A stretch of DNA of 64,000 nucleotides, taken from an uncultured Acidobacteriia bacterium (GTDB taxonomy: Bacteria > Acidobacteriota > Terriglobia > Bryobacterales > Bryobacteraceae). Made by a program: the position numbers and the translations under genes. The notes beneath the pieces were generated by a model, which saw only the letters and a program-made list of their open reading frames with translations, did no database searches and had not been told where the DNA came from. The stretch is from the NCBI GenBank assembly GCA_903851195.1, contig CAINNJ010000001.1, positions 62,001-126,000 of the forward strand, given 5' to 3'. Shown piece by piece: positions 1 through 64,000 of the stretch (the stretch's first letter is position 1; each line of letters starts with the position of its first letter).

Positions 1-1018
1 CAAGAACCAGTTCATTATTCCGGTGCCGGCGCAGATGCGTTCGCCGGGTGAGACCTGGTATCAGGGCACGGCCGACGCGATCTACCAGAACATCAACCTG
101 ATCGAACAGGCGGAGCCCCATGTGGTGGCCATTTTCGGCGCGGATCATATTTACCGCATGAACATCGCCCACATGATCGAGTTTCATGAGAACCTGAACG
201 CGGCCTGCACCATCGCGTCGATCCCGGTGCATAAGAAATATGCCCATGAGTTTGGTGTGATCGAAACCGACGACAGCAACCGGATCCTGGGCTTCCACGA
301 AAAGAATCCGAACTCGCCCACCATTCCGGGCGATCCGACGCAGGTGTTCGCGTCGATGGGCAATTACCTGTTTTCCACGCGCGTGCTTCTGAAGGCGCTG
401 CATGAGGACGCGGCGGACGAATCCAGTTCGCACGATTTCGGGCGCGACATTCTCCCTAAACTGGTGGCCGAGCAGCAGGCCATCTACGCCTACGATTTTC
501 AATCGAACAAGATTCCGGGCGAGCCGCCGGGAGAAGCGTACTGGCGGGACGTCGGGACAATCGACGCCTACTGGGAAGCGAATATGGACCTGCGCATGGT
601 GAAACCGGCGCTGAATCTGTATAACCGGCAGTGGCCGCTGCGCACCAGCAGCTATGCGGATCCGCCGGCGAAATTCACGTTCGACGAAGAGAAGCGCCGG
701 GGCGAGGCGATCGACTCGATCGTTTCGGGGGGCTGTATTCTTTCCGGCGGCTACGTGAAGAACTCGATCATTGGCCGGGGCGTGAGAGTCCATGCGGGGG
801 CGCGGGTGGAAGACAGCGTCATTCTGGACAACTGCGATATCGGCCGGCGCGCGAAGATTCGCCGGGCGATTCTGGATAAGAATGTGCGCGTGCCGGAAGA
901 TGCCGTGATCGGGTATGACACGGAGATGGACCGGAAGCTTTACCACGTGACCGAAAGCGGGATCGTGGTGGTGGAAGGCGCGCGGACGCCGGTGGATATC
1001 TCTACCGTTTTCGTCTAG
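1..1018 (+). CDS. glgC: Glucose-1-phosphate adenylyltransferase (ADP-glucose pyrophosphorylase), 5' partial
   Basis: Makes ADP-glucose from ATP and glucose-1-phosphate, the first committed step of bacterial glycogen synthesis. The reading frame is open from base 2, so the gene begins before the window and about 339 codons remain. Visible family landmarks include GENWYRGTAD-like GETWYQGTAD, the GDHIY-like GADHIYRM nucleotide/sugar-binding segment, ASMGNYLF, SSHDFGRDILP, and EAYWRDVGTIDAYWEANMDL. These line up with E. coli GlgC without gaps of note, and a C-terminal left-handed beta-helix follows (SGGCILSGGYVKNSIIGRG). The stop is TAG at 1016-1018. No other glg gene is in view. The assignment is firm by motif order; allosteric properties cannot be judged because the N-terminal part is missing. 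Confidence 0.95.
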   Translation, partial: KNQFIIPVPAQMRSPGETWYQGTADAIYQNINLIEQAEPHVVAIFGADHIYRMNIAHMIEFHENLNAACTIASIPVHKKYAHEFGVIETDDSNRILGFHEKNPNSPTIPGDPTQVFASMGNYLFSTRVLLKALHEDAADESSSHDFGRDILPKLVAEQQAIYAYDFQSNKIPGEPPGEAYWRDVGTIDAYWEANMDLRMVKPALNLYNRQWPLRTSSYADPPAKFTFDEEKRRGEAIDSIVSGGCILSGGYVKNSIIGRGVRVHAGARVEDSVILDNCDIGRRAKIRRAILDKNVRVPEDAVIGYDTEMDRKLYHVTESGIVVVEGARTPVDISTVFV

Positions 1019-1071
1019 TGCGCCCGGTTGAGTGACCGGCGCGAGGGCGGGATAAAATAGTCGCAGCCTCC

Positions 1072-2076
1072 GTGGTTCCTTTTCTTTTCATCGCGCTGTT
1101 CGCGGCCGCGCCGCCCTTCGAGGAGTCCTTCCGCGCCGGGCTGATGGCCTTACAGGCGAACGACCTGAAGGCGGCCGAGGTGAACCTGGAAGCCGCCGCC
1201 AGTGCGAAGCCGGAGAACGGCCGGGTGTGGATCGCGCTCGCTCAGACGCTGCGAAAGCTGCATCTGGACGCGAAGGCGGAGGAAGCGGCGAACCGGGCTG
1301 CCCGTTTCGGCGCGTCGGATGCGCCCGTGATGCAGAGCCTGGCGATTTACTATGCGGAATCGGGAGCCTCGCTGAAATCGGCGGATGCGCTGGCGAAGTA
1401 TGCCGCACTGAATCCCAAAGATTCGGCGGCGCGCGATCGTGCCGAGGCGCTGTACTTCGAAGCCGCGCAAGCTCTGTTGCGGCAGGAGAAGTTCGCGGAC
1501 GCGATCGGGGTGCTGGAGCCGGGCGCGGCGAATCTTCCGGGAAGCGCGCAGCTCCGGTTGGCCCTCGGCGTGGCCTACTACGGACTGCGACGCTTCGACG
1601 ATGCCGCCAGAGCGTTTCTGGCGACCATCGCGATCTCGCCCGAAACGGAACAGCCGTATCTGTTTCTGGGCCGATTCCTCGACCAGATTCCGGACCGGCT
1701 GCCGGTGGTGACGAAGGAATTCGTGGCCTACGAGGCGGCGCATCCATCGAGTTACGCGGGGTATTTCCTGCATGCCCGGGCGCTCGACGCGCAGGCCCAG
1801 GATCCGGACGGCGCGGCGAAACTGCTGGATCGGGCGATTGCGCTGAACGACCGCGATGCCGCCGTTCATTTCGAATTCGGCACGGTACTCGACCGGTTGC
1901 AGCGGTATGCGGAAGCCGCGCGCGAGTTCGGGAAGGCCGCTTCGCTCGATCCCAACGACCCCGCCGCGCATTACCGGCTGGCTCGGGATTACGACCGGCT
2001 GGGGAAACACGAGGAGGCGGAGGAGGAACGCCGCCTGCATGCCGGCCTCACGCAGAAACAGGATGCCGTCCGGTGA
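1072..2076 (+). CDS. Secreted TPR-repeat protein
   Basis: A 334-residue protein with a GTG start and a short hydrophobic N-terminus (VPFLFIALFAAAPP), consistent with export. The rest is a run of tetratricopeptide repeats, for example residues 15-80 (FRAGLMALQANDLKAAEVNL) and a clear last repeat near 285-320 (AAREFGKAASLDPNDPAAHY). TPRs are protein-protein interaction scaffolds; no catalytic motif is seen. A -10-like TAAAAT lies at 1053-1058, 13 bases before the start, and no Shine-Dalgarno is obvious. The stop overlaps the GTG of the next gene by four bases, so the two are almost certainly co-translated. In Acidobacteriota such TPR proteins commonly accompany CRTAC1-type proteins, as here; the substrate or partner is unknown. 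Confidence 0.8.
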   Translation: MVPFLFIALFAAAPPFEESFRAGLMALQANDLKAAEVNLEAAASAKPENGRVWIALAQTLRKLHLDAKAEEAANRAARFGASDAPVMQSLAIYYAESGASLKSADALAKYAALNPKDSAARDRAEALYFEAAQALLRQEKFADAIGVLEPGAANLPGSAQLRLALGVAYYGLRRFDDAARAFLATIAISPETEQPYLFLGRFLDQIPDRLPVVTKEFVAYEAAHPSSYAGYFLHARALDAQAQDPDGAAKLLDRAIALNDRDAAVHFEFGTVLDRLQRYAEAAREFGKAASLDPNDPAAHYRLARDYDRLGKHEEAEEERRLHAGLTQKQDAVR

Positions 2077-5000
2077 ACCGGCGTGAATTCATGGCGGCGA
2101 TTGCCGCCGCTGGTCTGACGCCGTCTCGCGCACCCGCCGCGATTTCGTTCCCCGTTCACTACAAACGTCCGAATCCGTTCGATGCCGTGCTGCGCTACGT
2201 AGATGCCGGCACGGATGAATTCGCGGGCGAAAAGGCGGCTGCCGAACTCGAAGCGCGGCTGAGCGCGAAGGCGGGCGGCGCGGTTCGGTATCATGCGTTG
2301 CCGGGAGGCGTGGTCCGCTTCGAAAAGAAGCTGCCCGGCGAGTACCGGACGGGGCTGCTGAAAGCCGCGGATCTGAGCGTCATCAGCGAAGAGACGTTCA
2401 CGGCGCCGAAACCCCTTTTCCGCGATGTCACCGGCCATGTGTTCCGAAACGCGGCATCCTTCCGCGAACAGTTGCTCAAGGGCAATTCGTGGTGGCGCGC
2501 CCGGATGGATTCGGCGACCGGCATCGACGTTTACGGGAATCAGGGAATCGCGGTCGGCGATATCGATAACGACGGCGTGGACGAGGTCTATGTCTGCCAG
2601 CCAGGCGGGTTACCCAACAGGCTCTATAAGATCCGGCCGGACGGCAACGCGGAAGACATCACGGAACATGCCGGACTGGGGATCCTCGACGAAACCACGA
2701 GCGCCCTCTTCGTCGATTTCCGCAACACGGGACTGCAGGACCTGGTGGTGCTGCGCGGCTCCGGTCCTTTACTCTTCCTCAATCAGGGCAACGGCGTTTT
2801 TCACGAACAGCCCGATGCGTTTCAGTTCCGGACCAAGCCGCAGGGATCGTTCACCGGCATGGCTGCCGCGGACTACGATCGCGACGGGCGGGTAGACCTC
2901 TACCTCTGTTGCTACGTCTATTTCCAGAGCGAAGACCAGTATCAATACCCATCGCCCTATCACGATGCGCGGAACGGCCCGCCGAACTTCCTCTTCCGCA
3001 ACAACCTGACCGCACAGGGCGGAGCGTTCGAGGACGTCACCGAAGAAACCGGCATGAACCACAACAACAACCGGTTCAGTTTCGCGCCCGCCTGGTGCGA
3101 TTTCGATGGCAGCGGCTGGCCCCATCTGTATGTCGCCAACGACTTCGGTCGCAACAACCTCTACCGCAATCGCAACGGAAAGTTCCGCGACGAAGCGGCG
3201 GAAGCCGGCGTGGAGGACATGGGCCCGGGCATGAGCGCTTCCTGGTTCGATTACGACGGCGATGGCCGGCCGGATCTGTACGTCTCGAATATGTGGACAG
3301 CGCCGGGTCAGCGTCTGGTGAAAGAACCGGCGTTCAAGCCCGCGGTGGAGAACCCCGAGGCCTACCGCCGCCATTCCAAAGGCAATTCGCTGTATCGGAA
3401 CCGGGGCGACGGGACCTTCGAAGACACCGGAGCGAGCGAAAAGGTGGAGATGGGGCGCTGGGCCTGGAGCTCCGGCGGTTTCGATTTCGATCTGGACGGC
3501 ACGCCGGAGATCCTGATCGGCTGCGGGATGCTGACGAACCAGTCCACCAAAGATCTCGGGAGCTTCTTCTGGCGGCAGGTGGTGGCCAGGACGGGCGCGG
3601 ATTATGAGAACGGCTGGAATGCGCTGAATCAGCTGATCCGCGAGGAGTATTCCTGGAACGGTCACGAGTCCAACGTGTTTTATGTACGCCGCGACGGGCG
3701 GTATCGGGATGCCTCCGGCGTGAGCGGGCTCGATTTCGCGGATGACACGCGGGCGTTCGCGGTGACGGATTTCGATGGAGATGGCAGGCCGGACCTGTTC
3801 CTGAAAAACCGGCTGGGTCCGCAGATTCGGGCGCTGCAGAACAACTGCGCGGAGGGGCGGCCATCGATCGCGATCCGGCTGCAGGGAGTGAAGTCGAACC
3901 GGGACGGCATCGGCGCGCGGGTCGAAGTGAACGGCCAGGCACAGCAGGTGGCGGCGGGCAGCGGTTTCCTCTCGCAGCACTCGAAACAACTGCATTTCGG
4001 GCTGGCGGGGAAGGACCGCGCGGAGGTGCAGATCACTTGGCCTTCGGGCGCGAAGCAGCGGTTTGCCGGGCTGGAGCCAGGCTTCGTTTATCGCGTTACC
4101 GAGGATTCGGCAACGCCAGCGCGGACGGCGTTTCGTCCGCGCGCGGAGTACGGCAATGCGCCGGTCCAGCCGGAGAATACGCCGCTGGCGGCGGATACGT
4201 GGCTGCTGGAACCGGTGCCGACGCCCGATTCGCGAAAAGGGCCGGGTTTCGTGGTGCTTTATGCCGGGGCGAAGCCTCAGTTGCCTTCTTCGATCCCGGG
4301 GTCGATGCAGGTAGATGCCGTGGATCTGGCGCGCGAGAATGGCGATGTCGCCGCCACCTGGTCCCTGTTCCGCCGATATCTCTTCGAATACCGGCGCGAT
4401 CTGGACGTCCCGCTGACGGTGCTGATCGACAACGAGGGGCGCGCGCGGCGGGTTTACGCTGCCACGCCCAGCGAAGCGACGATGCGGGCCGACCTCGCGG
4501 CTTTGGGGAAAAGCAGGGAACTGGCCCTTCCCTTCCCCGGCCGGCATTACGCGGAGCCCAAGCGGAACTACTTCAAGCTGGGTGCGGCGTTCTACTGGGC
4601 CGGCTATCCGGACCACGCGCTGCCTTATCTCGAAGAAACGCTGAAGACGCGCCCCGATAACTGGAAGGCGCTGCTCGCGATCGGCCGGATCCATCTGGAA
4701 CGTAACCGCGACAGGGAGGCGATGCAGAGCTTCCGCAAAGTGCTCGAAATCCGGCCGGATTACGCGCCGGCGCTGGTGAGCGCGGGCGAAGCGTATGTGA
4801 AACTGAACGACCGCGCGGCGGCCGGAGCCAGTTTCCGGAAAGCGCTGGAGTCGGATCCGAAGTGCGCCGACGCCGCCAATCAACTGGGTCTGCTGGCCGC
4901 CGGAGCGAACGACATGAGCGGCGCGCGCCAGTGGTTCCAGCAGGCGATTTCCGTGCAGCGGGATCACTCCGGCGCCATTAACAATCTGGGAGTCCTGTAC

Positions 5001-5213
5001 GCCAGAATGGGGCAGCCGAACGATTCCATCGCGGCGTTTCGGTACGGGCTGCAGGCGGATCCGGATGATGAGCAGCTTTACCTCAATCTGGCGAGGGTTT
5101 ACGTTACGATGGGCGAGCGGGAGCAGGCGCGCACCGTGCTGCGGCAACTGATGGAACGAAAGCCGGGAAACGCGATCGCCGCCAAGGCGCTGAACGAACT
5201 GGAGGGAAGATGA
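2073..5213 (+). CDS. Exported CRTAC1-type FG-GAP/ASPIC-UnbV protein with C-terminal TPRs
   Basis: The frame is open far upstream, but the likely start is GTG at 2073, which overlaps the preceding stop and gives an N-terminus NRREFMAAIAAAG that resembles a twin-arginine signal. That gives about 1046 residues. Residues about 140-600 hold FG-GAP/VCBS propeller repeats with Ca-binding type loops (DIDNDGVDEVYV, DYDRDGRVDLYL, DFDGDGRPDLFL). Residues about 600-680 are an ASPIC/UnbV domain (SNRDGIGARVEV ... QITWPSGAKQRF). Residues about 710-820 look redoxin-like but lack a CXXC pair. Residues about 830-1045 are TPRs. The role is probably extracytoplasmic binding or scaffolding; the ligand is unknown. 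The start overlaps the upstream TPR gene and the stop overlaps the next small gene (ATGA), indicating one operon. Confidence 0.85.
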   Translation: MNRREFMAAIAAAGLTPSRAPAAISFPVHYKRPNPFDAVLRYVDAGTDEFAGEKAAAELEARLSAKAGGAVRYHALPGGVVRFEKKLPGEYRTGLLKAADLSVISEETFTAPKPLFRDVTGHVFRNAASFREQLLKGNSWWRARMDSATGIDVYGNQGIAVGDIDNDGVDEVYVCQPGGLPNRLYKIRPDGNAEDITEHAGLGILDETTSALFVDFRNTGLQDLVVLRGSGPLLFLNQGNGVFHEQPDAFQFRTKPQGSFTGMAAADYDRDGRVDLYLCCYVYFQSEDQYQYPSPYHDARNGPPNFLFRNNLTAQGGAFEDVTEETGMNHNNNRFSFAPAWCDFDGSGWPHLYVANDFGRNNLYRNRNGKFRDEAAEAGVEDMGPGMSASWFDYDGDGRPDLYVSNMWTAPGQRLVKEPAFKPAVENPEAYRRHSKGNSLYRNRGDGTFEDTGASEKVEMGRWAWSSGGFDFDLDGTPEILIGCGMLTNQSTKDLGSFFWRQVVARTGADYENGWNALNQLIREEYSWNGHESNVFYVRRDGRYRDASGVSGLDFADDTRAFAVTDFDGDGRPDLFLKNRLGPQIRALQNNCAEGRPSIAIRLQGVKSNRDGIGARVEVNGQAQQVAAGSGFLSQHSKQLHFGLAGKDRAEVQITWPSGAKQRFAGLEPGFVYRVTEDSATPARTAFRPRAEYGNAPVQPENTPLAADTWLLEPVPTPDSRKGPGFVVLYAGAKPQLPSSIPGSMQVDAVDLARENGDVAATWSLFRRYLFEYRRDLDVPLTVLIDNEGRARRVYAATPSEATMRADLAALGKSRELALPFPGRHYAEPKRNYFKLGAAFYWAGYPDHALPYLEETLKTRPDNWKALLAIGRIHLERNRDREAMQSFRKVLEIRPDYAPALVSAGEAYVKLNDRAAAGASFRKALESDPKCADAANQLGLLAAGANDMSGARQWFQQAISVQRDHSGAINNLGVLYARMGQPNDSIAAFRYGLQADPDDEQLYLNLARVYVTMGEREQARTVLRQLMERKPGNAIAAKALNELEGR

Positions 5214-5431
5214 TCCGATTGGCCGTTGCTTTGCTGCTGCTGGCACCCGCGGCGCTGCCGGACCTGAGCGAACTGGTGGTGCAGATGGGTGAGAACCCTT
5301 CCGAAAGGCTCGCCCCGCCCGCACTTTACGCTCCCGGCGCGCCACCCGTGCTGAGTTTCCGCTACTTCGACGCGAGCGACCGGGGACGCTTCGGGAATCT
5401 GGGATTGATGACGGACGATGCGGGTCATTAA
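5210..5431 (+). CDS. Small exported hypothetical protein
   Basis: A 73-residue ORF that starts in an ATGA overlap with the stop of the upstream CRTAC1-type gene and overlaps the next TPR gene by 14 bases. This coupling at both ends is the main reason to accept it as real. The N-terminus (IRLAVALLLLAPAALP) is a good signal peptide; the mature part is about 55 residues, Pro/Ala-rich, without Cys or a recognisable domain. I do not recognise the family. It could be a small accessory of the TPR/CRTAC1 set or only a translational coupler between the flanking genes. Confidence 0.5.
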   Translation: MIRLAVALLLLAPAALPDLSELVVQMGENPSERLAPPALYAPGAPPVLSFRYFDASDRGRFGNLGLMTDDAGH

Positions 5432-6317
5432 GCCGGTTGTTCTGTTCGCCCTGTGCGTTCCGGTGTTCGCGGAAACGGCGGTGGAGCGCGCCACGCGCGG
5501 TGAGTGCGCCGCGGTCACGGGAGAACTGGAGCGGCTGTTCGCGAAAAAGGACCGGCTGGCGGGCCTCGCGCTGGCCCAGTGCCGGATTGCCGCGAAGCAG
5601 TTCGACGCGGCCGGACCCGTGGTGGCGCAACTGGAGCGCGACTTTCCGTCCGATCCGGACGTTCTTTATGTCGCCGCCAACTACCACCTGAAAGCCTGGA
5701 ACGACGCGATTTACCGGATGTACCAGAAGGCGCCGGCCTCCTACCGGGTGGATCAGCTCTCGGCGGAAGTCTTTGAAACGCAGGGGAAGTTTACGGAGGC
5801 GATCGCGGAATACCGGAAGGCTCTGGGAAAAAATCCGAAGGCGATTAACCTGCATTACCGGCTGGGGCGGGCATTGCTGCAGCAATCGCACGATCCGGCG
5901 GCGCTTGAGCAGGCGCGCGAGGAGTTTGCGGCGGAACTGGCCCTGAATCCGGCGGACGCGGTGGCCGAGTTTCAGGTGGCGCAGATTCTGGCGACGCAGG
6001 GGAAGAAGGCGGATGCGGCCGGTCACTTCGAGCGCGCCGCGCAGTTGCGGCCGGATTTCCCGGAGGCGCTGGTTGCGGTGGCGAAAATCCGATCGGATTC
6101 CAAACGCTATGACGACGCGATCCAGCTGCTCGAGCGCGCCGTGAAACTGCAGCCGCGCGGCGAAATCGCGCATTACAACCTGATGATGGCGTACCGGAAC
6201 GCGGGTCGGGCGGCGGACGCGCAGCGCGAAAAAGCCGAACTGGACCGGTTGCAGAAGCCTCCCGAGGGCGAGTTTACGGATTTCCTGAAACGCCTCGGCG
6301 AGAAGCCGCCCCAATGA
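5418..6317 (+). CDS. Secreted TPR-repeat protein
   Basis: A 299-residue protein with an ATG start, a signal peptide (RVIKPVVLFALCVPVFAET) and several TPRs between about residues 40 and 285, such as TEAIAEYRKALGKNPKAINL and DDAIQLLERAVKLQPRGEIA. No enzyme motif is visible. It overlaps the preceding small ORF by 14 bases and the following CRTAC1 gene by four bases (ATGA). It therefore belongs to the same translationally coupled set as the genes from 1072 to 7924. TPRs suggest an extracytoplasmic scaffold working with the neighbouring FG-GAP/ASPIC-UnbV proteins; the partner is inferred from context only. Confidence 0.82.
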   Translation: MRVIKPVVLFALCVPVFAETAVERATRGECAAVTGELERLFAKKDRLAGLALAQCRIAAKQFDAAGPVVAQLERDFPSDPDVLYVAANYHLKAWNDAIYRMYQKAPASYRVDQLSAEVFETQGKFTEAIAEYRKALGKNPKAINLHYRLGRALLQQSHDPAALEQAREEFAAELALNPADAVAEFQVAQILATQGKKADAAGHFERAAQLRPDFPEALVAVAKIRSDSKRYDDAIQLLERAVKLQPRGEIAHYNLMMAYRNAGRAADAQREKAELDRLQKPPEGEFTDFLKRLGEKPPQ

Positions 6318-7924
6318 AACTGCTGCTGGCGGCCGCACTTCTCTGGCTGGCGGATCTTCATCCCGACTTTTACAACGCGGCGCGGGATGCCGGGCTGACG
6401 CAGGTGGTCCCGAACGGCGGTGTGACCTCGAAACAGTTCATCATCGAGACGACCGGCAGCGGCGTCGCGTATATCGACTACGATAACGACGGTCTGCCCG
6501 ATCTGTTCGTCGTTTCCGGGCCGGATGCGCCCAGCCGGATGTACCACAACGAGGGCGGGGGCAAGTTTCGCGAGGTGACCGAGGCGCTGGGGCTGACCCG
6601 CAAGGGCTGGGGTCAGGGAGTCTGCGCCGGCGATTTCGACAACGACGGCTATACCGACCTGTTCGTGACGTACTGGGGTCAGAACGCGCTGTACCACAAC
6701 GTGGGGGGGCGCCGTTTCGAGGACGTGACGGCGAAACTGCATCTGACGCAGGACCGGGTCCGCTACAACACGGGCTGCGCTTTTCTCGATTACGACAACG
6801 ACGGAAAACTCGATCTGTTCGTCTCGAATTACCTGAAGTTCGATTTCGCCACGACGCCGAAGCCGGGCGCGAATCCTTATTGCTTCTACCGGGGTATGGC
6901 GGTGAACTGCGGACCGCGGGGTTTGCCGTTCGACCGCAACCTGTTGTATCACAACGACGGCGCGGCCTTTCGGGACGTCTCCGACGAGAGTGGTATTTCC
7001 AAACCGGACGGGAACTATTCGCTGGGCGTGCTGACGGGCGACTTCAACGGAGACGGTCTCACGGATATCTATGTGGCCTGCGACCAGACGCCGTCCATTT
7101 TGTATATCAATCAGGGTAGCGGCAAATTCGTGGACGAGGCGCTGCTGCGGGGCACGGCGCTCGACGAGAACGGCAAGGCGCTTTCCGGCATGGGAGTGGC
7201 GGCCGCGGACTACAGCCACGACGGCCTGCCCTCGATCTTCCGCTCGAATTTTTCCGATGAGCTGGAGACGCTGTATCGCAACCGGGGGAAAGGCGAGTTC
7301 GAGGACGTAAGCGTCGAGGCCGGGCTGGGCCAGAACACGCGTTTTGTCGGGTGGGGCTGCGGCTTTTTCGATTTCGACAACGACGGATGGCCGGATCTGC
7401 TGCTGGTGAACGGGCATGCGTTTCCGGAGGTGGACCGGCTGAACATCGATATTCACTACCGCGAGCGGGCGATTCTGTATCGCAACGATCGGGGGCATTT
7501 CACGGATATTTCCGGGCAGGCGGGTGAGGGGATCGCGGAAATGCACTCGTCACGCGGGGCGGCGTTCGGGGACTACGACAACGACGGAGCGGTGGAAGTG
7601 CTGATCAACAACCAGGGGGAAGCCCCGTCTTTGCTGCGGCAGAGAACGAAACCGGCGAATCACTGGGTGATTCTGAAGCTGGAGGGCGTGACCTCCAACC
7701 GCAGCGCCATTGGGGCGCGCGTGCGGGTGACGGCGGGAGGTCTGGTGCAAACCGCGGAGGTCCGGAGCGGGGGCGGCTATCTCTCGCAAAGCGATTTGCG
7801 CTTGCATTTCGGGTTGGGATCGGCGAAGCGGGTGGAGAAGGTGGAGATTACCTGGCCGGGAGGTGGGCAGCAGGTCGAGACGAATCTGGCAACCGAAGGC
7901 GTGGTTCCGATTCGCCAGAGGTAA
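6314..7924 (+). CDS. Exported CRTAC1 family protein (FG-GAP repeats plus ASPIC/UnbV)
   Basis: A 536-residue protein with a short signal peptide (KLLLAAALLWLADLH). FG-GAP/VCBS-type propeller repeats fill residues about 40-430, each with an Asp-rich loop (DYDNDGLPDLFV, DFDNDGYTDLFV, DYDNDGKLDLFV, DFNGDGLTDIYV, DFDNDGWPDLLL). The ASPIC/UnbV domain follows near 450-520 (SNRSAIGARVRV, SGGGYLSQSDLRLHFGLG, VEITWPGG). It is the TPR-free counterpart of the gene at 2073-5213 and overlaps the upstream TPR gene by four bases. The family is related to vertebrate cartilage acidic protein 1; bacterial members are secreted or surface proteins of unproven function. It ends the operon, 43 bases before the SBBP gene. 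Confidence 0.88.
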   Translation: MKLLLAAALLWLADLHPDFYNAARDAGLTQVVPNGGVTSKQFIIETTGSGVAYIDYDNDGLPDLFVVSGPDAPSRMYHNEGGGKFREVTEALGLTRKGWGQGVCAGDFDNDGYTDLFVTYWGQNALYHNVGGRRFEDVTAKLHLTQDRVRYNTGCAFLDYDNDGKLDLFVSNYLKFDFATTPKPGANPYCFYRGMAVNCGPRGLPFDRNLLYHNDGAAFRDVSDESGISKPDGNYSLGVLTGDFNGDGLTDIYVACDQTPSILYINQGSGKFVDEALLRGTALDENGKALSGMGVAAADYSHDGLPSIFRSNFSDELETLYRNRGKGEFEDVSVEAGLGQNTRFVGWGCGFFDFDNDGWPDLLLVNGHAFPEVDRLNIDIHYRERAILYRNDRGHFTDISGQAGEGIAEMHSSRGAAFGDYDNDGAVEVLINNQGEAPSLLRQRTKPANHWVILKLEGVTSNRSAIGARVRVTAGGLVQTAEVRSGGGYLSQSDLRLHFGLGSAKRVEKVEITWPGGGQQVETNLATEGVVPIRQR

Positions 7925-7967
7925 AGATTTCCCCGCCTTCCGCCGATCAACAGGCAAAGGAAAAGAT

Positions 7968-10667
7968 ATGCAATCTTTTGCCGGCCTTTGCGGGCTCGTC
8001 TTTGCCGTGTCTTTGTCATACGCAGCTCTTCCGGAATCGCCCCAGATGCCGTTTTCTTTTGTCGAAAACAGGGGCCAGGCGGCGGCGGCCGTACGGTACA
8101 TCGGAAACGGTCCGCAGTTTCGGGCCTGGTTTCGCGACGATGGTGTTACGTTGCAACAGGGCAGTGCGACCGTGCAGGTGCGGTTTGAAAGGGGCTCGCG
8201 AAATCCGCGGATCGAAGCGGCGTCTCCGTTCGGCGCGGTCACCAACTACATCCTTGGCAACGATCCGGCCAAGTGGAGAACCGGTCTGCGTATGTTCGGG
8301 CTGCTTCGCTACCAGGGAGTTTGGCCAGGGATTGAAGTGCGTTTCCGGGCGGAACAATCGCGCGCGAAGGCGGAGTATTTGGTGGCTCCGGGCGCCTCGG
8401 TCGACGAGATCCGGCTCCGGTTCGACGGCGACCCGCAGATCCAGCCGGATGGCAGCCTCGTCGTGAAAGGTCAGTCCGGCGAGTTCCGGGAAGACAGGCC
8501 GGTCCTGTTCCAGCAGTCGGGTGAGGAAAAAACGCCGGTCGAAGGCGCGTTCCGGAAGTTTCCCGACGGCGCCATCGGCTTCACGGCTGGCGCATATGAC
8601 CGGCACAGGCCCCTTACGGTCGATCCCACTTTGCTGTTCAGCGGCTATTTTGGCGGCTACTCGCAGACCACGATCACGAGCCTGGCGGTGAATTCCTCCT
8701 ATAGTGTGATCGCCGCCGGTTGGACAGTCGGGACGGATTTTTCGACGGCTCGTTCGCTATTTCCGGTCGAAGCGGGCGGTATCGACGGTTTCATTGCCGC
8801 GTTTAGTCCGGCCGGAGGAGCGCTGCTGTATTGCACGTACCTCGGCGGCTCGGGCGACGACCGCGTGTTCGGAGTCGCGGTCGACAGCGCCAACAACACC
8901 TATGTAACGGGCTGGACGCAGTCCGGCAATTTTCCGACGCTGAATCCGTTCCAGAGCAAACTGAAGGGGACACGGGACGCGTTTATCGCCAAGCTGAATG
9001 CTTCCGGAACCGCGCTGATCTACAGCACCTACCTGGGAGGCACGGGGGTCGATTCGGGAAACGCGATCGTGCTCGATTCGGGTAACGCGCCAATCATTGC
9101 GGGAGACACGACATCGAGCGCCCTGCCGGTCACAACCGGCGCATTCCAGGTGAAACCGGGCGGCAACCAGGACGCTTTCGTGGCCAAACTGAACACGGCC
9201 GGAACCGGGCTGGCATTCCTCACCTACTTTGGCGGGAGCGCCGCGGAACACGCCACTTCGGTCAAAACGGACGCCACGAATGCGGTGTATTTTGTCGGCT
9301 CTACCTGGTCGACTAACCTCCCGATCCTGAATGCTGCCCAGCCGTATAACGCCGGCGGACAGGACGGATTCCTCACCAAACTGTCGGCGGACGGAAGGTC
9401 TTTAGGATTCAGCACGTATGTGGGCGGTTCGGGTGGCTGGGCAGGCGCGCCCGAGCAGGTCAACAGCGTTTTTGTGCGGAGCAACGGAACGGCGTGGATC
9501 GGAGGGGTAACCAGTTCCCGAGACTTTCCAATCACCTCGATCACGTCCCAGAGCACGTATGGCGGGGGGCAGACGGACGGGTTCTTCTGCCGCTATCTGG
9601 CAAACGGCGCTTTGGCGCGCTCGTCCTATTTCGGAGGCTCACTCGACGACTCGGTCACGGGAGTCACGACGGACTATTATGGAACCGGCTATATCACGGG
9701 GTACACCACGTCGAATGACCTGCCGGTTCTGAATCCGGTTCAGAGCGCGAACGGGGGGGGCATGGACGCCTTTGTGGCCAAGCTGATCTCCGGCCAGTTG
9801 TACTATTCCACTTATCTTGGCGGCGGGGGAAACGATGCGGCGAACGCGATCGCGATCGATTCCCTGAACAATATCGTGATCGGCGGAACCACCGGTTCGG
9901 GGAATTTCCCGGTAACAGGCGCCCTTGCCACGTCGGGAGGTCCGGTCTCGGGATTCGTGTCCAAACTGGTGGCCAGCTTCCGGCTCGCCGCCGTGAATCC
10001 GCCGAATTTCTACCTCGACGTCTGGCATATTGCCGGGTATAACGGCATCCTGAATACCACTACCTTCGGAGCCTCCGGAGATATACCTGTGTCGGGTGAC
10101 TGGGATGGCTCCGGCGCGAAACGCCTCGGCATCTTTCGCAAGGGAACCTGGATTCTGGATATCAACGGGAACGGCGTCATTGATGCCCCCGACAAAACCG
10201 TGCAGTTCGGCCAGGCAGGTGATCTGCCGGTAGTCGGGGACTGGAACGGAACCGGGAAATTAAAGCTGGGTCTGTTCCGGCAGGGAACTTTTATTTTGGA
10301 TTATAGCGGACATCTGTCCGGTACAGCCACAGGGGAGGCTGACCAGATTGTTGCTTTTGGCTTACCCGGCGACGTACCGGTCTCCAGTGACTGGAACCAG
10401 ACCGGAACGAGCAAGATCGGCGTGTTTCGGAATGGACAATGGATTGTGGACTACGCGGGAACCCACACAGCATCCCAAATTTACAGCTTCGGTCAGGCAG
10501 GCGATATCCCGGTTATCGGAGACTGGGACGGCTCCGGGCTTCAGAAAATCGGAGTTTACCGGCAGGGTGTCTGGATACTCGACTACGGGGGTAACAATTC
10601 CCTGACCGGAGGAGCGCCTCTGTATATTGCCTTTGGAGGCGCTGGCTACATACCCCTCGCTTGGTGA
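7968..10667 (+). CDS. Large secreted SBBP-repeat protein with C-terminal propeller-like repeats (copy 1)
   Basis: The frame is open from 7863, but ATG 7968 has a purine-rich ribosome site (AAAGGAAAAG) and opens directly into a signal peptide (QSFAGLCGLVFAVSLSYA), giving 899 residues. Residues about 25-210 carry the FSFVENRGQ ... RYIGNG segment typical of the N-terminal domain of these proteins. Residues about 220-670 are SBBP-type beta-propeller repeats (LYCTYLGGSGDDRVFGVAVD, IYSTYLGGTG, AFVAKLN). The last about 220 residues hold roughly five repeats of the form GD-PV-GDW-G-G ... LG-FR-G-WILD. There are no catalytic motifs; a surface or extracellular binding role is inferred. A close paralog lies in opposite orientation at 18309-21056. 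Confidence 0.85.
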   Translation: MQSFAGLCGLVFAVSLSYAALPESPQMPFSFVENRGQAAAAVRYIGNGPQFRAWFRDDGVTLQQGSATVQVRFERGSRNPRIEAASPFGAVTNYILGNDPAKWRTGLRMFGLLRYQGVWPGIEVRFRAEQSRAKAEYLVAPGASVDEIRLRFDGDPQIQPDGSLVVKGQSGEFREDRPVLFQQSGEEKTPVEGAFRKFPDGAIGFTAGAYDRHRPLTVDPTLLFSGYFGGYSQTTITSLAVNSSYSVIAAGWTVGTDFSTARSLFPVEAGGIDGFIAAFSPAGGALLYCTYLGGSGDDRVFGVAVDSANNTYVTGWTQSGNFPTLNPFQSKLKGTRDAFIAKLNASGTALIYSTYLGGTGVDSGNAIVLDSGNAPIIAGDTTSSALPVTTGAFQVKPGGNQDAFVAKLNTAGTGLAFLTYFGGSAAEHATSVKTDATNAVYFVGSTWSTNLPILNAAQPYNAGGQDGFLTKLSADGRSLGFSTYVGGSGGWAGAPEQVNSVFVRSNGTAWIGGVTSSRDFPITSITSQSTYGGGQTDGFFCRYLANGALARSSYFGGSLDDSVTGVTTDYYGTGYITGYTTSNDLPVLNPVQSANGGGMDAFVAKLISGQLYYSTYLGGGGNDAANAIAIDSLNNIVIGGTTGSGNFPVTGALATSGGPVSGFVSKLVASFRLAAVNPPNFYLDVWHIAGYNGILNTTTFGASGDIPVSGDWDGSGAKRLGIFRKGTWILDINGNGVIDAPDKTVQFGQAGDLPVVGDWNGTGKLKLGLFRQGTFILDYSGHLSGTATGEADQIVAFGLPGDVPVSSDWNQTGTSKIGVFRNGQWIVDYAGTHTASQIYSFGQAGDIPVIGDWDGSGLQKIGVYRQGVWILDYGGNNSLTGGAPLYIAFGGAGYIPLAW

Positions 10668-10717
10668 AACTCGTTGTTCACGGCAAGGACTGCCTGCAGC
10701 CGAACGGACGAGGCTGT

Positions 10718-10873
10718 TTAGGAACCGCCCTTAATGAATGCGTCGTTGCTTTCGCTGCTGTCAGCACTTTTAGCGGTCCTGCTGATCACCGTATCTTCGA
10801 TCATAGGCACTTGCCAGGGTTTGCGAGCGGCAGAAGTTACGCCAGCGAGGTTTTGATCTGTTTGGTTTGACAT
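10718..10873 (-). CDS. Putative lasso peptide precursor (A gene)
   Basis: A 51-residue peptide on the minus strand. A GAGGAG Shine-Dalgarno sits 11 bases before ATG 10873, which favours this start over an in-frame one 54 bases upstream. The leader holds W20-x-x-P23-x-I25 (KPWQVPMIEDTV), a match to the Y-x-x-P-x-L motif that B1 proteins bind. The C-terminus SADSSESNDAFIKGGS gives a plausible core: Ser36 as residue 1 and Asp44 as residue 9 for a nine-residue ring, with Ala-Phe following as in paeninodin (recalled core pattern ...PDAF...). Thr33 lies at -3 rather than the usual -2, so Lys35-Glu41 (ring of 7) or Ala37-Asp44 (ring of 8) remain possible. The terminal Ser fits the neighbouring HprK-like kinase. 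The gene is divergent from the processing genes. Confidence 0.72.
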   Translation of the reverse strand: MSNQTDQNLAGVTSAARKPWQVPMIEDTVISRTAKSADSSESNDAFIKGGS

Positions 10874-10917
10874 TTCTATTTCAACTCCTCTGTGTTTTTT
10901 GAACCAATCGTGTAGTG

Positions 10918-10946
10918 ATAGTACCATAGTATTTCAGATGTCTCAA
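10918..10946 (-). promoter_or_regulatory. Sigma-70-like promoter of the lasso precursor gene
   Basis: On the minus strand, TTGAGA (10941-10946) and TACTAT (10918-10923) are separated by exactly 17 bases. A start near 10911 would leave a leader of about 38 bases containing the GAGGAG ribosome site. On the plus strand a weaker pair, TTGAAC (10899-10904) and TACCAT (10922-10927), also with 17 bases between, overlaps it and could drive the kinase operon divergently. Confidence 0.5.
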
Positions 10947-11939
10947 TGGCCGCGTTCGGGAACGGGAGATCGGCTGACGGAGAATCAAGCAGATCGTTGT
11001 TGCCCGCGTTTTTCCTATAGAATGGCGGGATTATGCGTTCTGTCCGATCTGGAGTTGACAGGTGCGATTCCATTTCATGGCTCGCCGTCGGAAGATTTTG
11101 TTCGGGTTCGCCAATGCGAGGTACCGGAGCACCTGCCGGCACCGTCCTTACAGGGTCCGAACTGGGAGCTCGATGCCACGAGGCTGCTGCTGCGAGTCCC
11201 AAGCTTAGGCCGTTTCCTGGTGAGTGACGGACGAATGCTGGATGTGGAGCCGGCACCCGATTCCAGTCTCGAAGAGATGCTCCCGTTTGTTCTCGGCAGT
11301 GGTATCGGAGCAATCCTGTACCAGCGCGGGGGGATGGTACTCCACGCGGCTTCCGTTGCGGTCAACGGGCAGGCGTACGCCTTTTGCGGACCGAGCGGCG
11401 CCGGGAAGTCGACATTGGCCGCCGCCCTGTGCGGAGCGGGCTGCGACTTTGTCAGCGATGACGTTCTGGCTGTCTCTCTGGATAGGGATGGTCGGCCCGT
11501 AATCTGGCCGGATGGCCGACAATTGAAATTGTTCAAAACCAGCATTGCCAGCCTCGGACTGGAAGGCGCCCGCGGAAAGGAAGTTCGGTCCGGCCTCGGC
11601 AAACATTACGTGGAGTCACCGGGAGGCTGTGTGTCGGAACCACTGCCGCTCCGCTCCGTGTTTGTGCTGCGCGACGCCCGCCCTCCGTACACGCCCGGCC
11701 TCGAACGATTATCCCCCGTGGATGCGGCGCAGGCACTGACGAATGAGAGCTACCGGCCACGGCTGGCCTCCGCGCTGACTTCCCCCGCGCGCCGCGTTGG
11801 GCTGACCGGCTCAATACTCCGCCATACCTCGGTTTTTTATCTCACACGGACTCGCAACCTCGATCTGCTGGGGGAGACGGCGGCTGGTTTATGCGAAATC
11901 TGGCGGGATGCGCAGGCTGGCCCTCCGCACCCATGCTGA
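10938..11939 (+). CDS. HprK-like kinase of the lasso cluster
   Basis: About 333 residues. The P-loop GPSGAGKST lies at about residues 151-159 and is followed by FVSDDVLAV, the acidic motif typical of HPr kinase/phosphorylase-related enzymes. Members in lasso clusters phosphorylate the side chain of the precursor's C-terminal Ser (established for the paeninodin-type enzymes). The precursor here ends in Ser, supporting that role by inference. Start choice: the family has a Tyr four residues before the conserved Gly-Leu (here YRMAGL), which lies upstream of ATG 11022, so ATG 10938 is preferred; neither has a strong ribosome site. It is the first gene of the plus-strand operon; its stop overlaps the sulfotransferase start by seven bases. 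Confidence 0.82.
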   Translation: MSQWPRSGTGDRLTENQADRCCPRFSYRMAGLCVLSDLELTGAIPFHGSPSEDFVRVRQCEVPEHLPAPSLQGPNWELDATRLLLRVPSLGRFLVSDGRMLDVEPAPDSSLEEMLPFVLGSGIGAILYQRGGMVLHAASVAVNGQAYAFCGPSGAGKSTLAAALCGAGCDFVSDDVLAVSLDRDGRPVIWPDGRQLKLFKTSIASLGLEGARGKEVRSGLGKHYVESPGGCVSEPLPLRSVFVLRDARPPYTPGLERLSPVDAAQALTNESYRPRLASALTSPARRVGLTGSILRHTSVFYLTRTRNLDLLGETAAGLCEIWRDAQAGPPHPC

Positions 11940-12805
11940 TCCTGCCGGCAGGTGTGGTGTGGCTGGCCTCCTACCCCCGATCCGGCAATACCTGGATTCG
12001 CATTCTACTTTCCAATCTTCTGGAAGGAAAAGGTGTACCCGGCGATATCAACAATTTTGCCCTTAAAGGAGAGTCCGCCAACAGCGTTCAGGCGTTCGAA
12101 GAACTGACACTGCTGGATTCAGACCTCTTGAAGACTCGGGAAATTGAGGCTCTCCGTCCCACAGTCCATGATGCGGAGTCGAAACACTCAGGCGAGGCGA
12201 AGCTGCTGAAGACACATGACGCCTATACGTATGTTAAAGGCGGCACACCCCTTCTGGGCCGAGCCGCACGGGCGGCCATTTACCTGGTACGGGATCCGCG
12301 GGATGTGGCAGTCTCGTTTGCAGCCCATTTCGGCATCGGTATCGATGCCGCGATTCGGCGGATGAACGACCAGGACGATACGATCGGCGGTTTTTTGCAG
12401 ACGAGGCAGCGCCTGACGGGTTGGACCGGCCACGTCACCAGCTGGCTCGATCAGTTGGATCTGCCGGTTCATGTGATTCGTTACGAGGATCTTCATGCCG
12501 ACACCTCTGCTGTTTTCGCCGCCGCGCTGGATTTCCTGGGTGCGAACTATACTCGCCATCAACTGGAACAAGCCGTCGTCCACTCCGGTTTTGCGGAGTT
12601 GCGGCGTCAGGAGCGCGAGAATGGATTCTGTGAGAGCCTTCCGGCGGAAACTCTGTTTTTCCGTCGGGGCGAGACAGGCAGCTGGCGCCAGGAGTTAACG
12701 GCGACCCAAATCGGAGTGATTGAAAGCGATCACGCGATCACAATGAAAAGACTCGGCTATCTGCGGGCAGCGGAGATGCCGCAATCGGAAGGATATCAAC
12801 GATGA
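11933..12805 (+). CDS. Sulfotransferase within the lasso cluster
   Basis: A 290-residue PAPS-dependent sulfotransferase-family protein. The 5'-phosphosulfate-binding loop SYPRSGNTW is at residues 13-21 and the 3'-phosphate-binding segment LVRDPRDVAVS around 118-128. ATG 11933 is preferred over ATG 11891 because it puts the PSB loop at the usual distance from the N-terminus and overlaps the kinase stop by only seven bases. The stop overlaps the PqqD-like gene (ATGA). Family members transfer sulfonate from PAPS to hydroxyls or amines. Its place between the kinase and B1 genes suggests it tailors the lasso peptide or a carrier of it; the predicted core has Ser and Lys but no Tyr, so the acceptor is uncertain. 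Confidence 0.85.
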   Translation: MLILPAGVVWLASYPRSGNTWIRILLSNLLEGKGVPGDINNFALKGESANSVQAFEELTLLDSDLLKTREIEALRPTVHDAESKHSGEAKLLKTHDAYTYVKGGTPLLGRAARAAIYLVRDPRDVAVSFAAHFGIGIDAAIRRMNDQDDTIGGFLQTRQRLTGWTGHVTSWLDQLDLPVHVIRYEDLHADTSAVFAAALDFLGANYTRHQLEQAVVHSGFAELRRQERENGFCESLPAETLFFRRGETGSWRQELTATQIGVIESDHAITMKRLGYLRAAEMPQSEGYQR

Positions 12806-13071
12806 GCGAAACGTTTCGGCGTGCCGGCGAGGTCTTCACCGCACCGGTCGACGACATGCTGCTGATGATGAGCGTCGACGCGGGCAAATACTTCGGCCTG
12901 AAAGGGGCCGGACCACGCATCTGGGAACTTCTGGAAAACCCGACGACTATAGATGCCCTGGTGGAGAGACTGACGGCCGAATATGAGGTTTCTCCGGACA
13001 TGTGCGCCGAGCAGGTATCCGCTTTCCTCGGCAGCCTTCGCCAACGAAAACTTCTGGTGGATGCGGGCTAG
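12802..13071 (+). CDS. PqqD-like leader-binding protein (lasso B1)
   Basis: An 89-residue PqqD/RRE-fold protein: FRRAGEVFTAPVDDMLLMM, then SVDAGKYFGLKGAGPRIWELL, then a helical tail (ALVERLTAEYEVSPDMCAEQ). In lasso pathways a discrete B1 protein binds the precursor leader and presents it to the B2 protease. Split B1/B2 is typical outside enterobacterial systems. It overlaps the sulfotransferase stop by four bases and precedes the cyclase by 45 bases. The domain assignment is firm; partner specificity for the W-x-x-P-x-I leader motif is inferred. Confidence 0.88.
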   Translation: MSETFRRAGEVFTAPVDDMLLMMSVDAGKYFGLKGAGPRIWELLENPTTIDALVERLTAEYEVSPDMCAEQVSAFLGSLRQRKLLVDAG

Positions 13072-13116
13072 CCCGCGATCCGGCGACCAGAAGGGCGCGG
13101 GGGAACGGCACGAGCG

Positions 13117-15093
13117 ATGCGCCTGATCTGTGGTTATGTGCGGCTGGACGGGGGGGCCGCGGAAGCAAAAACTCTCGTTTCCATGACGGTCGCGTTGACA
13201 AGACCAGGAACTCCGTGCTGCGTAAGGCAGCGAATCGACGGCCCGGCGGCTTTGGCGGTACTGGACTTCGGGGAGGCTCGGGCCGCGGCCAACCCACCCG
13301 GCGCGACGGCGAATCTGTTCCGCGGCCCCGATGGCACATGGCTGGCGGCGGACCTTCGACTCGACCGCCCGGCCGAATTGGCCGCCGTCCTTGGGCTCCC
13401 CGCTGCAACATCTCCCGAAAGTCTGGCCCTTGCCGCCTGGGAACGCTGGGGAGAAGACCTGCCCGACCGCCTCGACGGCGATTTCGCGATCGCGGCCTGG
13501 CAGGCTGGACCGGGGCGTCTGGTGTGCGCGCGCGATTTCATGGGGGTGAGACCTTTTTGCTACACGCATCTGCCCGGCCGGTTCTTCGCCTTCGCGTCGC
13601 TGCCGCGCGGCCTCCATGCATCCGGTGTTGTCTCCGCGCAACCGAATCCCGTGGCGATCGGGCGGCTGCTGGTGGAGATGCACTTCAAGCGCGAGGCCAC
13701 GGGCTTTGAAAACATTCAGTGGCTGCCCCCGGGCCACACGCTGACTCTCACGACGGCGGGGCTCCGGCTTCATCGGGCCTGGCGGCCAGAGGTCGGCCAG
13801 GTTGGAAGTTGGCGCGGAACCGCGGGGGAAGCGGCGGCGAACTTGCGGACACTGCTGCACGAGGCCGTCTCCTGCCGCCTCCCCGCCCGGGGGCCGGTAG
13901 CCGCGCATCTCAGCGGAGGGCTGGATTCGTCCTGTATCGCCGTCATCGCGGCCCGGCAAATGCGGATGAGAGGCGGGAAACTGCATGCCTACTCGCAACT
14001 GGCGAAATCGCTGCCAGGTGTCGTAATCCGGGACGAAACGGAGTACGTCAAAGCCGTTCTGGAACAGGAACCCGATATCGAATGGTCTCCCGCGTATGCG
14101 ACTTTGGCGGACAATGCCGGGGCGACCGATTCCGATTTACCGATCTTCGGCCCCGTGGGCCAGTCCGACGACCGCATCTGCGAGCAGGTCGCGGCCGCCG
14201 GGTGCGAACTGCTTCTTTCCGGAGCGGGGGGCGACGAGGGCGCGACCTATAACGGAACGGGACTCTATGTCACGGCCCTGCGCGGGGGTCACTGGCAGCA
14301 CGTACACCAGGAACTGCACGCCCGAGCCGTGCGACAGCGCCGCCCATTTCGGCAGGTGGCGGCAACCAGTCTTTTGGGACCTCTGATTCCGGACTGGCTT
14401 CGGGAATTGCGTCAACGCCTGCGGGGCCGGCCCGCGGATTACGACCGGCGGCGCTCTCTCGATTTTCTGACGCCATCCCTGGCCGCAAGCGTCAGACAGT
14501 CGCTCGACCCGGTCAGCAAAGCGGGCAGCCGGCCCGATGACCGCATCAGAATGCTGACCGCGGGCTATCTTGCCGATCGCGGGAATCGTTTGGCGATTCT
14601 CGGAGCGCGACACGGGATTGCGTTCACGTTTCCTTTGCTGGACCGGAGGATTATCGACTTCACGCTGTCGCTGCCGGTCACGACGTTTCTTCACAACGGG
14701 TTTTCCCGGCAGCCGTTTCGGGACAGCATGACAGGGATCCTGCCGGACCTGATCCGCGATCGCGAAACCAAGTTTGTGCCTTTTCCGGATCTGCCGATTC
14801 ACCTTGCCGGGGCCAAGCCAGGACTTCTGAGCGAGATCGACGCGCTGCGCGCCTGCTTGCCCGTGACGGCTTTGTTCGACCTGGACGCCATCGCCACAGC
14901 TCTGCGCGCGGCGCCGGAGGGAGAGGATGCGGTGCTCGTGTCGCAGGCGTTCAACGCGTCCGGATATCCGGCGCGCCCGCGGACCGCCGCCTTCAGGAGA
15001 GCCATGCACGGGCTGCGCGCGCTGGAAGCGGCTCGGCATTTCGCTCGCGGACACGCGGGATCACGCGAAAAACCGGCGCCGGAATTTTCGTGA
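13117..15093 (+). CDS. Asparagine synthetase-like lasso cyclase (C protein)
   Basis: A 658-residue asparagine-synthetase homologue. The N-terminal half is a class II glutamine amidotransferase-like fold (FDGDFAIAAW region, residues about 60-200). The only early Cys is at position 5, not position 2, so glutaminase activity is doubtful, as is usual for lasso cyclases. The C-terminal half has the ATP-pyrophosphatase signature SGGLDSS at 266-272 and LLLSGAGGDEG near 370. Lasso cyclases adenylate the ring Asp/Glu side chain, and the free N-terminus of the core then attacks it. The gene has a purine-rich site (GGGGAACGG) before ATG 13117. Its stop overlaps the GTG of the next gene by four bases. 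It could be taken for AsnB alone, but B1 and B2 on either side decide the role. Confidence 0.9.
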   Translation: MRLICGYVRLDGGAAEAKTLVSMTVALTRPGTPCCVRQRIDGPAALAVLDFGEARAAANPPGATANLFRGPDGTWLAADLRLDRPAELAAVLGLPAATSPESLALAAWERWGEDLPDRLDGDFAIAAWQAGPGRLVCARDFMGVRPFCYTHLPGRFFAFASLPRGLHASGVVSAQPNPVAIGRLLVEMHFKREATGFENIQWLPPGHTLTLTTAGLRLHRAWRPEVGQVGSWRGTAGEAAANLRTLLHEAVSCRLPARGPVAAHLSGGLDSSCIAVIAARQMRMRGGKLHAYSQLAKSLPGVVIRDETEYVKAVLEQEPDIEWSPAYATLADNAGATDSDLPIFGPVGQSDDRICEQVAAAGCELLLSGAGGDEGATYNGTGLYVTALRGGHWQHVHQELHARAVRQRRPFRQVAATSLLGPLIPDWLRELRQRLRGRPADYDRRRSLDFLTPSLAASVRQSLDPVSKAGSRPDDRIRMLTAGYLADRGNRLAILGARHGIAFTFPLLDRRIIDFTLSLPVTTFLHNGFSRQPFRDSMTGILPDLIRDRETKFVPFPDLPIHLAGAKPGLLSEIDALRACLPVTALFDLDAIATALRAAPEGEDAVLVSQAFNASGYPARPRTAAFRRAMHGLRALEAARHFARGHAGSREKPAPEFS

Positions 15094-16454
15094 GGGATCG
15101 GCCAGCGCGGGCGCGGCCACACACCCCGGGTGACCTGTTGCCGCAAACCAAAAGCCCGACACCAGCGGAAGGGATGGCTGAGCCGCGGAAGACGGAAGGC
15201 GCGCGAACGTTCGCCCGGCTCTGGCGCCGCATGCCACTGGATGGCCTCGGCTTCGGCAGCCCGGAGGACGAGAACGCGGCCAATCTGCGGCAGTGGGCAG
15301 CGGAGCGCTTTTGGTTGCGGGCGCCATGGTGGAGCCGTCGGGTTCTGCGTTCGCTTTCCCTTGCCGCGTGGGGCGTCGCGGCAACCGGGCGAACCGTCCG
15401 CTTTTCCCGGGTGAACTCTCTGTCGCTGCCGTCAACCCTGCAACTCCTGGGAGACTGCCTCAGAAGCGGCGCGCAACCAAACGAAGCGCACATCTGGCGG
15501 CATTTCTTTCAGCCACCAGGCTTCCATCCGTTGGCCGGCCGAAGCGCAGGCGCCGTTCTGTCCCGACTCGGAACCAGAACGGAACACTTGCTGCTTGCCG
15601 ACAAACTGGCGACAGCGCGGTTGCTGCGGCAGGCGAAGCTGTCCGTGGCCGAGGAGAAGTTGACGATCCCCGTGGGCGGGTGCGTGGACCCCTCGGCTTC
15701 CGTCTGGTGCGACGCCGGCAAACTTTTTGTCAAACCGCGCCACGGCTCGGCATCCCGGGGATCGATGCCGATCGATGTGATCAGGCGGGGTTCGTACCGA
15801 ATGAACGGCGGCCCTCCCTGCGACACGGCAGTGCTGCAAGGCAGACTCACGGCTCTCGCGAAAGCCGACACGCTGCTGGTTCAGAGCCGCCTTGAAGCGG
15901 GTGAAGAGACGGCCGATCTTGCTTCGGGAGGAGACGCGCCGGTGCTGCGCCTGACGACGGCGCGAGAGCCTGGCGGGGAGCCTTTTCTGCATTCCGGCCT
16001 GCTGGCGATCCGCGTCCCCGGCGAGAATGCTCGCCATTTCATTCGGGGACAGATCTTCGCGCCCGTCGATCCGGAGTCCGGACAGATGAAACCGGGCATC
16101 TGGTTTCTTCGCCCCGGAGAACGCTTTTCGAGACTGCCGTGGAATCGGGTGGCGATCGAGGGCCGATTCCTTCCGGGATACGCTTCAGCCGTGTCCATGG
16201 CAATCCGCGCCATGACGCTGGTGCCCGGACTTGCACTGGTGAACTGGGATCTGATTCTGAGTTCCGAAGGGCCGGTTATTCTGGAGGGGAACACGTGTGG
16301 AGACTGGATTCTGACGAATCTTTCCGCCGCGGACCGCGGGATGACGTGTCCGCTGTTTCCTCTGCTCTGGCGATGGGCTGAAAATTCGGCACTATTGGAA
16401 AAAGGACGCAACCGGCGGGAGAACACAGCCGTGCGCCTCGGTGAAACGCCATGA
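15090..16454 (+). CDS. ATP-grasp domain protein in the lasso cluster
   Basis: A 454-residue protein if GTG 15090 is used (GTGA overlap with the cyclase stop); ATG 15174 with an upstream GGAAGGG is an alternative. Features suggesting an ATP-grasp fold of the sugar-transfer-associated type are: DKLATARLL near 170, KLFVKPRHGSASRG near 215 (probable ATP-binding Lys), and LALVNWDLILSSEGPVILEGN near 395-415, where Asp/Glu/Asn would bind metal. ATP-grasp enzymes form amide or ester bonds via acyl-phosphates. Such an enzyme is not part of the minimal lasso set; its place between cyclase and B2 with overlaps on both sides argues for a role in modifying the peptide. Substrate unknown. Confidence 0.7.
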   Translation: MRDRPARARPHTPGDLLPQTKSPTPAEGMAEPRKTEGARTFARLWRRMPLDGLGFGSPEDENAANLRQWAAERFWLRAPWWSRRVLRSLSLAAWGVAATGRTVRFSRVNSLSLPSTLQLLGDCLRSGAQPNEAHIWRHFFQPPGFHPLAGRSAGAVLSRLGTRTEHLLLADKLATARLLRQAKLSVAEEKLTIPVGGCVDPSASVWCDAGKLFVKPRHGSASRGSMPIDVIRRGSYRMNGGPPCDTAVLQGRLTALAKADTLLVQSRLEAGEETADLASGGDAPVLRLTTAREPGGEPFLHSGLLAIRVPGENARHFIRGQIFAPVDPESGQMKPGIWFLRPGERFSRLPWNRVAIEGRFLPGYASAVSMAIRAMTLVPGLALVNWDLILSSEGPVILEGNTCGDWILTNLSAADRGMTCPLFPLLWRWAENSALLEKGRNRRENTAVRLGETP

Positions 16455-16951
16455 AACGCGGAGCACGATGGTGGAAAACCGTTGCAGGCATCGTGCTGAA
16501 AGCCGAAACGGTTATTTCGCTCGCAGTGGGCTGGATCTTCGTCTTTGTCATGCCTTTTCGCATGACGGTCCAGTTGCTGGGGAGAACCACCGCCGTGCCG
16601 GCGGAAGGCACAGCGGGCAGCGCGGATCGAGCGGCAAACCGTCCCGCGCCGCCGCCCGGAGTGTGGCGGGTTACCCATGCCGTCTGCCGGGTCGCTCCCC
16701 GTCTCCCGTGGTCCTGCACTTGTCTGGTCAACGCGTTGGGTGCGCATCTGATGTTGCGGCGGCGCGGCATCCGTTCTGTGGTCCGTTTGGGAGCGCGGAT
16801 CGAAGACGGCAAACTGCAGGCACACGCGTGGCTGCTTGCGGGAGGCGAAACGGTGCTCGGAGGCAAAATCGACCAGGATTTCGCGCCGCTGGCGCAGATT
16901 GAGCGGAGTTTAGCTCCGGAAATACCGCCAAAACAATCGGAAAGAGGATAA
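16451..16951 (+). CDS. Lasso leader peptidase (transglutaminase-like B2 protein)
   Basis: A 166-residue protein of the transglutaminase-like lasso B2 family. After a hydrophobic N-terminus (ETVISLAVGWIFVFVMPF, probably membrane-associated) come the motif SCTCLVNALGAHLMLRRRGI, with Cys91 the likely nucleophile, and AHAWL, with His125; a downstream Asp (GGKIDQDF) would complete the triad. B2 removes the leader before macrolactam formation. It overlaps the ATP-grasp stop by four bases (ATGA) and is the last gene of the operon; no ABC exporter or isopeptidase follows. Family assignment is confident from the Cys/His spacing and the RRRG segment. Confidence 0.9.
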   Translation: MKRGARWWKTVAGIVLKAETVISLAVGWIFVFVMPFRMTVQLLGRTTAVPAEGTAGSADRAANRPAPPPGVWRVTHAVCRVAPRLPWSCTCLVNALGAHLMLRRRGIRSVVRLGARIEDGKLQAHAWLLAGGETVLGGKIDQDFAPLAQIERSLAPEIPPKQSERG

Positions 16952-17013
16952 ACCAAAGGAGCGAAGTACCAGAACTTCGGTCGCGAATCCGGAAAAAATT
17001 TTGTCTGGAAACT

Positions 17014-17038
17014 AACTGTAGTGTAGTACACTAAAGTT
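17014..17038. promoter_or_regulatory. Dyad-symmetric operator-like site upstream of PEP-CTERM gene 1
   Basis: Half-sites AACTGTAGTGT and ACACTAAAGTT are separated by AGT and match as inverted repeats at 10 of 11 positions; the inner 15 bases TAGTGTAGTACACTA are perfectly symmetric around the spacer. It lies 46 bases before the start of the PEP-CTERM gene, where a dimeric regulator would act. No regulator gene is adjacent. Confidence 0.5.
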
Positions 17039-17083
17039 CACATGATCGAATCCAATAGGGTTCGACGCGGAGGAGCTTTCTTC

Positions 17084-18118
17084 ATGTTTCGTCCTATCAA
17101 TTTCTCCCTACTTTTCCTGGCTTGCGCGTTGACGATGAGCGCAACGCAAATTCAACTCACCGGCACGGCAACGAACGTGGCGGGATATGGATTGAGCAGT
17201 ACTTATGTTCAGATAAATAGATGCGCGGGCGCTCAGCTTAACAGCGCCACCTGTGCAACCAGTTCCACCACGGGAGTTCCCGGCAACTATCTGGTTTCCC
17301 TCTTTGCTGACGCATCGGGAATCACGCCGCCGGATGCGGCGGGTCAAAAAGCGTCCGGGTTCACCGGTTTGGCTGGAACACCCATTGTTTTTGACATGCT
17401 GAATGCGCCGTTATCGGCCCCGTGGTACGTCGGCAACACTGTGACGCTAGGTCAGGTGGACAGCAATTTCATCAAATCCGGGCTTAAAGCGAGCCAAAGT
17501 ACCGCAACCATTGCGGTTGGTCTCAATGAAATCTCCTCGGTTTACACGATGCTGAACGATTTTGCGGGGTATAACAATGGCGATAACATCACGGTGTCGT
17601 TTTGCTTCTCTGCCACGTCGAACGGAACCTGCACTTCGGATCAGTTGACGAGCGTCACGCTGAAAAGCGGTGTGGAAGTCCGGGCGGCGGTGATCTGCGA
17701 TTCCACCCAGGGTGCCACGGGTTGCCCGACCAGCGGAACGTATGGACAGACGCTCGCTGCTTCCAGCACGGTGAATGGTGTTACGGTGAACACTGCCAAC
17801 GTGTACTCCCAAACATATACCTCGATTCCCTCGACTCTGCCTGATAATAGTGCCAACGGACCGTGGGCGGGTTCGGCGGGCGGGAAAGTCGTTCTGGACG
17901 CCCAGCAATTTGTTTTTACTCCCACTACCTCATTCCTTTCGTACATTCAGGTTGTGGACAATGTGACAAATTTTACTTCGGCACCCGCGAACCCCGGTTC
18001 CAGTCACTTTGCGCTGTCGGCCGTCACCGTTGAACAGACCCCTGAACCGGCTTCTTTCGGGCTGCTGTTCGCCGGAATGACTGCGGTCGGCTTTCTTCGC
18101 CTGCGCCGCCGGAGCTAA
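17084..18118 (+). CDS. PEP-CTERM sorting-domain protein 1
   Basis: A 344-residue exported protein. ATG 17084 is chosen over ATG 17042 because a GGAGGAG ribosome site precedes it and a clean signal peptide follows (FRPINFSLLFLACALTMSA). The body is Ser/Thr/Gly-rich with a few Cys and no recognised domain. The C-terminus is a classical PEP-CTERM tripartite tail: PEPASFGLLFAGMTAVGFL then RLRRRS. Such proteins are processed by an exosortase, usually for extracellular matrix; no exosortase is in the window. It follows the lasso operon by 132 bases and has its own operator-like dyad, so it is probably a separate unit that ends at the strong hairpin at 18145-18177. Confidence 0.85.
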   Translation: MFRPINFSLLFLACALTMSATQIQLTGTATNVAGYGLSSTYVQINRCAGAQLNSATCATSSTTGVPGNYLVSLFADASGITPPDAAGQKASGFTGLAGTPIVFDMLNAPLSAPWYVGNTVTLGQVDSNFIKSGLKASQSTATIAVGLNEISSVYTMLNDFAGYNNGDNITVSFCFSATSNGTCTSDQLTSVTLKSGVEVRAAVICDSTQGATGCPTSGTYGQTLAASSTVNGVTVNTANVYSQTYTSIPSTLPDNSANGPWAGSAGGKVVLDAQQFVFTPTTSFLSYIQVVDNVTNFTSAPANPGSSHFALSAVTVEQTPEPASFGLLFAGMTAVGFLRLRRRS

Positions 18119-18144
18119 GGTCCCGCACATCCCCTCGGCTGTCC

Positions 18145-18177
18145 TGCAAACGCCCGGCTTCGGCCGGGCGTTTTGCA
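18145..18177. terminator. Bidirectional hairpin terminator
   Basis: Arms TGCAAACGCCCGGC (18145-18158) and GCCGGGCGTTTTGCA (18163-18177) pair around a TTCG loop. The GC stem with flanking A and T runs suits termination from both sides, between the PEP-CTERM gene (+) and the SBBP gene (-). Confidence 0.85.
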
Positions 18178-18308
18178 TTTTCGGGCACGCGATGGGAGCC
18201 TTGCAACAGCGCCGGAGATAGCGGCAGTTGCGTTAGCTCCCGCGCGACCAAATCGACCTGATGGCCTGTGGCGGCCTGTCCGGCTATCAGGGAAAGACAC
18301 CTTCCGCT

Positions 18309-21056
18309 TCAGAAAACCAGTGGCTTGTAAGAGGGCCCGCCGAAGCTCACGTAGAGTTCGTAGAGACCGCCGTTCAGCATAGTGTTGCCCCCGGGGCTGT
18401 TCAGAATCCAGAGTCCCTGACGGTAGACGCCGATCTGATTCGCAATACCCGTGCCGATCCAGTCGCCCACCACGGGAATGTCGCCCGCCTGCCCATACCT
18501 GTAGGTCGTGGTGGCCGAGCGGGTTCCCAGAAAGTCAACGAGCCACTGCCCGGCGCGAAAAACGCCGGCCTTAGTGGTGCCCGAGCCATTCCAGTCCGCG
18601 ACCACCGGCAGATCCCCCGGCAGACCGAATGGGAAAGTTGCGTCGGCCACCCCCGTAGACGTACCCGACAGGTGGCCGCTGAGATCGAGGATAAAAACAC
18701 CCTGGCGGAACAGTCCGAGTTTCACGCGACCCGTGCCATCCCAGTCGCCGAGCACCGGGACATCACCCGGTTGCCCGAACTGGATAGTGCGGTCCCCGGC
18801 GTCGAGCAGACTGTTCCCGTTGGTATCGAGGATCCAGAGGCCGTTTCGGAAAACTCCGAGCCGTTTGACGCCCGAGCCGTCCCAGTCCCCCATCAGAGGG
18901 ACATCGCCCGTCGCCCCAAAAGACGCCGTGCCGAGGGTGGTATTGGGGCCGTTGTACCCCGTGTTGTGCCAGACATCGAAGCGAAATGCGGGCATATTCG
19001 CCACCGCCAGGGTGTAATTCGCCGCCATTCTGGCGAAATACGAGGTGAGCGGAGTGCCCTGGCCGGCGCCGACGCTTCCCTGCACGGGGAGCTTTCGGTA
19101 AGAGGTCTCCACGGCGAACGCAACGTTGGACAGGGAATCGATCGCGACGGCCGTGCCGGAATCGTTTCCCGGCCCGCCGAAGTACCCGGAGCAGAGGAGA
19201 CGCGAAAAGCCGATATTGGCCACAAACGCGTCAAGACCGCCGCCAAGTACGGCCTGCGTCGGGTTTTGCGACGGGAAGTCCGGCGAACCCGTATAGCCGG
19301 TGATCCAGAACAGGTCGGTGTGGACATCGGCCACCATCCCCGATATCGAGTCGTCGCCCGAACCACCGACGTACATGGACGAAATCACCGCGCCTGTGTT
19401 CTGGTCCACACGGGTGAGGAAACCGTCCGTCTGCCCGCCCCCGAACGAGGTCTGCAGAGTGCCGGAGGTGACGGGAAAGTTGCGGGAACTGGTCACTCCC
19501 GCGAGAACCGGATTGCCGTCGCGACCCAGGACAACCGCGTTGACTCCCTCCGGGGAGCCCGGAATGCCTCCCGAACCGCCCAGATAGGTGCTGAAGATCA
19601 GAGAAGATGCGTCCGAGGCTAGTTTCGCCACGAACCCGTCCTGGCCGCCGCCGGTATGGGGCTGAAAAGGCCGGACCACGGGAAAGTCCGGAGAACTGGT
19701 GGAACCGGCGATAAAGATCCGGCCCCCGGAATCCAGAGCCAGTGCCGCGCCGTGTTCCGTCCCGCTGCCGCCGCAATAGGTCAGCCAGGAGAGGCTGCCG
19801 GCCGCGGAAAGTTTGGCAACGAACGCGTCCTGCGTTCCGCCCGGCAGGGGTTGCACGACGCCGGCGGTTACCGGCAGATCCCGCGAAGTGGTGTCGCCGA
19901 TGAGGAGAACCGAATTGTCGCGGTTCAGGACGATGGCGTTGCCCGTGTCCGCTCCTGTTCCTCCCAGGTATGTGCTGTAAACGAAAGCCGTTCCCGTCCG
20001 GTTGAGTTTCGCGACAAAAGCATCGCGTGCGCCTTTTAGCCTGTTCTGGAGGCCGCCGGCCACGGGAAAGTCCACAGAAGAGGTCCAGCCGGTTACATAC
20101 GTATTGTTGGCGGAATCGACAGCCAGTCCGAAAGCGCGGTCGTCGCCGGATCCGCCCAGATAGGTGCAGAAAAGCAATTTCCCGCCATCGGGGCTGAAAC
20201 CGGCAACAAACGCATCCACGCCGCCGGCGCTGCGGGATCTGACGCCACCGGTTGCGGGGAGATCGGTTCCGACCGTCCAGCCGGCTACGATCGTGTTGAA
20301 CCAGGAGTTCACGGCGATGGCCGTGATGGTGGACTGAGCGCTTCCTCCGAAATAGCCGCTGAAGAGGATGTTTGGGTCGATGACGAGCGGTCTCGTTCTG
20401 TCATACACCGGAACACTGAACCCGATACAGCCGTCTTCGCGCCGGATGAAAGCTCCCCGCACGGGAACCCGTCTGGCGCCCTCGTTCTGGTAGATCAAAG
20501 GCGCACTTTCCCGAAACTCTCCGGACCCGTTGGATACCACCAGACTCCCGTCCGGTTCAATCGAGGGCCTGCCCTTGAAGCGCAGCCGGATTTCCGCCGG
20601 CGAGGCTCCCGGCGCGATCAAGTATTCGGCTTTGGTTCCCGCCTGATCGGCTTTGAACCGGATCTCGATTCCCGGCCATACTCTGGTGTACGTCAGACTC
20701 CCGTAAAGCGGTAAACCACTTCGCCAGGCGGCGGATTCCCGGCCTCGCAGGTAAGTGGCGGTGGCTCCCAGAGGGTCGCCCGTCCGGAGTACCGGCTTTC
20801 GGTTCCCACCAGCAAAACGCAGGCGCGTGACGGCCTCGCCCTGCTGGAAAACAATGCCGTCGTCGCGGAACCAGGCTTTGAACCTCGCGCCGGTACCGAT
20901 GTAACGCACCCGCGCATCGGCCTGTCCGCGGTTTTCAACGAAGGAGAAGGGAAGCTGGATCGAGTGTCCAGGCTCTTTCGACGCGAGGCACGGACTTTCC
21001 TGCCAGAGCAGGCAGAGCAGCAGCAAACGGACCGGGACGTTCAGATTGAGATTCAC
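18309..21056 (-). CDS. Large secreted SBBP-repeat protein (copy 2, inverted)
   Basis: A 915-residue paralog of the protein at 7968-10667 with the same domain order: signal peptide (VPVRLLLLCLLWQESPCLA), the FSFVENRGQADARVRYIGTG domain, SBBP-type propeller repeats (LLFCTYLGGSGDDRAFGLAV, FVYSTYLGGTGADTGNAIVL), and about five C-terminal repeats with GDW-G-G ... LGVFR-G-WILD. Similarity holds along the full length, including the DVWHN/I-GYNG junction before the last block, which points to duplication. No catalytic site is seen; surface display or extracellular binding is inferred. The gene converges on PEP-CTERM gene 1 across the hairpin at 18145-18177. Together the two copies bracket the lasso region as an inverted pair. 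Confidence 0.85.
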   Translation of the reverse strand: MNLNLNVPVRLLLLCLLWQESPCLASKEPGHSIQLPFSFVENRGQADARVRYIGTGARFKAWFRDDGIVFQQGEAVTRLRFAGGNRKPVLRTGDPLGATATYLRGRESAAWRSGLPLYGSLTYTRVWPGIEIRFKADQAGTKAEYLIAPGASPAEIRLRFKGRPSIEPDGSLVVSNGSGEFRESAPLIYQNEGARRVPVRGAFIRREDGCIGFSVPVYDRTRPLVIDPNILFSGYFGGSAQSTITAIAVNSWFNTIVAGWTVGTDLPATGGVRSRSAGGVDAFVAGFSPDGGKLLFCTYLGGSGDDRAFGLAVDSANNTYVTGWTSSVDFPVAGGLQNRLKGARDAFVAKLNRTGTAFVYSTYLGGTGADTGNAIVLNRDNSVLLIGDTTSRDLPVTAGVVQPLPGGTQDAFVAKLSAAGSLSWLTYCGGSGTEHGAALALDSGGRIFIAGSTSSPDFPVVRPFQPHTGGGQDGFVAKLASDASSLIFSTYLGGSGGIPGSPEGVNAVVLGRDGNPVLAGVTSSRNFPVTSGTLQTSFGGGQTDGFLTRVDQNTGAVISSMYVGGSGDDSISGMVADVHTDLFWITGYTGSPDFPSQNPTQAVLGGGLDAFVANIGFSRLLCSGYFGGPGNDSGTAVAIDSLSNVAFAVETSYRKLPVQGSVGAGQGTPLTSYFARMAANYTLAVANMPAFRFDVWHNTGYNGPNTTLGTASFGATGDVPLMGDWDGSGVKRLGVFRNGLWILDTNGNSLLDAGDRTIQFGQPGDVPVLGDWDGTGRVKLGLFRQGVFILDLSGHLSGTSTGVADATFPFGLPGDLPVVADWNGSGTTKAGVFRAGQWLVDFLGTRSATTTYRYGQAGDIPVVGDWIGTGIANQIGVYRQGLWILNSPGGNTMLNGGLYELYVSFGGPSYKPLVF

Positions 21057-21206
21057 TGCGGATCAATCGGCAAAGTTCCGGCGGACCTTTAAGGTGTTTC
21101 ACTTTGCGACAGTCATGCGGCATGTGATGCAACATTCATCAACCATGGCCCAGGCGACCAGGCATGGCCCCGGCGACCGGTCGTATCGTCTTTGGCCAGC
21201 CAGAGG

Positions 21207-21266
21207 GAGCTTCGCCGACCTGAGGTGAGCTTCGCCGGCCTGAGTGAGCTTCGCCGGCCTGAGTGA
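21207..21266. repeat. Short tandem repeat, three units of 19-20 bases
   Basis: Units of the form GAGCTTCGCCGGCCTGAGT begin at 21207, 21227 and 21246; the first has two differences and one extra base. A shorter doublet (CATGGCCCAGGCGACC / CATGGCCCCGGCGACC) lies just before, at 21144-21179. The stretch is in the 226-base gap between two minus-strand genes. Confidence 0.75.
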
Positions 21267-21282
21267 GGTACTTCGGTAAAGC

Positions 21283-21708
21283 TTACAGCGAAGCAGTTTT
21301 TACGTCGGTCGCGATGTCCAGTTCGGCGCAGATTCTGTCGAAGTGCTCGTCGGAAAGAAATCTTTCGACGGCTAAAATACCGGGGTCGAAACCAGCCGGA
21401 GCGCGTTTGGGATTGAACAGCCGAACCATGCCGGACAAAACCTGGGCGGTGATCACAAAGCCTTCCCTCTCGGCCTTCGAGCGAGTAATTACCGCGCTTG
21501 CGGAGCCGTGGAAGCCGCGCAGGCGCACCTTCATGCCGGCCCGGAGCGAGCGAGTTACGCGGAAGCGGATACGATGAGTGCCGGCGGAAAGTAACTCGGC
21601 TGACTGCACTACTTCCTGCGTGCAGGGCTCCTCATGATAACGAAGCGAGAGTAATGGACCCATACGTGTTAGTATGACCCATTTCGCAGAGATTCTTTGT
21701 AACTTCAC
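21283..21708 (-). CDS. Hypothetical protein, possibly PilZ-like
   Basis: About 141 residues from GTG 21708; ATG 21663 is an alternative start (126 residues). The middle contains a beta-rich stretch (RIRFRVTRSLRAGMKVRLRG ... AVITRSKAEREGFVITAQVL) that resembles a PilZ-type barrel, but the RxxxR and D/NxSxxG c-di-GMP motifs are not convincingly present, so this is only a suggestion. The C-terminus is a short helical tail. It stands alone between the SBBP gene and the divergent acyltransferase gene at 21793, and could share a promoter region with the latter. Confidence 0.45.
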   Translation of the reverse strand: MKLQRISAKWVILTRMGPLLSLRYHEEPCTQEVVQSAELLSAGTHRIRFRVTRSLRAGMKVRLRGFHGSASAVITRSKAEREGFVITAQVLSGMVRLFNPKRAPAGFDPGILAVERFLSDEHFDRICAELDIATDVKTASL

Positions 21709-21792
21709 TCACATTTCCTTTAGACTAACTATGTACCCGACTTTCGCCAGCACGCGCCCCGGATTTCCGACTCATGAAGAGGTCTTGTCATA

Positions 21793-22629
21793 GTGACGCA
21801 TCAGGATCAGCTTCGCTACTTACTTCTTGCCCCGTCCGCCTCAAGCGGCGCCGGCGGACTCCGACCTACACGGGAGGACTCACACCTTTACAACGCCTAT
21901 CTGCGAACGGCGCAAAAATTCCGCGGAGATATCTACCTGAAAGACGGGGCCATTCAGCAATGGCAACTGGATCCGGACGGAAGATACAGAATGCCGGGCG
22001 ACGAAGACAGCTGGCATCTGCTGCTGGTTCTGGCCAGACAGAAGGTCGTCGGCTGTACGCGATTTCTCATGCACCCTAATACTGTGTCTTTCGATCGGCT
22101 TACGTTTCGGAATGCACCGCTGGCTAAGGATCGGTCATGGGGCGCAAAAGTACGTTACGCATTCGAGACGGAACTGCGGGTAGCGCGCGCCGAGGGGATG
22201 TCGTACGTGGAACTGGGCGGCTGGGCTATCGCGGAGGAATGGCGCAACACCAGAGCCGCTCTGAAGATACTGCTGGCCGCTTACGCGTGGGCGGGGCTGA
22301 TGGGCGGTTGTCTTTGCGCCTGCACCGCCACGGTCCGGCACGGATCCTCGTCGATTCTCCGGAAGATCGGAGGCGGCACCCTGGAATATCGTGGCGAGCA
22401 GCTTCCCGCTTACAGCGATCCCGCCTACGGATGTCAGATGGAGTTACTCCGATTCGACTCACGATATCCAAACCCGAAGTTCTCTCCACTTGTGCGGGAA
22501 GTGCAAAGCCAGTTAGCGGATTCGCTGGTTCTGACGGGCGGGAAATACGCCGACCCCTCGTCACCCCGGGAGAGTGTGCCGGGCAGTATTGGTCTCAGTA
22601 ATGGCGGAAGCGACAGTCATGCCTGGTAG
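21793..22629 (+). CDS. GNAT-fold / N-acyl-amino-acid-synthase-like acyltransferase
   Basis: A 278-residue protein starting at GTG 21793 after GAAGAGG. The core (HLLLVLARQKVVGCTRFL, then YVELGGWAIAEEWRNTRAAL, then ATVRHGSSSILRKIGGGTL) has the layout of GNAT-type or LuxI/FeeM-like acyltransferases: a beta-strand, a conserved Glu/Gly-rich strand, and a helix after an Arg-His-Ser motif. FeeM-type enzymes make long-chain N-acyl amino acids from acyl-ACP. I cannot prove that subfamily by eye; an ordinary N-acetyltransferase is possible. The next ORF overlaps its end by 29 bases. The PEP-CTERM gene and lipid-type enzymes downstream suggest a lipid signalling or envelope role. Confidence 0.5.
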   Translation: MTHQDQLRYLLLAPSASSGAGGLRPTREDSHLYNAYLRTAQKFRGDIYLKDGAIQQWQLDPDGRYRMPGDEDSWHLLLVLARQKVVGCTRFLMHPNTVSFDRLTFRNAPLAKDRSWGAKVRYAFETELRVARAEGMSYVELGGWAIAEEWRNTRAALKILLAAYAWAGLMGGCLCACTATVRHGSSSILRKIGGGTLEYRGEQLPAYSDPAYGCQMELLRFDSRYPNPKFSPLVREVQSQLADSLVLTGGKYADPSSPRESVPGSIGLSNGGSDSHAW

Positions 22630-22966
22630 CGACATACTGCAATCCCCGATCGGGCAGAGGAATTCTTCCGAAACGCACAGACTGCTTTCGGCGGCGCCGG
22701 TACAAACGAAAGGCTCTGTACTTGCAGATATGAATCCCGTAATGAACGGATTACTGAACGACGAGACGCACGCCGTACCCGAGGAGTTCGCGTCATTTAC
22801 CCGCCTTCTCGATGTGCTGCTGTCGGTGGCGCGGGAAGACGCTCAGGCCAGAGAGCCCTTCCGGGCGCGGAAGCCTAAGGCCGCGCGCCCGCTGAATTCT
22901 CCGGAACCGCCAGATACCTCTCCGGATCCGGCAGTTTGCCAAGAGCCGGAAGCTTCCACCCCCTGA
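22601..22966 (+). CDS. Hypothetical small protein
   Basis: About 121 residues from ATG 22601 (ATG 22619 also possible), overlapping the end of the acyltransferase gene by 29 bases. The most protein-like part is EEFASFTRLLDVLLSVARED, followed by a low-complexity Pro/Glu tail; the segment recalls the short FxxFxxxLxxLLxVP-type proteins common in bacterial genomes near mobile genes. The last 92 bases overlap the C-terminal codons of the transposase-like gene on the other strand. Reality is moderately supported by coupling with the gene upstream; no function can be given. Confidence 0.4.
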   Translation: MAEATVMPGSDILQSPIGQRNSSETHRLLSAAPVQTKGSVLADMNPVMNGLLNDETHAVPEEFASFTRLLDVLLSVAREDAQAREPFRARKPKAARPLNSPEPPDTSPDPAVCQEPEASTP

Positions 22967-23378
22967 GTTCCAGCGCGCACCGGATTCTCCGCTGGACAAA
23001 CCACGCCGACTTCTGCGTGATTCCGAGGCGCCCGGCGAGTTCGTAAGAACTCACGCGACGGGCGGAATTGGCGATAATCCAGATCGCGATCAGCCACTGG
23101 CACAAAGAAACGTGGCTGTCCTCAAAGATGGTTCCGACGCGGACGCTGAACTGCGCGCCGGGATGTCTGGAGCGGCATTCCCAGAGCTGACGATTCTCCA
23201 GAAACCGAACGTTCCGGGTTCCGCAAACCGGGCAGCGCACGGCGCCCGCGGGCCAGCGTCGCGACGCCATGTACGCGAGACACCGCCGCGGGTCCGCAAA
23301 GTAGAGCATGGCTTCTGGCAAAGCCTCCGGCAATGAGCTGACGTCCATGTGAAGGCTAACGTTGGGGTCTGAGAGCAC
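22875..23378 (-). CDS. IS1595-type transposase N-terminal half (zinc ribbon plus HTH), no DDE domain
   Basis: Up to 167 residues from GTG 23378 (ATG 23345 is possible). Order: YFADPRRCLAYMASRRWPAG, a zinc ribbon RCPVCGTRNVRF, then QFSVRVGTIFEDSHVSLCQW and AGRLGITQKSAWFVQRRIR, a helix-turn-helix. This is the characteristic N-terminal region of IS1595/ISXO2-like transposases, which normally run about 300 residues and carry a DDE catalytic domain afterwards. Here the frame ends after about 50 further residues with no DDE motif. It is either a decayed element or a retained stand-alone DNA-binding protein. No clear terminal inverted repeats were recognised. The intact frame weakly favours retention or recent truncation. 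Confidence 0.7.
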   Translation of the reverse strand: MLSDPNVSLHMDVSSLPEALPEAMLYFADPRRCLAYMASRRWPAGAVRCPVCGTRNVRFLENRQLWECRSRHPGAQFSVRVGTIFEDSHVSLCQWLIAIWIIANSARRVSSYELAGRLGITQKSAWFVQRRIRCALELRGWKLPALGKLPDPERYLAVPENSAGARP

Positions 23379-23819
23379 ACCTCGTCCAAAGCAGTTTTGT
23401 TACAAGAGTACTCCTGAGCACTTTTTAACTGTTCAGCCACGTCCGGGCCTGCGCGCAGACATGTTACAAATCTCTCCCGGTTATGCCTTGGTTCTGAGAC
23501 AAGTTACTTAAATCTCGACTTCGGACGCTTTTGACCGTAACCGGTGACACTACGTTCGCCTCCGGGCTGTAGTTACACCTACGCTTCCTCCACTTATCGT
23601 CATTGCCCGTTTCTCCCTTTTGCCCCACATTTGAGGAGAAGGTCCGGATCATGACCGGGCCAGGAGGAGAAGTAATGGCAGTTTGCAAGACGACCGGCTC
23701 CACGAGGTCGGGATTCCTGGTTTCGCGTTTACCGTTTTGCCGGCGGCGCGGTTCCGCGGCAAGCCTCACAACCAATCGTTCTCAGATCCACCAGCGACAT
23801 TGCTAGAAGGAAAGACACT
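23379..23819. other. Long non-coding leader region before PEP-CTERM gene 2
   Basis: 441 bases with no convincing gene. The only notable items are a short GC-rich fold at about 23737-23764, around GCCGGCGGCGCGG and CGCGGC, and a good ribosome site (AGAAGGAAAG, about 23807-23816) directly before ATG 23820. I looked for a c-di-GMP riboswitch pattern and did not find one. Confidence 0.5.
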
Positions 23820-24569
23820 ATGAAATCACTCAACTTAAGCCGTCACAGACTGACTCTCACGCTCGGAATGGCCGCATGCCTTCTGGCCGCATCGCGTGGC
23901 TCCGCAACCACGATCACTGTACCTGCCGGGGGGGCTCAGGCCAACATCGGAGGCTGCGTCATCGTAAGCCTTTCCGGAATCATGTTCTTCAACACAACCT
24001 GCACGACCGCTCATGTCTTTGATCCGGGTTCACCCGATACGGGCAGTTATGCCGGACTGACCGGTGGGACGATTAAAGACCTGCTGGGAACGGCTGTTAC
24101 CGGTACTTTGGCCACACCTATCGTAGATTTTTCCACCTTCACGACCTCAGCAGGCACGGTCCACTTCGATCTGAGACAGATCGATCCTGGCGTCGGCACC
24201 GCCGCCGGTTGCGCGAGCAACGCGGTCGGGAGTTCCTGCACGCCCGCCAACTCTCCGTTCACGCTTACTCAGGTGGCTGCCAACAAGGTTTCGATTGCGC
24301 TCAGCCTGAATGGAATCGCGTACCTGGGAACTTCGGCTTCGGGCTCGAACCCGACCGGAGTTCTGATTACTTCGCAGAACCTGGTTCCTGGAACCATCAC
24401 CGGGGTTCTCGCGCAGGCGCTGACCGCAACCGGAATCGCGGATTCTTACTCCGCGACCTTCTCGTCGGTTGCCTCGGCCGGAACGCCCGAGCCTGGAACG
24501 TTGGCCATGTTATTTGCCGGGGCCGGAATGCTCGGGATCAGCCGGATCCGCCGGAATTCCGCAAGGTAA
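23820..24569 (+). CDS. PEP-CTERM sorting-domain protein 2
   Basis: A 249-residue exported protein with a signal peptide (LTLTLGMAACLLAASRGSA), a Thr/Ser/Gly-rich body with a few Cys, and a PEP-CTERM tail: PEPGTLAMLFAGAGMLGISR followed by IRRNSAR. The ribosome site AGAAGGAAAG precedes the ATG. It is the second PEP-CTERM protein in the window and differs in body sequence from the one at 17084. Processing by an exosortase encoded elsewhere is expected from the family. It is followed directly by a strong hairpin terminator, so it is transcribed as a single gene. Confidence 0.85.
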   Translation: MKSLNLSRHRLTLTLGMAACLLAASRGSATTITVPAGGAQANIGGCVIVSLSGIMFFNTTCTTAHVFDPGSPDTGSYAGLTGGTIKDLLGTAVTGTLATPIVDFSTFTTSAGTVHFDLRQIDPGVGTAAGCASNAVGSSCTPANSPFTLTQVAANKVSIALSLNGIAYLGTSASGSNPTGVLITSQNLVPGTITGVLAQALTATGIADSYSATFSSVASAGTPEPGTLAMLFAGAGMLGISRIRRNSAR

Positions 24570-24594
24570 ATCCACCATCATTCGGGGTAGTTAC

Positions 24595-24634
24595 AAGGGA
24601 GCAGGAGCCGCGGGCGGCGAATGCTCCCTTTTGT
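24595..24634 (+). terminator. Rho-independent terminator after PEP-CTERM gene 2
   Basis: AAGGGAGCA (24595-24603) pairs with TGCTCCCTT (24622-24630), with a GC-rich inner fold and a trailing TTTTGTT run. Confidence 0.8.
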
Positions 24635-24699
24635 TAGTAGTGTCGGTTTCAACAGTAAAAGTACTGTAATTGACGTTAGAATAGGAGAGTAACCCTGAA

Positions 24700-25518
24700 A
24701 TGTCATTTCCAGTACCCCCATGCAGGCGGCATCTTATCGAGGTACACGATCAGCCGTGGTGCCCCGGAGTTCTTCGCGACGCCCTGACGGAGTGGTTGCG
24801 CGTTCTTTGGGAATACAGTCAGGCCGCGACAGTGATCGCGCCGTTACTCGCGCGTACCCTCAGTAGTTCCGATACTTTCCGTATTGTCGACCTGTGTTCG
24901 GGAGCGGGCGGGCCGATCGTTCCGGTTCAGCGGCAACTGGCCCTCCTGGGTTTGAGCGTGCCTGCCGTCATCACAGATAAGTACCCGGCGCCGGCCCTGG
25001 CGGATCAGCTATCTGAAAGCAGCGGCAATCTGACCGTGATGCCACAGCCGGTCGATGCCAGAGAACTGCCGGAGTCTCTGACCGGCTGCCGGACGCTGTT
25101 CAACGCCTTTCATCACTTCACGCCGCCGGAAGCCAAAAGAATCCTGGAAGACGCTTACCGGAAGGGACAGCCGATTGCAATTTTCGAGATTACGGAACGC
25201 ACGCTTCTCAAGGTGCTGCTCTGCTTTCCCGCGTCTTTTCTGAGTGTCTTTCTGCTGCTGAAGCGAATGAGGCCGCGCCTGTGGATCTGGTGGCTGCTTA
25301 CCTGGATCCTCCCCGTCATTCCGCTGCTGGTAGCCTGGGACGGCCTCGTATCCCACCTGCGGACTTACAGCCCGGCGGAGATTCGGCGTCTGATCGATGG
25401 GCTGAGTTCCGGAAGTTATCGGTGGGAGACCGGACGAGTCGCCGCGCCGCGCGGAGGAGTGGAGATCACTTACCTGATCGGGCATCCCGTGAGGCGGGCG
25501 GCAGCAGCGTTTCGATAA
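24700..25518 (+). CDS. SAM-dependent methyltransferase-like protein with membrane segment
   Basis: A 272-residue protein; GGAGAG precedes ATG 24700. Motif I of class I methyltransferases is seen at residues about 66-77 (FRIVDLCSGAGGPIVPV), with an acidic residue after the next strand (AVITDKYPAP) and FNAFHHFTPPEAKRIL as the post-III region. Residues about 168-215 are hydrophobic (LLCFPASFLSVFLLLKRM, WWLLTWILPVIPLLVAW), suggesting a membrane anchor and so a lipophilic substrate. The 3' end overlaps the convergent glycosyltransferase gene by 53 bases. Its location next to the glycosyltransferase/desaturase/oxidase operon suggests joint action on one lipid-like product, which is inference only. 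Confidence 0.7.
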   Translation: MSFPVPPCRRHLIEVHDQPWCPGVLRDALTEWLRVLWEYSQAATVIAPLLARTLSSSDTFRIVDLCSGAGGPIVPVQRQLALLGLSVPAVITDKYPAPALADQLSESSGNLTVMPQPVDARELPESLTGCRTLFNAFHHFTPPEAKRILEDAYRKGQPIAIFEITERTLLKVLLCFPASFLSVFLLLKRMRPRLWIWWLLTWILPVIPLLVAWDGLVSHLRTYSPAEIRRLIDGLSSGSYRWETGRVAAPRGGVEITYLIGHPVRRAAAAFR

Positions 25519-26743
25519 TATCCGCGGCGCGGCGCGCTCCTCCGGCGGAGCGGATGGAAGACGCCACCACCTGCGCATTCCGGACATAAGAAGGCTCATC
25601 CAGAACGGCGCGAATCGCGGCTTTCAGCTGCGGCGCATGAAGGCCCTTCAGACCGACTAACTTCCCCGTCCCCGTATAAAGCAGGCGGGCCGCGATCGCC
25701 GGCTGCTCGTAAGTGATCGGCACGGCAACCAGAGGAATCCCGCACGACAGCCCATCGAGTACGGTGTTCAGGCCCGCATGTGTGAGGGCCAGGCGCGCCC
25801 GCGCAAGCACTTCCAGCTGGGGGGCGTAGTTCACCGCCACCGGATTCCCCGGCAGCAGTTCCACCGCACGCGGGCTAAGTCCGCCACAGTGCGCGAGCAC
25901 CAGCTGCAGACCGAGTTCGGCGCAAGCCGCGGCAAAGCACCGAAACACCTCTTCCTTCGAGAACTGGAGCGTTCCCAGCGACGCATAGACCAGCGGGCGG
26001 CCGTCCAGTCTTTCCCACGGAAACGGCACGGTCACGCCGGACGGATTGCGCAGCGGCCCGGCGTAATGAAATGTCGAGGGTAACTCGCGGCGGGGAAAGT
26101 CGAAAGCCGGCGGCTGCTGACTAATCTGGGCCAGAGTGGAAAACGAGGCTTCCGCCGTCTTATGGGGAGCGAGACCCCACTCACGCCGCCAGCGCGCCAC
26201 CACCGCGGAAACCGGTGACATGGTTCGCGTCGAAACCGCATAACCGAGTAAGTTGCGGGCGCGGCGCCACCACTGCGTTCCGTAAGTCCAGTCCGTGAAA
26301 GGCGGAGGCACGGTGGATTCGCGGTTCAGCGCCAGAGCGTTGCAGATGGTGACGAAAGGCAGCCCCAGCAGTTCGGCGACGCTGCCGCCCGCGGGCTCCA
26401 TCTGATCGACCAGCAGCATTTCGATGCCGCGGGAACGCACCACGGACGGAGCGTCGCGGCACATCATTTCCGTGGTTTTCGTGACGGCGCGGATGGTGAA
26501 CCGCAGCGCGGCAAGACCCTCCAGACGGCCGAGTTGCTCCAGCGATACAGGCAGAGATCCGGAGGGGTGATCCGTCTGACCGACCGCCGCGAACTCCAGC
26601 CCCTCGGCCCTCGCGCGAGCCTCGGTGTCCTGCATGTGGAGGAACGTCACGCGGTGGCCACGCGAGATCAGCTCACGGCCCAGCGCGCCGAAGGGGTGGA
26701 TGTGGCCCGGCACCGGCGGGCTGATGATGCCGAAGTGCGTCAG
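25466..26743 (-). CDS. CrtX/MGT-like glycosyltransferase (GT1 family)
   Basis: About 425 residues if the start is CTG 26743, which overlaps the desaturase TGA by four bases (CTGA) and opens straight into the family N-terminus THFGIISPPVPGHIHPFGAL; there is no ATG, GTG or TTG close by in frame. The N-terminal domain resembles zeaxanthin glucosyltransferase CrtX (GHRVTFLHMQDTEARA). The C-terminal nucleotide-sugar site is THAGLNTVLDGLSCGIPLVA followed by PITYEQPAIAARL. GT1 enzymes transfer a sugar from a nucleotide donor to small lipophilic acceptors. It is the last gene of a minus-strand operon after the desaturase and the FAD oxidase; the acceptor is unknown, and no carotenoid genes are nearby. 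Confidence 0.82.
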   Translation of the reverse strand: MTHFGIISPPVPGHIHPFGALGRELISRGHRVTFLHMQDTEARARAEGLEFAAVGQTDHPSGSLPVSLEQLGRLEGLAALRFTIRAVTKTTEMMCRDAPSVVRSRGIEMLLVDQMEPAGGSVAELLGLPFVTICNALALNRESTVPPPFTDWTYGTQWWRRARNLLGYAVSTRTMSPVSAVVARWRREWGLAPHKTAEASFSTLAQISQQPPAFDFPRRELPSTFHYAGPLRNPSGVTVPFPWERLDGRPLVYASLGTLQFSKEEVFRCFAAACAELGLQLVLAHCGGLSPRAVELLPGNPVAVNYAPQLEVLARARLALTHAGLNTVLDGLSCGIPLVAVPITYEQPAIAARLLYTGTGKLVGLKGLHAPQLKAAIRAVLDEPSYVRNAQVVASSIRSAGGARRAADIIETLLPPASRDARSGK

Positions 26744-27786
26744 CGGTCGCGTCTCCGGCCGCCCTTGCGATACAGGGTGCGCAGGGAATGCGCGAGGCCC
26801 GGGCTCCGCACCTGGTGGTACATGGCTTCGGCCGGCAGACTGCCCGAAACCCGTTTCCACGCTGCGGGCAGATTGTGATAGGGAATGCCGGGGAAATAGT
26901 GGTGCAGCGCATGATAGCGGAGCCCTACCGGCGCCCAGAGTTCGGTCCACAGCGCGCCGGGCGTATCGATGGAGTCGATCAGCTGGCCGCGTCTGTCGAG
27001 AGGCTGGCCAGCGCTCTCATAGGCGTGCGCGCCCAGCGTGCGCAAAGTATTAACGAAACTGATGAGTGAAGACACCGCCAGCCAAATCGCGAACGCGCGG
27101 CCCGGCAAGACGCCGTCCAGCCACAAAGCGACAAAAGCCGCCCACAAAAGCAGGATGGCCACAGTCTGGCGCCGCACCATGCGGATGGTTTCCGCAGAAG
27201 CCTCCCGCCGGTAAGCGAAATTCATGGTGAGCGACGAAGCATGCACCACAAGCCAGCGCTGCAAGCCGGGCCACACCAAACCCGCCGGCGTGAGAATCAG
27301 GAAACGGACGAGAAGGGCAAGCGGGATAAAAAAGCTATGGAGCGAGAATCCCAGCGTCATCCTGTTGTTACTCGCGAAAGGAAGATACTCGGGATCGAGA
27401 TTCGTGCCGTAAGTGCTGAGACCGTGGTGACTCTGGTGGACGCCCGAATAGACGCAGGACGGAATAAGCATCGGGAAACCGACAAGCAGGTTCCAGACAG
27501 TCTCAAACCCGCGCAGGGAGCGGGCGCCCTGGTGAGTGATTTCGTGAATAAACAGGAGCGCCCGGTAGAGAGCGAGCACCGCTACGGCGATTCCCGCAAA
27601 CATGCCGGCTGAGAAGGGCCGCGACCAGACCGCGAACGCAAAGGCAGCCCAGCCGATCGCCGAGGCGGACAGCAGGTCGGCCCAGTACACGCGCGGCCGG
27701 GGAGCATGGAGATCGCGAACCAGTTCCCGGATGCGTCGATCCTCCACGTCGAACGAAGAGAGAGACGGCGATTGAGTCACGCTCAT
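26740..27786 (-). CDS. Membrane fatty acid desaturase family protein
   Basis: A 348-residue membrane protein of the fatty-acid desaturase/hydroxylase superfamily. The three histidine clusters are visible: HEITH near residue 80, HQSHH near 117, and HALHHYFP near 302. Together they bind the di-iron centre. Several hydrophobic spans surround them (AGIAVAVLALYRALLFI, AILLLWAAFVALWLDG). The start overlaps the oxidase stop by four bases (ATGA), and the stop overlaps the CTG of the glycosyltransferase. The reaction could be desaturation or hydroxylation of an acyl or isoprenoid chain. It differs from the acyl-CoA desaturase at 41794 in box spacing and context. Confidence 0.85.
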   Translation of the reverse strand: MSVTQSPSLSSFDVEDRRIRELVRDLHAPRPRVYWADLLSASAIGWAAFAFAVWSRPFSAGMFAGIAVAVLALYRALLFIHEITHQGARSLRGFETVWNLLVGFPMLIPSCVYSGVHQSHHGLSTYGTNLDPEYLPFASNNRMTLGFSLHSFFIPLALLVRFLILTPAGLVWPGLQRWLVVHASSLTMNFAYRREASAETIRMVRRQTVAILLLWAAFVALWLDGVLPGRAFAIWLAVSSLISFVNTLRTLGAHAYESAGQPLDRRGQLIDSIDTPGALWTELWAPVGLRYHALHHYFPGIPYHNLPAAWKRVSGSLPAEAMYHQVRSPGLAHSLRTLYRKGGRRRDR

Positions 27787-29408
27787 GATTGCGGTTCGGC
27801 AACCGGGACATAGCGGCCGGGCGCAAGGATTTCCTGCGGATCGACGGCCAGTTTCAGCCCCCGGAGTAAGTTGTAATAGGCCGGCTGCAGGTGTTGTTTG
27901 TTCATGCCCGCGATTCCGAGGCGATAAGAATAGTATCCTTCGCGCTCCAGTTCCGATTGTAACCTTGAGTAACAGGCCATGGCTTTGGAATCTTCTCCGG
28001 GCACATGGCGGTCATAACTGATGGAGATCACACAGGCGACCGATCGCTCCGTCAGCAACGTCATCGAGATCTGTGGTTCGAAGCCGGATTCGAACAGAAT
28101 CCTCTCGGCCTTTCGGACAAGGTTCGACGCTTCGGCGCCGTCCAGCGGGGCCACGGGCGCGGCCCACAGAACGCCACATCCGTCGCGATCCGGATCGGCA
28201 TCGGCCGGCGCGGGCATCCGCTTCCTCCAGTAGACGCTGCCGAGAGTCTGCCGCGTGGGAATGCCTTTCAGCAGGCCGAACACGGGCCGCACGAGTTCCA
28301 GAGTGCGGGTCAGATCGAGGCCGGTGACCGACTTATACGCGCCCTTGAATCGCGACGCGAAGGCCAGCATACGATCGTCGAGGAACTGCAGCTTATCCAC
28401 GCTCTTCGAGGCCGCGGCGCGCAGTAATCGCCGGGCTTCCTTCACCTGTAACTTCGTGCCATAGAGCGCCCCGGAACCGCTCCAGCGCGTGAACTTGAGA
28501 TTCCGCCGCAGAACCTTCATTCGTTCCGGAGGAATCGGCATCGGTTCGCCCCACGGGAACTGCTGAATCCCGGCGAGCACCTTGTAATCGTTCGCGATGT
28601 GGACCGCGCTGCGCAACGTTCCGTCGAGGCGCAGCGGACGAAGCGCGTCGATGATCGGGCCGAGTCCGTCTTCGCGGTCGCACTGGAAGAAAAAGGCCTG
28701 AAAATACTCCGGCGCCGGCATGAGCCAGATGGTCATCTCGGTGACGATGCCGAAGTTGGATTGCGAGAACAGGCCGTCGAGACTCGGCCCCAGACCCCAG
28801 CGATATACCTGCGCGGCGCGCGCCCGCGGCAGACCGGCGTACCCGGTGCGAATCACGGCCCCGTTACCCAGCACCACTTCGAGGCCGCAGACATTCGAGA
28901 AATGGTCGCCATAAGGAGTGTGGCCGAAGCCGCGTTCCATGGCATTGCCGATCAGACTGCAATCGGGACTCGAACCGGTCGCATCCATCCAGAGCCGCGA
29001 TTGACGTTTTTGCAGGAAGTCGAATAAGTCGGCCTGCGTGACGCCGGGTTGCACGGTGACATACCCGAGCGATTCGCTGAAGCCGGAAATCCGGTTCATC
29101 CGGCTCAGGTCGAGCAGGGCGCAACCACTAACTACCGGCACGCGGGATCCGTAGCCCCAGTTCTTCCCGCTGCTCACCGGATAGACGGGGATCTTATGGC
29201 GGCCCGCGATGCGAACCAGTTCGCTCACCTCGCGCGGATTTTCCGGCCGCAGGATAACGGAGACGCGCTGGTCCGTCGGAAACGTAGCGGTCTCCGCCGC
29301 CAGCAAAGCCTCGGGCTGCGAGATAACAAAGGACGGGCCGAGCAGGCCGGTCCACTCGCGGGTCGCAAGATTGAGCCGCGCCGGTTCTAACTGAAGATTT
29401 GGCACCAA
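27783..29408 (-). CDS. FAD-binding oxidase, vanillyl-alcohol-oxidase / 4-cresol-dehydrogenase type
   Basis: Up to 541 residues; the start is TTG 29408 or GTG 29405, neither with a clear ribosome site. The N-terminal PCMH-type FAD domain has IPVYPVSSGKNWGYGS and the diagnostic GNAMERGFGHTPYGDHF, which matches the RG-G-TPYGDH motif of 4-cresol dehydrogenase and vanillyl-alcohol oxidase. The C-terminus has the family ending DPQEILAPGRYVP. These flavoproteins oxidise para-alkyl phenols; the covalent flavin residue was not assigned. It is the first gene of the three-gene minus-strand operon. The substrate may be an aromatic lipid, given the neighbours, but this is inference. Confidence 0.8.
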   Translation of the reverse strand: MVPNLQLEPARLNLATREWTGLLGPSFVISQPEALLAAETATFPTDQRVSVILRPENPREVSELVRIAGRHKIPVYPVSSGKNWGYGSRVPVVSGCALLDLSRMNRISGFSESLGYVTVQPGVTQADLFDFLQKRQSRLWMDATGSSPDCSLIGNAMERGFGHTPYGDHFSNVCGLEVVLGNGAVIRTGYAGLPRARAAQVYRWGLGPSLDGLFSQSNFGIVTEMTIWLMPAPEYFQAFFFQCDREDGLGPIIDALRPLRLDGTLRSAVHIANDYKVLAGIQQFPWGEPMPIPPERMKVLRRNLKFTRWSGSGALYGTKLQVKEARRLLRAAASKSVDKLQFLDDRMLAFASRFKGAYKSVTGLDLTRTLELVRPVFGLLKGIPTRQTLGSVYWRKRMPAPADADPDRDGCGVLWAAPVAPLDGAEASNLVRKAERILFESGFEPQISMTLLTERSVACVISISYDRHVPGEDSKAMACYSRLQSELEREGYYSYRLGIAGMNKQHLQPAYYNLLRGLKLAVDPQEILAPGRYVPVAEPQS

Positions 29409-29902
29409 TAATACGTTGTTACCATGTCTCCGGGCAAACGCGCCCGATTCAGGGTATCAAATGTTACTTCGGGCAAAACCACGGCCACTAACTCGGCGGG
29501 GATCTCGGCGGCGCCTACCGCTACGGCGCCAAACAATCGGCCATCCCGCCATGTAAGTCAGGGGGGATTCCGTTCGCGCTGGCCGGTAACTCCGGCTCAT
29601 GCAGGACTTTTCCTGATCGAGCGAAGTGACCTGACTTCGAGGGGCGGCGGCTTGGGGGACACAGGGTGGCAGCTGCAGTATCGAAGGGTAATCGTCGACT
29701 TGATGTGCGATCTGGTTTCTTCCAGGCGGACTTGCGGGATACTGGGTGACGGAAACTCTATGATTCGCTGTGAAACGGCGAGTTCGGGCGGACGCCGCAG
29801 GCGGAAGGCGTGAAGAGCCGGGACATGCGCCTGACGGATGTTCACGGAGAGGGTGAGTTCACGAACCACCCGGTGGGGTAGGATCGATTCCGGGGGGACG
29901 CG
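29409..29902. other. Intergenic region without a supported gene
   Basis: 494 bases between divergent units. It should hold promoters for the FAD-oxidase operon and for the small gene at 29903. A TAGGAT box lies at 29879-29884, 18 bases before ATG 29903. Open frames here have no protein-like composition. Confidence 0.5.
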
Positions 29903-30103
29903 ATGAAGACCGAAACCGATTTCATCCGAGGCGTACGAGGCAAGCTCTTCCGGCGACAGGCGGAGATGCGGCTGCCCATCTATCTGGATCCGGAAATAGA
30001 AAGTTATCTCGCCGAACGCGCCGCGAAGAAAGGCGTGCGCCTGGCGGAACTGACCAACGGCTTGCTCAAACAGGCGATTTTGATGATGGAGTCGGTTCAA
30101 TAG
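29903..30103 (+). CDS. Small ribbon-helix-helix-like protein
   Basis: A 66-residue basic protein starting at ATG 29903 with a GGGGGGAC ribosome site. The sequence RLPIYLDPEIESYLAERAAKK-G-V-RLAELTNGLLKQAI has the strand-helix-helix rhythm of CopG/MetJ-type DNA-binding proteins or of the antitoxin-like regulators of that class. No toxin gene is next to it; the aldo/keto reductase follows 18 bases later on the same strand. It may be an autorepressor for this pair. Assignment is by pattern only. Confidence 0.55.
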   Translation: MKTETDFIRGVRGKLFRRQAEMRLPIYLDPEIESYLAERAAKKGVRLAELTNGLLKQAILMMESVQ

Positions 30104-30121
30104 AACGAAGGAGAACCCTGT

Positions 30122-31039
30122 ATGGAACGAAGGCGTATTGGAACCCTGGAAGTTTCCGTCGTCGGACTGGGCTGCAACAACTTTGGCTGGCGTATCGATA
30201 AGGCTGCGACCAGAGAGGTAGTGGCGGCGGCGCTGGATGCCGGCATCAATTTCCTCGACACCGCCGATATGTACGGGGCCGGGCAGAGCGAAGAATTCCT
30301 CGCCGATGCCCTGGGCAGCCGCCGCGAGGATGTGGTGCTCGCGACCAAGTTCGGCATGAGCATGGGCGAAGGTAAATCCGGCGCGAAGCGAGCCTACATT
30401 CGGGAAGCGTGCGAGGCGAGCCTGCGGCGGCTGAAGAGCGACCATATCGACCTCTACCAGCTCCACACACCGGACACCTCGACCTCGATTACCGAAACCC
30501 TGGGCGCGCTGGACGAACTGGTGAAAGCGGGTAAGGTGCGCGAGATCGGCTGTTCGAATTTCAAGGCGGATCAACTGCAATCGGCGGCCTCCGCCGTGAA
30601 GCCCGGCGCGGCGAAGTTCGTGAGCGTGCAGAACAACTACAGCCTGCTGCATCGCGAACCGGAGCAGGGTGTCCTGCAGGAGTGCCGGAAGCTGGGCATC
30701 GCCTTCATCCCCTACTTCCCCCTTGCCAACGGCATGCTGAGCGGCAAATATCGCAAGGGGCAGCCGGCGCCGGAAAACAGCCGCGGCAAAGACGCTTGGG
30801 GCCCGAATATGTTCTCGGATAAAAACCTCGATATCGTGGAAAAGCTGATCGATTACGCAGAACGGCACGGCCGTACGCTGCTGGAACTGGCGGTTTCCTG
30901 GCTGGCCGCGCAGGACACCGTGACCTCCGTGATCACCGGCGCCAAGACCGTGGACCAGGTGCGCACCAACGCGGCGGCGGCGAACTGGAAGCTCGCGCCG
31001 GCGGATCTGGCCGCCATCGACGCCATCACCGCGGGTTAG
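30122..31039 (+). CDS. Aldo/keto reductase
   Basis: A 305-residue TIM-barrel oxidoreductase using NADPH. The catalytic tetrad is visible: Asp and Tyr in FLDTADMYGAGQSEEF, Lys in VVLATKFGMS, and His in DLYQLHTPD. The cofactor-binding end is present as SVITGAKTVDQVRTNAAA. The gene has a GAAGGAG ribosome site and follows a small ribbon-helix-helix-like gene by 18 bases. Members reduce carbonyls of sugars, aldehydes or xenobiotics; the substrate cannot be told from sequence. Closest in pattern to the YajO/Tas-like general aldo/keto reductases. Confidence 0.92.
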   Translation: MERRRIGTLEVSVVGLGCNNFGWRIDKAATREVVAAALDAGINFLDTADMYGAGQSEEFLADALGSRREDVVLATKFGMSMGEGKSGAKRAYIREACEASLRRLKSDHIDLYQLHTPDTSTSITETLGALDELVKAGKVREIGCSNFKADQLQSAASAVKPGAAKFVSVQNNYSLLHREPEQGVLQECRKLGIAFIPYFPLANGMLSGKYRKGQPAPENSRGKDAWGPNMFSDKNLDIVEKLIDYAERHGRTLLELAVSWLAAQDTVTSVITGAKTVDQVRTNAAAANWKLAPADLAAIDAITAG

Positions 31040-31078
31040 CTTTCAGGAATCCTTCAGCGACACGCCGGACAATAGGTT

Positions 31079-33838
31079 GTGCGGCGTCTCTTCCTGTTTC
31101 TGATTCTTGCCCCTTCCCTGCTCGCGCAAAGTTCGCTGACCGGGCGTGTGACGGACGAATCGGGCGCGGTGGTTCCCCGGGCTTCCGTCACCCTCACCAG
31201 CGCGGGCGGAGCGAAGAAAGCGGTCGCGGCAGCAGACGGCGTCTACATCTTCACAGGTCTGGTTCCGGCCGACTACAAAGTGAGCGCGGTCGCGCCCGCG
31301 TTGGTGATGCCCCAACCCGTCACCGTCACAGTTCGCCCCGGGCCGAACACGCTTGACCTGCAGCTCCATGTGGCCGCAGCCGCGCAACAGGTCACCGTGA
31401 CGGACAACGCCGGGCCGGCGCTCAGCACGGAAGCCTCGAACAACGCCAGCGCAACGATCATTAAAGGCGAAGACCTGGATGCCCTGTCCGACGATCCGGC
31501 CGATCTGCAGGCGGATCTCGAAGCGCTGGCCGGCCCCGCGGCGGGACCTGGCGGCGGCGCCATCTTTGTCGACGGTTTCAGCGGCGGCCAGTTGCCGCCC
31601 AAGGAATCGATTCGCGAAATCCGCATCAATTCGAATCCTTTTTCTCCCGAATACGACAAACTGGGCTACGGGCGAATCGAGATTTTCACCAAACCGGGTT
31701 CGGATAGGTTTCACGGCTCGGTCGGCTACAATTTCGCCACGGATAAGTGGAATTCGCGCAATCCGTACAGCGCGCAGAAAGCGCCGCTGCTGCTGCAGGA
31801 GTCGGAGAACAGCCTGAGCGGCCCGCTGACGAAGAAGAGTTCCTTCACCTCCGACCTGGAGTATCAGGCGGTGGACAACGGCTCCATCACGAACGGCGTG
31901 ATCCTCGATGCGGCCACGCAGATGCCCGCCGCTTTTTCGTCCGTGCTGAAAACTCCGCAAAGGCACATCCTGGTGGGCCCGCATGTCGATTATCAGATCG
32001 ACGACGACAACACTCTCGGCCTGCGCTACCTCTACACGCGCGCCGATATTAAAGACGGCGGCATCGGCAGTTTCGACCTGATTTCACGCGGCACCCATAC
32101 GCTGCACACGTTCGATACCGCGCAGATCGTGGAGACGTCCGTGCACGGCACGCTGGTCAACGAAACGCGTTTTCAGTACTTCCGTTCCGCGCTGACGAAC
32201 ACCGCGAACACCGTCGCGCCGGTGATTCAGGTACTCGGCGCGTTCACCGGCGGCGGCGCCACCACCAGCCACGGCAGCGATCTGCAGAACAGTTATGAAC
32301 TGCAGAACTACACGTCGAAACTGCGCGCCACGCACTTCTTCCGCTTCGGCGTGCGGCTTCGCGGTCAGAGCGACGACAGTTCCTCCCCGGCGAATTTCAA
32401 CGGAACGTTTACGTTCTCCTCCATCGATCAATACCGGAAAGGGCTGCCTTCGCAGTTTTCGATCAGCGGCGGGAAACCGGAGATCGCGCTGCACCAGTGG
32501 GACACCGGCCTGTTCTTCGGCGACGACTGGAAACTGCGCCCGAACCTCACCGTTAATCTCGGCATGCGCTATGAGACGCAAACGAACATTCACGACTGGC
32601 GGGATTTCGCTCCCCGCGTGGCGTTCGCCTGGGCTCCCGGCTCACTAAAAGGCAAGTCGGGAAAAACCGTGCTGCGTGGCGGCTTCGGCCTGTTCTATGA
32701 CCGGTTCCCGCTGGCCAACTCCCTCACGGCGGCGCGTTTCAACGGCGTCGTGCAGCAGCAATATGTGGTGACGAATCCGGGCTTTTATCCGGTCATTCCG
32801 TCGCTCGCGTCGCTCAGCGCCAGCCAGTCCACGCAGACGGTCTATCAGATCGACAAGAACCTGCGCGCCCCCTATATCGCGCAATCCGCGCTGACGCTGG
32901 AGCGGCAACTGCCACGCAACACAACGCTGGCGCTGACGTATACGAACTCGCACTCCGTGCACGTCTTCCGTTCGCTCGATATCAATCCGCCCGCGACGCA
33001 CCCCTACGGCACGCAGGGCCCGATCTTCCTCATGTCGTCTTCCGGCCTGTACAACCAGAATCAGCTGATCGCGAACGTGAACGCGAAACTCAGCGCGGGC
33101 GTCTCCCTGTTCGGCTATTACACGCTGAACCGGGCCCGCAGCGATTCGGACGGCATCGGCACGTTCCCGGCCAATCCTTACAATTACGCAGGCGAATACG
33201 GGCCGGCGGCCACGGATATCCGGCAGCGATTCCTGGTCGGCGGCACGATTTATCTGCGCTGGAATATCCGGCTGAATCCGCTGTTCACGCTGCAATCCGG
33301 CGCGCCCTTCAACATTACGACCGGGCAGGATCTCTACGGCACCACCCTGTTCACGGCGCGGCCCGGGATCGCCACGGATCCCACGCTCCCCGGCGTGATC
33401 CGCACAGCTTATGGACTGCTCGATCCGAATCCCGCAGCAGGTGAAAAAATCGTGCCGCGAAATGACGGCCGAGGGCCGGAGATCGTGAGCTTCAATCTGC
33501 GCGTCGGACGGACATGGGGTTTCGGTCCGGAGAAAGGCGGCGGTGGCGCGGTGCGGTCTTCCAGAGATTCCGGACCGGCCACCGGCCCCGCGCTCTCCGC
33601 TCCAACCGGAAACCGCGGCCTGTTCAATCAGCCCTCCACCCCGCGAAAATACAATCTCACCGTGGCGATGTCCACGCGCAATTTGCTGAATCACACCAAT
33701 CCGGGACCAATTATCGGAAATATCAGTTCGCCATTGTTCGGTCGCTCCAATCAGATGGCCGGCACTCCGAACGGAGAAGGCTTTTCCGAAGCGGCCAATA
33801 ACCGCCGTCTGGAGTTGCAGCTGAGGTTCGTCTATTGA
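31079..33838 (+). CDS. Oar-like TonB-dependent receptor with carboxypeptidase-regulatory domain
   Basis: A 919-residue outer-membrane protein with a GTG start and signal peptide (RRLFLFLILAPSLLAQ). Residues about 20-100 are a carboxypeptidase-regulatory-like beta-sandwich (LTGRVTDESGAVVPRASVTL). A plug-like domain follows, with FVDGFSGGQLPPKESIREIR, then a long beta-barrel region with alternating aromatic strands ending in RLELQLRFVY (terminal aromatic, typical for barrel assembly). Such Oar-like proteins are abundant in Acidobacteriota and may import or bind large substrates. The start is 39 bases after the aldo/keto reductase. It shares the GFSGGQLPP-SIREIRINSNPF motif with the receptor at 43658-46729. 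The downstream gene overlaps its stop (TTGA). Confidence 0.87.
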   Translation: MRRLFLFLILAPSLLAQSSLTGRVTDESGAVVPRASVTLTSAGGAKKAVAAADGVYIFTGLVPADYKVSAVAPALVMPQPVTVTVRPGPNTLDLQLHVAAAAQQVTVTDNAGPALSTEASNNASATIIKGEDLDALSDDPADLQADLEALAGPAAGPGGGAIFVDGFSGGQLPPKESIREIRINSNPFSPEYDKLGYGRIEIFTKPGSDRFHGSVGYNFATDKWNSRNPYSAQKAPLLLQESENSLSGPLTKKSSFTSDLEYQAVDNGSITNGVILDAATQMPAAFSSVLKTPQRHILVGPHVDYQIDDDNTLGLRYLYTRADIKDGGIGSFDLISRGTHTLHTFDTAQIVETSVHGTLVNETRFQYFRSALTNTANTVAPVIQVLGAFTGGGATTSHGSDLQNSYELQNYTSKLRATHFFRFGVRLRGQSDDSSSPANFNGTFTFSSIDQYRKGLPSQFSISGGKPEIALHQWDTGLFFGDDWKLRPNLTVNLGMRYETQTNIHDWRDFAPRVAFAWAPGSLKGKSGKTVLRGGFGLFYDRFPLANSLTAARFNGVVQQQYVVTNPGFYPVIPSLASLSASQSTQTVYQIDKNLRAPYIAQSALTLERQLPRNTTLALTYTNSHSVHVFRSLDINPPATHPYGTQGPIFLMSSSGLYNQNQLIANVNAKLSAGVSLFGYYTLNRARSDSDGIGTFPANPYNYAGEYGPAATDIRQRFLVGGTIYLRWNIRLNPLFTLQSGAPFNITTGQDLYGTTLFTARPGIATDPTLPGVIRTAYGLLDPNPAAGEKIVPRNDGRGPEIVSFNLRVGRTWGFGPEKGGGGAVRSSRDSGPATGPALSAPTGNRGLFNQPSTPRKYNLTVAMSTRNLLNHTNPGPIIGNISSPLFGRSNQMAGTPNGEGFSEAANNRRLELQLRFVY

Positions 33839-34263
33839 CTCCGCGTCCGGACTTCACGGGTACCTGGAAGCTCAACCGTGGCGAGAGCGAGTTCGGTTTC
33901 CTGCTAACGCCGCGTCTGCGCGTGGACACAATCGAACATGCCGAACCGGCGATTCGCATCGTCACCCGGCAGATTGATTCCAACGGCGACCAGACCGTCG
34001 AGCGATCGCTGACCATCGGCGGCGAGCCGGTCGAAGTTGTGATTCTCAACCGCGTTCGGCACGTTTCGGCGCGCTGGGACGGCGATGAACTTCTGCTCGA
34101 AACCCGTTCCGTCGTCAGCGGGACGGAGCGCCTGCTCGAAGACCGCTGGTCACTCGACGCGGAGCGGAAGCGCGTCACCGTCACACGAGTTCATCATCAG
34201 CCCGGAGGCGCGGTTCGTCAGGTGTTGCGGTTCCGCGCGCTTTCCCCGCAGGGCATAGAATGA
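33835..34263 (+). CDS. Hypothetical protein, lipocalin-like beta-rich
   Basis: A 142-residue protein starting at TTG 33835, overlapping the receptor stop by four bases. The N-terminus FTGTWKLNRGESEFG and the alternating hydrophobic pattern (VEVVILNRVRHVSARWDGDE, LLLETRSVV) resemble the short lipocalin-like or DUF-type beta-barrels found in Acidobacteriota. No signal peptide is seen from this start. Ends six bases before the alpha-galactosidase. It is coupled to the receptor and the glycosidase and may bind a ligand of the same uptake system; that is inference. Confidence 0.6.
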   Translation: MTPRPDFTGTWKLNRGESEFGFLLTPRLRVDTIEHAEPAIRIVTRQIDSNGDQTVERSLTIGGEPVEVVILNRVRHVSARWDGDELLLETRSVVSGTERLLEDRWSLDAERKRVTVTRVHHQPGGAVRQVLRFRALSPQGIE

Positions 34264-34269
34264 CGGCAG

Positions 34270-36435
34270 ATGCGTCTCTCGTGCCTTCTCCCGTTCCTCT
34301 TCACGCCGCTCTTATTCGGGCAGTCTCATATCGAGTACTCCGCCGCGAAAAAGATCTGGCTGCTGCATACCGAATCGAGCGCGTATGCCGTGGGTGTCAA
34401 TCCGCGCGGTGAACTGGAGAACCTCTACTGGGGTGGTCCGCTGTGGCGTCAGGACGACGTTCCGGCCGCGACCGGCGGGCGCGAGTTATCGAGCTTCGAT
34501 CCGCCCCAATCGGTGATCAACGAAGAGTTCGAAGGCTGGGGCGGCACGCGGTATCTGGAGCCTGCCGTCAAGATCACAAGGGCGGATGGCGGACGCGATC
34601 TGGTGCTGCACTACGCCTCCCACACCATCCAGGGCGACGACCTGAAAATCGTTCTCAAAGACTTGAAGGACGATCTGTTTGTCACGCTGAACTATCACGT
34701 CTACGCCGCCGAAGGCATCATCCGCAAGACGGCGCTGATCGAGAACAAAACGAGGCAGGCGATCAGCGTGGAAAGCCTGCAGTCCGGCGCCTGGTACATG
34801 CCCCACGGAGAGGGCTACCGGCTGTCGTACGTCACGGGACGCTGGGCCGCCGAAAGCCAGTTGACACGGGAGCCCATCCACACGGGCACGAAAATTCTGG
34901 AGAACCGCAAAGGCCACACCAGCCACAACTTCAATCCGTGGTTCGCGGTGGACGAGGGCTCGGCGTCGGAAGAGAACGGCCGTGTCTGGTTCGGCGCGCT
35001 GGGCTGGTCCGGCAACTGGCGCATCGCCGTGGAGCAGACGCCGTACGCGCAGGTGCGTGTGACCGGCGGCCTGAATACCTTCGATTTCGCGGCGCCGCTC
35101 AAGCCGGGCGAATCGCTCGAATCGCCTCCCTTCTATGGCGGTTTTTCGGCGGAGGGCTTCGGTGGCATGTCGCGCCGGATGCACCGGTTCGAGCTTACCG
35201 ACATTCTGCCGCACGGTCTGGAAGCGAGACTGCGTCCCGTGCTGTACAACTCCTGGGAAGCGACCACGTTCGCGGTGGATGAGCCGGGTCAGCGTGCGCT
35301 CGCCGAAAAGGCCGCGAAGCTGGGCGTGGAACTGTTCGTGATGGACGACGGCTGGTTTGGCAAGCGCAACAACGACCACGCGGGCCTCGGCGACTGGACC
35401 GTAAATCCGCAGAAATTTCCAAACGGTCTGGAGCCGCTGGCCAACTACGTGAAATCTCTGGGCATGGATTTCGGGCTGTGGGTGGAGCCGGAGATGGTGA
35501 ATCCGGACAGCGACCTGTACCGCGCGCACCCGGACTGGGCCATGCACTCCGGCGACCGGCCGCGCAGCGAACTGCGCAACCAGCTGGTGCTGAATCTCGC
35601 GCGCGGCGATGTCCGTGAGTACATTTTCGGCGTGCTGGACAAACTGGCCACGCAATACCCGATCCGTTATTTCAAATGGGACATGAACCGCCCCTTCGCG
35701 GAGCCCGGCTGGGAAAACGTCGCGGAACCGAAAGAGCTCTGGCTGCAATACGTGAAGAATGTCTACGAGATCATCGACCGCCTGCGCGCGAAGCATCCGA
35801 ATCTGGAGATCGAGTCCTGCTCGGGCGGCGGCGGGCGCATCGACCTGGGCATCCTGCGGCGCGTGGAAGAGGTCTGGACTTCCGACAACACGGAGGCCTT
35901 CGACCGGCTCGGCATCCAGTACGGCTTCAGCCAGATGAACGCGCCGAAGATCATGTCCGCCTGGGTGACGGACGTGCCGAACATGAATGACCGGAGCACG
36001 CCGCTGAAGTACCGGTTTCTGGTAGCCATGCAGGGCGCGCTGGGCGTGGGCGCGAACCTCAACAAGTGGACGCCGGCGGACGACAAGCTCGCTACGGACA
36101 TGATCGCCGCTTACAAGCGAATTCGGGCCACCGTGCAGGAGGGCAATCTGTATCGGCTGCTCTCACCGCAGTCCGGCGAACTGACGGCGAATCAATATGT
36201 ATCGCAGGACGGCAAACAGGCCGTGCTGTTCGCGTTCCTGCATTCGCAACAGTACCGGCAGACGCCGCCGCCCATCCGCCTTGCAGGACTGGATGCGAAG
36301 GCGATCTATCGCGTGCAGGTGCTCGGTCTGTTAGGCACGCAGCAGTTCAGTGGCGCGTATCTGATGCAGAACGGGGTCAGCGTGAGGCTGGCCGGTGATT
36401 ACGACAGCACGGCGCTGATTCTGGAACGCCTGTAA
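34270..36435 (+). CDS. GH36 alpha-galactosidase, exported
   Basis: A 721-residue glycoside hydrolase family 36 enzyme with a signal peptide (RLSCLLPFLFTPLLFGQS). The N-terminal beta-supersandwich spans about residues 20-320; the (beta/alpha)8 domain contains the nucleophile in FKWDMNRPF (Asp471) and the acid/base in TSDNTEAFDRL (Asp539), with the ESCSGGGGRIDLG motif between them. It hydrolyses terminal alpha-1,6-galactosides such as raffinose or galactomannan side chains. A TAGAAT box lies at 34256-34261, eight bases before the ATG, so a near-leaderless transcript is possible. Context with the receptor and the small beta-rich protein suggests a sugar-scavenging set. The end overlaps the convergent gene by 37 bases. 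Confidence 0.93.
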   Translation: MRLSCLLPFLFTPLLFGQSHIEYSAAKKIWLLHTESSAYAVGVNPRGELENLYWGGPLWRQDDVPAATGGRELSSFDPPQSVINEEFEGWGGTRYLEPAVKITRADGGRDLVLHYASHTIQGDDLKIVLKDLKDDLFVTLNYHVYAAEGIIRKTALIENKTRQAISVESLQSGAWYMPHGEGYRLSYVTGRWAAESQLTREPIHTGTKILENRKGHTSHNFNPWFAVDEGSASEENGRVWFGALGWSGNWRIAVEQTPYAQVRVTGGLNTFDFAAPLKPGESLESPPFYGGFSAEGFGGMSRRMHRFELTDILPHGLEARLRPVLYNSWEATTFAVDEPGQRALAEKAAKLGVELFVMDDGWFGKRNNDHAGLGDWTVNPQKFPNGLEPLANYVKSLGMDFGLWVEPEMVNPDSDLYRAHPDWAMHSGDRPRSELRNQLVLNLARGDVREYIFGVLDKLATQYPIRYFKWDMNRPFAEPGWENVAEPKELWLQYVKNVYEIIDRLRAKHPNLEIESCSGGGGRIDLGILRRVEEVWTSDNTEAFDRLGIQYGFSQMNAPKIMSAWVTDVPNMNDRSTPLKYRFLVAMQGALGVGANLNKWTPADDKLATDMIAAYKRIRATVQEGNLYRLLSPQSGELTANQYVSQDGKQAVLFAFLHSQQYRQTPPPIRLAGLDAKAIYRVQVLGLLGTQQFSGAYLMQNGVSVRLAGDYDSTALILERL

Positions 36436-36989
36436 AGAGCGGGGTCGACCGCGGCGGCCATGGCGGATTCGTCGAGTCCTCCGCCCACGAAGGCGTTGAG
36501 TGCATTCGCGACTTCACGCGGAGACCTGAGACAAGCCGAGTGCTCCACTTCGAGGACTGTGAAGTTCGGTTGCGAGCGCAGCCATTGGATGATAGCCGTC
36601 ATCTCCCGGGCGAAGATACCGGCCATTTGCGCCTCACTCAAACCCGCGCCGGCCTTTCCGGTACGCTGCAGCATGGCGCCCTGGCTGGCGACCACTTCCC
36701 GGAGATCCCGCCGCATCAGGATCACCCGATAGCTGTGCGCGGGAGGCAGGTCCCGCAGCAACACATAAACCATTTTGACGGCTTTCCCGCGCGCATCGGC
36801 GAGCCACGCGGAGTCGGTCTTCGTGCGTTTCACCGGTTCGAACTCGAAGTACCCGCGCGGATTGTCCTCGTCCGCCAGCCGAACGCCATCCGTGAGCAGC
36901 GGCATCCCGCCCCCCCCCAGCATCTGCATCATCAAGGAAGTGCCGGAGCGCGGCAGCCCGGACACGATGGTCACAAAATCGCGCGCCAT
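36399..36989 (-). CDS. Small sulfotransferase-family protein
   Basis: A 196-residue protein with a P-loop-like PAPS-binding motif SGLPRSGTSLMMQML at about residues 9-23. A later segment, YRVILMRRDLREVVASQGAML, corresponds to the 3'-phosphate-binding region, with an Arg-Asp pair and Ser. It is short for a sulfotransferase (often 250-300 residues) but the two cofactor motifs are intact. The start is immediately after the proline dehydrogenase stop (TGAATG), so both are co-transcribed. The 3' end overlaps the GH36 gene. The acceptor is unknown; it is unrelated in context to the sulfotransferase in the lasso cluster. Confidence 0.75.
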   Translation of the reverse strand: MARDFVTIVSGLPRSGTSLMMQMLGGGGMPLLTDGVRLADEDNPRGYFEFEPVKRTKTDSAWLADARGKAVKMVYVLLRDLPPAHSYRVILMRRDLREVVASQGAMLQRTGKAGAGLSEAQMAGIFAREMTAIIQWLRSQPNFTVLEVEHSACLRSPREVANALNAFVGGGLDESAMAAAVDPALYRRSRISAVLS

Positions 36990-37904
36990 TCAGCGCCTCA
37001 GCAGATTGCGCGCCAGGAACAACAGGTTGGCCGGCCGCTCGGCCAGTCTTCGCATGAAATAGGGATACCAGGCCTCGCCAAAGGGAACGTAGAGCCGCAG
37101 ACGATACCCATCCTGAACCAGCCGCGTCTGCAGGTCGCGGCGAATGCCATACAACATCTGGAATTCGAAGCTGTCGTGCGCGATCTTCTGGTTCGCGACA
37201 AAACGCCGCGCGCTCGCGATCATGCGTTCGTCGTGCGTCGCGATGGCGGGATAACGGCCTTCCAGCAACAGCCGTTCGGCCAGCCGCAGATAGTTGCGGT
37301 CCACGTCGGCTTTGTCGGCGAACGCGACTTCCGCCGGTTCCAGATAAGCGCCCTTGCAGAGTCGGACCCGGATCTGTTTTCCGATCAGCGTATCGACATC
37401 GGCCGCGCTGCGGCGAAGGTAAGACTGAATCACCGTGCCACAGGCTCCGTAACGCGCGTGCAGGCGTTTCACGATGCCGAGAGTGCGTTCCGTATAAGCG
37501 CTCGACTCCATGTCGATACGCACAAAGCCGCCCGTGCGCGCCGCGACTTCGACCAGGGCGGCCACGTTCTCCTCGCAGGCTTCGGTCGAGAAATCCAGGC
37601 CGAACTGCGTGAGTTTCACCGAAACGTTGGGCTCCAGACCGGATTCGCGCAGCCCGGCCAGCATCCGGAGATACATGTCCCGGCACGCGGCGGCTTCGTC
37701 CAGCGACTTGACATTCTCACCGAGATAATCGAGCGTGGCCGTGATGCCGTCTCCCCGTATCTTGCGGCAGACGGACAGGGCTTCGTCGAGCGTGCTGCCG
37801 GCGATGAAGCGCGAGGAAAGCTTGCGCGCCACAGGCGACGTTTCGGCCCATTTACGGAATCCCGGCTGCTGCGACAGATAAAGGAGTGTTCGGCGCAACG
37901 GCAT
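36990..37904 (-). CDS. Proline dehydrogenase, monofunctional
   Basis: A 304-residue FAD-dependent proline dehydrogenase. The ATG at 37904 is used; the open frame runs much further upstream, but only as an antisense shadow of the cytochrome gene. Landmarks: SVKLTQFGLD, RIDMESSAYTERTL, RVRLCKGAYLEPAEVAF, IATHDERMI, and FEFQMLYGIR, all in the order found in the single-domain enzymes of Gram-positive and Acidobacteria type. It oxidises proline to pyrroline-5-carboxylate and passes electrons to the quinone pool. No pyrroline-5-carboxylate dehydrogenase gene is adjacent. It is divergent from the cytochrome gene with 48 bases between. Confidence 0.92.
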   Translation of the reverse strand: MPLRRTLLYLSQQPGFRKWAETSPVARKLSSRFIAGSTLDEALSVCRKIRGDGITATLDYLGENVKSLDEAAACRDMYLRMLAGLRESGLEPNVSVKLTQFGLDFSTEACEENVAALVEVAARTGGFVRIDMESSAYTERTLGIVKRLHARYGACGTVIQSYLRRSAADVDTLIGKQIRVRLCKGAYLEPAEVAFADKADVDRNYLRLAERLLLEGRYPAIATHDERMIASARRFVANQKIAHDSFEFQMLYGIRRDLQTRLVQDGYRLRLYVPFGEAWYPYFMRRLAERPANLLFLARNLLRR

Positions 37905-37952
37905 CCGCTTTGATGATAGGGCATGAACCGGGCGTGAGTTAAGATCGGGAAC

Positions 37953-40157
37953 ATGGTGTTCGCGGCGGTGCTGTCCCTGCTGGCGGGATCGGTGATTCTG
38001 TCGGCGCAGACTCCCGCTGAAAGCGATTACGCCGACCCGGCCACCTGCGCGCAGTGCCATCCCAAAATAGCCGCCACGTATGCGCGAACCGGCATGGCCC
38101 GGTCGTTTTACCGGCCCGCGACTTTGCCCGATCTTTCGCCCTCCCCGGCGCGCTATTTCCACGAACCTTCGGGCACCTGGTACTCGATGGAGCAACGCGG
38201 CGGAGAGACGTGGCAGCGCCGCTGGCGCATCGGCCCGGACGGCAAAGAGATCGACGTCGCGGAAACCCGGGCGGATTATGTGATGGGCTCGGGCAACCAC
38301 GTGCGCACCTATCTGAACAAGACCGCGCGCGGCACGCTGGTGGAACTGCCGCTCGCCTGGTACGCGGAAAAGGGCGGTTTCTGGGCCATGAATCCGGGTC
38401 ATGACCGGCCGTACGCGCTGCCGCCCCGCACGGTCGCGTATGAGTGCATGTTCTGTCACAACGCCTATCCGAAGGTGCCGGCGGGCCATGCCGAACCGGG
38501 CAGCGAACCGGTCTATGCAGGCGCGCTGCCCGAAGGCATCGATTGCCAGCGCTGTCACGGCCCCGGCGCGAAACACGTCCAGGCCGCCGGGAAGGCGGGC
38601 GCGAACGCGGCGGAGATCCGGCAGGCGATTCTGAACCCCGCGCGCTTGACCAAGGACCGCCAGATGGAGGTCTGTTACCAATGCCACCTCGAGACCACCA
38701 GCCAGGCGCTTCCGCATTCGATTCAGCGGTATGGCCGCGAGCCGTTTTCTTACAATCCGGCGGAACCGCTGGGGAATTTCCTGCTGTTCTTCGACCACGC
38801 GCCGGGCAGCAAGTATGAGAACGATTTCGAGATCGCGCACTCGGCTTACCGGCTGAGAAAATCGAAATGCTTTCTCGACAGCAAGTCCGCCATGACGTGC
38901 ACCACCTGCCACGATCCGCACGATGTGCCGCACGGGGACGCGGCGCTACAGCACTACAACGGCGTCTGCCAGAGTTGCCATGGCGCGGCATTTCGCCAGC
39001 GGATCTCCGCCGGGAAACACACGGCGGAAGACAACTGCGTCGGGTGCCACATGCCGAAGCGGCGCACGATGGACGTCGTCCACGTGGTGATGACGGACCA
39101 CTATATCCAGCGCCGTCCACCCGCCGGCGACCTGCTCGCGCCACTTGCGGAACGCCACGAGACCCCGGCGGACCAGTATCGAGGCGCGGTAGTGCCTTAC
39201 TATCCGCCCGCGACACCCGCCAGGCCCGAGAATTCCCTCTATGCTGCGGTGGCGCAGGGCCGGGCGGCCCGCCTGGCCGCGGAGATCGCAAAACAGAAGC
39301 CTTCGCGCCCGGAGTTCTATGTCGAACTCGGGCTGGCCTGGCTCGCGGAGAACCGGCCGCGCGAGGCCGTTACGGCACTGGAAGAAGCGGTGCGGCGCGA
39401 ACCTCGTTCGCCCGTCGCGCAACTCGATCTCGCCGAAGCGCTGACCCGCGCCGGGCAACCCGCCCGCGCGCTCGACGTCCTCAACCGGGCCGTGAAAAGC
39501 AATCCGGAGGACGCCCTGCTCTGGTATCAGCTGGGCCTCTCGCTCTCGAACGCGGACCGCCCCGACGAGGCGTTCCCCGCGTTGCAAAAAGCGGTCTCGC
39601 TGGACCCCCTGCTGGCCGAAGCGTGGAGCCTGCAGGGGACTTCGCTCGCTTCCCACGGTCAAATGGAGAACGCCGAAACCGCCTTTCGCGCCGCCCTGCG
39701 CGCCGAACCGGATCACGCGGAATCCCTGGGAAATCTCGCCCATCTGCTGTCCGCCGCGGGAGACCTGCCCCAAGCCGAATACTACTTCGCGCGCGCCATC
39801 CGCATGAAACCGGACGACGCGGAGGTGCGCGTCAACTATGCCGTGACGCTGGCCGGCCTGAACCGGCCCGAAGAAGCGCTGCAACAGGCCGAAGCAGCCG
39901 TCAAGGCGGACCCGAAATCGCCCGACGCGCACAACTTCCTGGGAACCTTGCTCGCTCGCGGGAATCAGCCCGACGCGGCCCTGCGGGAATTTCTGGCCGC
40001 GACGAGCCTGCGCCCGGATTTCGGCCTCGCCCACCTGAACGCCGCCGCGATTCTCGCCTCGAAAGGCGACACCGCCGCCGCGCGCACGCATCTGGAACAG
40101 GCGGCGCGGGACGCCGACGAGAAAATCCGCCAGCGCGCCCTGCGCCAGTTACGTTAA
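37953..40157 (+). CDS. Heptaheme c-type cytochrome fused to TPRs
   Basis: A 734-residue protein with a signal peptide (VFAAVLSLLAGSVILSAQ). Seven CXXCH heme-binding motifs are present in the first half: CAQCH near residue 32, then CMFCH, CQRCH, CYQCH, CTTCH, CQSCH and CVGCH by about residue 365. Residues about 430-730 are TPRs (ALDVLNRAVKSNPEDALLWY, AETAFRAALRAEPDHAESLG). Multiheme proteins of this layout are common in Solibacter-like bacteria and probably act in periplasmic electron transfer or as nitrite/hydroxylamine-type reductase relatives; the catalytic type is not clear. A TAAGAT box lies at 37940-37945, seven bases before the ATG. The stop overlaps the convergent response-regulator stop. 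Confidence 0.88.
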   Translation: MVFAAVLSLLAGSVILSAQTPAESDYADPATCAQCHPKIAATYARTGMARSFYRPATLPDLSPSPARYFHEPSGTWYSMEQRGGETWQRRWRIGPDGKEIDVAETRADYVMGSGNHVRTYLNKTARGTLVELPLAWYAEKGGFWAMNPGHDRPYALPPRTVAYECMFCHNAYPKVPAGHAEPGSEPVYAGALPEGIDCQRCHGPGAKHVQAAGKAGANAAEIRQAILNPARLTKDRQMEVCYQCHLETTSQALPHSIQRYGREPFSYNPAEPLGNFLLFFDHAPGSKYENDFEIAHSAYRLRKSKCFLDSKSAMTCTTCHDPHDVPHGDAALQHYNGVCQSCHGAAFRQRISAGKHTAEDNCVGCHMPKRRTMDVVHVVMTDHYIQRRPPAGDLLAPLAERHETPADQYRGAVVPYYPPATPARPENSLYAAVAQGRAARLAAEIAKQKPSRPEFYVELGLAWLAENRPREAVTALEEAVRREPRSPVAQLDLAEALTRAGQPARALDVLNRAVKSNPEDALLWYQLGLSLSNADRPDEAFPALQKAVSLDPLLAEAWSLQGTSLASHGQMENAETAFRAALRAEPDHAESLGNLAHLLSAAGDLPQAEYYFARAIRMKPDDAEVRVNYAVTLAGLNRPEEALQQAEAAVKADPKSPDAHNFLGTLLARGNQPDAALREFLAATSLRPDFGLAHLNAAAILASKGDTAAARTHLEQAARDADEKIRQRALRQLR

Positions 40158-40894
40158 ACCGCGGGCTTCTGCGGAAAGGCGAGGAACCGGTAGCCCACGC
40201 CGCGCACAGCCAGCAGATGCTGCGGTTTGCCAGGGTCATCCTCGATATATTTGCGCAGGCGGACGATGAAATTATCGAGCGCGCGCGTGTCGGTGTCTTC
40301 GCGAAGTCCCCACACTTCCTCCAGCATTTCGCCCCTGGACACCGGCCGCCCTGCGTGGGTAATCAGGTACCGCAGGACGTTCATTTCCATCAGAGTCAGC
40401 GGGAATATCTGGTCGCGGACGCGCAGTTCCAGCAGGTCGAAGTAAACCGTCTTGTCGCCAAAACTGAACGATTCGGCAAGATCGGGCGGCGGGGCGGCCT
40501 TGAGGGCATCGCGCCGCAGCCACTCGCCGCGCCGCAACAGACCGCGGATGCGCGCGATCAGAATCTCCAGGTCGAACGGCTTGGTCAGGTAGTCGTCGGC
40601 GCCGGCCGAGAAACCGCTGAGCACGTCCTGCGAATGGTCGCGCGCGGTCAGCATCAAAGTGGGCACATACTGCCCCGCGCCCCGCATTTCCGCCACCACC
40701 GCGAAGCCATCCTTGCCGGGCAGCATGACGTCGAGCACCACGATATCGAACGGCTGCCGCTTCTCACCGATGAGCAATTCCAGCGCGCTCTCGCCATTGT
40801 CAACCACTTCCACCGTGTAGCCTTCCTGCTCCAGATTGAAGCGGAGCCCCTCGGCCAGGTGCGCCTCATCTTCCACCACCAGGACGCGTTTCAT
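40154..40894 (-). CDS. OmpR/PhoB-family response regulator
   Basis: A 246-residue regulator. The receiver domain has the acidic pocket E8/D9, the phospho-acceptor Asp55 in DIVVLDVMLPGKDG, Thr in LMLTARD, and Lys in DYLTKPFD. The C-terminal winged helix follows (FPLTLMEMNVLRYLITHAGR ... RALDNFIVRLRKYIED). Its start overlaps the histidine kinase stop by four bases, so it is the cognate regulator. The kinase gene in turn follows a desaturase gene by nine bases. Probable target: its own operon or other membrane-lipid genes (inference). The stop overlaps the cytochrome stop on the other strand. Confidence 0.93.
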   Translation of the reverse strand: MKRVLVVEDEAHLAEGLRFNLEQEGYTVEVVDNGESALELLIGEKRQPFDIVVLDVMLPGKDGFAVVAEMRGAGQYVPTLMLTARDHSQDVLSGFSAGADDYLTKPFDLEILIARIRGLLRRGEWLRRDALKAAPPPDLAESFSFGDKTVYFDLLELRVRDQIFPLTLMEMNVLRYLITHAGRPVSRGEMLEEVWGLREDTDTRALDNFIVRLRKYIEDDPGKPQHLLAVRGVGYRFLAFPQKPAV

Positions 40895-41784
40895 TTCGCG
40901 AGTGGAAACTGCAGGACAAACGTGCTGCCGCGGCCCGGCCCGGCGCTCTCCGCCCAGGCCCGCCCGCCGTGTCGTCGCGCCACCGAGCGCACGATAAACA
41001 GACCCAGCCCCGTGCCCTTCACGCGCGTCGCCAGCGGGCCGCTCATGCGATAAAACCGCTTGAAGATGCGCTTCAGTTCGGGCTCCGGAATGCCCGGGCC
41101 ATTATCGGTAACGCGCACCGAAGCATACTTGCCGTCCGCCATTCCCGTCTCCACCACCACTCTCGCATTGCTGCCCGAATACTTGATCGCATTATCCAGC
41201 AGGTTGGAAACGGCGGCGCGGACTTCGTCGAGATCCCCCAGAATCTGCAGCTTTTCGAGCGGCTGGTACCGGATCGCTTCATTCGGGATGTTGTGCAGCA
41301 CGCGGGCGCGCAGCACGCTCTCGGAAACGATATCGGGCAGATTCACCGGCGAGATGTTAGGAGGCCTGGTGTTGGCCCCGATGCGGCCGGTGCGCAGAAT
41401 TTGCTCAATGGTGGAGAGCAGGCGGTCGCTGTCCTGCAGAATGATGCGATAAAACTCTTTCCGTTTCGCCTCGTCGACAGCCCGCGTCTGCAGCGTTTCC
41501 GCGTACAGGCGAATGGAAGCGATAGGCGTCTTCAGCTCATGCGTAACCGCGTTGATGAATGCGTCATGCTGCTCGTTCCGGCGGATTTCCCGCACCAGAA
41601 AGATGGTATTGAGCGCCACGCCGGCGATGATCACGGCCAGCAGGACAATGCCGAAAAAGAGCCGGATCCCGTCGCGCCAGTTGAGCACGACGCCCCCCAG
41701 ATAAAGCAGGAGTGCCACCAGAATCATGCCCGCGCCGAGCGCGATGAAGAACGCGATCGACTTCTTGCGGCCGCTTCCGATCAT
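40891..41784 (-). CDS. Sensor histidine kinase, intramembrane-sensing type
   Basis: A 297-residue kinase with two transmembrane helices at about residues 9-30 and 41-63 separated by only about ten residues (GVVLNWRDGIR), so there is no real periplasmic sensor domain. The HisKA phosphorylation site is His82 in FINAVTHELKTPIAS. HATPase motifs: N box in LLDNAIKYSG, G1 in VTDNGPGIPE, and G2 in VKGTGLGLFIV. No HAMP domain is apparent. Such short membrane-embedded kinases typically sense a change within the membrane itself or a membrane partner. It sits nine bases after a desaturase gene and overlaps the regulator gene, forming a lipid-linked two-component operon. Confidence 0.92.
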   Translation of the reverse strand: MIGSGRKKSIAFFIALGAGMILVALLLYLGGVVLNWRDGIRLFFGIVLLAVIIAGVALNTIFLVREIRRNEQHDAFINAVTHELKTPIASIRLYAETLQTRAVDEAKRKEFYRIILQDSDRLLSTIEQILRTGRIGANTRPPNISPVNLPDIVSESVLRARVLHNIPNEAIRYQPLEKLQILGDLDEVRAAVSNLLDNAIKYSGSNARVVVETGMADGKYASVRVTDNGPGIPEPELKRIFKRFYRMSGPLATRVKGTGLGLFIVRSVARRHGGRAWAESAGPGRGSTFVLQFPLAK

Positions 41785-41793
41785 GCTTTCAGA

Positions 41794-42666
41794 TTACGCC
41801 GCTTCCCGCTCCGTCAGACGGTTCGGCAGCTTCGCTTCCTTGATATTGGAAGCCAGCCCCACGGCCTTCATCACGTTCAGCAGCATCCAGGACGGATCGA
41901 TTTCATACCAGGCTAAACCGTGCCGTGCCGAGGTGGGATGGGCGTGGTGATTGTTATGCCAGCCTTCGCCGAACGAGAACAGCGCCACCCACCAGGTGTT
42001 GCGCGATTCGTCGCGGGTTTCGAAGTTCCGGTAGCCCCACATATGCGCCGCGGAATTGACCAGCCAGGTGGCGTGAAGACCCACCGTAACGCGCAGAAAG
42101 ATGCCCCAGAAGAACAGCGGCGCGCCCCCGATTGCGTAGAGGATAGCGGCCAGCACAATGATCGGCACCCAGTGGTAATTGTTCAGCCAGACGTAAAACC
42201 GGTGCTTGGCCAGGTCCGGAGCGTAGCGCGACATCAGGCGGGTGTTGTTGTGATTCACCTCGCCGAAAAGCAGCCAGCCGACATGCGACCAGAAGGCGCC
42301 GTCATTGGGGGAGTGGGGATCGCCGGGCTGATCGGATTTCTGATGATGAATCCGGTGCGTCGCCACCCAGAAGATGGGCCCGCCTTCCAGATTCAACGTG
42401 CCGCAGACGGCAAACAGGTACTCCACCCAAAGCGCCGTCTTATACGAACGGTGTGTATGAAGGCGGTGATAGCCCAGGCTGATGCCGAGACAGATCGTGA
42501 CGCAGTAAAGAAACGCGGTGGCGAAAAACACCGGCCAACTGAACATGAAGAGCGCGGCGACGGCGCCCACATGAAACAGCACAATCACGGAGAGAGTTGA
42601 CCAATTGAGGTTTTGCCGCGCGGGAAGTATCATTTCCACGGGTCGAGGGCCTGACGACTGAAGCAT
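41794..42666 (-). CDS. Acyl-CoA/delta-9-type fatty acid desaturase
   Basis: A 290-residue integral membrane desaturase (ATG 42666; ATG 42633 is an alternative start). Histidine boxes are of the acyl-CoA desaturase type: HRLHTH near residue 67, HRIHHQ near 104, and HNNHHAHP near 243. Four hydrophobic spans surround them (VIVLFHVGAVAALFMFSW, WVPIIVLAAILYAIGGAPLF). It introduces a double bond into saturated acyl chains and so affects membrane fluidity. It is first in an operon with the intramembrane-type kinase and the OmpR-type regulator (nine bases to the kinase), an arrangement recalling the logic of DesK/DesR control though the kinase family differs. Confidence 0.92.
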   Translation of the reverse strand: MLQSSGPRPVEMILPARQNLNWSTLSVIVLFHVGAVAALFMFSWPVFFATAFLYCVTICLGISLGYHRLHTHRSYKTALWVEYLFAVCGTLNLEGGPIFWVATHRIHHQKSDQPGDPHSPNDGAFWSHVGWLLFGEVNHNNTRLMSRYAPDLAKHRFYVWLNNYHWVPIIVLAAILYAIGGAPLFFWGIFLRVTVGLHATWLVNSAAHMWGYRNFETRDESRNTWWVALFSFGEGWHNNHHAHPTSARHGLAWYEIDPSWMLLNVMKAVGLASNIKEAKLPNRLTEREAA

Positions 42667-42776
42667 CCAGTTCCAGGCTAACAGGGTTGCGCCGCGCCGT
42701 TTGTAAGACTTCTGTCGCGTGCGCCGCGAGCGTGCTGGACGGGTGCGTCCCGAGCCTCCTCAATATACTGAGGATC

Positions 42777-43592
42777 GTGCGCGTCTTCCTTCTGCTCGCC
42801 TGGTTCCTGCCGTCGCTCGCCGCGGCCGACGATTTCCGCTTCGTGCTCCTGGGCGATCGCACCGGCGAAGCGCAGCCGGGCATTTATGAACAGGTCTGGA
42901 AGAACCTCGCGAGCGAAAAGCCGGCGTTTGTTGTGTCGCCAGGCGATACCATTCAGGGGCTCAACGATGCCACGGCCGCCGAGGAGTGGCGGCAGGTCCG
43001 GACCGTGCTGTCGTTGTATACCGCCATCCCCCTCTATCTCACGCCCGGCAATCACGACGTCTGGTCGGAGTCTTCGGAACTGCTTTTCGCGAAGAACGCC
43101 GGACATCCCGTGCACTATAGCTTCGATAGCGGCCCGGTGCACGTGACGGTGCTCGACAACAGCCGGGGCGATTCCCTGTCGCCCGACGAAATGGCTTTTC
43201 TGGAGCGGGATCTGCAGGCGCATGCGGACCGCCCCGTGAAGTTTATCGTGTCGCACCGCCCGTCCTGGCTGTTTCCGGTTCTGCTGCGGAGCCCCGATTT
43301 TCCCTTGCATCAACTGGCGAAGAAGTACGGCGTGCAGTACGTCATTGCCGGGCATGTGCACCAACTGCTGCACTTCAGTCTGGAGGGCGTCGAGTACGTT
43401 TCGCTGCCGAGCGCCGGGGGACACCTGCGCAGCACCGGGAAATACGAGGATGGCTGGTTCTTCGGTTTCACGGTGGCCGAGGTCCGGAAGCAGGAAGCCG
43501 GATTCGCCATCGAATTGAAGCTCCATCCGCTCGGGGGAGTGGTCACGAATCTGAGCCAGTGGGGGTCCGCCGGTTTGCTCGGGAAGCCCTGA
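42777..43592 (+). CDS. Exported metallophosphoesterase
   Basis: A 271-residue calcineurin-like phosphoesterase. GTG 42777 gives a clean signal peptide (RVFLLLAWFLPSLAAAD); the open frame upstream is not supported. The metal-binding motifs are in order: FRFVLLGDRTG, VVSPGDTIQ, YLTPGNHDVW, FIVSHRPSW and YVIAGHVHQLLHF. A TATACT box at 42764-42769 stands seven bases before the start. Substrate unknown; family members hydrolyse phosphomonoesters, nucleotides or lipids such as UDP-diacylglucosamine. It is divergent from the desaturase operon and converges on the receptor gene across a hairpin terminator. Confidence 0.88.
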   Translation: MRVFLLLAWFLPSLAAADDFRFVLLGDRTGEAQPGIYEQVWKNLASEKPAFVVSPGDTIQGLNDATAAEEWRQVRTVLSLYTAIPLYLTPGNHDVWSESSELLFAKNAGHPVHYSFDSGPVHVTVLDNSRGDSLSPDEMAFLERDLQAHADRPVKFIVSHRPSWLFPVLLRSPDFPLHQLAKKYGVQYVIAGHVHQLLHFSLEGVEYVSLPSAGGHLRSTGKYEDGWFFGFTVAEVRKQEAGFAIELKLHPLGGVVTNLSQWGSAGLLGKP

Positions 43593-43599
43593 AAAAGGC

Positions 43600-43630
43600 A
43601 ACGGCGCCAGCCCTTTCGGGCGGCGCCGTT
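43600..43630 (-). terminator. Rho-independent terminator of the receptor gene
   Basis: AACGGCGCC (43600-43608) pairs with GGCGCCGTT (43622-43630), with an inner GCCC-TTTC-GGGC hairpin. On the minus strand the stem is followed by TGCCTTTTT. It also separates the convergent metallophosphoesterase gene. Confidence 0.85.
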
Positions 43631-43657
43631 GGTCTGCTTTCCGGATTTACAGCGAAA

Positions 43658-46600
43658 TCAGAAGGAAAGCCGGAGCGTGCCTTCGATTCTGCGGTTACCC
43701 GCGGCAGTACCGCCGCCGCCGAAGGGACCGCCACCGCCGCCGCCCGCAATGTTGGTGGACTGTCCGAAGAACGTGGACGTCAGATTCCCGGTCGGTTGAC
43801 CGAGGTTGACGTGGTTCAGCGCGTTGCGCGCGTTCACCGAGAGGGTCATGCTGTACTTCTTCCCGCTCGCGCCGCCGCCGCCCATGCCGCCACGGCCGCC
43901 ACCACCGCCGCCGAAGCCGCCGCCGCCCATACCGCCGCGGCCACCGCCACCCGCCATGCCACCCCCGCCACGCGGGGCACCGCCGCCCATACCGCCGCGA
44001 CCGCCGCCGTCGGGACCACCAGGACCGCCGCCGCCATCCATGCCGGGAGGCAGGCCATTGGGAGACGCTTTTTCACCCCATCCCCACGTCCGGCTCAGGC
44101 GGATGTTGACCGTGAAATTTCCCGGGCCTTCGCCGTAGTTCACCGGAATCAGCGCGGCGCCCGGGGCCGGGTTCAGATCGAACGTGCCGAATTTGGTCAC
44201 GCGCACCTGCGAAGCAGGCGTGCTGGCGGTCGCCAGCGCGGGCCGCGCGTTGAAGATGCCGTCGCCGTTGTACTGACCGCCGGTCGTGATGTTGAACGGG
44301 GAACCCGACGACATGGTCACGAACGGCGCGGCGCTGATGGCGTACGGCAACTGCACGCTGCCGCCCACGAAACCGCGGTGCCGCGTGTCGAACTGAGCGC
44401 GTCCGTAGTCCAGCGCGGTATTGTACTGGTCCATCGGCAGGCCGTTCGCATTGCTGTGGGCGAAGCCAAGCGCGTAATATCCCTGCAGACTGAACCGGCG
44501 GTTGAATCGCGTGTTCATGTTGACGATCGCCTGCGTCTGTTTATAAACGCCGGTCGTTTCGTACTGGTAAATCGGGCCGAGCGTGGGGAACGGCAGGACG
44601 CCTTTCGGCGTGGCCGCGGTTCCATACGTTCCCGGCAAAGGCGCGTTGACGTCACGTTGCCGCAGGGCGTGGACGCCGCGGGAGTTGACGAAATTGACGG
44701 AGAGCGAGGTCCGCTTCGGCAGCGCGCGTTCCACGCTGATCGCCGCCTGCATCATCGCGGGCGCCTGCACCGTCGGGTCGATCCGGTACAGGTTCTGCTG
44801 CAGCAGTCCCCCGGCAAGCGAGGACGGCGGCGGCACGTTCGGATAGTAGTTCAGAGGGAAATTGGTGGACGTGAGCTGGTAGTTCAGCTGCGAAACACCG
44901 TTGAACCGAAGCGCCTGCAGGACGTTGTTTTCCGCGAACCGGTCATAGAAGATTCCCCAGCCGGTGCGGATAACGGTCTTCGATGTCTGGCCCTTTTTGG
45001 CACCGGGCGCCCAGGCAAGAGCGATGCGGGGAGCGATGTCGTGGTGATCGCTGATGTTGTTCTGCGTTTCCCAGCGGAGGCCCGTGCTGATCGTCAGGTT
45101 CGGACGGAATCTCCAGTCGTCCTGCACGAAAAGGCCCAGATCGAACTGTCCCACGGTTTGCAGCGGTGTTCCGGCGCTCTGCGTGAACTGCGTGGGTCCG
45201 CAGCCCTGCGCGATCACGTCCGCGATCGGCACGCCGCGGGAAAGGAGAATCTGCGTCTGTTTATAAAGATCGAGCGAGGTCGGGTTGGCAACGCCGGCGA
45301 GGCACTGCGGGACCGGCTTGCCGGGTGTTTGGTTGTAGCTGAACAGGTAGGACCCGTTGAAATTCGAGGTCGAGTAGCTGTCGAGGTCGGTTTGACGGGC
45401 GCGGAGACCTGCCTTGATGGCATGGGTGCCCTGCGACATCGTCACCACTTCCTGCAGTTCGTAGCCTTTGTTAATCGAGTAATTCGAGATAAACGCGGAT
45501 CCGCCCGAATTGAACGATCCCGAAACATCGAGGCCCGGAATGTTCGGATTGCCGAGGCCGGACTGATTCGAATGGGTGTCCCGGAACTGGAAACGGGTTT
45601 CGACGACGGCTTTCGTGCCGACGATCATCGTCTCGGTGATCTGCACCTGATTCGACTTGTTCGTGCCTTTGGTGGCCTGAGTCGGCAGGGCGAAAGCGCC
45701 CACGCCCGAAACGCTCGAGGAATCCGAATGCTCGTACCGCATGACCAGCGTGTTGGTGCCGTTGATCTGGTAATCGATGCGGGGATTGATGCGCCAGACG
45801 CGGTTCGGCGTCGGGTAGGCACTGACATACGGAACGGCGTTGAAACTGCTGTCGAGTACCGTCGCGTTGATCAGGTTGTTTTCGTTGATCTGGCGCTTGT
45901 TGGCATCGAGGAAGAACGACATCTTCTTGCTCAGCAGCGGTCCTCCGATGTTGAAGGAGAACATTTTGGTGCTGTAACCAGGAGGATCCGTGGTCAGAAA
46001 CGGGTTCCGGGTATCCAGAACGCGATCGCCGTAGTTAAAGAACGCGCTGCCGTGGAAGGCGTCCGTGCCCGGCTTGGTCAGAATCTCGATGCGTCCGAAA
46101 CCCGGGCGATCGAATTCCGACGAGAACGGATTGGAGTTGATGCGGATCTCACGAATGGAGCTTTTGGGTGGCAACTGACCGCCGCTGAAGCCGTCGACGA
46201 AAAACTGCGCGCCGTTCGGACCGGCCGAGGGACCGGCCAGAGCCTGCAGATCGGCCTGGAGATCGTCGGGATCGTCGGGCAGCTGTTCGAGATCTTCATT
46301 CTTCAGAACCAGCGCGCCCACGTTCTGGGAAGGATCGGTATTCACCTGTCCGGCGGCCTGATCGCTGACCTGAACTTCCTGCGCCTCGGCGGCAATCTGC
46401 AGCGCGATGTCGAGCGCCGTGACCTGGCCCGCCGAAACGTTCAGATTGTTCTGATTGAAAGTAACAAAACCTTTGGCGTCCGCCCGCACTACATAGGTGC
46501 CAGGAGGAACGGTGACCGTGAACTTTCCCGAGCCGTCCGACTTCACGCTGCGGCTGGTGCCGTTGCCGGTAATCTGAATCGTGGCGCCCGGGATCAGCGC

Positions 46601-46729
46601 GGCGGAGGGATCGGTGACTGTGCCGCGGACGGTGCCCGCGTTTTGCGCACTGACGTGCTGGGTGGCCGACACCAGAAGAACCAACAGTGCGGCAAGTGGA
46701 CCTGCGGACCTCGTAAACCTTATTTGCAT
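43658..46729 (-). CDS. Oar-like TonB-dependent receptor with Gly/Met-rich C-terminal insert
   Basis: A 1023-residue outer-membrane protein; ATG 46729 opens into a signal peptide (AGPLAALLVLLVSATQHVSA) and is preferred to upstream in-frame starts. The order is carboxypeptidase-regulatory domain (RGTVTDPSAALIPGATIQIT), plug with FVDGFSGGQLPPKSSIREIR, and a large beta-barrel ending in RIEGTLRLSF. Near residues about 885-965, just before the final strands, there is an insert made almost wholly of Gly with Met, Arg and Pro (GGRGGMGGG-type units), and another short Gly-rich run follows before the last strand. The overall family role is large-substrate transport or binding. It is a paralog of the receptor at 31079. 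Divergent from a small ORF at 46968. Confidence 0.87.
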   Translation of the reverse strand: MQIRFTRSAGPLAALLVLLVSATQHVSAQNAGTVRGTVTDPSAALIPGATIQITGNGTSRSVKSDGSGKFTVTVPPGTYVVRADAKGFVTFNQNNLNVSAGQVTALDIALQIAAEAQEVQVSDQAAGQVNTDPSQNVGALVLKNEDLEQLPDDPDDLQADLQALAGPSAGPNGAQFFVDGFSGGQLPPKSSIREIRINSNPFSSEFDRPGFGRIEILTKPGTDAFHGSAFFNYGDRVLDTRNPFLTTDPPGYSTKMFSFNIGGPLLSKKMSFFLDANKRQINENNLINATVLDSSFNAVPYVSAYPTPNRVWRINPRIDYQINGTNTLVMRYEHSDSSSVSGVGAFALPTQATKGTNKSNQVQITETMIVGTKAVVETRFQFRDTHSNQSGLGNPNIPGLDVSGSFNSGGSAFISNYSINKGYELQEVVTMSQGTHAIKAGLRARQTDLDSYSTSNFNGSYLFSYNQTPGKPVPQCLAGVANPTSLDLYKQTQILLSRGVPIADVIAQGCGPTQFTQSAGTPLQTVGQFDLGLFVQDDWRFRPNLTISTGLRWETQNNISDHHDIAPRIALAWAPGAKKGQTSKTVIRTGWGIFYDRFAENNVLQALRFNGVSQLNYQLTSTNFPLNYYPNVPPPSSLAGGLLQQNLYRIDPTVQAPAMMQAAISVERALPKRTSLSVNFVNSRGVHALRQRDVNAPLPGTYGTAATPKGVLPFPTLGPIYQYETTGVYKQTQAIVNMNTRFNRRFSLQGYYALGFAHSNANGLPMDQYNTALDYGRAQFDTRHRGFVGGSVQLPYAISAAPFVTMSSGSPFNITTGGQYNGDGIFNARPALATASTPASQVRVTKFGTFDLNPAPGAALIPVNYGEGPGNFTVNIRLSRTWGWGEKASPNGLPPGMDGGGGPGGPDGGGRGGMGGGAPRGGGGMAGGGGRGGMGGGGFGGGGGGRGGMGGGGASGKKYSMTLSVNARNALNHVNLGQPTGNLTSTFFGQSTNIAGGGGGGPFGGGGTAAGNRRIEGTLRLSF

Positions 46730-46967
46730 AGACCTTTTTGTTCCGTCTTCGAAATGACGACCCGGAAATTCGATTGTTACTGATTTCGACAAACGTAGAA
46801 CGTGATTATGTGTAAAGACCCCGCAATCCGCGCGCGTTGTCTTTGTCACAAAGCGCCTCCCCCGCGCTTTGCTCGGCTCGCCGATTCGCTGAAACGGTGC
46901 CCGGCAGGCCTTCACTAACAGGTGTGCCGCCGCCGTTCTGTTTGAGGCTCCGCGACACCCAGGTAAG

Positions 46968-47237
46968 ATGCCAACCATTTTAAAAGAGATTTACCGGATC
47001 CAAAAGCAATTAAGCGGCCTTGATGCGCAGGAGTGCCTCCTGTTGAAGATGTGCGCCAATCTGCTCGAGGGCTATCATCGCGTGAAAACCCCGTTGAACA
47101 GGCTGACCGACGAAGAGTACTTCGCCGTCCCGCAAAAGTGGGAACTGGTCGATGGGATGCTGCGGGATTATGACTCCCCGGGGCAGACCGCGCCGAACCG
47201 CCGCTCGGGCGTGGCGGCCGGGACGGAAGCCGCCTGA
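46968..47237 (+). CDS. Hypothetical small helical protein
   Basis: An 89-residue protein starting at ATG 46968. It is helical and charged at first (ILKEIYRIQKQLSGLDAQEC, MCANLLEGYHRVKTPLNRL), then ends in a disordered tail (about residues 70-89). Codon composition is normal for the window and no shadow gene competes. I do not recognise the family. It is divergent from the receptor gene and convergent with the flagellin gene; the hairpin at 47254-47302 ends both. It may be a flagellar or regulatory accessory, but nothing in the sequence proves this. Confidence 0.45.
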   Translation: MPTILKEIYRIQKQLSGLDAQECLLLKMCANLLEGYHRVKTPLNRLTDEEYFAVPQKWELVDGMLRDYDSPGQTAPNRRSGVAAGTEAA

Positions 47238-47253
47238 GCGGTGCCGTTCTCAT

Positions 47254-47302
47254 CCGGCGAACCCGGATCTCTCAGGAAAACCCGGGAGATCCGGATTCGC
47301 CG
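47254..47302. terminator. Bidirectional hairpin between small ORF and flagellin gene
   Basis: CCGGCGAACCCGGATCTC (47254-47271) pairs with GAGATCCGGATTCGCCGG (47285-47302), 17 of 18 positions complementary. The stem is long and GC-rich; on the plus strand a GATTTTAT run follows some 15 bases later. Confidence 0.7.
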
Positions 47303-47320
47303 GTCGAACGGTTCGCGATT

Positions 47321-48835
47321 TTATCCGCGGAGGAGAGCCAGTACTGCCTGCGGCGCCGAATTGGCCTGGGCAAGGGCCGCGATCGAAGCCTGCTGCAACA
47401 CCTGCGCTTTGGTCAGATTGGCGGCTTCCGAGGCCACGTCGGCATCCCGGATACCGGCCTGCGCGGCCGAGTAGTTGGTGATTTGCGACTGTGCCAGGTT
47501 GACGGCATAGTTCAGCTTGTTGACGCCGGCGCCCACTTTGCCCTGCACCAGTCCGAGATTGGTGACAGCCGTCTGCAAGGAGTTCAGGGCGGCGAGCGCG
47601 TTGCCCGAATTGGAGGCCGAACTGGAAGCGGCGGTCACAGCCTGCGCGCCCACCGCTCCGAAAACGCTGCCGGTGCCGCCGCCCGAACCGGCCGTGAAGG
47701 CCGTTTCATTGATGCTGAAACTGCTCGTGCTCTGCAGCGAGATATCCGTGCCATTGGCGGCCTTCACCGCCGTGATGCCGGAGTTCGCAAGCACGGTGTT
47801 CAGCGTGGTCAGCGTATTCGCGAGGGTATCGGCGTTCGCCGAGTTCAGGGCGACGTTATACGACCCACCCGCGTTCTGGACCGTGAAGTTTTCCGTCGCC
47901 GCGGTGCCGCCGCCCGCGGCGAAGGCCGCGAAGGTGCCGCTGGTGATGTTGTAATTGGCGCTGTTTACCGCCGTGCCCGTGCCGGTGGTGATGCCGTTGC
48001 CGCCGGAAGCGGCCGCCGCGCTGACCGTGAAGGCCGTCGCGCCGCCGAACTGCAGCGTCCCCGCGCTGCCGATCGAAGCCGTGATGCCGTAAGCCTGCAG
48101 GGAATCGTTCAGATTCGAAATCACCTGCGTCCCGCTCAGACCGTTGCTGCCCCCGCTCAGCGTGACGGTGACGTCCTGATTTCCCGTGCCGGTATTCAGA
48201 TGGAACGTGAATGCCTGCGTGTTGCTGCCGGCCAGAAAAGCGGTCGCCGAGTTGTCCAGCCGGACCGAGTTGCCGCTGACGCTCGTGCCGCCGCCCGCGA
48301 TACTCGTCGTGGCAATGCCCAGCGCCGTGGAATCGATCGCGTTGTTTGCCCCGCTCAGGTCCACCGAAACCTGCGCGTTGGCCGCATTGCTGCCGCCGCC
48401 GACATAAGTGACCAGATTCGTGTTGTAAACCCCGCCGGTGTTCAGCTTGACGTTGGCCGCCTGGCGGTTAATTTCGGTCAGCAGCCCCTGGTATTCCGTG
48501 TTCAGCGTGCCGCGGTCGCCGGAGAAGGTGGCGGAAGCGGATTCCGTGGCCAGGGTGCGCAGACGGTCGAGAATATTCGACACATTGTTCAGTCCGCCAT
48601 CGACAATCTGCAGCGCCGCCACGCCGTTGTTGGCGTTCAGAACGCCCTGCGTCAGTTCCGCCGTGTCGCCCCGGTACTTATTGGCGACGGCAAGACCGGC
48701 GGCATCGTCCGCCGAAGAATTAATACGATACCCGGACGAGAGCTTCTGGATGGTGGTGCTCTGGAAGGCGCCGTTGGCCCGGATATTGTTTTGCGCAACC
48801 AGCGAAGCAACGTTGGTTTGAATGGATAACGACAT
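47321..48835 (-). CDS. fliC: Flagellin
   Basis: A 504-residue flagellin with conserved termini. The N-terminal D0/D1 begins MSLSIQTNVASLVAQNNIRA and continues IQKLSSGYRINSSADDAAGL; the C-terminal D1/D0 has SQITNYSAAQAGIRDADVAS and ends QANSAPQAVLALLRG. The middle about 300 residues are Ala/Gly/Ser/Thr-rich and variable, as in surface-exposed D2/D3 domains. The start ATG 48835 has AAAGGACG upstream; the longer open frame is not used. It is the filament subunit exported by the flagellar type III system. No other flagellar gene is in view. Upstream lie a sigma-28-like promoter and a palindromic leader hairpin. The symbol is for the protein family; the local name may differ. Confidence 0.95.
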   Translation of the reverse strand: MSLSIQTNVASLVAQNNIRANGAFQSTTIQKLSSGYRINSSADDAAGLAVANKYRGDTAELTQGVLNANNGVAALQIVDGGLNNVSNILDRLRTLATESASATFSGDRGTLNTEYQGLLTEINRQAANVKLNTGGVYNTNLVTYVGGGSNAANAQVSVDLSGANNAIDSTALGIATTSIAGGGTSVSGNSVRLDNSATAFLAGSNTQAFTFHLNTGTGNQDVTVTLSGGSNGLSGTQVISNLNDSLQAYGITASIGSAGTLQFGGATAFTVSAAAASGGNGITTGTGTAVNSANYNITSGTFAAFAAGGGTAATENFTVQNAGGSYNVALNSANADTLANTLTTLNTVLANSGITAVKAANGTDISLQSTSSFSINETAFTAGSGGGTGSVFGAVGAQAVTAASSSASNSGNALAALNSLQTAVTNLGLVQGKVGAGVNKLNYAVNLAQSQITNYSAAQAGIRDADVASEAANLTKAQVLQQASIAALAQANSAPQAVLALLRG

Positions 48836-48852
48836 GATTTTCGTCCTTTGCC

Positions 48853-48870
48853 CGCGCCGGATCCGGCGCG
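48853..48870 (-). promoter_or_regulatory. Perfect palindrome in the flagellin mRNA leader
   Basis: CGCGCCGGATCCGGCGCG is an 18-base perfect palindrome ending 17 bases before the flagellin ATG. In RNA it folds to a six-base-pair stem with GGA in the loop, and a second GGA lies in the ribosome site AAAGGAC. GGA in a loop plus GGA at the ribosome site is the pattern bound by CsrA-type regulators; binding here is inferred. Confidence 0.5.
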
Positions 48871-48954
48871 TGACTCCGTGGATACCTGCCCGGCGTCCTG
48901 CCAGGTGCCGGTTCTCGCGGTTCACCCGCGATACCCGCTGTACCGTCTGTGTAT

Positions 48955-48982
48955 TCATCGGCAGCGGGGAACCGGAACATTA
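48955..48982 (-). promoter_or_regulatory. Sigma-28 (FliA)-like promoter of the flagellin gene
   Basis: On the minus strand TAATGTTC (48975-48982) and GCCGATGA (48955-48962) are 12 bases apart. The enterobacterial consensus is TAAAGTTT - 11 bases - GCCGATAA. The -10 element matches at seven of eight positions. A start near 48948 gives a leader of about 113 bases that contains the palindrome. Confidence 0.65.
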
Positions 48983-49129
48983 GCCCCAACGGTCCGGCCC
49001 CGGACGGGGGAAGACGGGAAATCCCGCCGGTTTGTATGAGTTTTGTCGCAACGCAAAACGCCGTGTCATCCTAGGTGTAATCGCGTTTGTATCTCGGCGC
49101 ACTCCAGACGCGCTTCGGACCTAAACACC

Positions 49130-50722
49130 TTGGGATTCAACACTTTGCCGCTTCAAACCGACAGCAAAAATGCGGCTGCGACGGCCCGCTGGGCCGTGGA
49201 AAACCCCGCCAGCGGGATCGATCTGGTCCGGAATTCCTTCCTCGGCAAAGTCGAGGTGGTTCCGGCGGGCGAAAACGAAAATATCATCGGCAGCCTGCCC
49301 GGATTCGGACCCGCCGACCTGGGCGATCCCACCTTCCTGACCGCCCATCGCGTCCGCTTTCCTTATATTTGCGGTGAGATGGCGAACGGCATCGCCAGCG
49401 TTCCCATGGTAATCGCCATGGCGAAGGCCGGCATGCTCGGCTTTTTCGGCGCCGCGGGCCTGCCGCTCGCGGAAATCGAGAAGGCCGTCGGCGTTCTTCG
49501 CAAAGCCTGCGGAGACGCCAGCTGGGGTTCGAATCTCATCCACTCGCCGCAGGATCCCGAACTCGAAGAGCGCTCGGTTGACCTCTACCTGCGCGAGGGC
49601 GTCACCCGCGTTTCCGCCTCCGCTTTCATGTCGTTACGGCCCAGCATCGTGCGCTACGCCTACTCCGGCGTCAAACTGGCGGCCGACGTCACCATCCTCC
49701 GCCGCAACTATGTTTTCGCCAAAATCTCCCGCGTGGAAGTGGCGAAGCAGTTCCTCTCCCCCGCGCCCGACAGCATGCTCGCCGCTCTCGGCGAAAAAGG
49801 CCTGCTGACTCCGGCTGAGATCGAGATCGCCCGCCGTCTTCCCGTCGCCGAGGACTTTTCCGTCGAAGCGGATTCCGGCGGCCATACCGACAACCGTCCG
49901 CTCACCGTCCTGCTGCCCGCCATCCTGCAACTGCGCGACGAACTCACCGCGAAATACGGATGGACCCGCCCGATTCGCATCGGCGCCGCGGGCGGAATCG
50001 GCACTCCTGCCTCGGTCGCCGCCGCGTTCGCCATGGGTGCTGCGTATGTCCTTACGGGCTCCGTCAACCAGTCCGCCGTGGAAAGCGCGCTCTCGCCCGC
50101 CGGCAAGAAACTCCTGACGCAGGCCGCCGCCACGGACGTCATGATGGCCCCCGCCGCGGATATGTTCGAGCTCGGCGTCAAAGTTCAGGTTCTGAAACGG
50201 GCCACCTTCTTCGCCGCCCGCGCTTCCAAACTGTACGAACTCTACATTCGCCACGATTCACTGGAACAGATTCCCGCCGATACCATGCGGACCCTCGAAC
50301 GCGATGTCTTCAAGCAGCCCGTCGCGCAGGTCTGGGCGGAAACCGAACGTTTCTTCCAGGTCCGCATGCCCCACGAAATGGAACGCGCCGCGCGCGAGCC
50401 GAAGCATCGCATGGCACTGGTCTTCCGGTGGTATCTCCACTTTTCCAGCCGCTGGGCGATCTCCGGCGAGCCGACCCGCCAGGTGGACTACCAGATCTGG
50501 TGCGGCCCGGCCATGGGCGGATTCAACCAGTGGGTCGCCGGAAGTTTCCTCGAAAAGCAGGAAAACCGGACGGTTGCCCAGATCGCCCTCAACCTCATGC
50601 ACGGCGCCGCCTCGATCGCCCGCGCCAATCAGTTACGCCTGTTCGGCGTGGACGTACCCGCCGAACTTTTTCACTACGCGCCACGCTTTCTGCCGGAATA
50701 TTCCGGGGAGAGCCAAAGCTAA
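49130..50722 (+). CDS. PfaD-like enoyl reductase (trans-acting, FMN-dependent)
   Basis: About 530 residues from TTG 49130; the frame is open from 49043 and the start is uncertain. The protein is a PfaD-type TIM-barrel enoyl reductase: VRFPYICGEMANGIASVPMV, then MLGFFGAAGLPLAEIEKAV, ADSGGHTDNRPLTVLLPAIL, and the phosphate-binding GAAGGIGTPASVAAAFAMGA. The C-terminal portion (YQIWCGPAMGGFNQWV) is also family-specific. In PUFA synthases PfaD reduces the enoyl chain in trans. It is first in the operon, 26 bases before the PfaA-like gene, as in myxobacterial loci where the ER gene comes first. In this window it is the only enoyl reductase for the synthase. Confidence 0.9.
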   Translation: MGFNTLPLQTDSKNAAATARWAVENPASGIDLVRNSFLGKVEVVPAGENENIIGSLPGFGPADLGDPTFLTAHRVRFPYICGEMANGIASVPMVIAMAKAGMLGFFGAAGLPLAEIEKAVGVLRKACGDASWGSNLIHSPQDPELEERSVDLYLREGVTRVSASAFMSLRPSIVRYAYSGVKLAADVTILRRNYVFAKISRVEVAKQFLSPAPDSMLAALGEKGLLTPAEIEIARRLPVAEDFSVEADSGGHTDNRPLTVLLPAILQLRDELTAKYGWTRPIRIGAAGGIGTPASVAAAFAMGAAYVLTGSVNQSAVESALSPAGKKLLTQAAATDVMMAPAADMFELGVKVQVLKRATFFAARASKLYELYIRHDSLEQIPADTMRTLERDVFKQPVAQVWAETERFFQVRMPHEMERAAREPKHRMALVFRWYLHFSSRWAISGEPTRQVDYQIWCGPAMGGFNQWVAGSFLEKQENRTVAQIALNLMHGAASIARANQLRLFGVDVPAELFHYAPRFLPEYSGESQS

Positions 50723-50748
50723 TCTTTCTACCCGGATGACTGACCCGT

Positions 50749-53700
50749 ATGCCTTCTAAGTTCTCCCCTATCGCTGTAACAGGTGTCAGCGCGATTTTCC
50801 CCGGCTCCACGGACGCCCACGGCTTCTGGCGCGACATTCTGGCCGGGCGCGACCTGATCACCGAGGTCCCCGCTTCCCGCTGGCTGCTGGCCGATCACTA
50901 CGATCCGGACCCCAAAGCCGACGACAAAACCTACTGCAAGCGCGGCTCGTTCCTGGGCGAGATCGATTTCGACCCCATCGAGTTCGGCGTGCAGCCGGCC
51001 GCGATGAACGCCACCGACACCTGCCAGATGCTGGCGCTGATCGCCGCCCGGCAGGTGCTCGACGACTCCGTCAAAAATCAGTTCCGCGAAGTGGACCGCG
51101 AGCGCGCCAGCGTCATCCTGGGCGTCACCTCCGGCCAGCAGCTTTTCCTCAACGTGACCTGCCGGCTGCAGCGCGGCGTCTGGATGAAAGCGCTGCGGGA
51201 ATCCGGCGTGGACGAAGCGCAATCGGCCGAGATCTGCGACCGCATCACGAACTCCTACGTGCCCTGGCAGGAAAACACCTTCCCGGGTCTGCTGGGCAAC
51301 GTGGTGGCCGGTCGCATCGCCAACCGTTTCAATCTGGGCGGCACCAACTGCGTGATCGACGCCGCCTGCGCCAGTTCGCTCTCCGCGCTCGCCATGGCGG
51401 TGGACGAACTGCACCTCGGGCATTCCGATCTGGTGATCACCGGCGGCGCCGACACGTTTAACGACGCGCCCATGTTCGTGGCCTTCTCGAAAACGCCCGC
51501 GCTTTCGCGCACCGGCGACTGCCGCCCGTTTTCCGACAAGGCCGATGGCACCATCCTCGGCGAGGGCGTATCCTTATTTGCTCTGCGCCGCCTCGAAGAC
51601 GCCGAACGCGACGGCAACCGGATCTATGCGGTGATCCGCGGTCTCGGCTCCTCTTCCGACGGCCGTTCCAAGAGCATTTACGCGCCCGTGCCGGAAGGCC
51701 AGGCTAAAGCGCTGCGCCGCTGCTACGAGTCGGCCGGCTACGGCCCGGAGACGGTCGGGATGGTGGAAGCGCACGGGACCGGAACGGTGGCGGGTGACGC
51801 AGCCGAATTCGAAGGCCTCCGCCAGGTGTTCAGCGAAGCACAGAAGCACCGGCCGGACAGTGAAGAAAATCAATGGTGCGCGCTGGGCTCCATCAAATCC
51901 CAGATCGGGCACACCAAGGCGGCAGCGGGCGCGGCGAATCTCTTCAAGGCCACCATGGCCCTGCACCACCGGATTCTCCCCCCCACCATTAAGGTGGACC
52001 GCCCCAATCCCAAGCTGAACCTGGAGCAGAGCCCGTTCTACCTGAACACCCAGACGCGCCCCTGGGTGCGTCCGGAGAATCATCCGCGCCGCGCTTCCAT
52101 CAGCTCGTTCGGCTTCGGCGGCACCAACTTCCACGTGGCGCTCGAAGAGTACGAAGGCAAAGGCGTGAATCCGCCCCGGCACTGGAACGCCGCCGGAGAA
52201 CTGGTCCTGCTGGGCGCCGATTCGCAGGACGCCCTGAATCAGAAGTGCCGCGACTTTTCGGCCAAAGCCACCGACGCGAATCTGGCCGAACTGGCGCGCG
52301 ATTCGCAACTGGCGTTCGATGCCGCCCAGCCGTTTCGTCTCGCCGCCGTCTGCGACTCCGCCGCCGACGCGAAAAAGCGTCTCGATCCCGCCAATCGCGC
52401 CATGCCGGGTGTCTACTCGGGCTCCGGCGCCCTTGCCGGCCGCACGGCGTTCGTGTTCCCCGGGCAAGGCAGCCAGTACCCCGGCATGACCGCCGACGTC
52501 TCCATGGCTTTTTCGGAAGCGCAGTCCGCCTGGGACGGCGCGCCCTGGCTGGCCGGAGCCGTCTTCCCGTCGCCCGTTTACGACGACGAAGCCCGGCGCG
52601 CCCAGGCCACCCGCCTGACCCAGACCGAGTGGGCCCAGCCCGCCATCGGCGCCGCCAGCGCGGCGCTGCTCAACATTCTGCGCAAGCTGGAAGTCACGCC
52701 CGACTGCGTCTGCGGCCACAGCTTCGGTGAAATCACCGCGCTCTACGCCTCCGGCGGCACCGATTTCGACACCATGGTGAACATCGCGCGCAAACGCGGC
52801 GAGCTCATGGCGATCGCCTCCGAAACGCCCGGCGGCATGTTGTCCGTCCGCCACAGCGCGAACCAGCTGCGCGAGTGGATTTCCGAATGGGGCGTCGACC
52901 TTTCGGTCGCGAATCTGAACGGCCCCAGCCAGACGGTGCTTTCCGGCTCCATCGTGGCCATCGAAGAAGCCGAGACGCTGCTGAAGAAACACGGCAACGG
53001 CGTGGTCCGCCTGCCCGTTTCCACGGCCTTCCATTCGCCGCTGGTCGCTCCCGCGGCCGGTGCGTTCCGCGAACATCTGGAAGACTGCGAGATCGTGGAC
53101 GGCGACCTGCCGTTCTACGCGAATTTCGATGGCGAACTGCACCCGGTGGACGCGACCGCCCTGCGCGACCGCCTCGCCGACCAGGTCTCCAGTTCCGTCC
53201 GCTTCCACGAGATGGTGGACCGCATGTATGAGGATGGCGTCCGGACTTTTGTCGAAGTCGGACCCTCGGCCGTGCTGAGCGGTTTGGTGAAGAGCATCCT
53301 GGGCGATCGCCCGTACACCGCGATTCCCCTCGACCGGCAAGGTGCAAACGGTGTGGTGGCGTTGTGGCATGGCCTCGGCCAGTTGGCCGCGCTCGGCGTC
53401 CCCATGAACTGGGCGGCGCTGCGCGCGCAGCACGACATCCAGCCGCAGCCCCCGGCGCAGGAAAAGAAGAAGTTCATCGTCAGGATCAACGGCGGCAATT
53501 TTGGCCGCCCGTATCCGGATTTGAGTGCCGCAGCCCCGAATTCCGCAGCCCCGAATTCCGCAGCCCCGAGTTCCGCAGCCCCGAGTTCATTAGGAGTTAA
53601 GGTATTGCCCAAGCCTGCCGCCCGTCCCGTGGCGCAACCCGTAGTTCCAACGGTAGTTCGGGAAGAGCGGCCGATCGTCGCCGCGCCCGCCCCTGTGCCC

Positions 53701-56700
53701 GTGCCCGTCCCCGCGAAAGTTCCGGCGCCTGTGCCTGCAGCGCAGCCCGCCCCGGTTCCGGTTGCGGTGCGTCCCGCCGCAGCCCCCGTCCAGGAGTCCA
53801 CCGAACTGTACCGGGTCTTTCAGGAGTCGATTTCCTCCGCCCACAGCGGCTGGCAGTCGAATCTCGCCAAAGGTCACGAGGAATATCTGAAAGCGATGGA
53901 GAGCGCGTATTTCGCGGCTCTCGGCGCACCGGTGCAGGCTTATGCGGCCCCGGTGGCACCGCCGTTGCCCACCGCGTCGATCCCCGCTCCGCCGCCGCCC
54001 GTGGCAGCGCTTCCGGCTCCGGTCGCAGCTCCCGCCCCGGTCGCAGCTCCCGCCCCGGTCGCCCCGGCACCCGTTGCCAAAGCGCCTGCCCCGACACCCG
54101 TGCCCGTACCCGTCTTGAAACCGGTGGCAGCCGCTCCGGCAGCCCCGAAACACAACGTACGCGAGACCCTCTGGGCCTTAGTCTCCGATAAAACCGGCTA
54201 CCCCTCGGAAATGCTGGAACCCGGCATGGCCCTCGAAGCCGACCTCGGCATCGACTCCATCAAGCGCGTCGAGATCTTCGCCGCCGTGCAGGACGCCCTG
54301 CCCGGTCTGCCCGAACTCCCGCACTCCGATATCGGCCGCCTCCGCACCCTCGACGACATCGCCGTCTATCTCGAAGGGCACCTCTCCCAGGCTGCTCCGG
54401 CAGCCGTTCCCGCCGCGCCGGCAGCCGTCAGGGCCACTCCCTCGGCTGACATTCGCGGCATTCTCCTCGGCGTCATCGCCGAAAAGACCGGCTACCCCTC
54501 CGAGATGCTGGAACCCGGCATGGCCCTCGAAGCCGACCTCGGTATCGACTCCATCAAACGCGTCGAAATCTTCGCCGCCGTGCAGGACGCCATTCCCGGC
54601 CTCCCCGAACTTCCGCACTCCGATATCGGCCGCCTCCGTACCCTTGACGACATCGCCGTGTATCTCGAAGGCCATATGGGGCAGGCTGCCCCTGCGGCTC
54701 CTGCTGCAGCAGTCCGGACCGCCCCCGCCGCCGACATCCGCGGCATCCTCCTCGGCGTGATCGCCGAAAAGACCGGCTACCCCTCCGAGATGCTGGAACC
54801 CGGCATGGCTCTCGAAGCCGACCTCGGCATCGATTCCATCAAACGCGTCGAAATTTTCGCCGCCGTGCAGGACGCCATTCCCGGCCTGCCCGAACTCCCG
54901 CATTCCGATATCGGCCGGCTCCGCACGCTCGACGACATCGCCGTCTATCTCGAAGGCCACATGGGCGGCCCCGCCCCCGCCGCCACTCCGGTAATCGCCG
55001 CGGCAGCGCCTGCAGTCGACATGCAGGCCATCCTGCTCGAAGTGATCGCCGAAAAGACCGGCTACCCGGTAGAAATGCTCGAACCCGGCATGGGCCTCGA
55101 AGCCGACCTTGGCATCGACTCCATCAAACGCGTCGAAATCTTCGCCGCCATGAGCGAACGCGTTCCCGGCATGAAAGAGCCGGACATGGCCGAACTCGGC
55201 CCCCTGAAGAGCATTGCCGACGTTGCGGGTTACCTGCAGGGCGCACCGGTTGCCGCAACAGCGCCCGCCGCAACCGCCGCCGCAACCGCGAAAGCCACCC
55301 AATCCGGACTCCGTCACGCCGTCATCATCCGCCCGGCGCCCGCCACCAACCACTCCATCCTCAACGAAAACATCGGCTCCATCTCCATCACCGACGACGG
55401 TCTCGGCATCGCCGACGCCCTCAGCGAACTGCTGATCGTGCGCGGTTACGAAGCCGCCGTCTCTTACGAAGTTCCCGAAGGCGTGCACGCCGTGATCTGC
55501 CTCGCCGGTCTGCGCCAGTTCCCTTCCCGCGCCGCCGCCATCGCCGCCAATCGCAGCGCCTTCGACGTAGCCCGCTCCGCCGCCACCACCATCGCCGACA
55601 GCGGTCTCTTCGTCACCGTGCAGGACACCGGCGGACGCTTCGAACCGGCCGACGAGATCCGCGCCTGGGCCGGTGGCCTGAGCGCCCTCGCAAAAACCGC
55701 CGCGCTCGAATGGCCGAAAGCCGCCATTAAAGCAATCGACGTGGAAATCGCCGGCCGCACCCCGCTAATCGTCGCCCAGGCCATCCTCAACGAACTGCTG
55801 CAGGGCGGCCCGGAAACCGAAGTCGGCCTGAACGCGAAGGGCGAACGCGTGACCGTGGAAACCACCTCCGGCCCCGCCGCCGGTTCCGCCATCGCTCTCG
55901 GTCCGGATTCCGTGATCGTCGCTTCGGGCGGCGCCCGCGGCGTCACCGCCCAGTCCCTGATCCATCTCGCGAAACAGACACACAGCCGCTTCGTGCTCCT
56001 CGGACGCACCCCGCTGGCCGACGAGCCTTCCTTCTGCAACGGCGTGGCCGGTGAAAACGCGCTCCGCCAGGCTTTCGTGGCTTTCGCCAGGGCCAGAGGC
56101 GAAGCCGTCGCCCCGGCCGCCGTCGCCGCCCAGGCCGCGCAGGTCATCGCCTCGCGCGAAGTCAACGACGTCTTAGCCGCTTTCAAAACCGCCGGCTCCG
56201 AAGCCCGCTACATCGCGGTCGATATCCGCGACCGCGATGCCGTGAGCAAGGCTCTCGACGAAGTCCGCGCCGCGTGGGGACCGATCGCCGGTCTGGTCCA
56301 CGGCGCCGGCGTCCTTGCCGACAAACTCATCGCCGAACTGACGCCGGAACGTTTCGACGCCGTCTTCTCCACCAAAGTGGAAGGCCTCGAAGCGCTGCTC
56401 GACGCTACCCGGCAGGACCCGCTCCGCTTTATCTCCCTGTTCTCCTCCGTCGCCGCCCGCCATGGCAATTCCGGCCAGGCCGCCTACGCCATGGCGAACG
56501 AGGTGATGAACCGCGTCGCCCACGCCGAAGCCGCCCTGCGCCCCGCCACCCGCGTGAAGAGCCTCAACTGGGGACCGTGGGACGGCGGTATGGTCACGCC
56601 CGCGCTGCGCCGCCACTTTGAGCAGGCAGGCATCGGCATGCTCGGCATCGAAGAAGGCGCTGCGCTGTTCTCCGACGAAATTCTGCACGGCTCGGACGGG

Positions 56701-56742
56701 GAGATCGAAGTCGTCCTCGGCCATCCCCTTTCGGCCGAATGA
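50749..56742 (+). CDS. PfaA-like PUFA/polyketide synthase subunit (KS-AT-4xACP-KR)
   Basis: A 1997-residue multidomain synthase. KS about residues 1-460, with Cys207 (DAACASS), His342 (EAHGTGT) and His388 (QIGHTKAAAG), an intact catalytic triad. AT about 540-870, with Ser658 in GHSFGE. A Pro/Ala linker about 930-1130 contains a conserved helical segment (LYRVFQESISSAHSGWQSNL). Four tandem ACPs follow, with phosphopantetheine Ser at 1170, 1268, 1363 and 1458 in the motif LGIDSIKRVEIFAA. KR about 1515-1990 (VIVASGGARGVTAQS; SSVAARHGNSGQAAYAMANE). Tandem ACPs are the hallmark of omega-3 fatty acid synthases. No DH domain is present after the KR, unlike some myxobacterial homologues. Overlaps the next gene by four bases. 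Confidence 0.93.
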   Translation: MPSKFSPIAVTGVSAIFPGSTDAHGFWRDILAGRDLITEVPASRWLLADHYDPDPKADDKTYCKRGSFLGEIDFDPIEFGVQPAAMNATDTCQMLALIAARQVLDDSVKNQFREVDRERASVILGVTSGQQLFLNVTCRLQRGVWMKALRESGVDEAQSAEICDRITNSYVPWQENTFPGLLGNVVAGRIANRFNLGGTNCVIDAACASSLSALAMAVDELHLGHSDLVITGGADTFNDAPMFVAFSKTPALSRTGDCRPFSDKADGTILGEGVSLFALRRLEDAERDGNRIYAVIRGLGSSSDGRSKSIYAPVPEGQAKALRRCYESAGYGPETVGMVEAHGTGTVAGDAAEFEGLRQVFSEAQKHRPDSEENQWCALGSIKSQIGHTKAAAGAANLFKATMALHHRILPPTIKVDRPNPKLNLEQSPFYLNTQTRPWVRPENHPRRASISSFGFGGTNFHVALEEYEGKGVNPPRHWNAAGELVLLGADSQDALNQKCRDFSAKATDANLAELARDSQLAFDAAQPFRLAAVCDSAADAKKRLDPANRAMPGVYSGSGALAGRTAFVFPGQGSQYPGMTADVSMAFSEAQSAWDGAPWLAGAVFPSPVYDDEARRAQATRLTQTEWAQPAIGAASAALLNILRKLEVTPDCVCGHSFGEITALYASGGTDFDTMVNIARKRGELMAIASETPGGMLSVRHSANQLREWISEWGVDLSVANLNGPSQTVLSGSIVAIEEAETLLKKHGNGVVRLPVSTAFHSPLVAPAAGAFREHLEDCEIVDGDLPFYANFDGELHPVDATALRDRLADQVSSSVRFHEMVDRMYEDGVRTFVEVGPSAVLSGLVKSILGDRPYTAIPLDRQGANGVVALWHGLGQLAALGVPMNWAALRAQHDIQPQPPAQEKKKFIVRINGGNFGRPYPDLSAAAPNSAAPNSAAPSSAAPSSLGVKVLPKPAARPVAQPVVPTVVREERPIVAAPAPVPVPVPAKVPAPVPAAQPAPVPVAVRPAAAPVQESTELYRVFQESISSAHSGWQSNLAKGHEEYLKAMESAYFAALGAPVQAYAAPVAPPLPTASIPAPPPPVAALPAPVAAPAPVAAPAPVAPAPVAKAPAPTPVPVPVLKPVAAAPAAPKHNVRETLWALVSDKTGYPSEMLEPGMALEADLGIDSIKRVEIFAAVQDALPGLPELPHSDIGRLRTLDDIAVYLEGHLSQAAPAAVPAAPAAVRATPSADIRGILLGVIAEKTGYPSEMLEPGMALEADLGIDSIKRVEIFAAVQDAIPGLPELPHSDIGRLRTLDDIAVYLEGHMGQAAPAAPAAAVRTAPAADIRGILLGVIAEKTGYPSEMLEPGMALEADLGIDSIKRVEIFAAVQDAIPGLPELPHSDIGRLRTLDDIAVYLEGHMGGPAPAATPVIAAAAPAVDMQAILLEVIAEKTGYPVEMLEPGMGLEADLGIDSIKRVEIFAAMSERVPGMKEPDMAELGPLKSIADVAGYLQGAPVAATAPAATAAATAKATQSGLRHAVIIRPAPATNHSILNENIGSISITDDGLGIADALSELLIVRGYEAAVSYEVPEGVHAVICLAGLRQFPSRAAAIAANRSAFDVARSAATTIADSGLFVTVQDTGGRFEPADEIRAWAGGLSALAKTAALEWPKAAIKAIDVEIAGRTPLIVAQAILNELLQGGPETEVGLNAKGERVTVETTSGPAAGSAIALGPDSVIVASGGARGVTAQSLIHLAKQTHSRFVLLGRTPLADEPSFCNGVAGENALRQAFVAFARARGEAVAPAAVAAQAAQVIASREVNDVLAAFKTAGSEARYIAVDIRDRDAVSKALDEVRAAWGPIAGLVHGAGVLADKLIAELTPERFDAVFSTKVEGLEALLDATRQDPLRFISLFSSVAARHGNSGQAAYAMANEVMNRVAHAEAALRPATRVKSLNWGPWDGGMVTPALRRHFEQAGIGMLGIEEGAALFSDEILHGSDGEIEVVLGHPLSAE
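53528..53587 (+). repeat. 15-base tandem repeat in the PfaA linker
   Basis: Four in-frame units CCGCAGCCCCGA(A/G)TT encode Ala-Ala-Pro-Asn/Ser-Ser repeats in the flexible linker before the ACP array. Copy number changes would keep the frame. Confidence 0.85.
54157..55250 (+). repeat. Tandem array of four ACP-encoding repeats
   Basis: Four copies of about 285-294 bases, the first three nearly identical at both protein and DNA level around the phosphopantetheine site; the fourth diverges after the attachment Ser (FAAMSERVPGMKEPDMAELG). Serine spacing is 98, 95 and 95 residues. Unequal recombination could alter the number of ACPs, which in characterised PUFA synthases affects product yield. Confidence 0.9.
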
Positions 56743-59700
56743 ACGCCTTCGAGCCCATTGCCATTCTCGGCCGAGGCTGCCTCTTTCCGGGTGCGACCAA
56801 TCCCGCCGAATTCTGGGAGCTGATCGCGTCCGGCGGTAACGCCATCCGCGGCTGCCCGCCCGGCCGCTGGCGCATTCCCGTGGAAAGCGTGCTGGGCAAG
56901 GGCCCGGAGAAAAGCCTCACGGATCAGGGCGGCTACGTCACCGGCTATACCGACGACGGCAGCCGGCTCGACCAACTGAATCAGTGGCTGCTCTACTGCG
57001 CCAAACAGGCGCTTCACGAAGCCGGAATCGACCGGGTGCCCGCCCGCACCGGAGCCATCGCGGGTGTGCTCGGCCTGCCCTCGGAAAGTCTCGCCGAATA
57101 CGCCGAAAACGTCTGGCTGAAGAAGCCCAACCGCATCGCGCCGGTGAACCGTTTCATGGACGGTTTTGCCGTGCACCGCCTGGCACAGACACTGCACCTC
57201 GACCTCGGCGCGTTCGCTCTCGACGGCGCCTGTGCTTCGTCTATCTACGCCATCAAACTCGCCTGCGACGCCCTGCACGACCGCCGTGCCGACCTGATGC
57301 TCGCCGGCGCCGTCAACCGCTCCGACGATCTCTACCTCCACATCGGCTTCAGCACCCTTAAAGCCGTCAGCCCCACCGGGCAGAGCCGCCCGTTCCACAA
57401 CCAGGCCGATGGTCTCCTGCCGGCCGAAGGCGCGGGCTTCGTGGTGCTCAAACGTTTATCGGACGCCCTCGCCGCCGGCGACCGCGTACTCGCCGTAATC
57501 CGGGGAATCGGCATCAGCAATGACGGCCGCACCGCGGGACTGCTCACGCCCTCGGAATCCGGGCAGGAGCGGGCTATCCGGGCCGCGTACGAAGTCTCCG
57601 GGCTCGAACCCCGCGATATCTCGCTCATCGAATGCCACGCCACCGGCACGCCCATCGGCGATGCCAGTGAAATCCGCAGCACCGGCCGCGTGTTCGAAGG
57701 TCTGCACAACGTCGCGATCGGTTCCGTGAAGTCGAACATCGGCCATCCGATCACGGCCGCCGGCATGGCCGGACTCTTCAAAATCATCGGCGCGATGCAC
57801 GCCGGTATCCGCCCCGCGACGCTGCACGTGAACGACGCCACTCTGAACCCCGCGCTCGCCACGTCTCCGTTCCGTGTCCTGCAGAAGAATGAAGCCTGGG
57901 CATCCGACGGCCCTCGCCGCGCCGCGCTCAGCGCCTTCGGTTTCGGCGGCAACAACGGCCATCTGATCGTGGAAGAGCCAGGCCTCACGCCGCCCGCTCC
58001 CGCCGGCAAGCCCGCACGCGTAAAGATCGCCATCGTCTCCGCCGGTCTGGTCTCCGGCCAGCCCGAAATCTCTCTCGAACTGCAGTCCCTCGGCTTTCCC
58101 CCGGCCGACCTCGAACAGAGCCTGCCCCAGCAGTTGCTCGGCATGCAGGCCGCCGCCGAAGCCATCGCCAAAGTCCGCACGCTGCCCGGCGCCCGCACCG
58201 GCGTCTATGCCGGCATGGGCGTGGACGCCGAGGTCGCGCGCTACGGCCTGCGCTGGCGCACCGGTCTTCCGGTCTGCCCGGCCCTGACTCCCGCCGCCGT
58301 CACGGGCCGCCTGGCGAATGTCGTCGCCAACCGCATCTCCAGCCGGTTCGATCTTCGCGGACCCAGCTTCGCCGTCATGTCCGAAGAGATCTCCGGCATG
58401 GTCGCGCTGCGCCTCGCCGCGCGTGCGCTGGAAGCGGGCGAGATCGATGCCGCACTCGCGGGCGCCGTGGATCTTTCGCGCGAACCGGTCCAGGAAACCG
58501 CCCTGCGCGCCGTCGGAAATTCCGAACCCACCGGCGACGCCGCCGTGTTTTTCGTCGTCAAGCGTCTGGATGACGCCGTGGCCGCAGGTGAAACCGTGCT
58601 GGCCGTTCTCGAAGAAGACCCCGGCGGACCAGCAGCCGATTTCACGCCCCGCTTCGGACACGCCCACGCCGCCGTCGGCCTGCTCCAGTTCGCACATCAG
58701 GTGCTGACGCGCAATCCCTCCACCGTGCGCATTGAGGCCCTGGGCGGCGTGGAAGCGTCGTCGTCATTTTCCCTGTATCCGGACCCGCCGCGCATTCATC
58801 TCGAAGACCGCGCCGCCGTCGTTCTCACCGGCTCCGAACGCCGCGTGACGAAGATGCGCGAAAAGCCCCTCGCGGGCGACATCGCCTTCGTGTTCGCGGG
58901 CGCCGCCGCCGCCTACCCCGGCATGGGCGAAACCTTCTTTCGCGCGTTCCCCGACCGGGTCCAGGAAGTCACCACCCGGATGCCGCGCGTGGCCGCCTCC
59001 GCCGCCTGGATCGCCGACGGCCGCACACCCAACGCCTACGAAACACTCTGGGCCAGTTCCTTCCTGAGCCAGGTGCACGCGCGCTTCACGCTCGGCGTTC
59101 TGGGCCTGCAGCCCGCCGCCGCCATCGGCATCAGTTCCGGCGAGACCAACGCGATCGCGGCCTTCGGCGCCTGGAACGACCTCAACACCTTCCACGCGGA
59201 GTTCGAAGCCGCCGACCTGTTCGGCCAAATGGCCGCTTCCCGCTGGCAGACCTGGCGTCTGGCCGTGCCCGAAGCCGAACTCGCCGAAATCCTCCGCGCA
59301 AACCCGGCACTGCGCCTCACCGCGATCCATTCCTCCGGCGAATACGTCGTCGCCGGCATTGCCGAAAACCTGCCGAAAGCGCGCGCGCAGCGGATTCATT
59401 ACGATCTCGTGGTCCACTGCCCGGAGTTCGCTCCCTGGCAGGAAACCTGGCGCAAACTGCACTCCCGCTTGACGACGCCCCCGGCGGGCATCCGCTTCTA
59501 CTCGCACGCAGCCGCGAAAGCCTACAAGCTTTCCAAAAAGAGCATCGCCGACGCCCTGACGAGACAGGCCCTCGACACCCTGAACTTCCCCGCCGTCATC
59601 GAAAAGGCGTGGAAGGACGGCGTTCGCGTCTTCATCGAACATGGTCCGCAGGGCGGCTGCACCGCCTCCATCCGCCGCATCTTGGGAGACCGCGAACACC

Positions 59701-62573
59701 TCGCCGTCTCGCTCGACCTGATGTCGGTGGATTCTCTTCGACAATCCGCCAACACCGTTGCCCAACTGATCGCCGCCGGAGTTCTGAACCCCGAACTCGC
59801 CAAAATCTTCGATCGATTTGAACCCATGCAAGAAGCCCCGCGAGGCAAGCGCCTCACCTTTGCCGCCCACGCGCAGCCTGTCGTCGTTCCGGAGCCGGTC
59901 GTTCCGGAACCGCTGGTTCCTGCGCCGGTCACGACGACCATAATCGTCGCGGCCCCCGCCGCGCCTCAAGCTACACCCCAGGCTGCCCCCGCGCAGACTG
60001 CCCGGCTCAGCCTCTTCCAGGAACACGCCGCGGCTCTCACGCGCGCGCACCAGCAATTCATCGGACAGACAGGAGCCGAAGTCCACGCGGACTTCCTCGC
60101 CCGATCCCGGCGCGCTTACCTGGCCGCCGTGCCCTCAGCCGCAACACTGCCGGTGTTCGCACCCCCTGCCGTCCACGTTGTGGCAGCCGCCCCGCAGATC
60201 GCGGCACCGGCTCCCGCGCCTGCACCGACCGCTCCGGTGACCGCTCCGCCCTCGCCCGCCGAATCCGTCTGGCTCACCCGCGAAGATCTCGAAAACATCG
60301 CCTCCGGTCCCATCTCCGCCCTCTTCGGCCCGGAATTCGCGCCCATCGACAGCAACCGCCGCCTGGTCCGCATGCCCATGCCGCCCCTGCTCCTGGCGGA
60401 TCGCGTCATGTCGATCCAGGCCAAAGCCCGCAGCATGGGCGTCGGTTCCATCCACACCGAAACCGACATCACCCGCGACTCCTGGTACCTCTTCCGCGAC
60501 CGCATTCCCGCCGGCATCCTCGTCGAATCCGGGCAGGCCGACCTCCTCCTCATCTCCTGGCTCGGCGTCGATTTCGAGATGAAGGGCGAGCGCGTCTACC
60601 GCCTGCTCGGCTGCGAACTCACCTTCCACGGCGGCGCCCCTCGTGCCGGCGACAAACTGCACCACGAAATCCATATCGATCGCCACGCCAAACAGGGCCC
60701 CGTCCGCCTCTTCTTCTTCCATTCCACGACCACCGTGAACGGAACCCCGCGCCTCACCGTGCAAAACGGCCAGGCCGGCTTCTTTACCGATGAAGAACTC
60801 GCCGGCTCCAACGGCGTTCTCTGGGATCCCCAAACCACCCCCGGCACTCCCGGCATTGCCGCCCCGAAGCCGAAAGTGGCGAACATCCCTGCCAGCTACA
60901 ACATCGAACAACTGCGCGCCGCCGCCATGGGCGGAGCCTGGCAGTGCTTCGGCAAAGGCTTCGAATTCGCCGGGCCCCACCAGCGCGGCCCCGGCTTCTG
61001 CAAGCCCGAACACCTCCTGTTCGACCGCGTCACCCATCTCGACCTCGCCGGCGGCCCCTGGAAACGCGGCTATCTCAAAGCCGAACTCCCCATCGACCCC
61101 GGCTACTGGTTCTTCGCGCCCCACTTTAAAGACGACCCCTGCATGCCCGGCACCCTCATGATCGATGGCTGCCTGCAGGCGATGGCGTTCTACATGCAAG
61201 CGCTCGGGCAAACTATCAAGAAAGACGGCTGGCGCTTCGAAGTCGTCCAGGACACGAAGTATCTGCTCCGCTGCCGCGGACAGGTTATCCCGTCCTCGAA
61301 ACTCCTCGAATACGAACTCTTCGTCGATGAATTCGTTGAAGGCCACGAGCCTGTCCTCTGGGCCGACGTTCTCTGCACCGTCGACGGCCTCAAAGCGTTC
61401 CACTGCCAGCGCCTCGGCCTGAAACTGGTCTACGGCTTCCCGCACGACGACGACCCGAACTTCATGGTGCTGCCGCCCGATCCGAATCCGGTGGCCCTGA
61501 TGAACGGCATCCCGCAGGATTACAACGCCCTGCTGCACTGCGCCGTGGGACCGCCCAGCCTCGCCATGGGCGCGCCCTTCGCGCGTTTCGACCAGGGCAA
61601 GCGCCTGCCCCGCCTGCCTTCCCCGCCCTACCATCTGGTCACACGCGTCACCAGCGTCGACGGCGATTTCGGCGTCGAACGCCCCGGCACCTCTTTCACC
61701 TCCGAACTCGACCTCACCGGCTCGGAATGGTACCTGAACGAAAACGGCACCCCCGTTCTCCCGTTCGGCGTTCTCATCGAATCGGTCCTGCAGCCCTGCG
61801 GCTGGCTCGGCTCCTACTGCGGCACCGCGCTGCGCTCGGAAGCCGAGGTCTTCTTCCGCAATCTGGACGGCACCGCGACCATCCACGGTCCCATCCCCGC
61901 CACCCGCTGCACGCTGAAAACCCGCTCCACCATGACCAAGGTCTCCACCTCGGGCGGCATGACGATTCAGTTCTTCGAAGTCCACACCACGCTAAACGGC
62001 CAGCCCCTGCTCGACGCCGTCACCAGCTTCGGCTACTTCCGCGCCGAACATCTGGTGCGCCAGGTCGGTCTGCCCGCGAACGAACAGGAACTCGCGATCC
62101 ACAACGCGCCCTCGGCCTTCCAGCTCGATCTGCGGGCCGATGCGCAGCGTCTTCTTCCCCGCGGCGATCTGCTCATGATCGACCGCATCACCGGGCTCTG
62201 GGACAAACGCATCCGCGCCGAAAAGACCGTAACCCCGACCGACTGGTTCTTCCGCGCGCACTTCTATCAGGACCCCGTGCAGCCCGGCTCCCTCGGCCTC
62301 GAAGCGATCATGCAGACGCTGCAGTATTACGCGGTCCACCACAATCTCGATCAGGGCCTGACCACTCCGCACTTCGAGTACGTCGAGGAGATCGACTTCA
62401 AATACCGCGGCATGGTCTTCCCGACCACCAAACGCATGGAAACCGAAGTCGAGATCAAAGAAGTGGTGCGCGATGCCAACGGCGTGACCGTCCGCGGCGA
62501 GGCGTCCCTCTGGGCGGACGGCCTGCGGATCTACAAGATGGACCGCGTCGCCCTGCGCCTCGCGGGAGCTTAA
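56739..62573 (+). CDS. PfaC-like PUFA synthase subunit (KS-CLF-AT-DH-DH)
   Basis: A 1944-residue synthase starting in an ATGA overlap with the previous stop. KS about 1-420 with Cys165 (GACASS), His300 (ECHATGT) and His336 (NIGHPITAAG). A KS-like chain-length-factor region spans about 425-690; the active Cys is lost (SFAVMSEEISG). An AT-like domain about 715-1010 has GISSGE (Ser799), with Ile in place of the His of GHSxG. A linker carries a helical segment (LFQEHAAALTRAHQQFIGQ) like that in the PfaA-like protein. Two double-hotdog FabA-like dehydratases follow; His1462 (HFKDDPCMPG) and His1841 (HFYQDPVQPG) are the catalytic candidates. The order matches the myxobacterial third subunit, but without a C-terminal acyltransferase (AGPAT) domain. 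Confidence 0.92.
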   Translation: MNAFEPIAILGRGCLFPGATNPAEFWELIASGGNAIRGCPPGRWRIPVESVLGKGPEKSLTDQGGYVTGYTDDGSRLDQLNQWLLYCAKQALHEAGIDRVPARTGAIAGVLGLPSESLAEYAENVWLKKPNRIAPVNRFMDGFAVHRLAQTLHLDLGAFALDGACASSIYAIKLACDALHDRRADLMLAGAVNRSDDLYLHIGFSTLKAVSPTGQSRPFHNQADGLLPAEGAGFVVLKRLSDALAAGDRVLAVIRGIGISNDGRTAGLLTPSESGQERAIRAAYEVSGLEPRDISLIECHATGTPIGDASEIRSTGRVFEGLHNVAIGSVKSNIGHPITAAGMAGLFKIIGAMHAGIRPATLHVNDATLNPALATSPFRVLQKNEAWASDGPRRAALSAFGFGGNNGHLIVEEPGLTPPAPAGKPARVKIAIVSAGLVSGQPEISLELQSLGFPPADLEQSLPQQLLGMQAAAEAIAKVRTLPGARTGVYAGMGVDAEVARYGLRWRTGLPVCPALTPAAVTGRLANVVANRISSRFDLRGPSFAVMSEEISGMVALRLAARALEAGEIDAALAGAVDLSREPVQETALRAVGNSEPTGDAAVFFVVKRLDDAVAAGETVLAVLEEDPGGPAADFTPRFGHAHAAVGLLQFAHQVLTRNPSTVRIEALGGVEASSSFSLYPDPPRIHLEDRAAVVLTGSERRVTKMREKPLAGDIAFVFAGAAAAYPGMGETFFRAFPDRVQEVTTRMPRVAASAAWIADGRTPNAYETLWASSFLSQVHARFTLGVLGLQPAAAIGISSGETNAIAAFGAWNDLNTFHAEFEAADLFGQMAASRWQTWRLAVPEAELAEILRANPALRLTAIHSSGEYVVAGIAENLPKARAQRIHYDLVVHCPEFAPWQETWRKLHSRLTTPPAGIRFYSHAAAKAYKLSKKSIADALTRQALDTLNFPAVIEKAWKDGVRVFIEHGPQGGCTASIRRILGDREHLAVSLDLMSVDSLRQSANTVAQLIAAGVLNPELAKIFDRFEPMQEAPRGKRLTFAAHAQPVVVPEPVVPEPLVPAPVTTTIIVAAPAAPQATPQAAPAQTARLSLFQEHAAALTRAHQQFIGQTGAEVHADFLARSRRAYLAAVPSAATLPVFAPPAVHVVAAAPQIAAPAPAPAPTAPVTAPPSPAESVWLTREDLENIASGPISALFGPEFAPIDSNRRLVRMPMPPLLLADRVMSIQAKARSMGVGSIHTETDITRDSWYLFRDRIPAGILVESGQADLLLISWLGVDFEMKGERVYRLLGCELTFHGGAPRAGDKLHHEIHIDRHAKQGPVRLFFFHSTTTVNGTPRLTVQNGQAGFFTDEELAGSNGVLWDPQTTPGTPGIAAPKPKVANIPASYNIEQLRAAAMGGAWQCFGKGFEFAGPHQRGPGFCKPEHLLFDRVTHLDLAGGPWKRGYLKAELPIDPGYWFFAPHFKDDPCMPGTLMIDGCLQAMAFYMQALGQTIKKDGWRFEVVQDTKYLLRCRGQVIPSSKLLEYELFVDEFVEGHEPVLWADVLCTVDGLKAFHCQRLGLKLVYGFPHDDDPNFMVLPPDPNPVALMNGIPQDYNALLHCAVGPPSLAMGAPFARFDQGKRLPRLPSPPYHLVTRVTSVDGDFGVERPGTSFTSELDLTGSEWYLNENGTPVLPFGVLIESVLQPCGWLGSYCGTALRSEAEVFFRNLDGTATIHGPIPATRCTLKTRSTMTKVSTSGGMTIQFFEVHTTLNGQPLLDAVTSFGYFRAEHLVRQVGLPANEQELAIHNAPSAFQLDLRADAQRLLPRGDLLMIDRITGLWDKRIRAEKTVTPTDWFFRAHFYQDPVQPGSLGLEAIMQTLQYYAVHHNLDQGLTTPHFEYVEEIDFKYRGMVFPTTKRMETEVEIKEVVRDANGVTVRGEASLWADGLRIYKMDRVALRLAGA

Positions 62574-62576
62574 CCC

Positions 62577-64000
62577 GTGCCGGATTTTTCCGCGGCCTCC
62601 CGGCGATTCTTCGCCGGTGAGCCGAATCCCGACCTCGAACTCTACTACCGGTATCTGCCCGCCGGGCCAGGCCGCCACACCGCCAGGCCCTGGCTCAACG
62701 CACCCCCGGCCGATCGCCACACCAGTTCGACCTTTCCCTACCGCGCGCTCCAGCTCTATCCGTTCGCGGGCGAAAGCGCGGCGGAGATCCTCCATCAACT
62801 CGCCACGCCCCAAAACGCCCTCGCCGAGTACTCCAAACGCGCCGGCGCGCCTCTCGCCGCCGCAATCCTCGCCCGTTCCCCGGAAGACCTGCAGCGGGAA
62901 ACCGAACTCGCCCGCACCGGCATTCCGCGCGCCGTCGAAACCGGGATCGAATGGAAGACGCCGGGCGGCAGCAGTTTCGTGCCGAAGCCTCTGGGCGCGG
63001 ATGGCGTCGCCTTCGTCTACCCCGGCATCGCGAGCCCTTACCCGGGCCTCGGCGCCGATCTCTTCACGCTCTCCCCGCCCCTGCTCGACCGCTTTGAAAC
63101 GCTTGCCCGCGGCGACGCCGCCCACTACCTGCACGTCGACGAAATGTATCCGGAAACGCCGGTGGACGAAACGCCCTTCTATCGCGACGTCGTGATGCTG
63201 GGCCAGTGCGCCATCAGCACCTCCCTGGTCTTCACCTGGCTGCTGCGCGAACTCTTCGGCATCGAACCAAAGGCCGCCTGCGGCTACAGTTTCGGCGAAG
63301 CCATCATGCTCACCTGCCTGGGCGTCTGGCCGGACCCCACCGAACTCGCCGGCAACCTCGACCGCATCCCCACCTACCGCACGCGCCTCCAGGGACCGAT
63401 GGATTCCATCCGCGAACAATGGAACCTGCCCGCCGGAGCCCCCGTGGAGTGGGATTCCTGGACCGTCCGCACCACCGCCGCCGCGGCCTTCGCCGCCATT
63501 CGCCCGGAAAAGAACGTGTTCCTCTGCAACATCAACACGCTCGGGGAAGTCGTCATCGCCGGCGAGCGGGAAGGCTGCCACCGGGCGCTCGAACGCATCG
63601 GCGCCTCGGTAGCCAGCCCGGTGCCCATCCCCGTCACCATGCACTGCGAAGCGACGCGCGGCGAGTACCAGAACCTGGTGGACATCCACACGCTGACCAC
63701 CGCCCGGGTGCCGGGCATCGACTTCTTCTCTTCCGCCACCTGCCGCCCCATCGACTTCGCCGCCGAATCGCCAGCCCACACCACGGCCGAAGCCTACTGC
63801 CGCGTGGTCGATTTTCCCCGCCTGATCCGCAACGTCTACGCGAGCGGTCCGAAAGTCTTCATCGAAGCCGGCGGCCGCCGCAACTGCTGCACCTGGATCG
63901 AAAAAATCCTGCGCGACCGGCCCCACGCGGCAATCCCTTGCGACCTGAAGGGCCAGGGCAGCGACACCGCGATGCTCCGCGCCCTGGCGCGCCTCGTTTC
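62577..64000 (+). CDS. PfaB-like acyltransferase protein, 3' partial
   Basis: Starts at GTG 62577, three bases after the previous stop, and is open to the end of the window (about 474 codons). The sequence is PfaB-like: GVAFVYPGIASPYPGLGADL, then KAACGYSFGEAIMLTCLGVW, with Ser238 as nucleophile in GYSFGE, and FLCNINTLGEVVIAGEREGC followed by PVPIPVTMHCEATRGEYQNL, where His is the likely second catalytic residue. The first about 140 residues are an unassigned lead-in. PfaB acyltransferases load or offload acyl chains and influence product identity in EPA/DHA synthases. Because the stop lies beyond the window the gene is invisible to stop-to-stop ORF calls. It is co-directional with the pfaD-A-C genes. 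Confidence 0.88.
   Translation, partial: MPDFSAASRRFFAGEPNPDLELYYRYLPAGPGRHTARPWLNAPPADRHTSSTFPYRALQLYPFAGESAAEILHQLATPQNALAEYSKRAGAPLAAAILARSPEDLQRETELARTGIPRAVETGIEWKTPGGSSFVPKPLGADGVAFVYPGIASPYPGLGADLFTLSPPLLDRFETLARGDAAHYLHVDEMYPETPVDETPFYRDVVMLGQCAISTSLVFTWLLRELFGIEPKAACGYSFGEAIMLTCLGVWPDPTELAGNLDRIPTYRTRLQGPMDSIREQWNLPAGAPVEWDSWTVRTTAAAAFAAIRPEKNVFLCNINTLGEVVIAGEREGCHRALERIGASVASPVPIPVTMHCEATRGEYQNLVDIHTLTTARVPGIDFFSSATCRPIDFAAESPAHTTAEAYCRVVDFPRLIRNVYASGPKVFIEAGGRRNCCTWIEKILRDRPHAAIPCDLKGQGSDTAMLRALARLV

Follow-up and report, generated by a model that had tools for sequence, protein, structure and literature searches.

A conserved lasso peptide gene cluster with kinase, sulfotransferase and ATP-grasp genes in an uncultured acidobacterium

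In this study, we analysed a 64,000-nt stretch of DNA (the window) from an uncultured Acidobacteriia bacterium, whose genome (G000) is 7.7 Mb in size and 99.66% complete, and found what is quite likely an acidobacterial lasso cluster with three dedicated tailoring enzymes, working by the scheme of kinase, sulfotransferase (ST), ATP-grasp (AG), B1, B2 and cyclase steps set out below. Within positions 10718–16951, the plus-strand operon encodes the kinase, ST, B1, cyclase, AG and B2 in that order (Table 1). The original prediction held that the minimal lasso set (precursor, B1, B2 and cyclase) is complete and that an HprK-like kinase, a sulfotransferase and an ATP-grasp protein lie in the same operon. 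Every gene of the minimal set was found in place, and Pfam and NCBIfam matches together with motifs located the three further genes there as well. The cluster is a real, conserved and uncharacterised form of the lasso cluster, with a product that is predicted from its genes.

Table 1. Features of the lasso cluster and its surroundings (positions in the window).
Feature	Coordinates	Strand	Evidence
Lasso precursor, 51 aa	10718..10873	-	ORF, upstream AGAGGAG, motif and position common to relatives
HprK-like lasso kinase	10938..11939	+	TIGR04355 match; motifs LHAA, GPSGAGKS, SDD
PAPS-type sulfotransferase (ST)	11933..12805	+	PF00685 90.7 bits; motifs
B1, PqqD-like leader-binding protein	12802..13071	+	PF05402 65.5 bits
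Lasso cyclase, asparagine-synthetase-like	13117..15093	+	PF00733 98.2 bits and GATase_7; SGGLDSS
ATP-grasp ligase (AG), PF14397 (ATPgrasp_ST)	15090..16454	+	PF14397 66.2 bits
B2 leader peptidase, transglutaminase-like	16451..16951	+	PF13471 80.3 bits; NF033537; Cys and HAW motif
PEP-CTERM secreted protein, cluster membership uncertain	17042..18118	+	PF07589; homologues beside lasso genes in the genus

It had also been claimed that all plus-strand genes except the cyclase start in an overlap. This holds for ST, B1 and B2, and for AG if GTG 15090 is its start, but not for the kinase; the cyclase follows a 45-nt gap. The longest kinase ORF runs from TTG 10899; the likely start is ATG 10938 or 11022, past the start of the divergent precursor and free of any overlap. 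The longest ST ORF runs from 11891; ATG 11933 is the likelier start, giving a 7-nt overlap, and is backed by the relatives. B1 and B2 each start within an ATGA overlap; for AG the start is GTG 15090, which lies in a GTGA overlap, or possibly ATG 15174.

B2 scored 70.4 bits with NF033537, above the cut-off of 33, while the best matches of B1 (NF033536, 69.5 bits) and of the cyclase (NF033535, 239 bits) were below the respective cut-offs of 80 and 525. The B1/RRE protein, the asparagine-synthetase-like cyclase and the B2 leader peptidase by which a lasso cluster is recognized are all present. The kinase matched TIGR04355 (HprK-related) with an E value of 2.8e-12 and 46.4 bits, below the cut-off of 200, and retains the His, Lys and Asp-Asp residues in the motifs listed in Table 1. 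The PF00685 score of ST is above the cut-off of 22 bits, and the motifs YPRSGNTW, KTH and RDPRD are intact, the first and the last being the two PAPS motifs. The solved chains nearest to ST include aryl and glycopeptide (TEG12) sulfotransferases, with a best E value of 5.2e-12.

The linkage of these genes was examined around lasso B2 genes, which were found in 55 of the 257 genomes of the order, at 69 places. Leaving aside the window itself and a below-cut-off place in G631, 67 places were fetched and the homologues of all six window enzymes marked in them; many of the stretches end at contig ends. Among the 68 places obtained by adding the window, the kinase was present in 38, the cyclase in 45, ST in 6 (the window, L066, L069, L072, L074 and L083) and AG in 4 (the window, L066, L074 and L107). 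Two loci of the same genus, L066 (genome G416) and L074 (L146, genome G417), carry kinase, ST, B1, cyclase and AG in the order of the window, with the precursor and B2 on the strand opposite to this cassette. In genome G401, contig L069 carries the kinase, ST and B1 along with the beginning of the cyclase, and contig L107 carries cyclase and AG; the two contigs are probably parts of one split cluster. Across the 19 genomes of the genus, ST gave 10 matches in 7 genomes, the window's included, and 9 matches adjoin lasso genes (neighbourhoods covered 9 of the 10, leaving out a weak partial match in G406 with 30% identity). The claim that the kinase, ST and AG genes belong to the lasso cluster is borne out by the linkage of both AG and ST to lasso genes in relatives.

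In a cyclase tree of 42 rows, the window, L066 and L074 formed one clade (support 100/100), whose sister was the cyclase of L083, an ST-bearing locus of G406 (100/100). Identity between the window and its relatives was 46% for the kinase, 51–56% for ST, 44–47% for B1, 53–54% for the cyclase and 51–53% for AG (three relatives), and these five proteins were 73–85% identical among the relatives themselves. As estimated by simple counting, with dS close to 1 or higher in many pairs, dN/dS among the relatives was 0.13–0.17 for the kinase, 0.19–0.20 for ST, 0.10–0.12 for B1, 0.12 for the cyclase (one pair), 0.14–0.17 for AG and 0.15–0.25 for B2; dS between the window and the relatives was saturated or nearly so. 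The parallel divergence and the low dN/dS argue that kinase, ST, B1, cyclase and AG travel together and are maintained. The window B2 is only 28–32% identical to that of the relatives and is sited elsewhere in the cluster, which argues that B2 does not travel with the rest; its history appears to be separate or faster.

No Pfam or NCBIfam model matched the 51-aa precursor ORF at E ≤ 1; its identification rests on position, motif and relatives. Its 34-residue leader contains W20-Q-V-P23-M-I25, T33 and A34, and by the Thr(-2) rule the predicted core comprises the 17 residues KSADSSESNDAFIKGGS, from K35 to S51. The leader pattern WQVPMI with T33 agrees with the YxxPxL-like motif and Thr(-2), with Trp and Ile in place of Tyr and Leu, and Glu7 provides the Asp/Glu acceptor at core position 7–9. 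Similar small ORFs are present in related genomes, mostly at the same divergent site by the kinase, in agreement with the ORF being the precursor. G416 has one precursor divergent from the kinase and a second past B2, G417 and G401 have one each, divergent from the kinase, and G406 has two in tandem, divergent from the kinase, on contig C466 (L144) and a further one, divergent from the cyclase, in cluster L083. The motif W..P.I-x7,8-T-x-K-x5-E...S-stop fits six of the eight precursors of this wider ST clade, the window's included, and a C-terminal Ser is found in all eight (six found without requiring Ser, the two of L144 by searches requiring it). Neither the reversed sequences nor 10 triplet-block shuffles, made from the same total of 1.17 Mb, gave a match to the motif; since it was built from these very sequences, these controls show specificity only. 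Chance placement of the 51-aa ORF was rejected in view of the relatives' precursors and the motif controls. The paired precursors of G416 and of G406 are largely alike up to the Lys and more divergent beyond it, as expected near the leader–core border.

Lys as core residue 1 of the predicted register would be new to the reported first residues, G, C, S, A, N and L, a list that is incomplete; a first residue from this list is usual in lasso peptides rather than part of their strict definition. Passages of PMC12670498 give Gly, Cys, Ser and Ala as examples and report Asn in 2025, and passages of PMC12971885 describe Leu as the first residue of citrulassins. Lys at lasso core position 1 was not found in the literature passages covered, where the 'Lys1' text matches in PMC4960549 and PMC13352647 refer to Lys17. 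In the precursors of L069 and L083 the K-x5-E spacing is absent, and the core would begin with Val1 or Arg1 and have its Glu at position 9; neither ring size nor residue 1 is therefore fixed even within the clade. In addition, the distant ST clusters L072, L137 and L145 have precursors of another sort, so Lys1 would be no rule for all ST clusters. The title of a paper on caulonodins speaks of 'unprecedented N-terminal residues', and 7-residue rings reportedly exist in xanthomonins. Rings of eight residues are common among lasso peptides, which favours a shifted register in which the cyclase uses the residue right after Thr, so that Glu is at position 8, Lys is residue 2 and the first residue is Ala, Gln, His, Phe or Cys. 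The spacing of the W motif, which in the precursors is 1–2 residues shorter than in the -17 register (2 in the window's), points the same way, as does Ala being an observed first residue (passages of PMC12670498). We regard this shift as possible but not likely, given that Thr at -2 is the usual mark of lasso leaders (passages of PMC10368454) and that the residue after Thr varies (A, Q, H, F or C) and is then followed by Lys in six of the eight precursors.

With Lys1 as the preferred reading, and by analogy with the known chemistry of these families, B1 would bind the 51-aa precursor at its W..P.I leader motif, B2 would cleave after Thr33-Ala34, and the cyclase would join the alpha-amine of Lys1 to the side chain of Glu7, so that a ring of seven residues is followed by a short polar tail. 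Bulky residues that could hold a thread are few in the core, which counts against this scheme. The kinase would act while the precursor is still linear, on Ser51 at its C-terminus. In paeninodin-type pathways, too, the lasso kinase phosphorylates the last Ser of a linear precursor, and mutation showed the importance of the conserved His-Lys-Asp-Asp of these kinases (passages of PMC8498205 and PMC9266682). Given that the window's precursor ends in Ser and that the kinase keeps these residues, the phosphate is expected on Ser51, although the target of the lasso kinase BsfK is Ser3 (passages of PMC10368454), so the site in the window peptide is not certain. Since ST keeps both PAPS motifs and KTH, sulfate is expected on a core hydroxyl; ST would move it from PAPS to a Ser or Thr, or less likely to a Lys amine.

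The PF14397 score of AG is above the cut-off of 31.4 bits, and its N-terminal region is conserved as well. Residues K172, K215, D387, E399 and N401 are invariant across the four AG sequences, at Lys, Asp, Glu and Asn positions typical of ATP-grasp ligases. Of the RimK-like models, only TIGR02291 matched (E 0.0043, far below the cut-off), and AG belongs to PF14397 instead of being a graspetide-type (RimK-like) ATP-grasp protein. Searched for directly, AG was matched in 12 of the order's 257 genomes, strongly only in G000, G401, G416 and G417 (59–62% identity of the relatives in the best segments), and all four strong copies adjoin a lasso cyclase, which agrees with the predicted linkage of AG to lasso genes. 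Three of the eight neighbourhoods of weaker matches (G415, G411 and G610) had no lasso gene marked; the PF14397 proteins of G415 and G411 are on short contigs (7.5 and 5.0 kb), and that of G415 has a 6-phosphogluconate dehydrogenase as one neighbour. When the AG alignment was run against the contigs of 84,980 species, in a scan that demands exact short peptide patterns and therefore reaches close relatives only, no genomes other than the same three relatives came up. At phylum level, AG had matches in 7 of 396 genomes, the window's own match being the only strong one, and a plasmid search gave one partial match covering 19% of the query. The best match among PDB sequences had an E value of 0.067, and an AlphaFold2 model from the 4-row alignment had a mean pLDDT of 40.6. 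AG was not matched in G406, the home of several ST clusters; there L144 ends inside the cyclase at a contig end, so the absence of AG at that locus is not established.

AG would activate a carboxylate as an acyl phosphate and then couple it to an amine or hydroxyl, with an amide or ester as the expected product. Most likely, the peptide would receive an amino acid or small acid in this way, at a conserved Lys or the C-terminus. The target of AG could also lie outside the lasso peptide, with AG making a small building block or working on a sugar or nucleotide attached elsewhere; the Pfam name of PF14397 points to sugar transfer, and the G415 and G411 proteins have no marked lasso gene nearby. 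We consider this unlikely, because all four close subfamily members adjoin a lasso cyclase, the window AG gene overlaps or almost abuts the cyclase gene, and Pfam identifies no glycosyltransferase among the seven genes of the cluster. It is quite improbable that AG forms a second, graspetide-like crosslink in the core, tying a Lys, Ser or Thr to an Asp or Glu and so making a lasso–graspetide hybrid. AG carries ATP-grasp residues, the cores of AG clusters are rich in S/T/K and D/E, and chimeric lasso–graspetide products have been engineered (abstract of PMC13003496), so the chemistry is compatible; however, the similarity of this PF14397 protein to RimK-like enzymes is weak, and the positions of Asp and Ser differ between cores. 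That the whole cluster is a relic making no product is highly improbable: no exporter gene was seen among the selected ORFs of the window's 5.4–29.4 kb region put to Pfam, and a second cyclase gene of G401 appears split across two frames, but every window ORF is intact with its active-site motifs present, and dN/dS among the relatives is low. Our preferred reading is that AG conjugates the peptide with an amino acid or another small acid.

A gene for a PEP-CTERM protein directly follows B2. Its family gave 16 matches at E ≤ 1e-12 in 16 of the 19 genomes of the genus, one in each (leaving out 15 weaker matches with E values of 1.6e-7 to 9.4e-6), and only 2 more outside the genus among the 257 genomes at the same threshold; the family is nearly genus-restricted. 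Eight of the 16 were picked up through their proximity to lasso genes. Three of the remaining eight also lie near lasso-type genes (G402, G412 and G404, the last adjoining a cyclase-like gene with a candidate precursor), and the G415 copy has an in-frame stop and is not by lasso genes. The last four are at contig ends, and no lasso gene was marked on their visible side. The window and G412 have in common the upstream FG-GAP (83%) and SBBP (64%) genes and the downstream PEP-CTERM gene, and the lasso genes between them differ, which looks like an exchange of lasso cassettes at a fixed site; given these common flanks, the link between PEP-CTERM and lasso genes is partly one of shared position. 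A common site fits the window and G412 as well as the L069/L142/L146 site. Among the 30 gene groups listed for 17 loci, no other non-lasso group indicating a common site was present in at least three loci; the remainder comprised lasso enzymes, PEP-CTERM proteins, a single nucleotidyltransferase group and ORFs without a label, some of which are clearly antisense. A structure model of the PEP-CTERM protein (11-row alignment, mean pLDDT 53.2) gave no Foldseek match against the PDB at E ≤ 0.001, the best being 0.052.

The suggestion that the product is a new type of modified lasso peptide stands in part. AG is a new element compared with earlier lasso clusters with kinase and sulfotransferase genes; that combination had already been noted near lasso genes in Firmicutes, where a putative sulfotransferase gene occurs in novel lasso clusters (Zhu et al., 2016, via passages of the review PMC8498205). 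The sole ATP-grasp passage seen in that review concerns microviridin, and a term search of the main text of a 2026 review (PMC13352647) found no mention of sulfotransferase or ATP-grasp. No native lasso pathway with an ATP-grasp step was found in the literature searched, mostly titles and abstract openings, and 'Sugar-transfer associated ATP-grasp' gave no match in the literature text search. It remains doubtful that the cluster defines a new lasso subclass, with a 7-residue ring closed by Lys1, a C-terminal phosphate, a sulfate and AG conjugating an amino or other acid, as the first native ATP-grasp lasso pathway. If true, lasso tailoring, for which few reactions are known, would gain ATP-driven conjugation and possibly sulfation, and the occurrence of an unusual first ring residue in a natural lasso would bear on the tolerance of lasso cyclases. 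The conserved cassette and the eight natural precursors of the wider clade make the proposal directly testable by expression and mass spectrometry.

Compared with known systems, the window cluster resembles the paeninodin type (PadeK, ThcoK and SyanK) in its HprK-like kinase with His, Lys and Asp-Asp, C-terminal Ser and split B1/B2; it differs in its extra sulfotransferase and ATP-grasp genes, its predicted Lys core start, its acidobacterial host and the lack of an exporter among the selected nearby ORFs put to Pfam. The Firmicutes sulfotransferase clusters likewise have a putative sulfotransferase gene by the lasso genes, and kinases are common in the group, but in the passages covered neither an ATP-grasp gene nor characterization of sulfation appears. 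The BsfK cluster of Bradymonas has split B1/B2 and a lasso kinase outside Firmicutes, as in the window; its leader has Ile(-2) and its target is Ser3, whereas the window has Thr(-2) and a C-terminal Ser. Pseudomycoidin (kinase and nucleotidyltransferase PsmN) parallels our proposal in that phosphorylation is followed by further decoration, although the window cluster genes lack PF14907. Among the loci of the genus that were checked, three with lasso kinases contain PF14907 genes. As in graspetides, an ATP-grasp enzyme is present in a peptide pathway; unlike in graspetides, the ring in the window peptide is expected to come from the lasso protease and cyclase, and the ATP-grasp protein belongs to another Pfam family.

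Comparison of the window with L138, a locus of the related genome G412, revealed that two upstream genes (FG-GAP, 83%; SBBP, 64%) and one downstream gene (PEP-CTERM, 49%) are common to both, while the lasso genes lying between them differ. Such common flanks around differing lasso genes suggest an apparent exchange of the lasso cassette. The 2OG-Fe(II) oxygenase encoded in L138 is a possible lasso hydroxylase.

The PEP-CTERM protein family is nearly confined to the genus, with a single copy per genome, and lasso-type genes adjoin 11 of 16 copies, although 8 of these 11 were picked up through that very position. The two SBBP/DUF7948 proteins on either side of the window's lasso cluster are paralogues (57% identity) in opposite orientation. 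Judged by their opening residues, the three long ORFs at the window end look like putative polyketide or fatty-acid synthase genes.

Features in the window and in related loci
Feature	Location	Strand	Remark
Compared stretch	window 6314-18118		
Compared stretch	L138 3-9147		G412
SBBP/DUF7948 protein gene	window 7863-10667	+	
PEP-CTERM protein gene	window 17042-18118	+	
SBBP/DUF7948 protein gene	window 18309-21056	-	
Three long ORFs	window 50749-64000	+	
2OG-Fe(II) oxygenase gene	L138 3891-4553	+	adjoins B1, cyclase, kinase
PF14907 nucleotidyltransferase	L072 11306-12520		locus with lasso kinase
PF14907 nucleotidyltransferase	L129 12673-13773		locus with lasso kinase
PF14907 nucleotidyltransferase	L130 8260-9333		locus with lasso kinase

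The window's own genome (G000) carries a second lasso cluster (L062, contig C10), comprising kinase, B1, B2, cyclase and ABC transporter genes. L146, on contig C82 of the related genome G417, is a composite cluster with two cyclases, two kinases and two B1 genes but only one B2 marked; its precursors are of two kinds, with T(-2) ahead of Lys or I(-2)L ahead of GG. In L072, L129 and L130, a kinase occurs together with a PF14907 nucleotidyltransferase, as is likewise the case in pseudomycoidin-type clusters.
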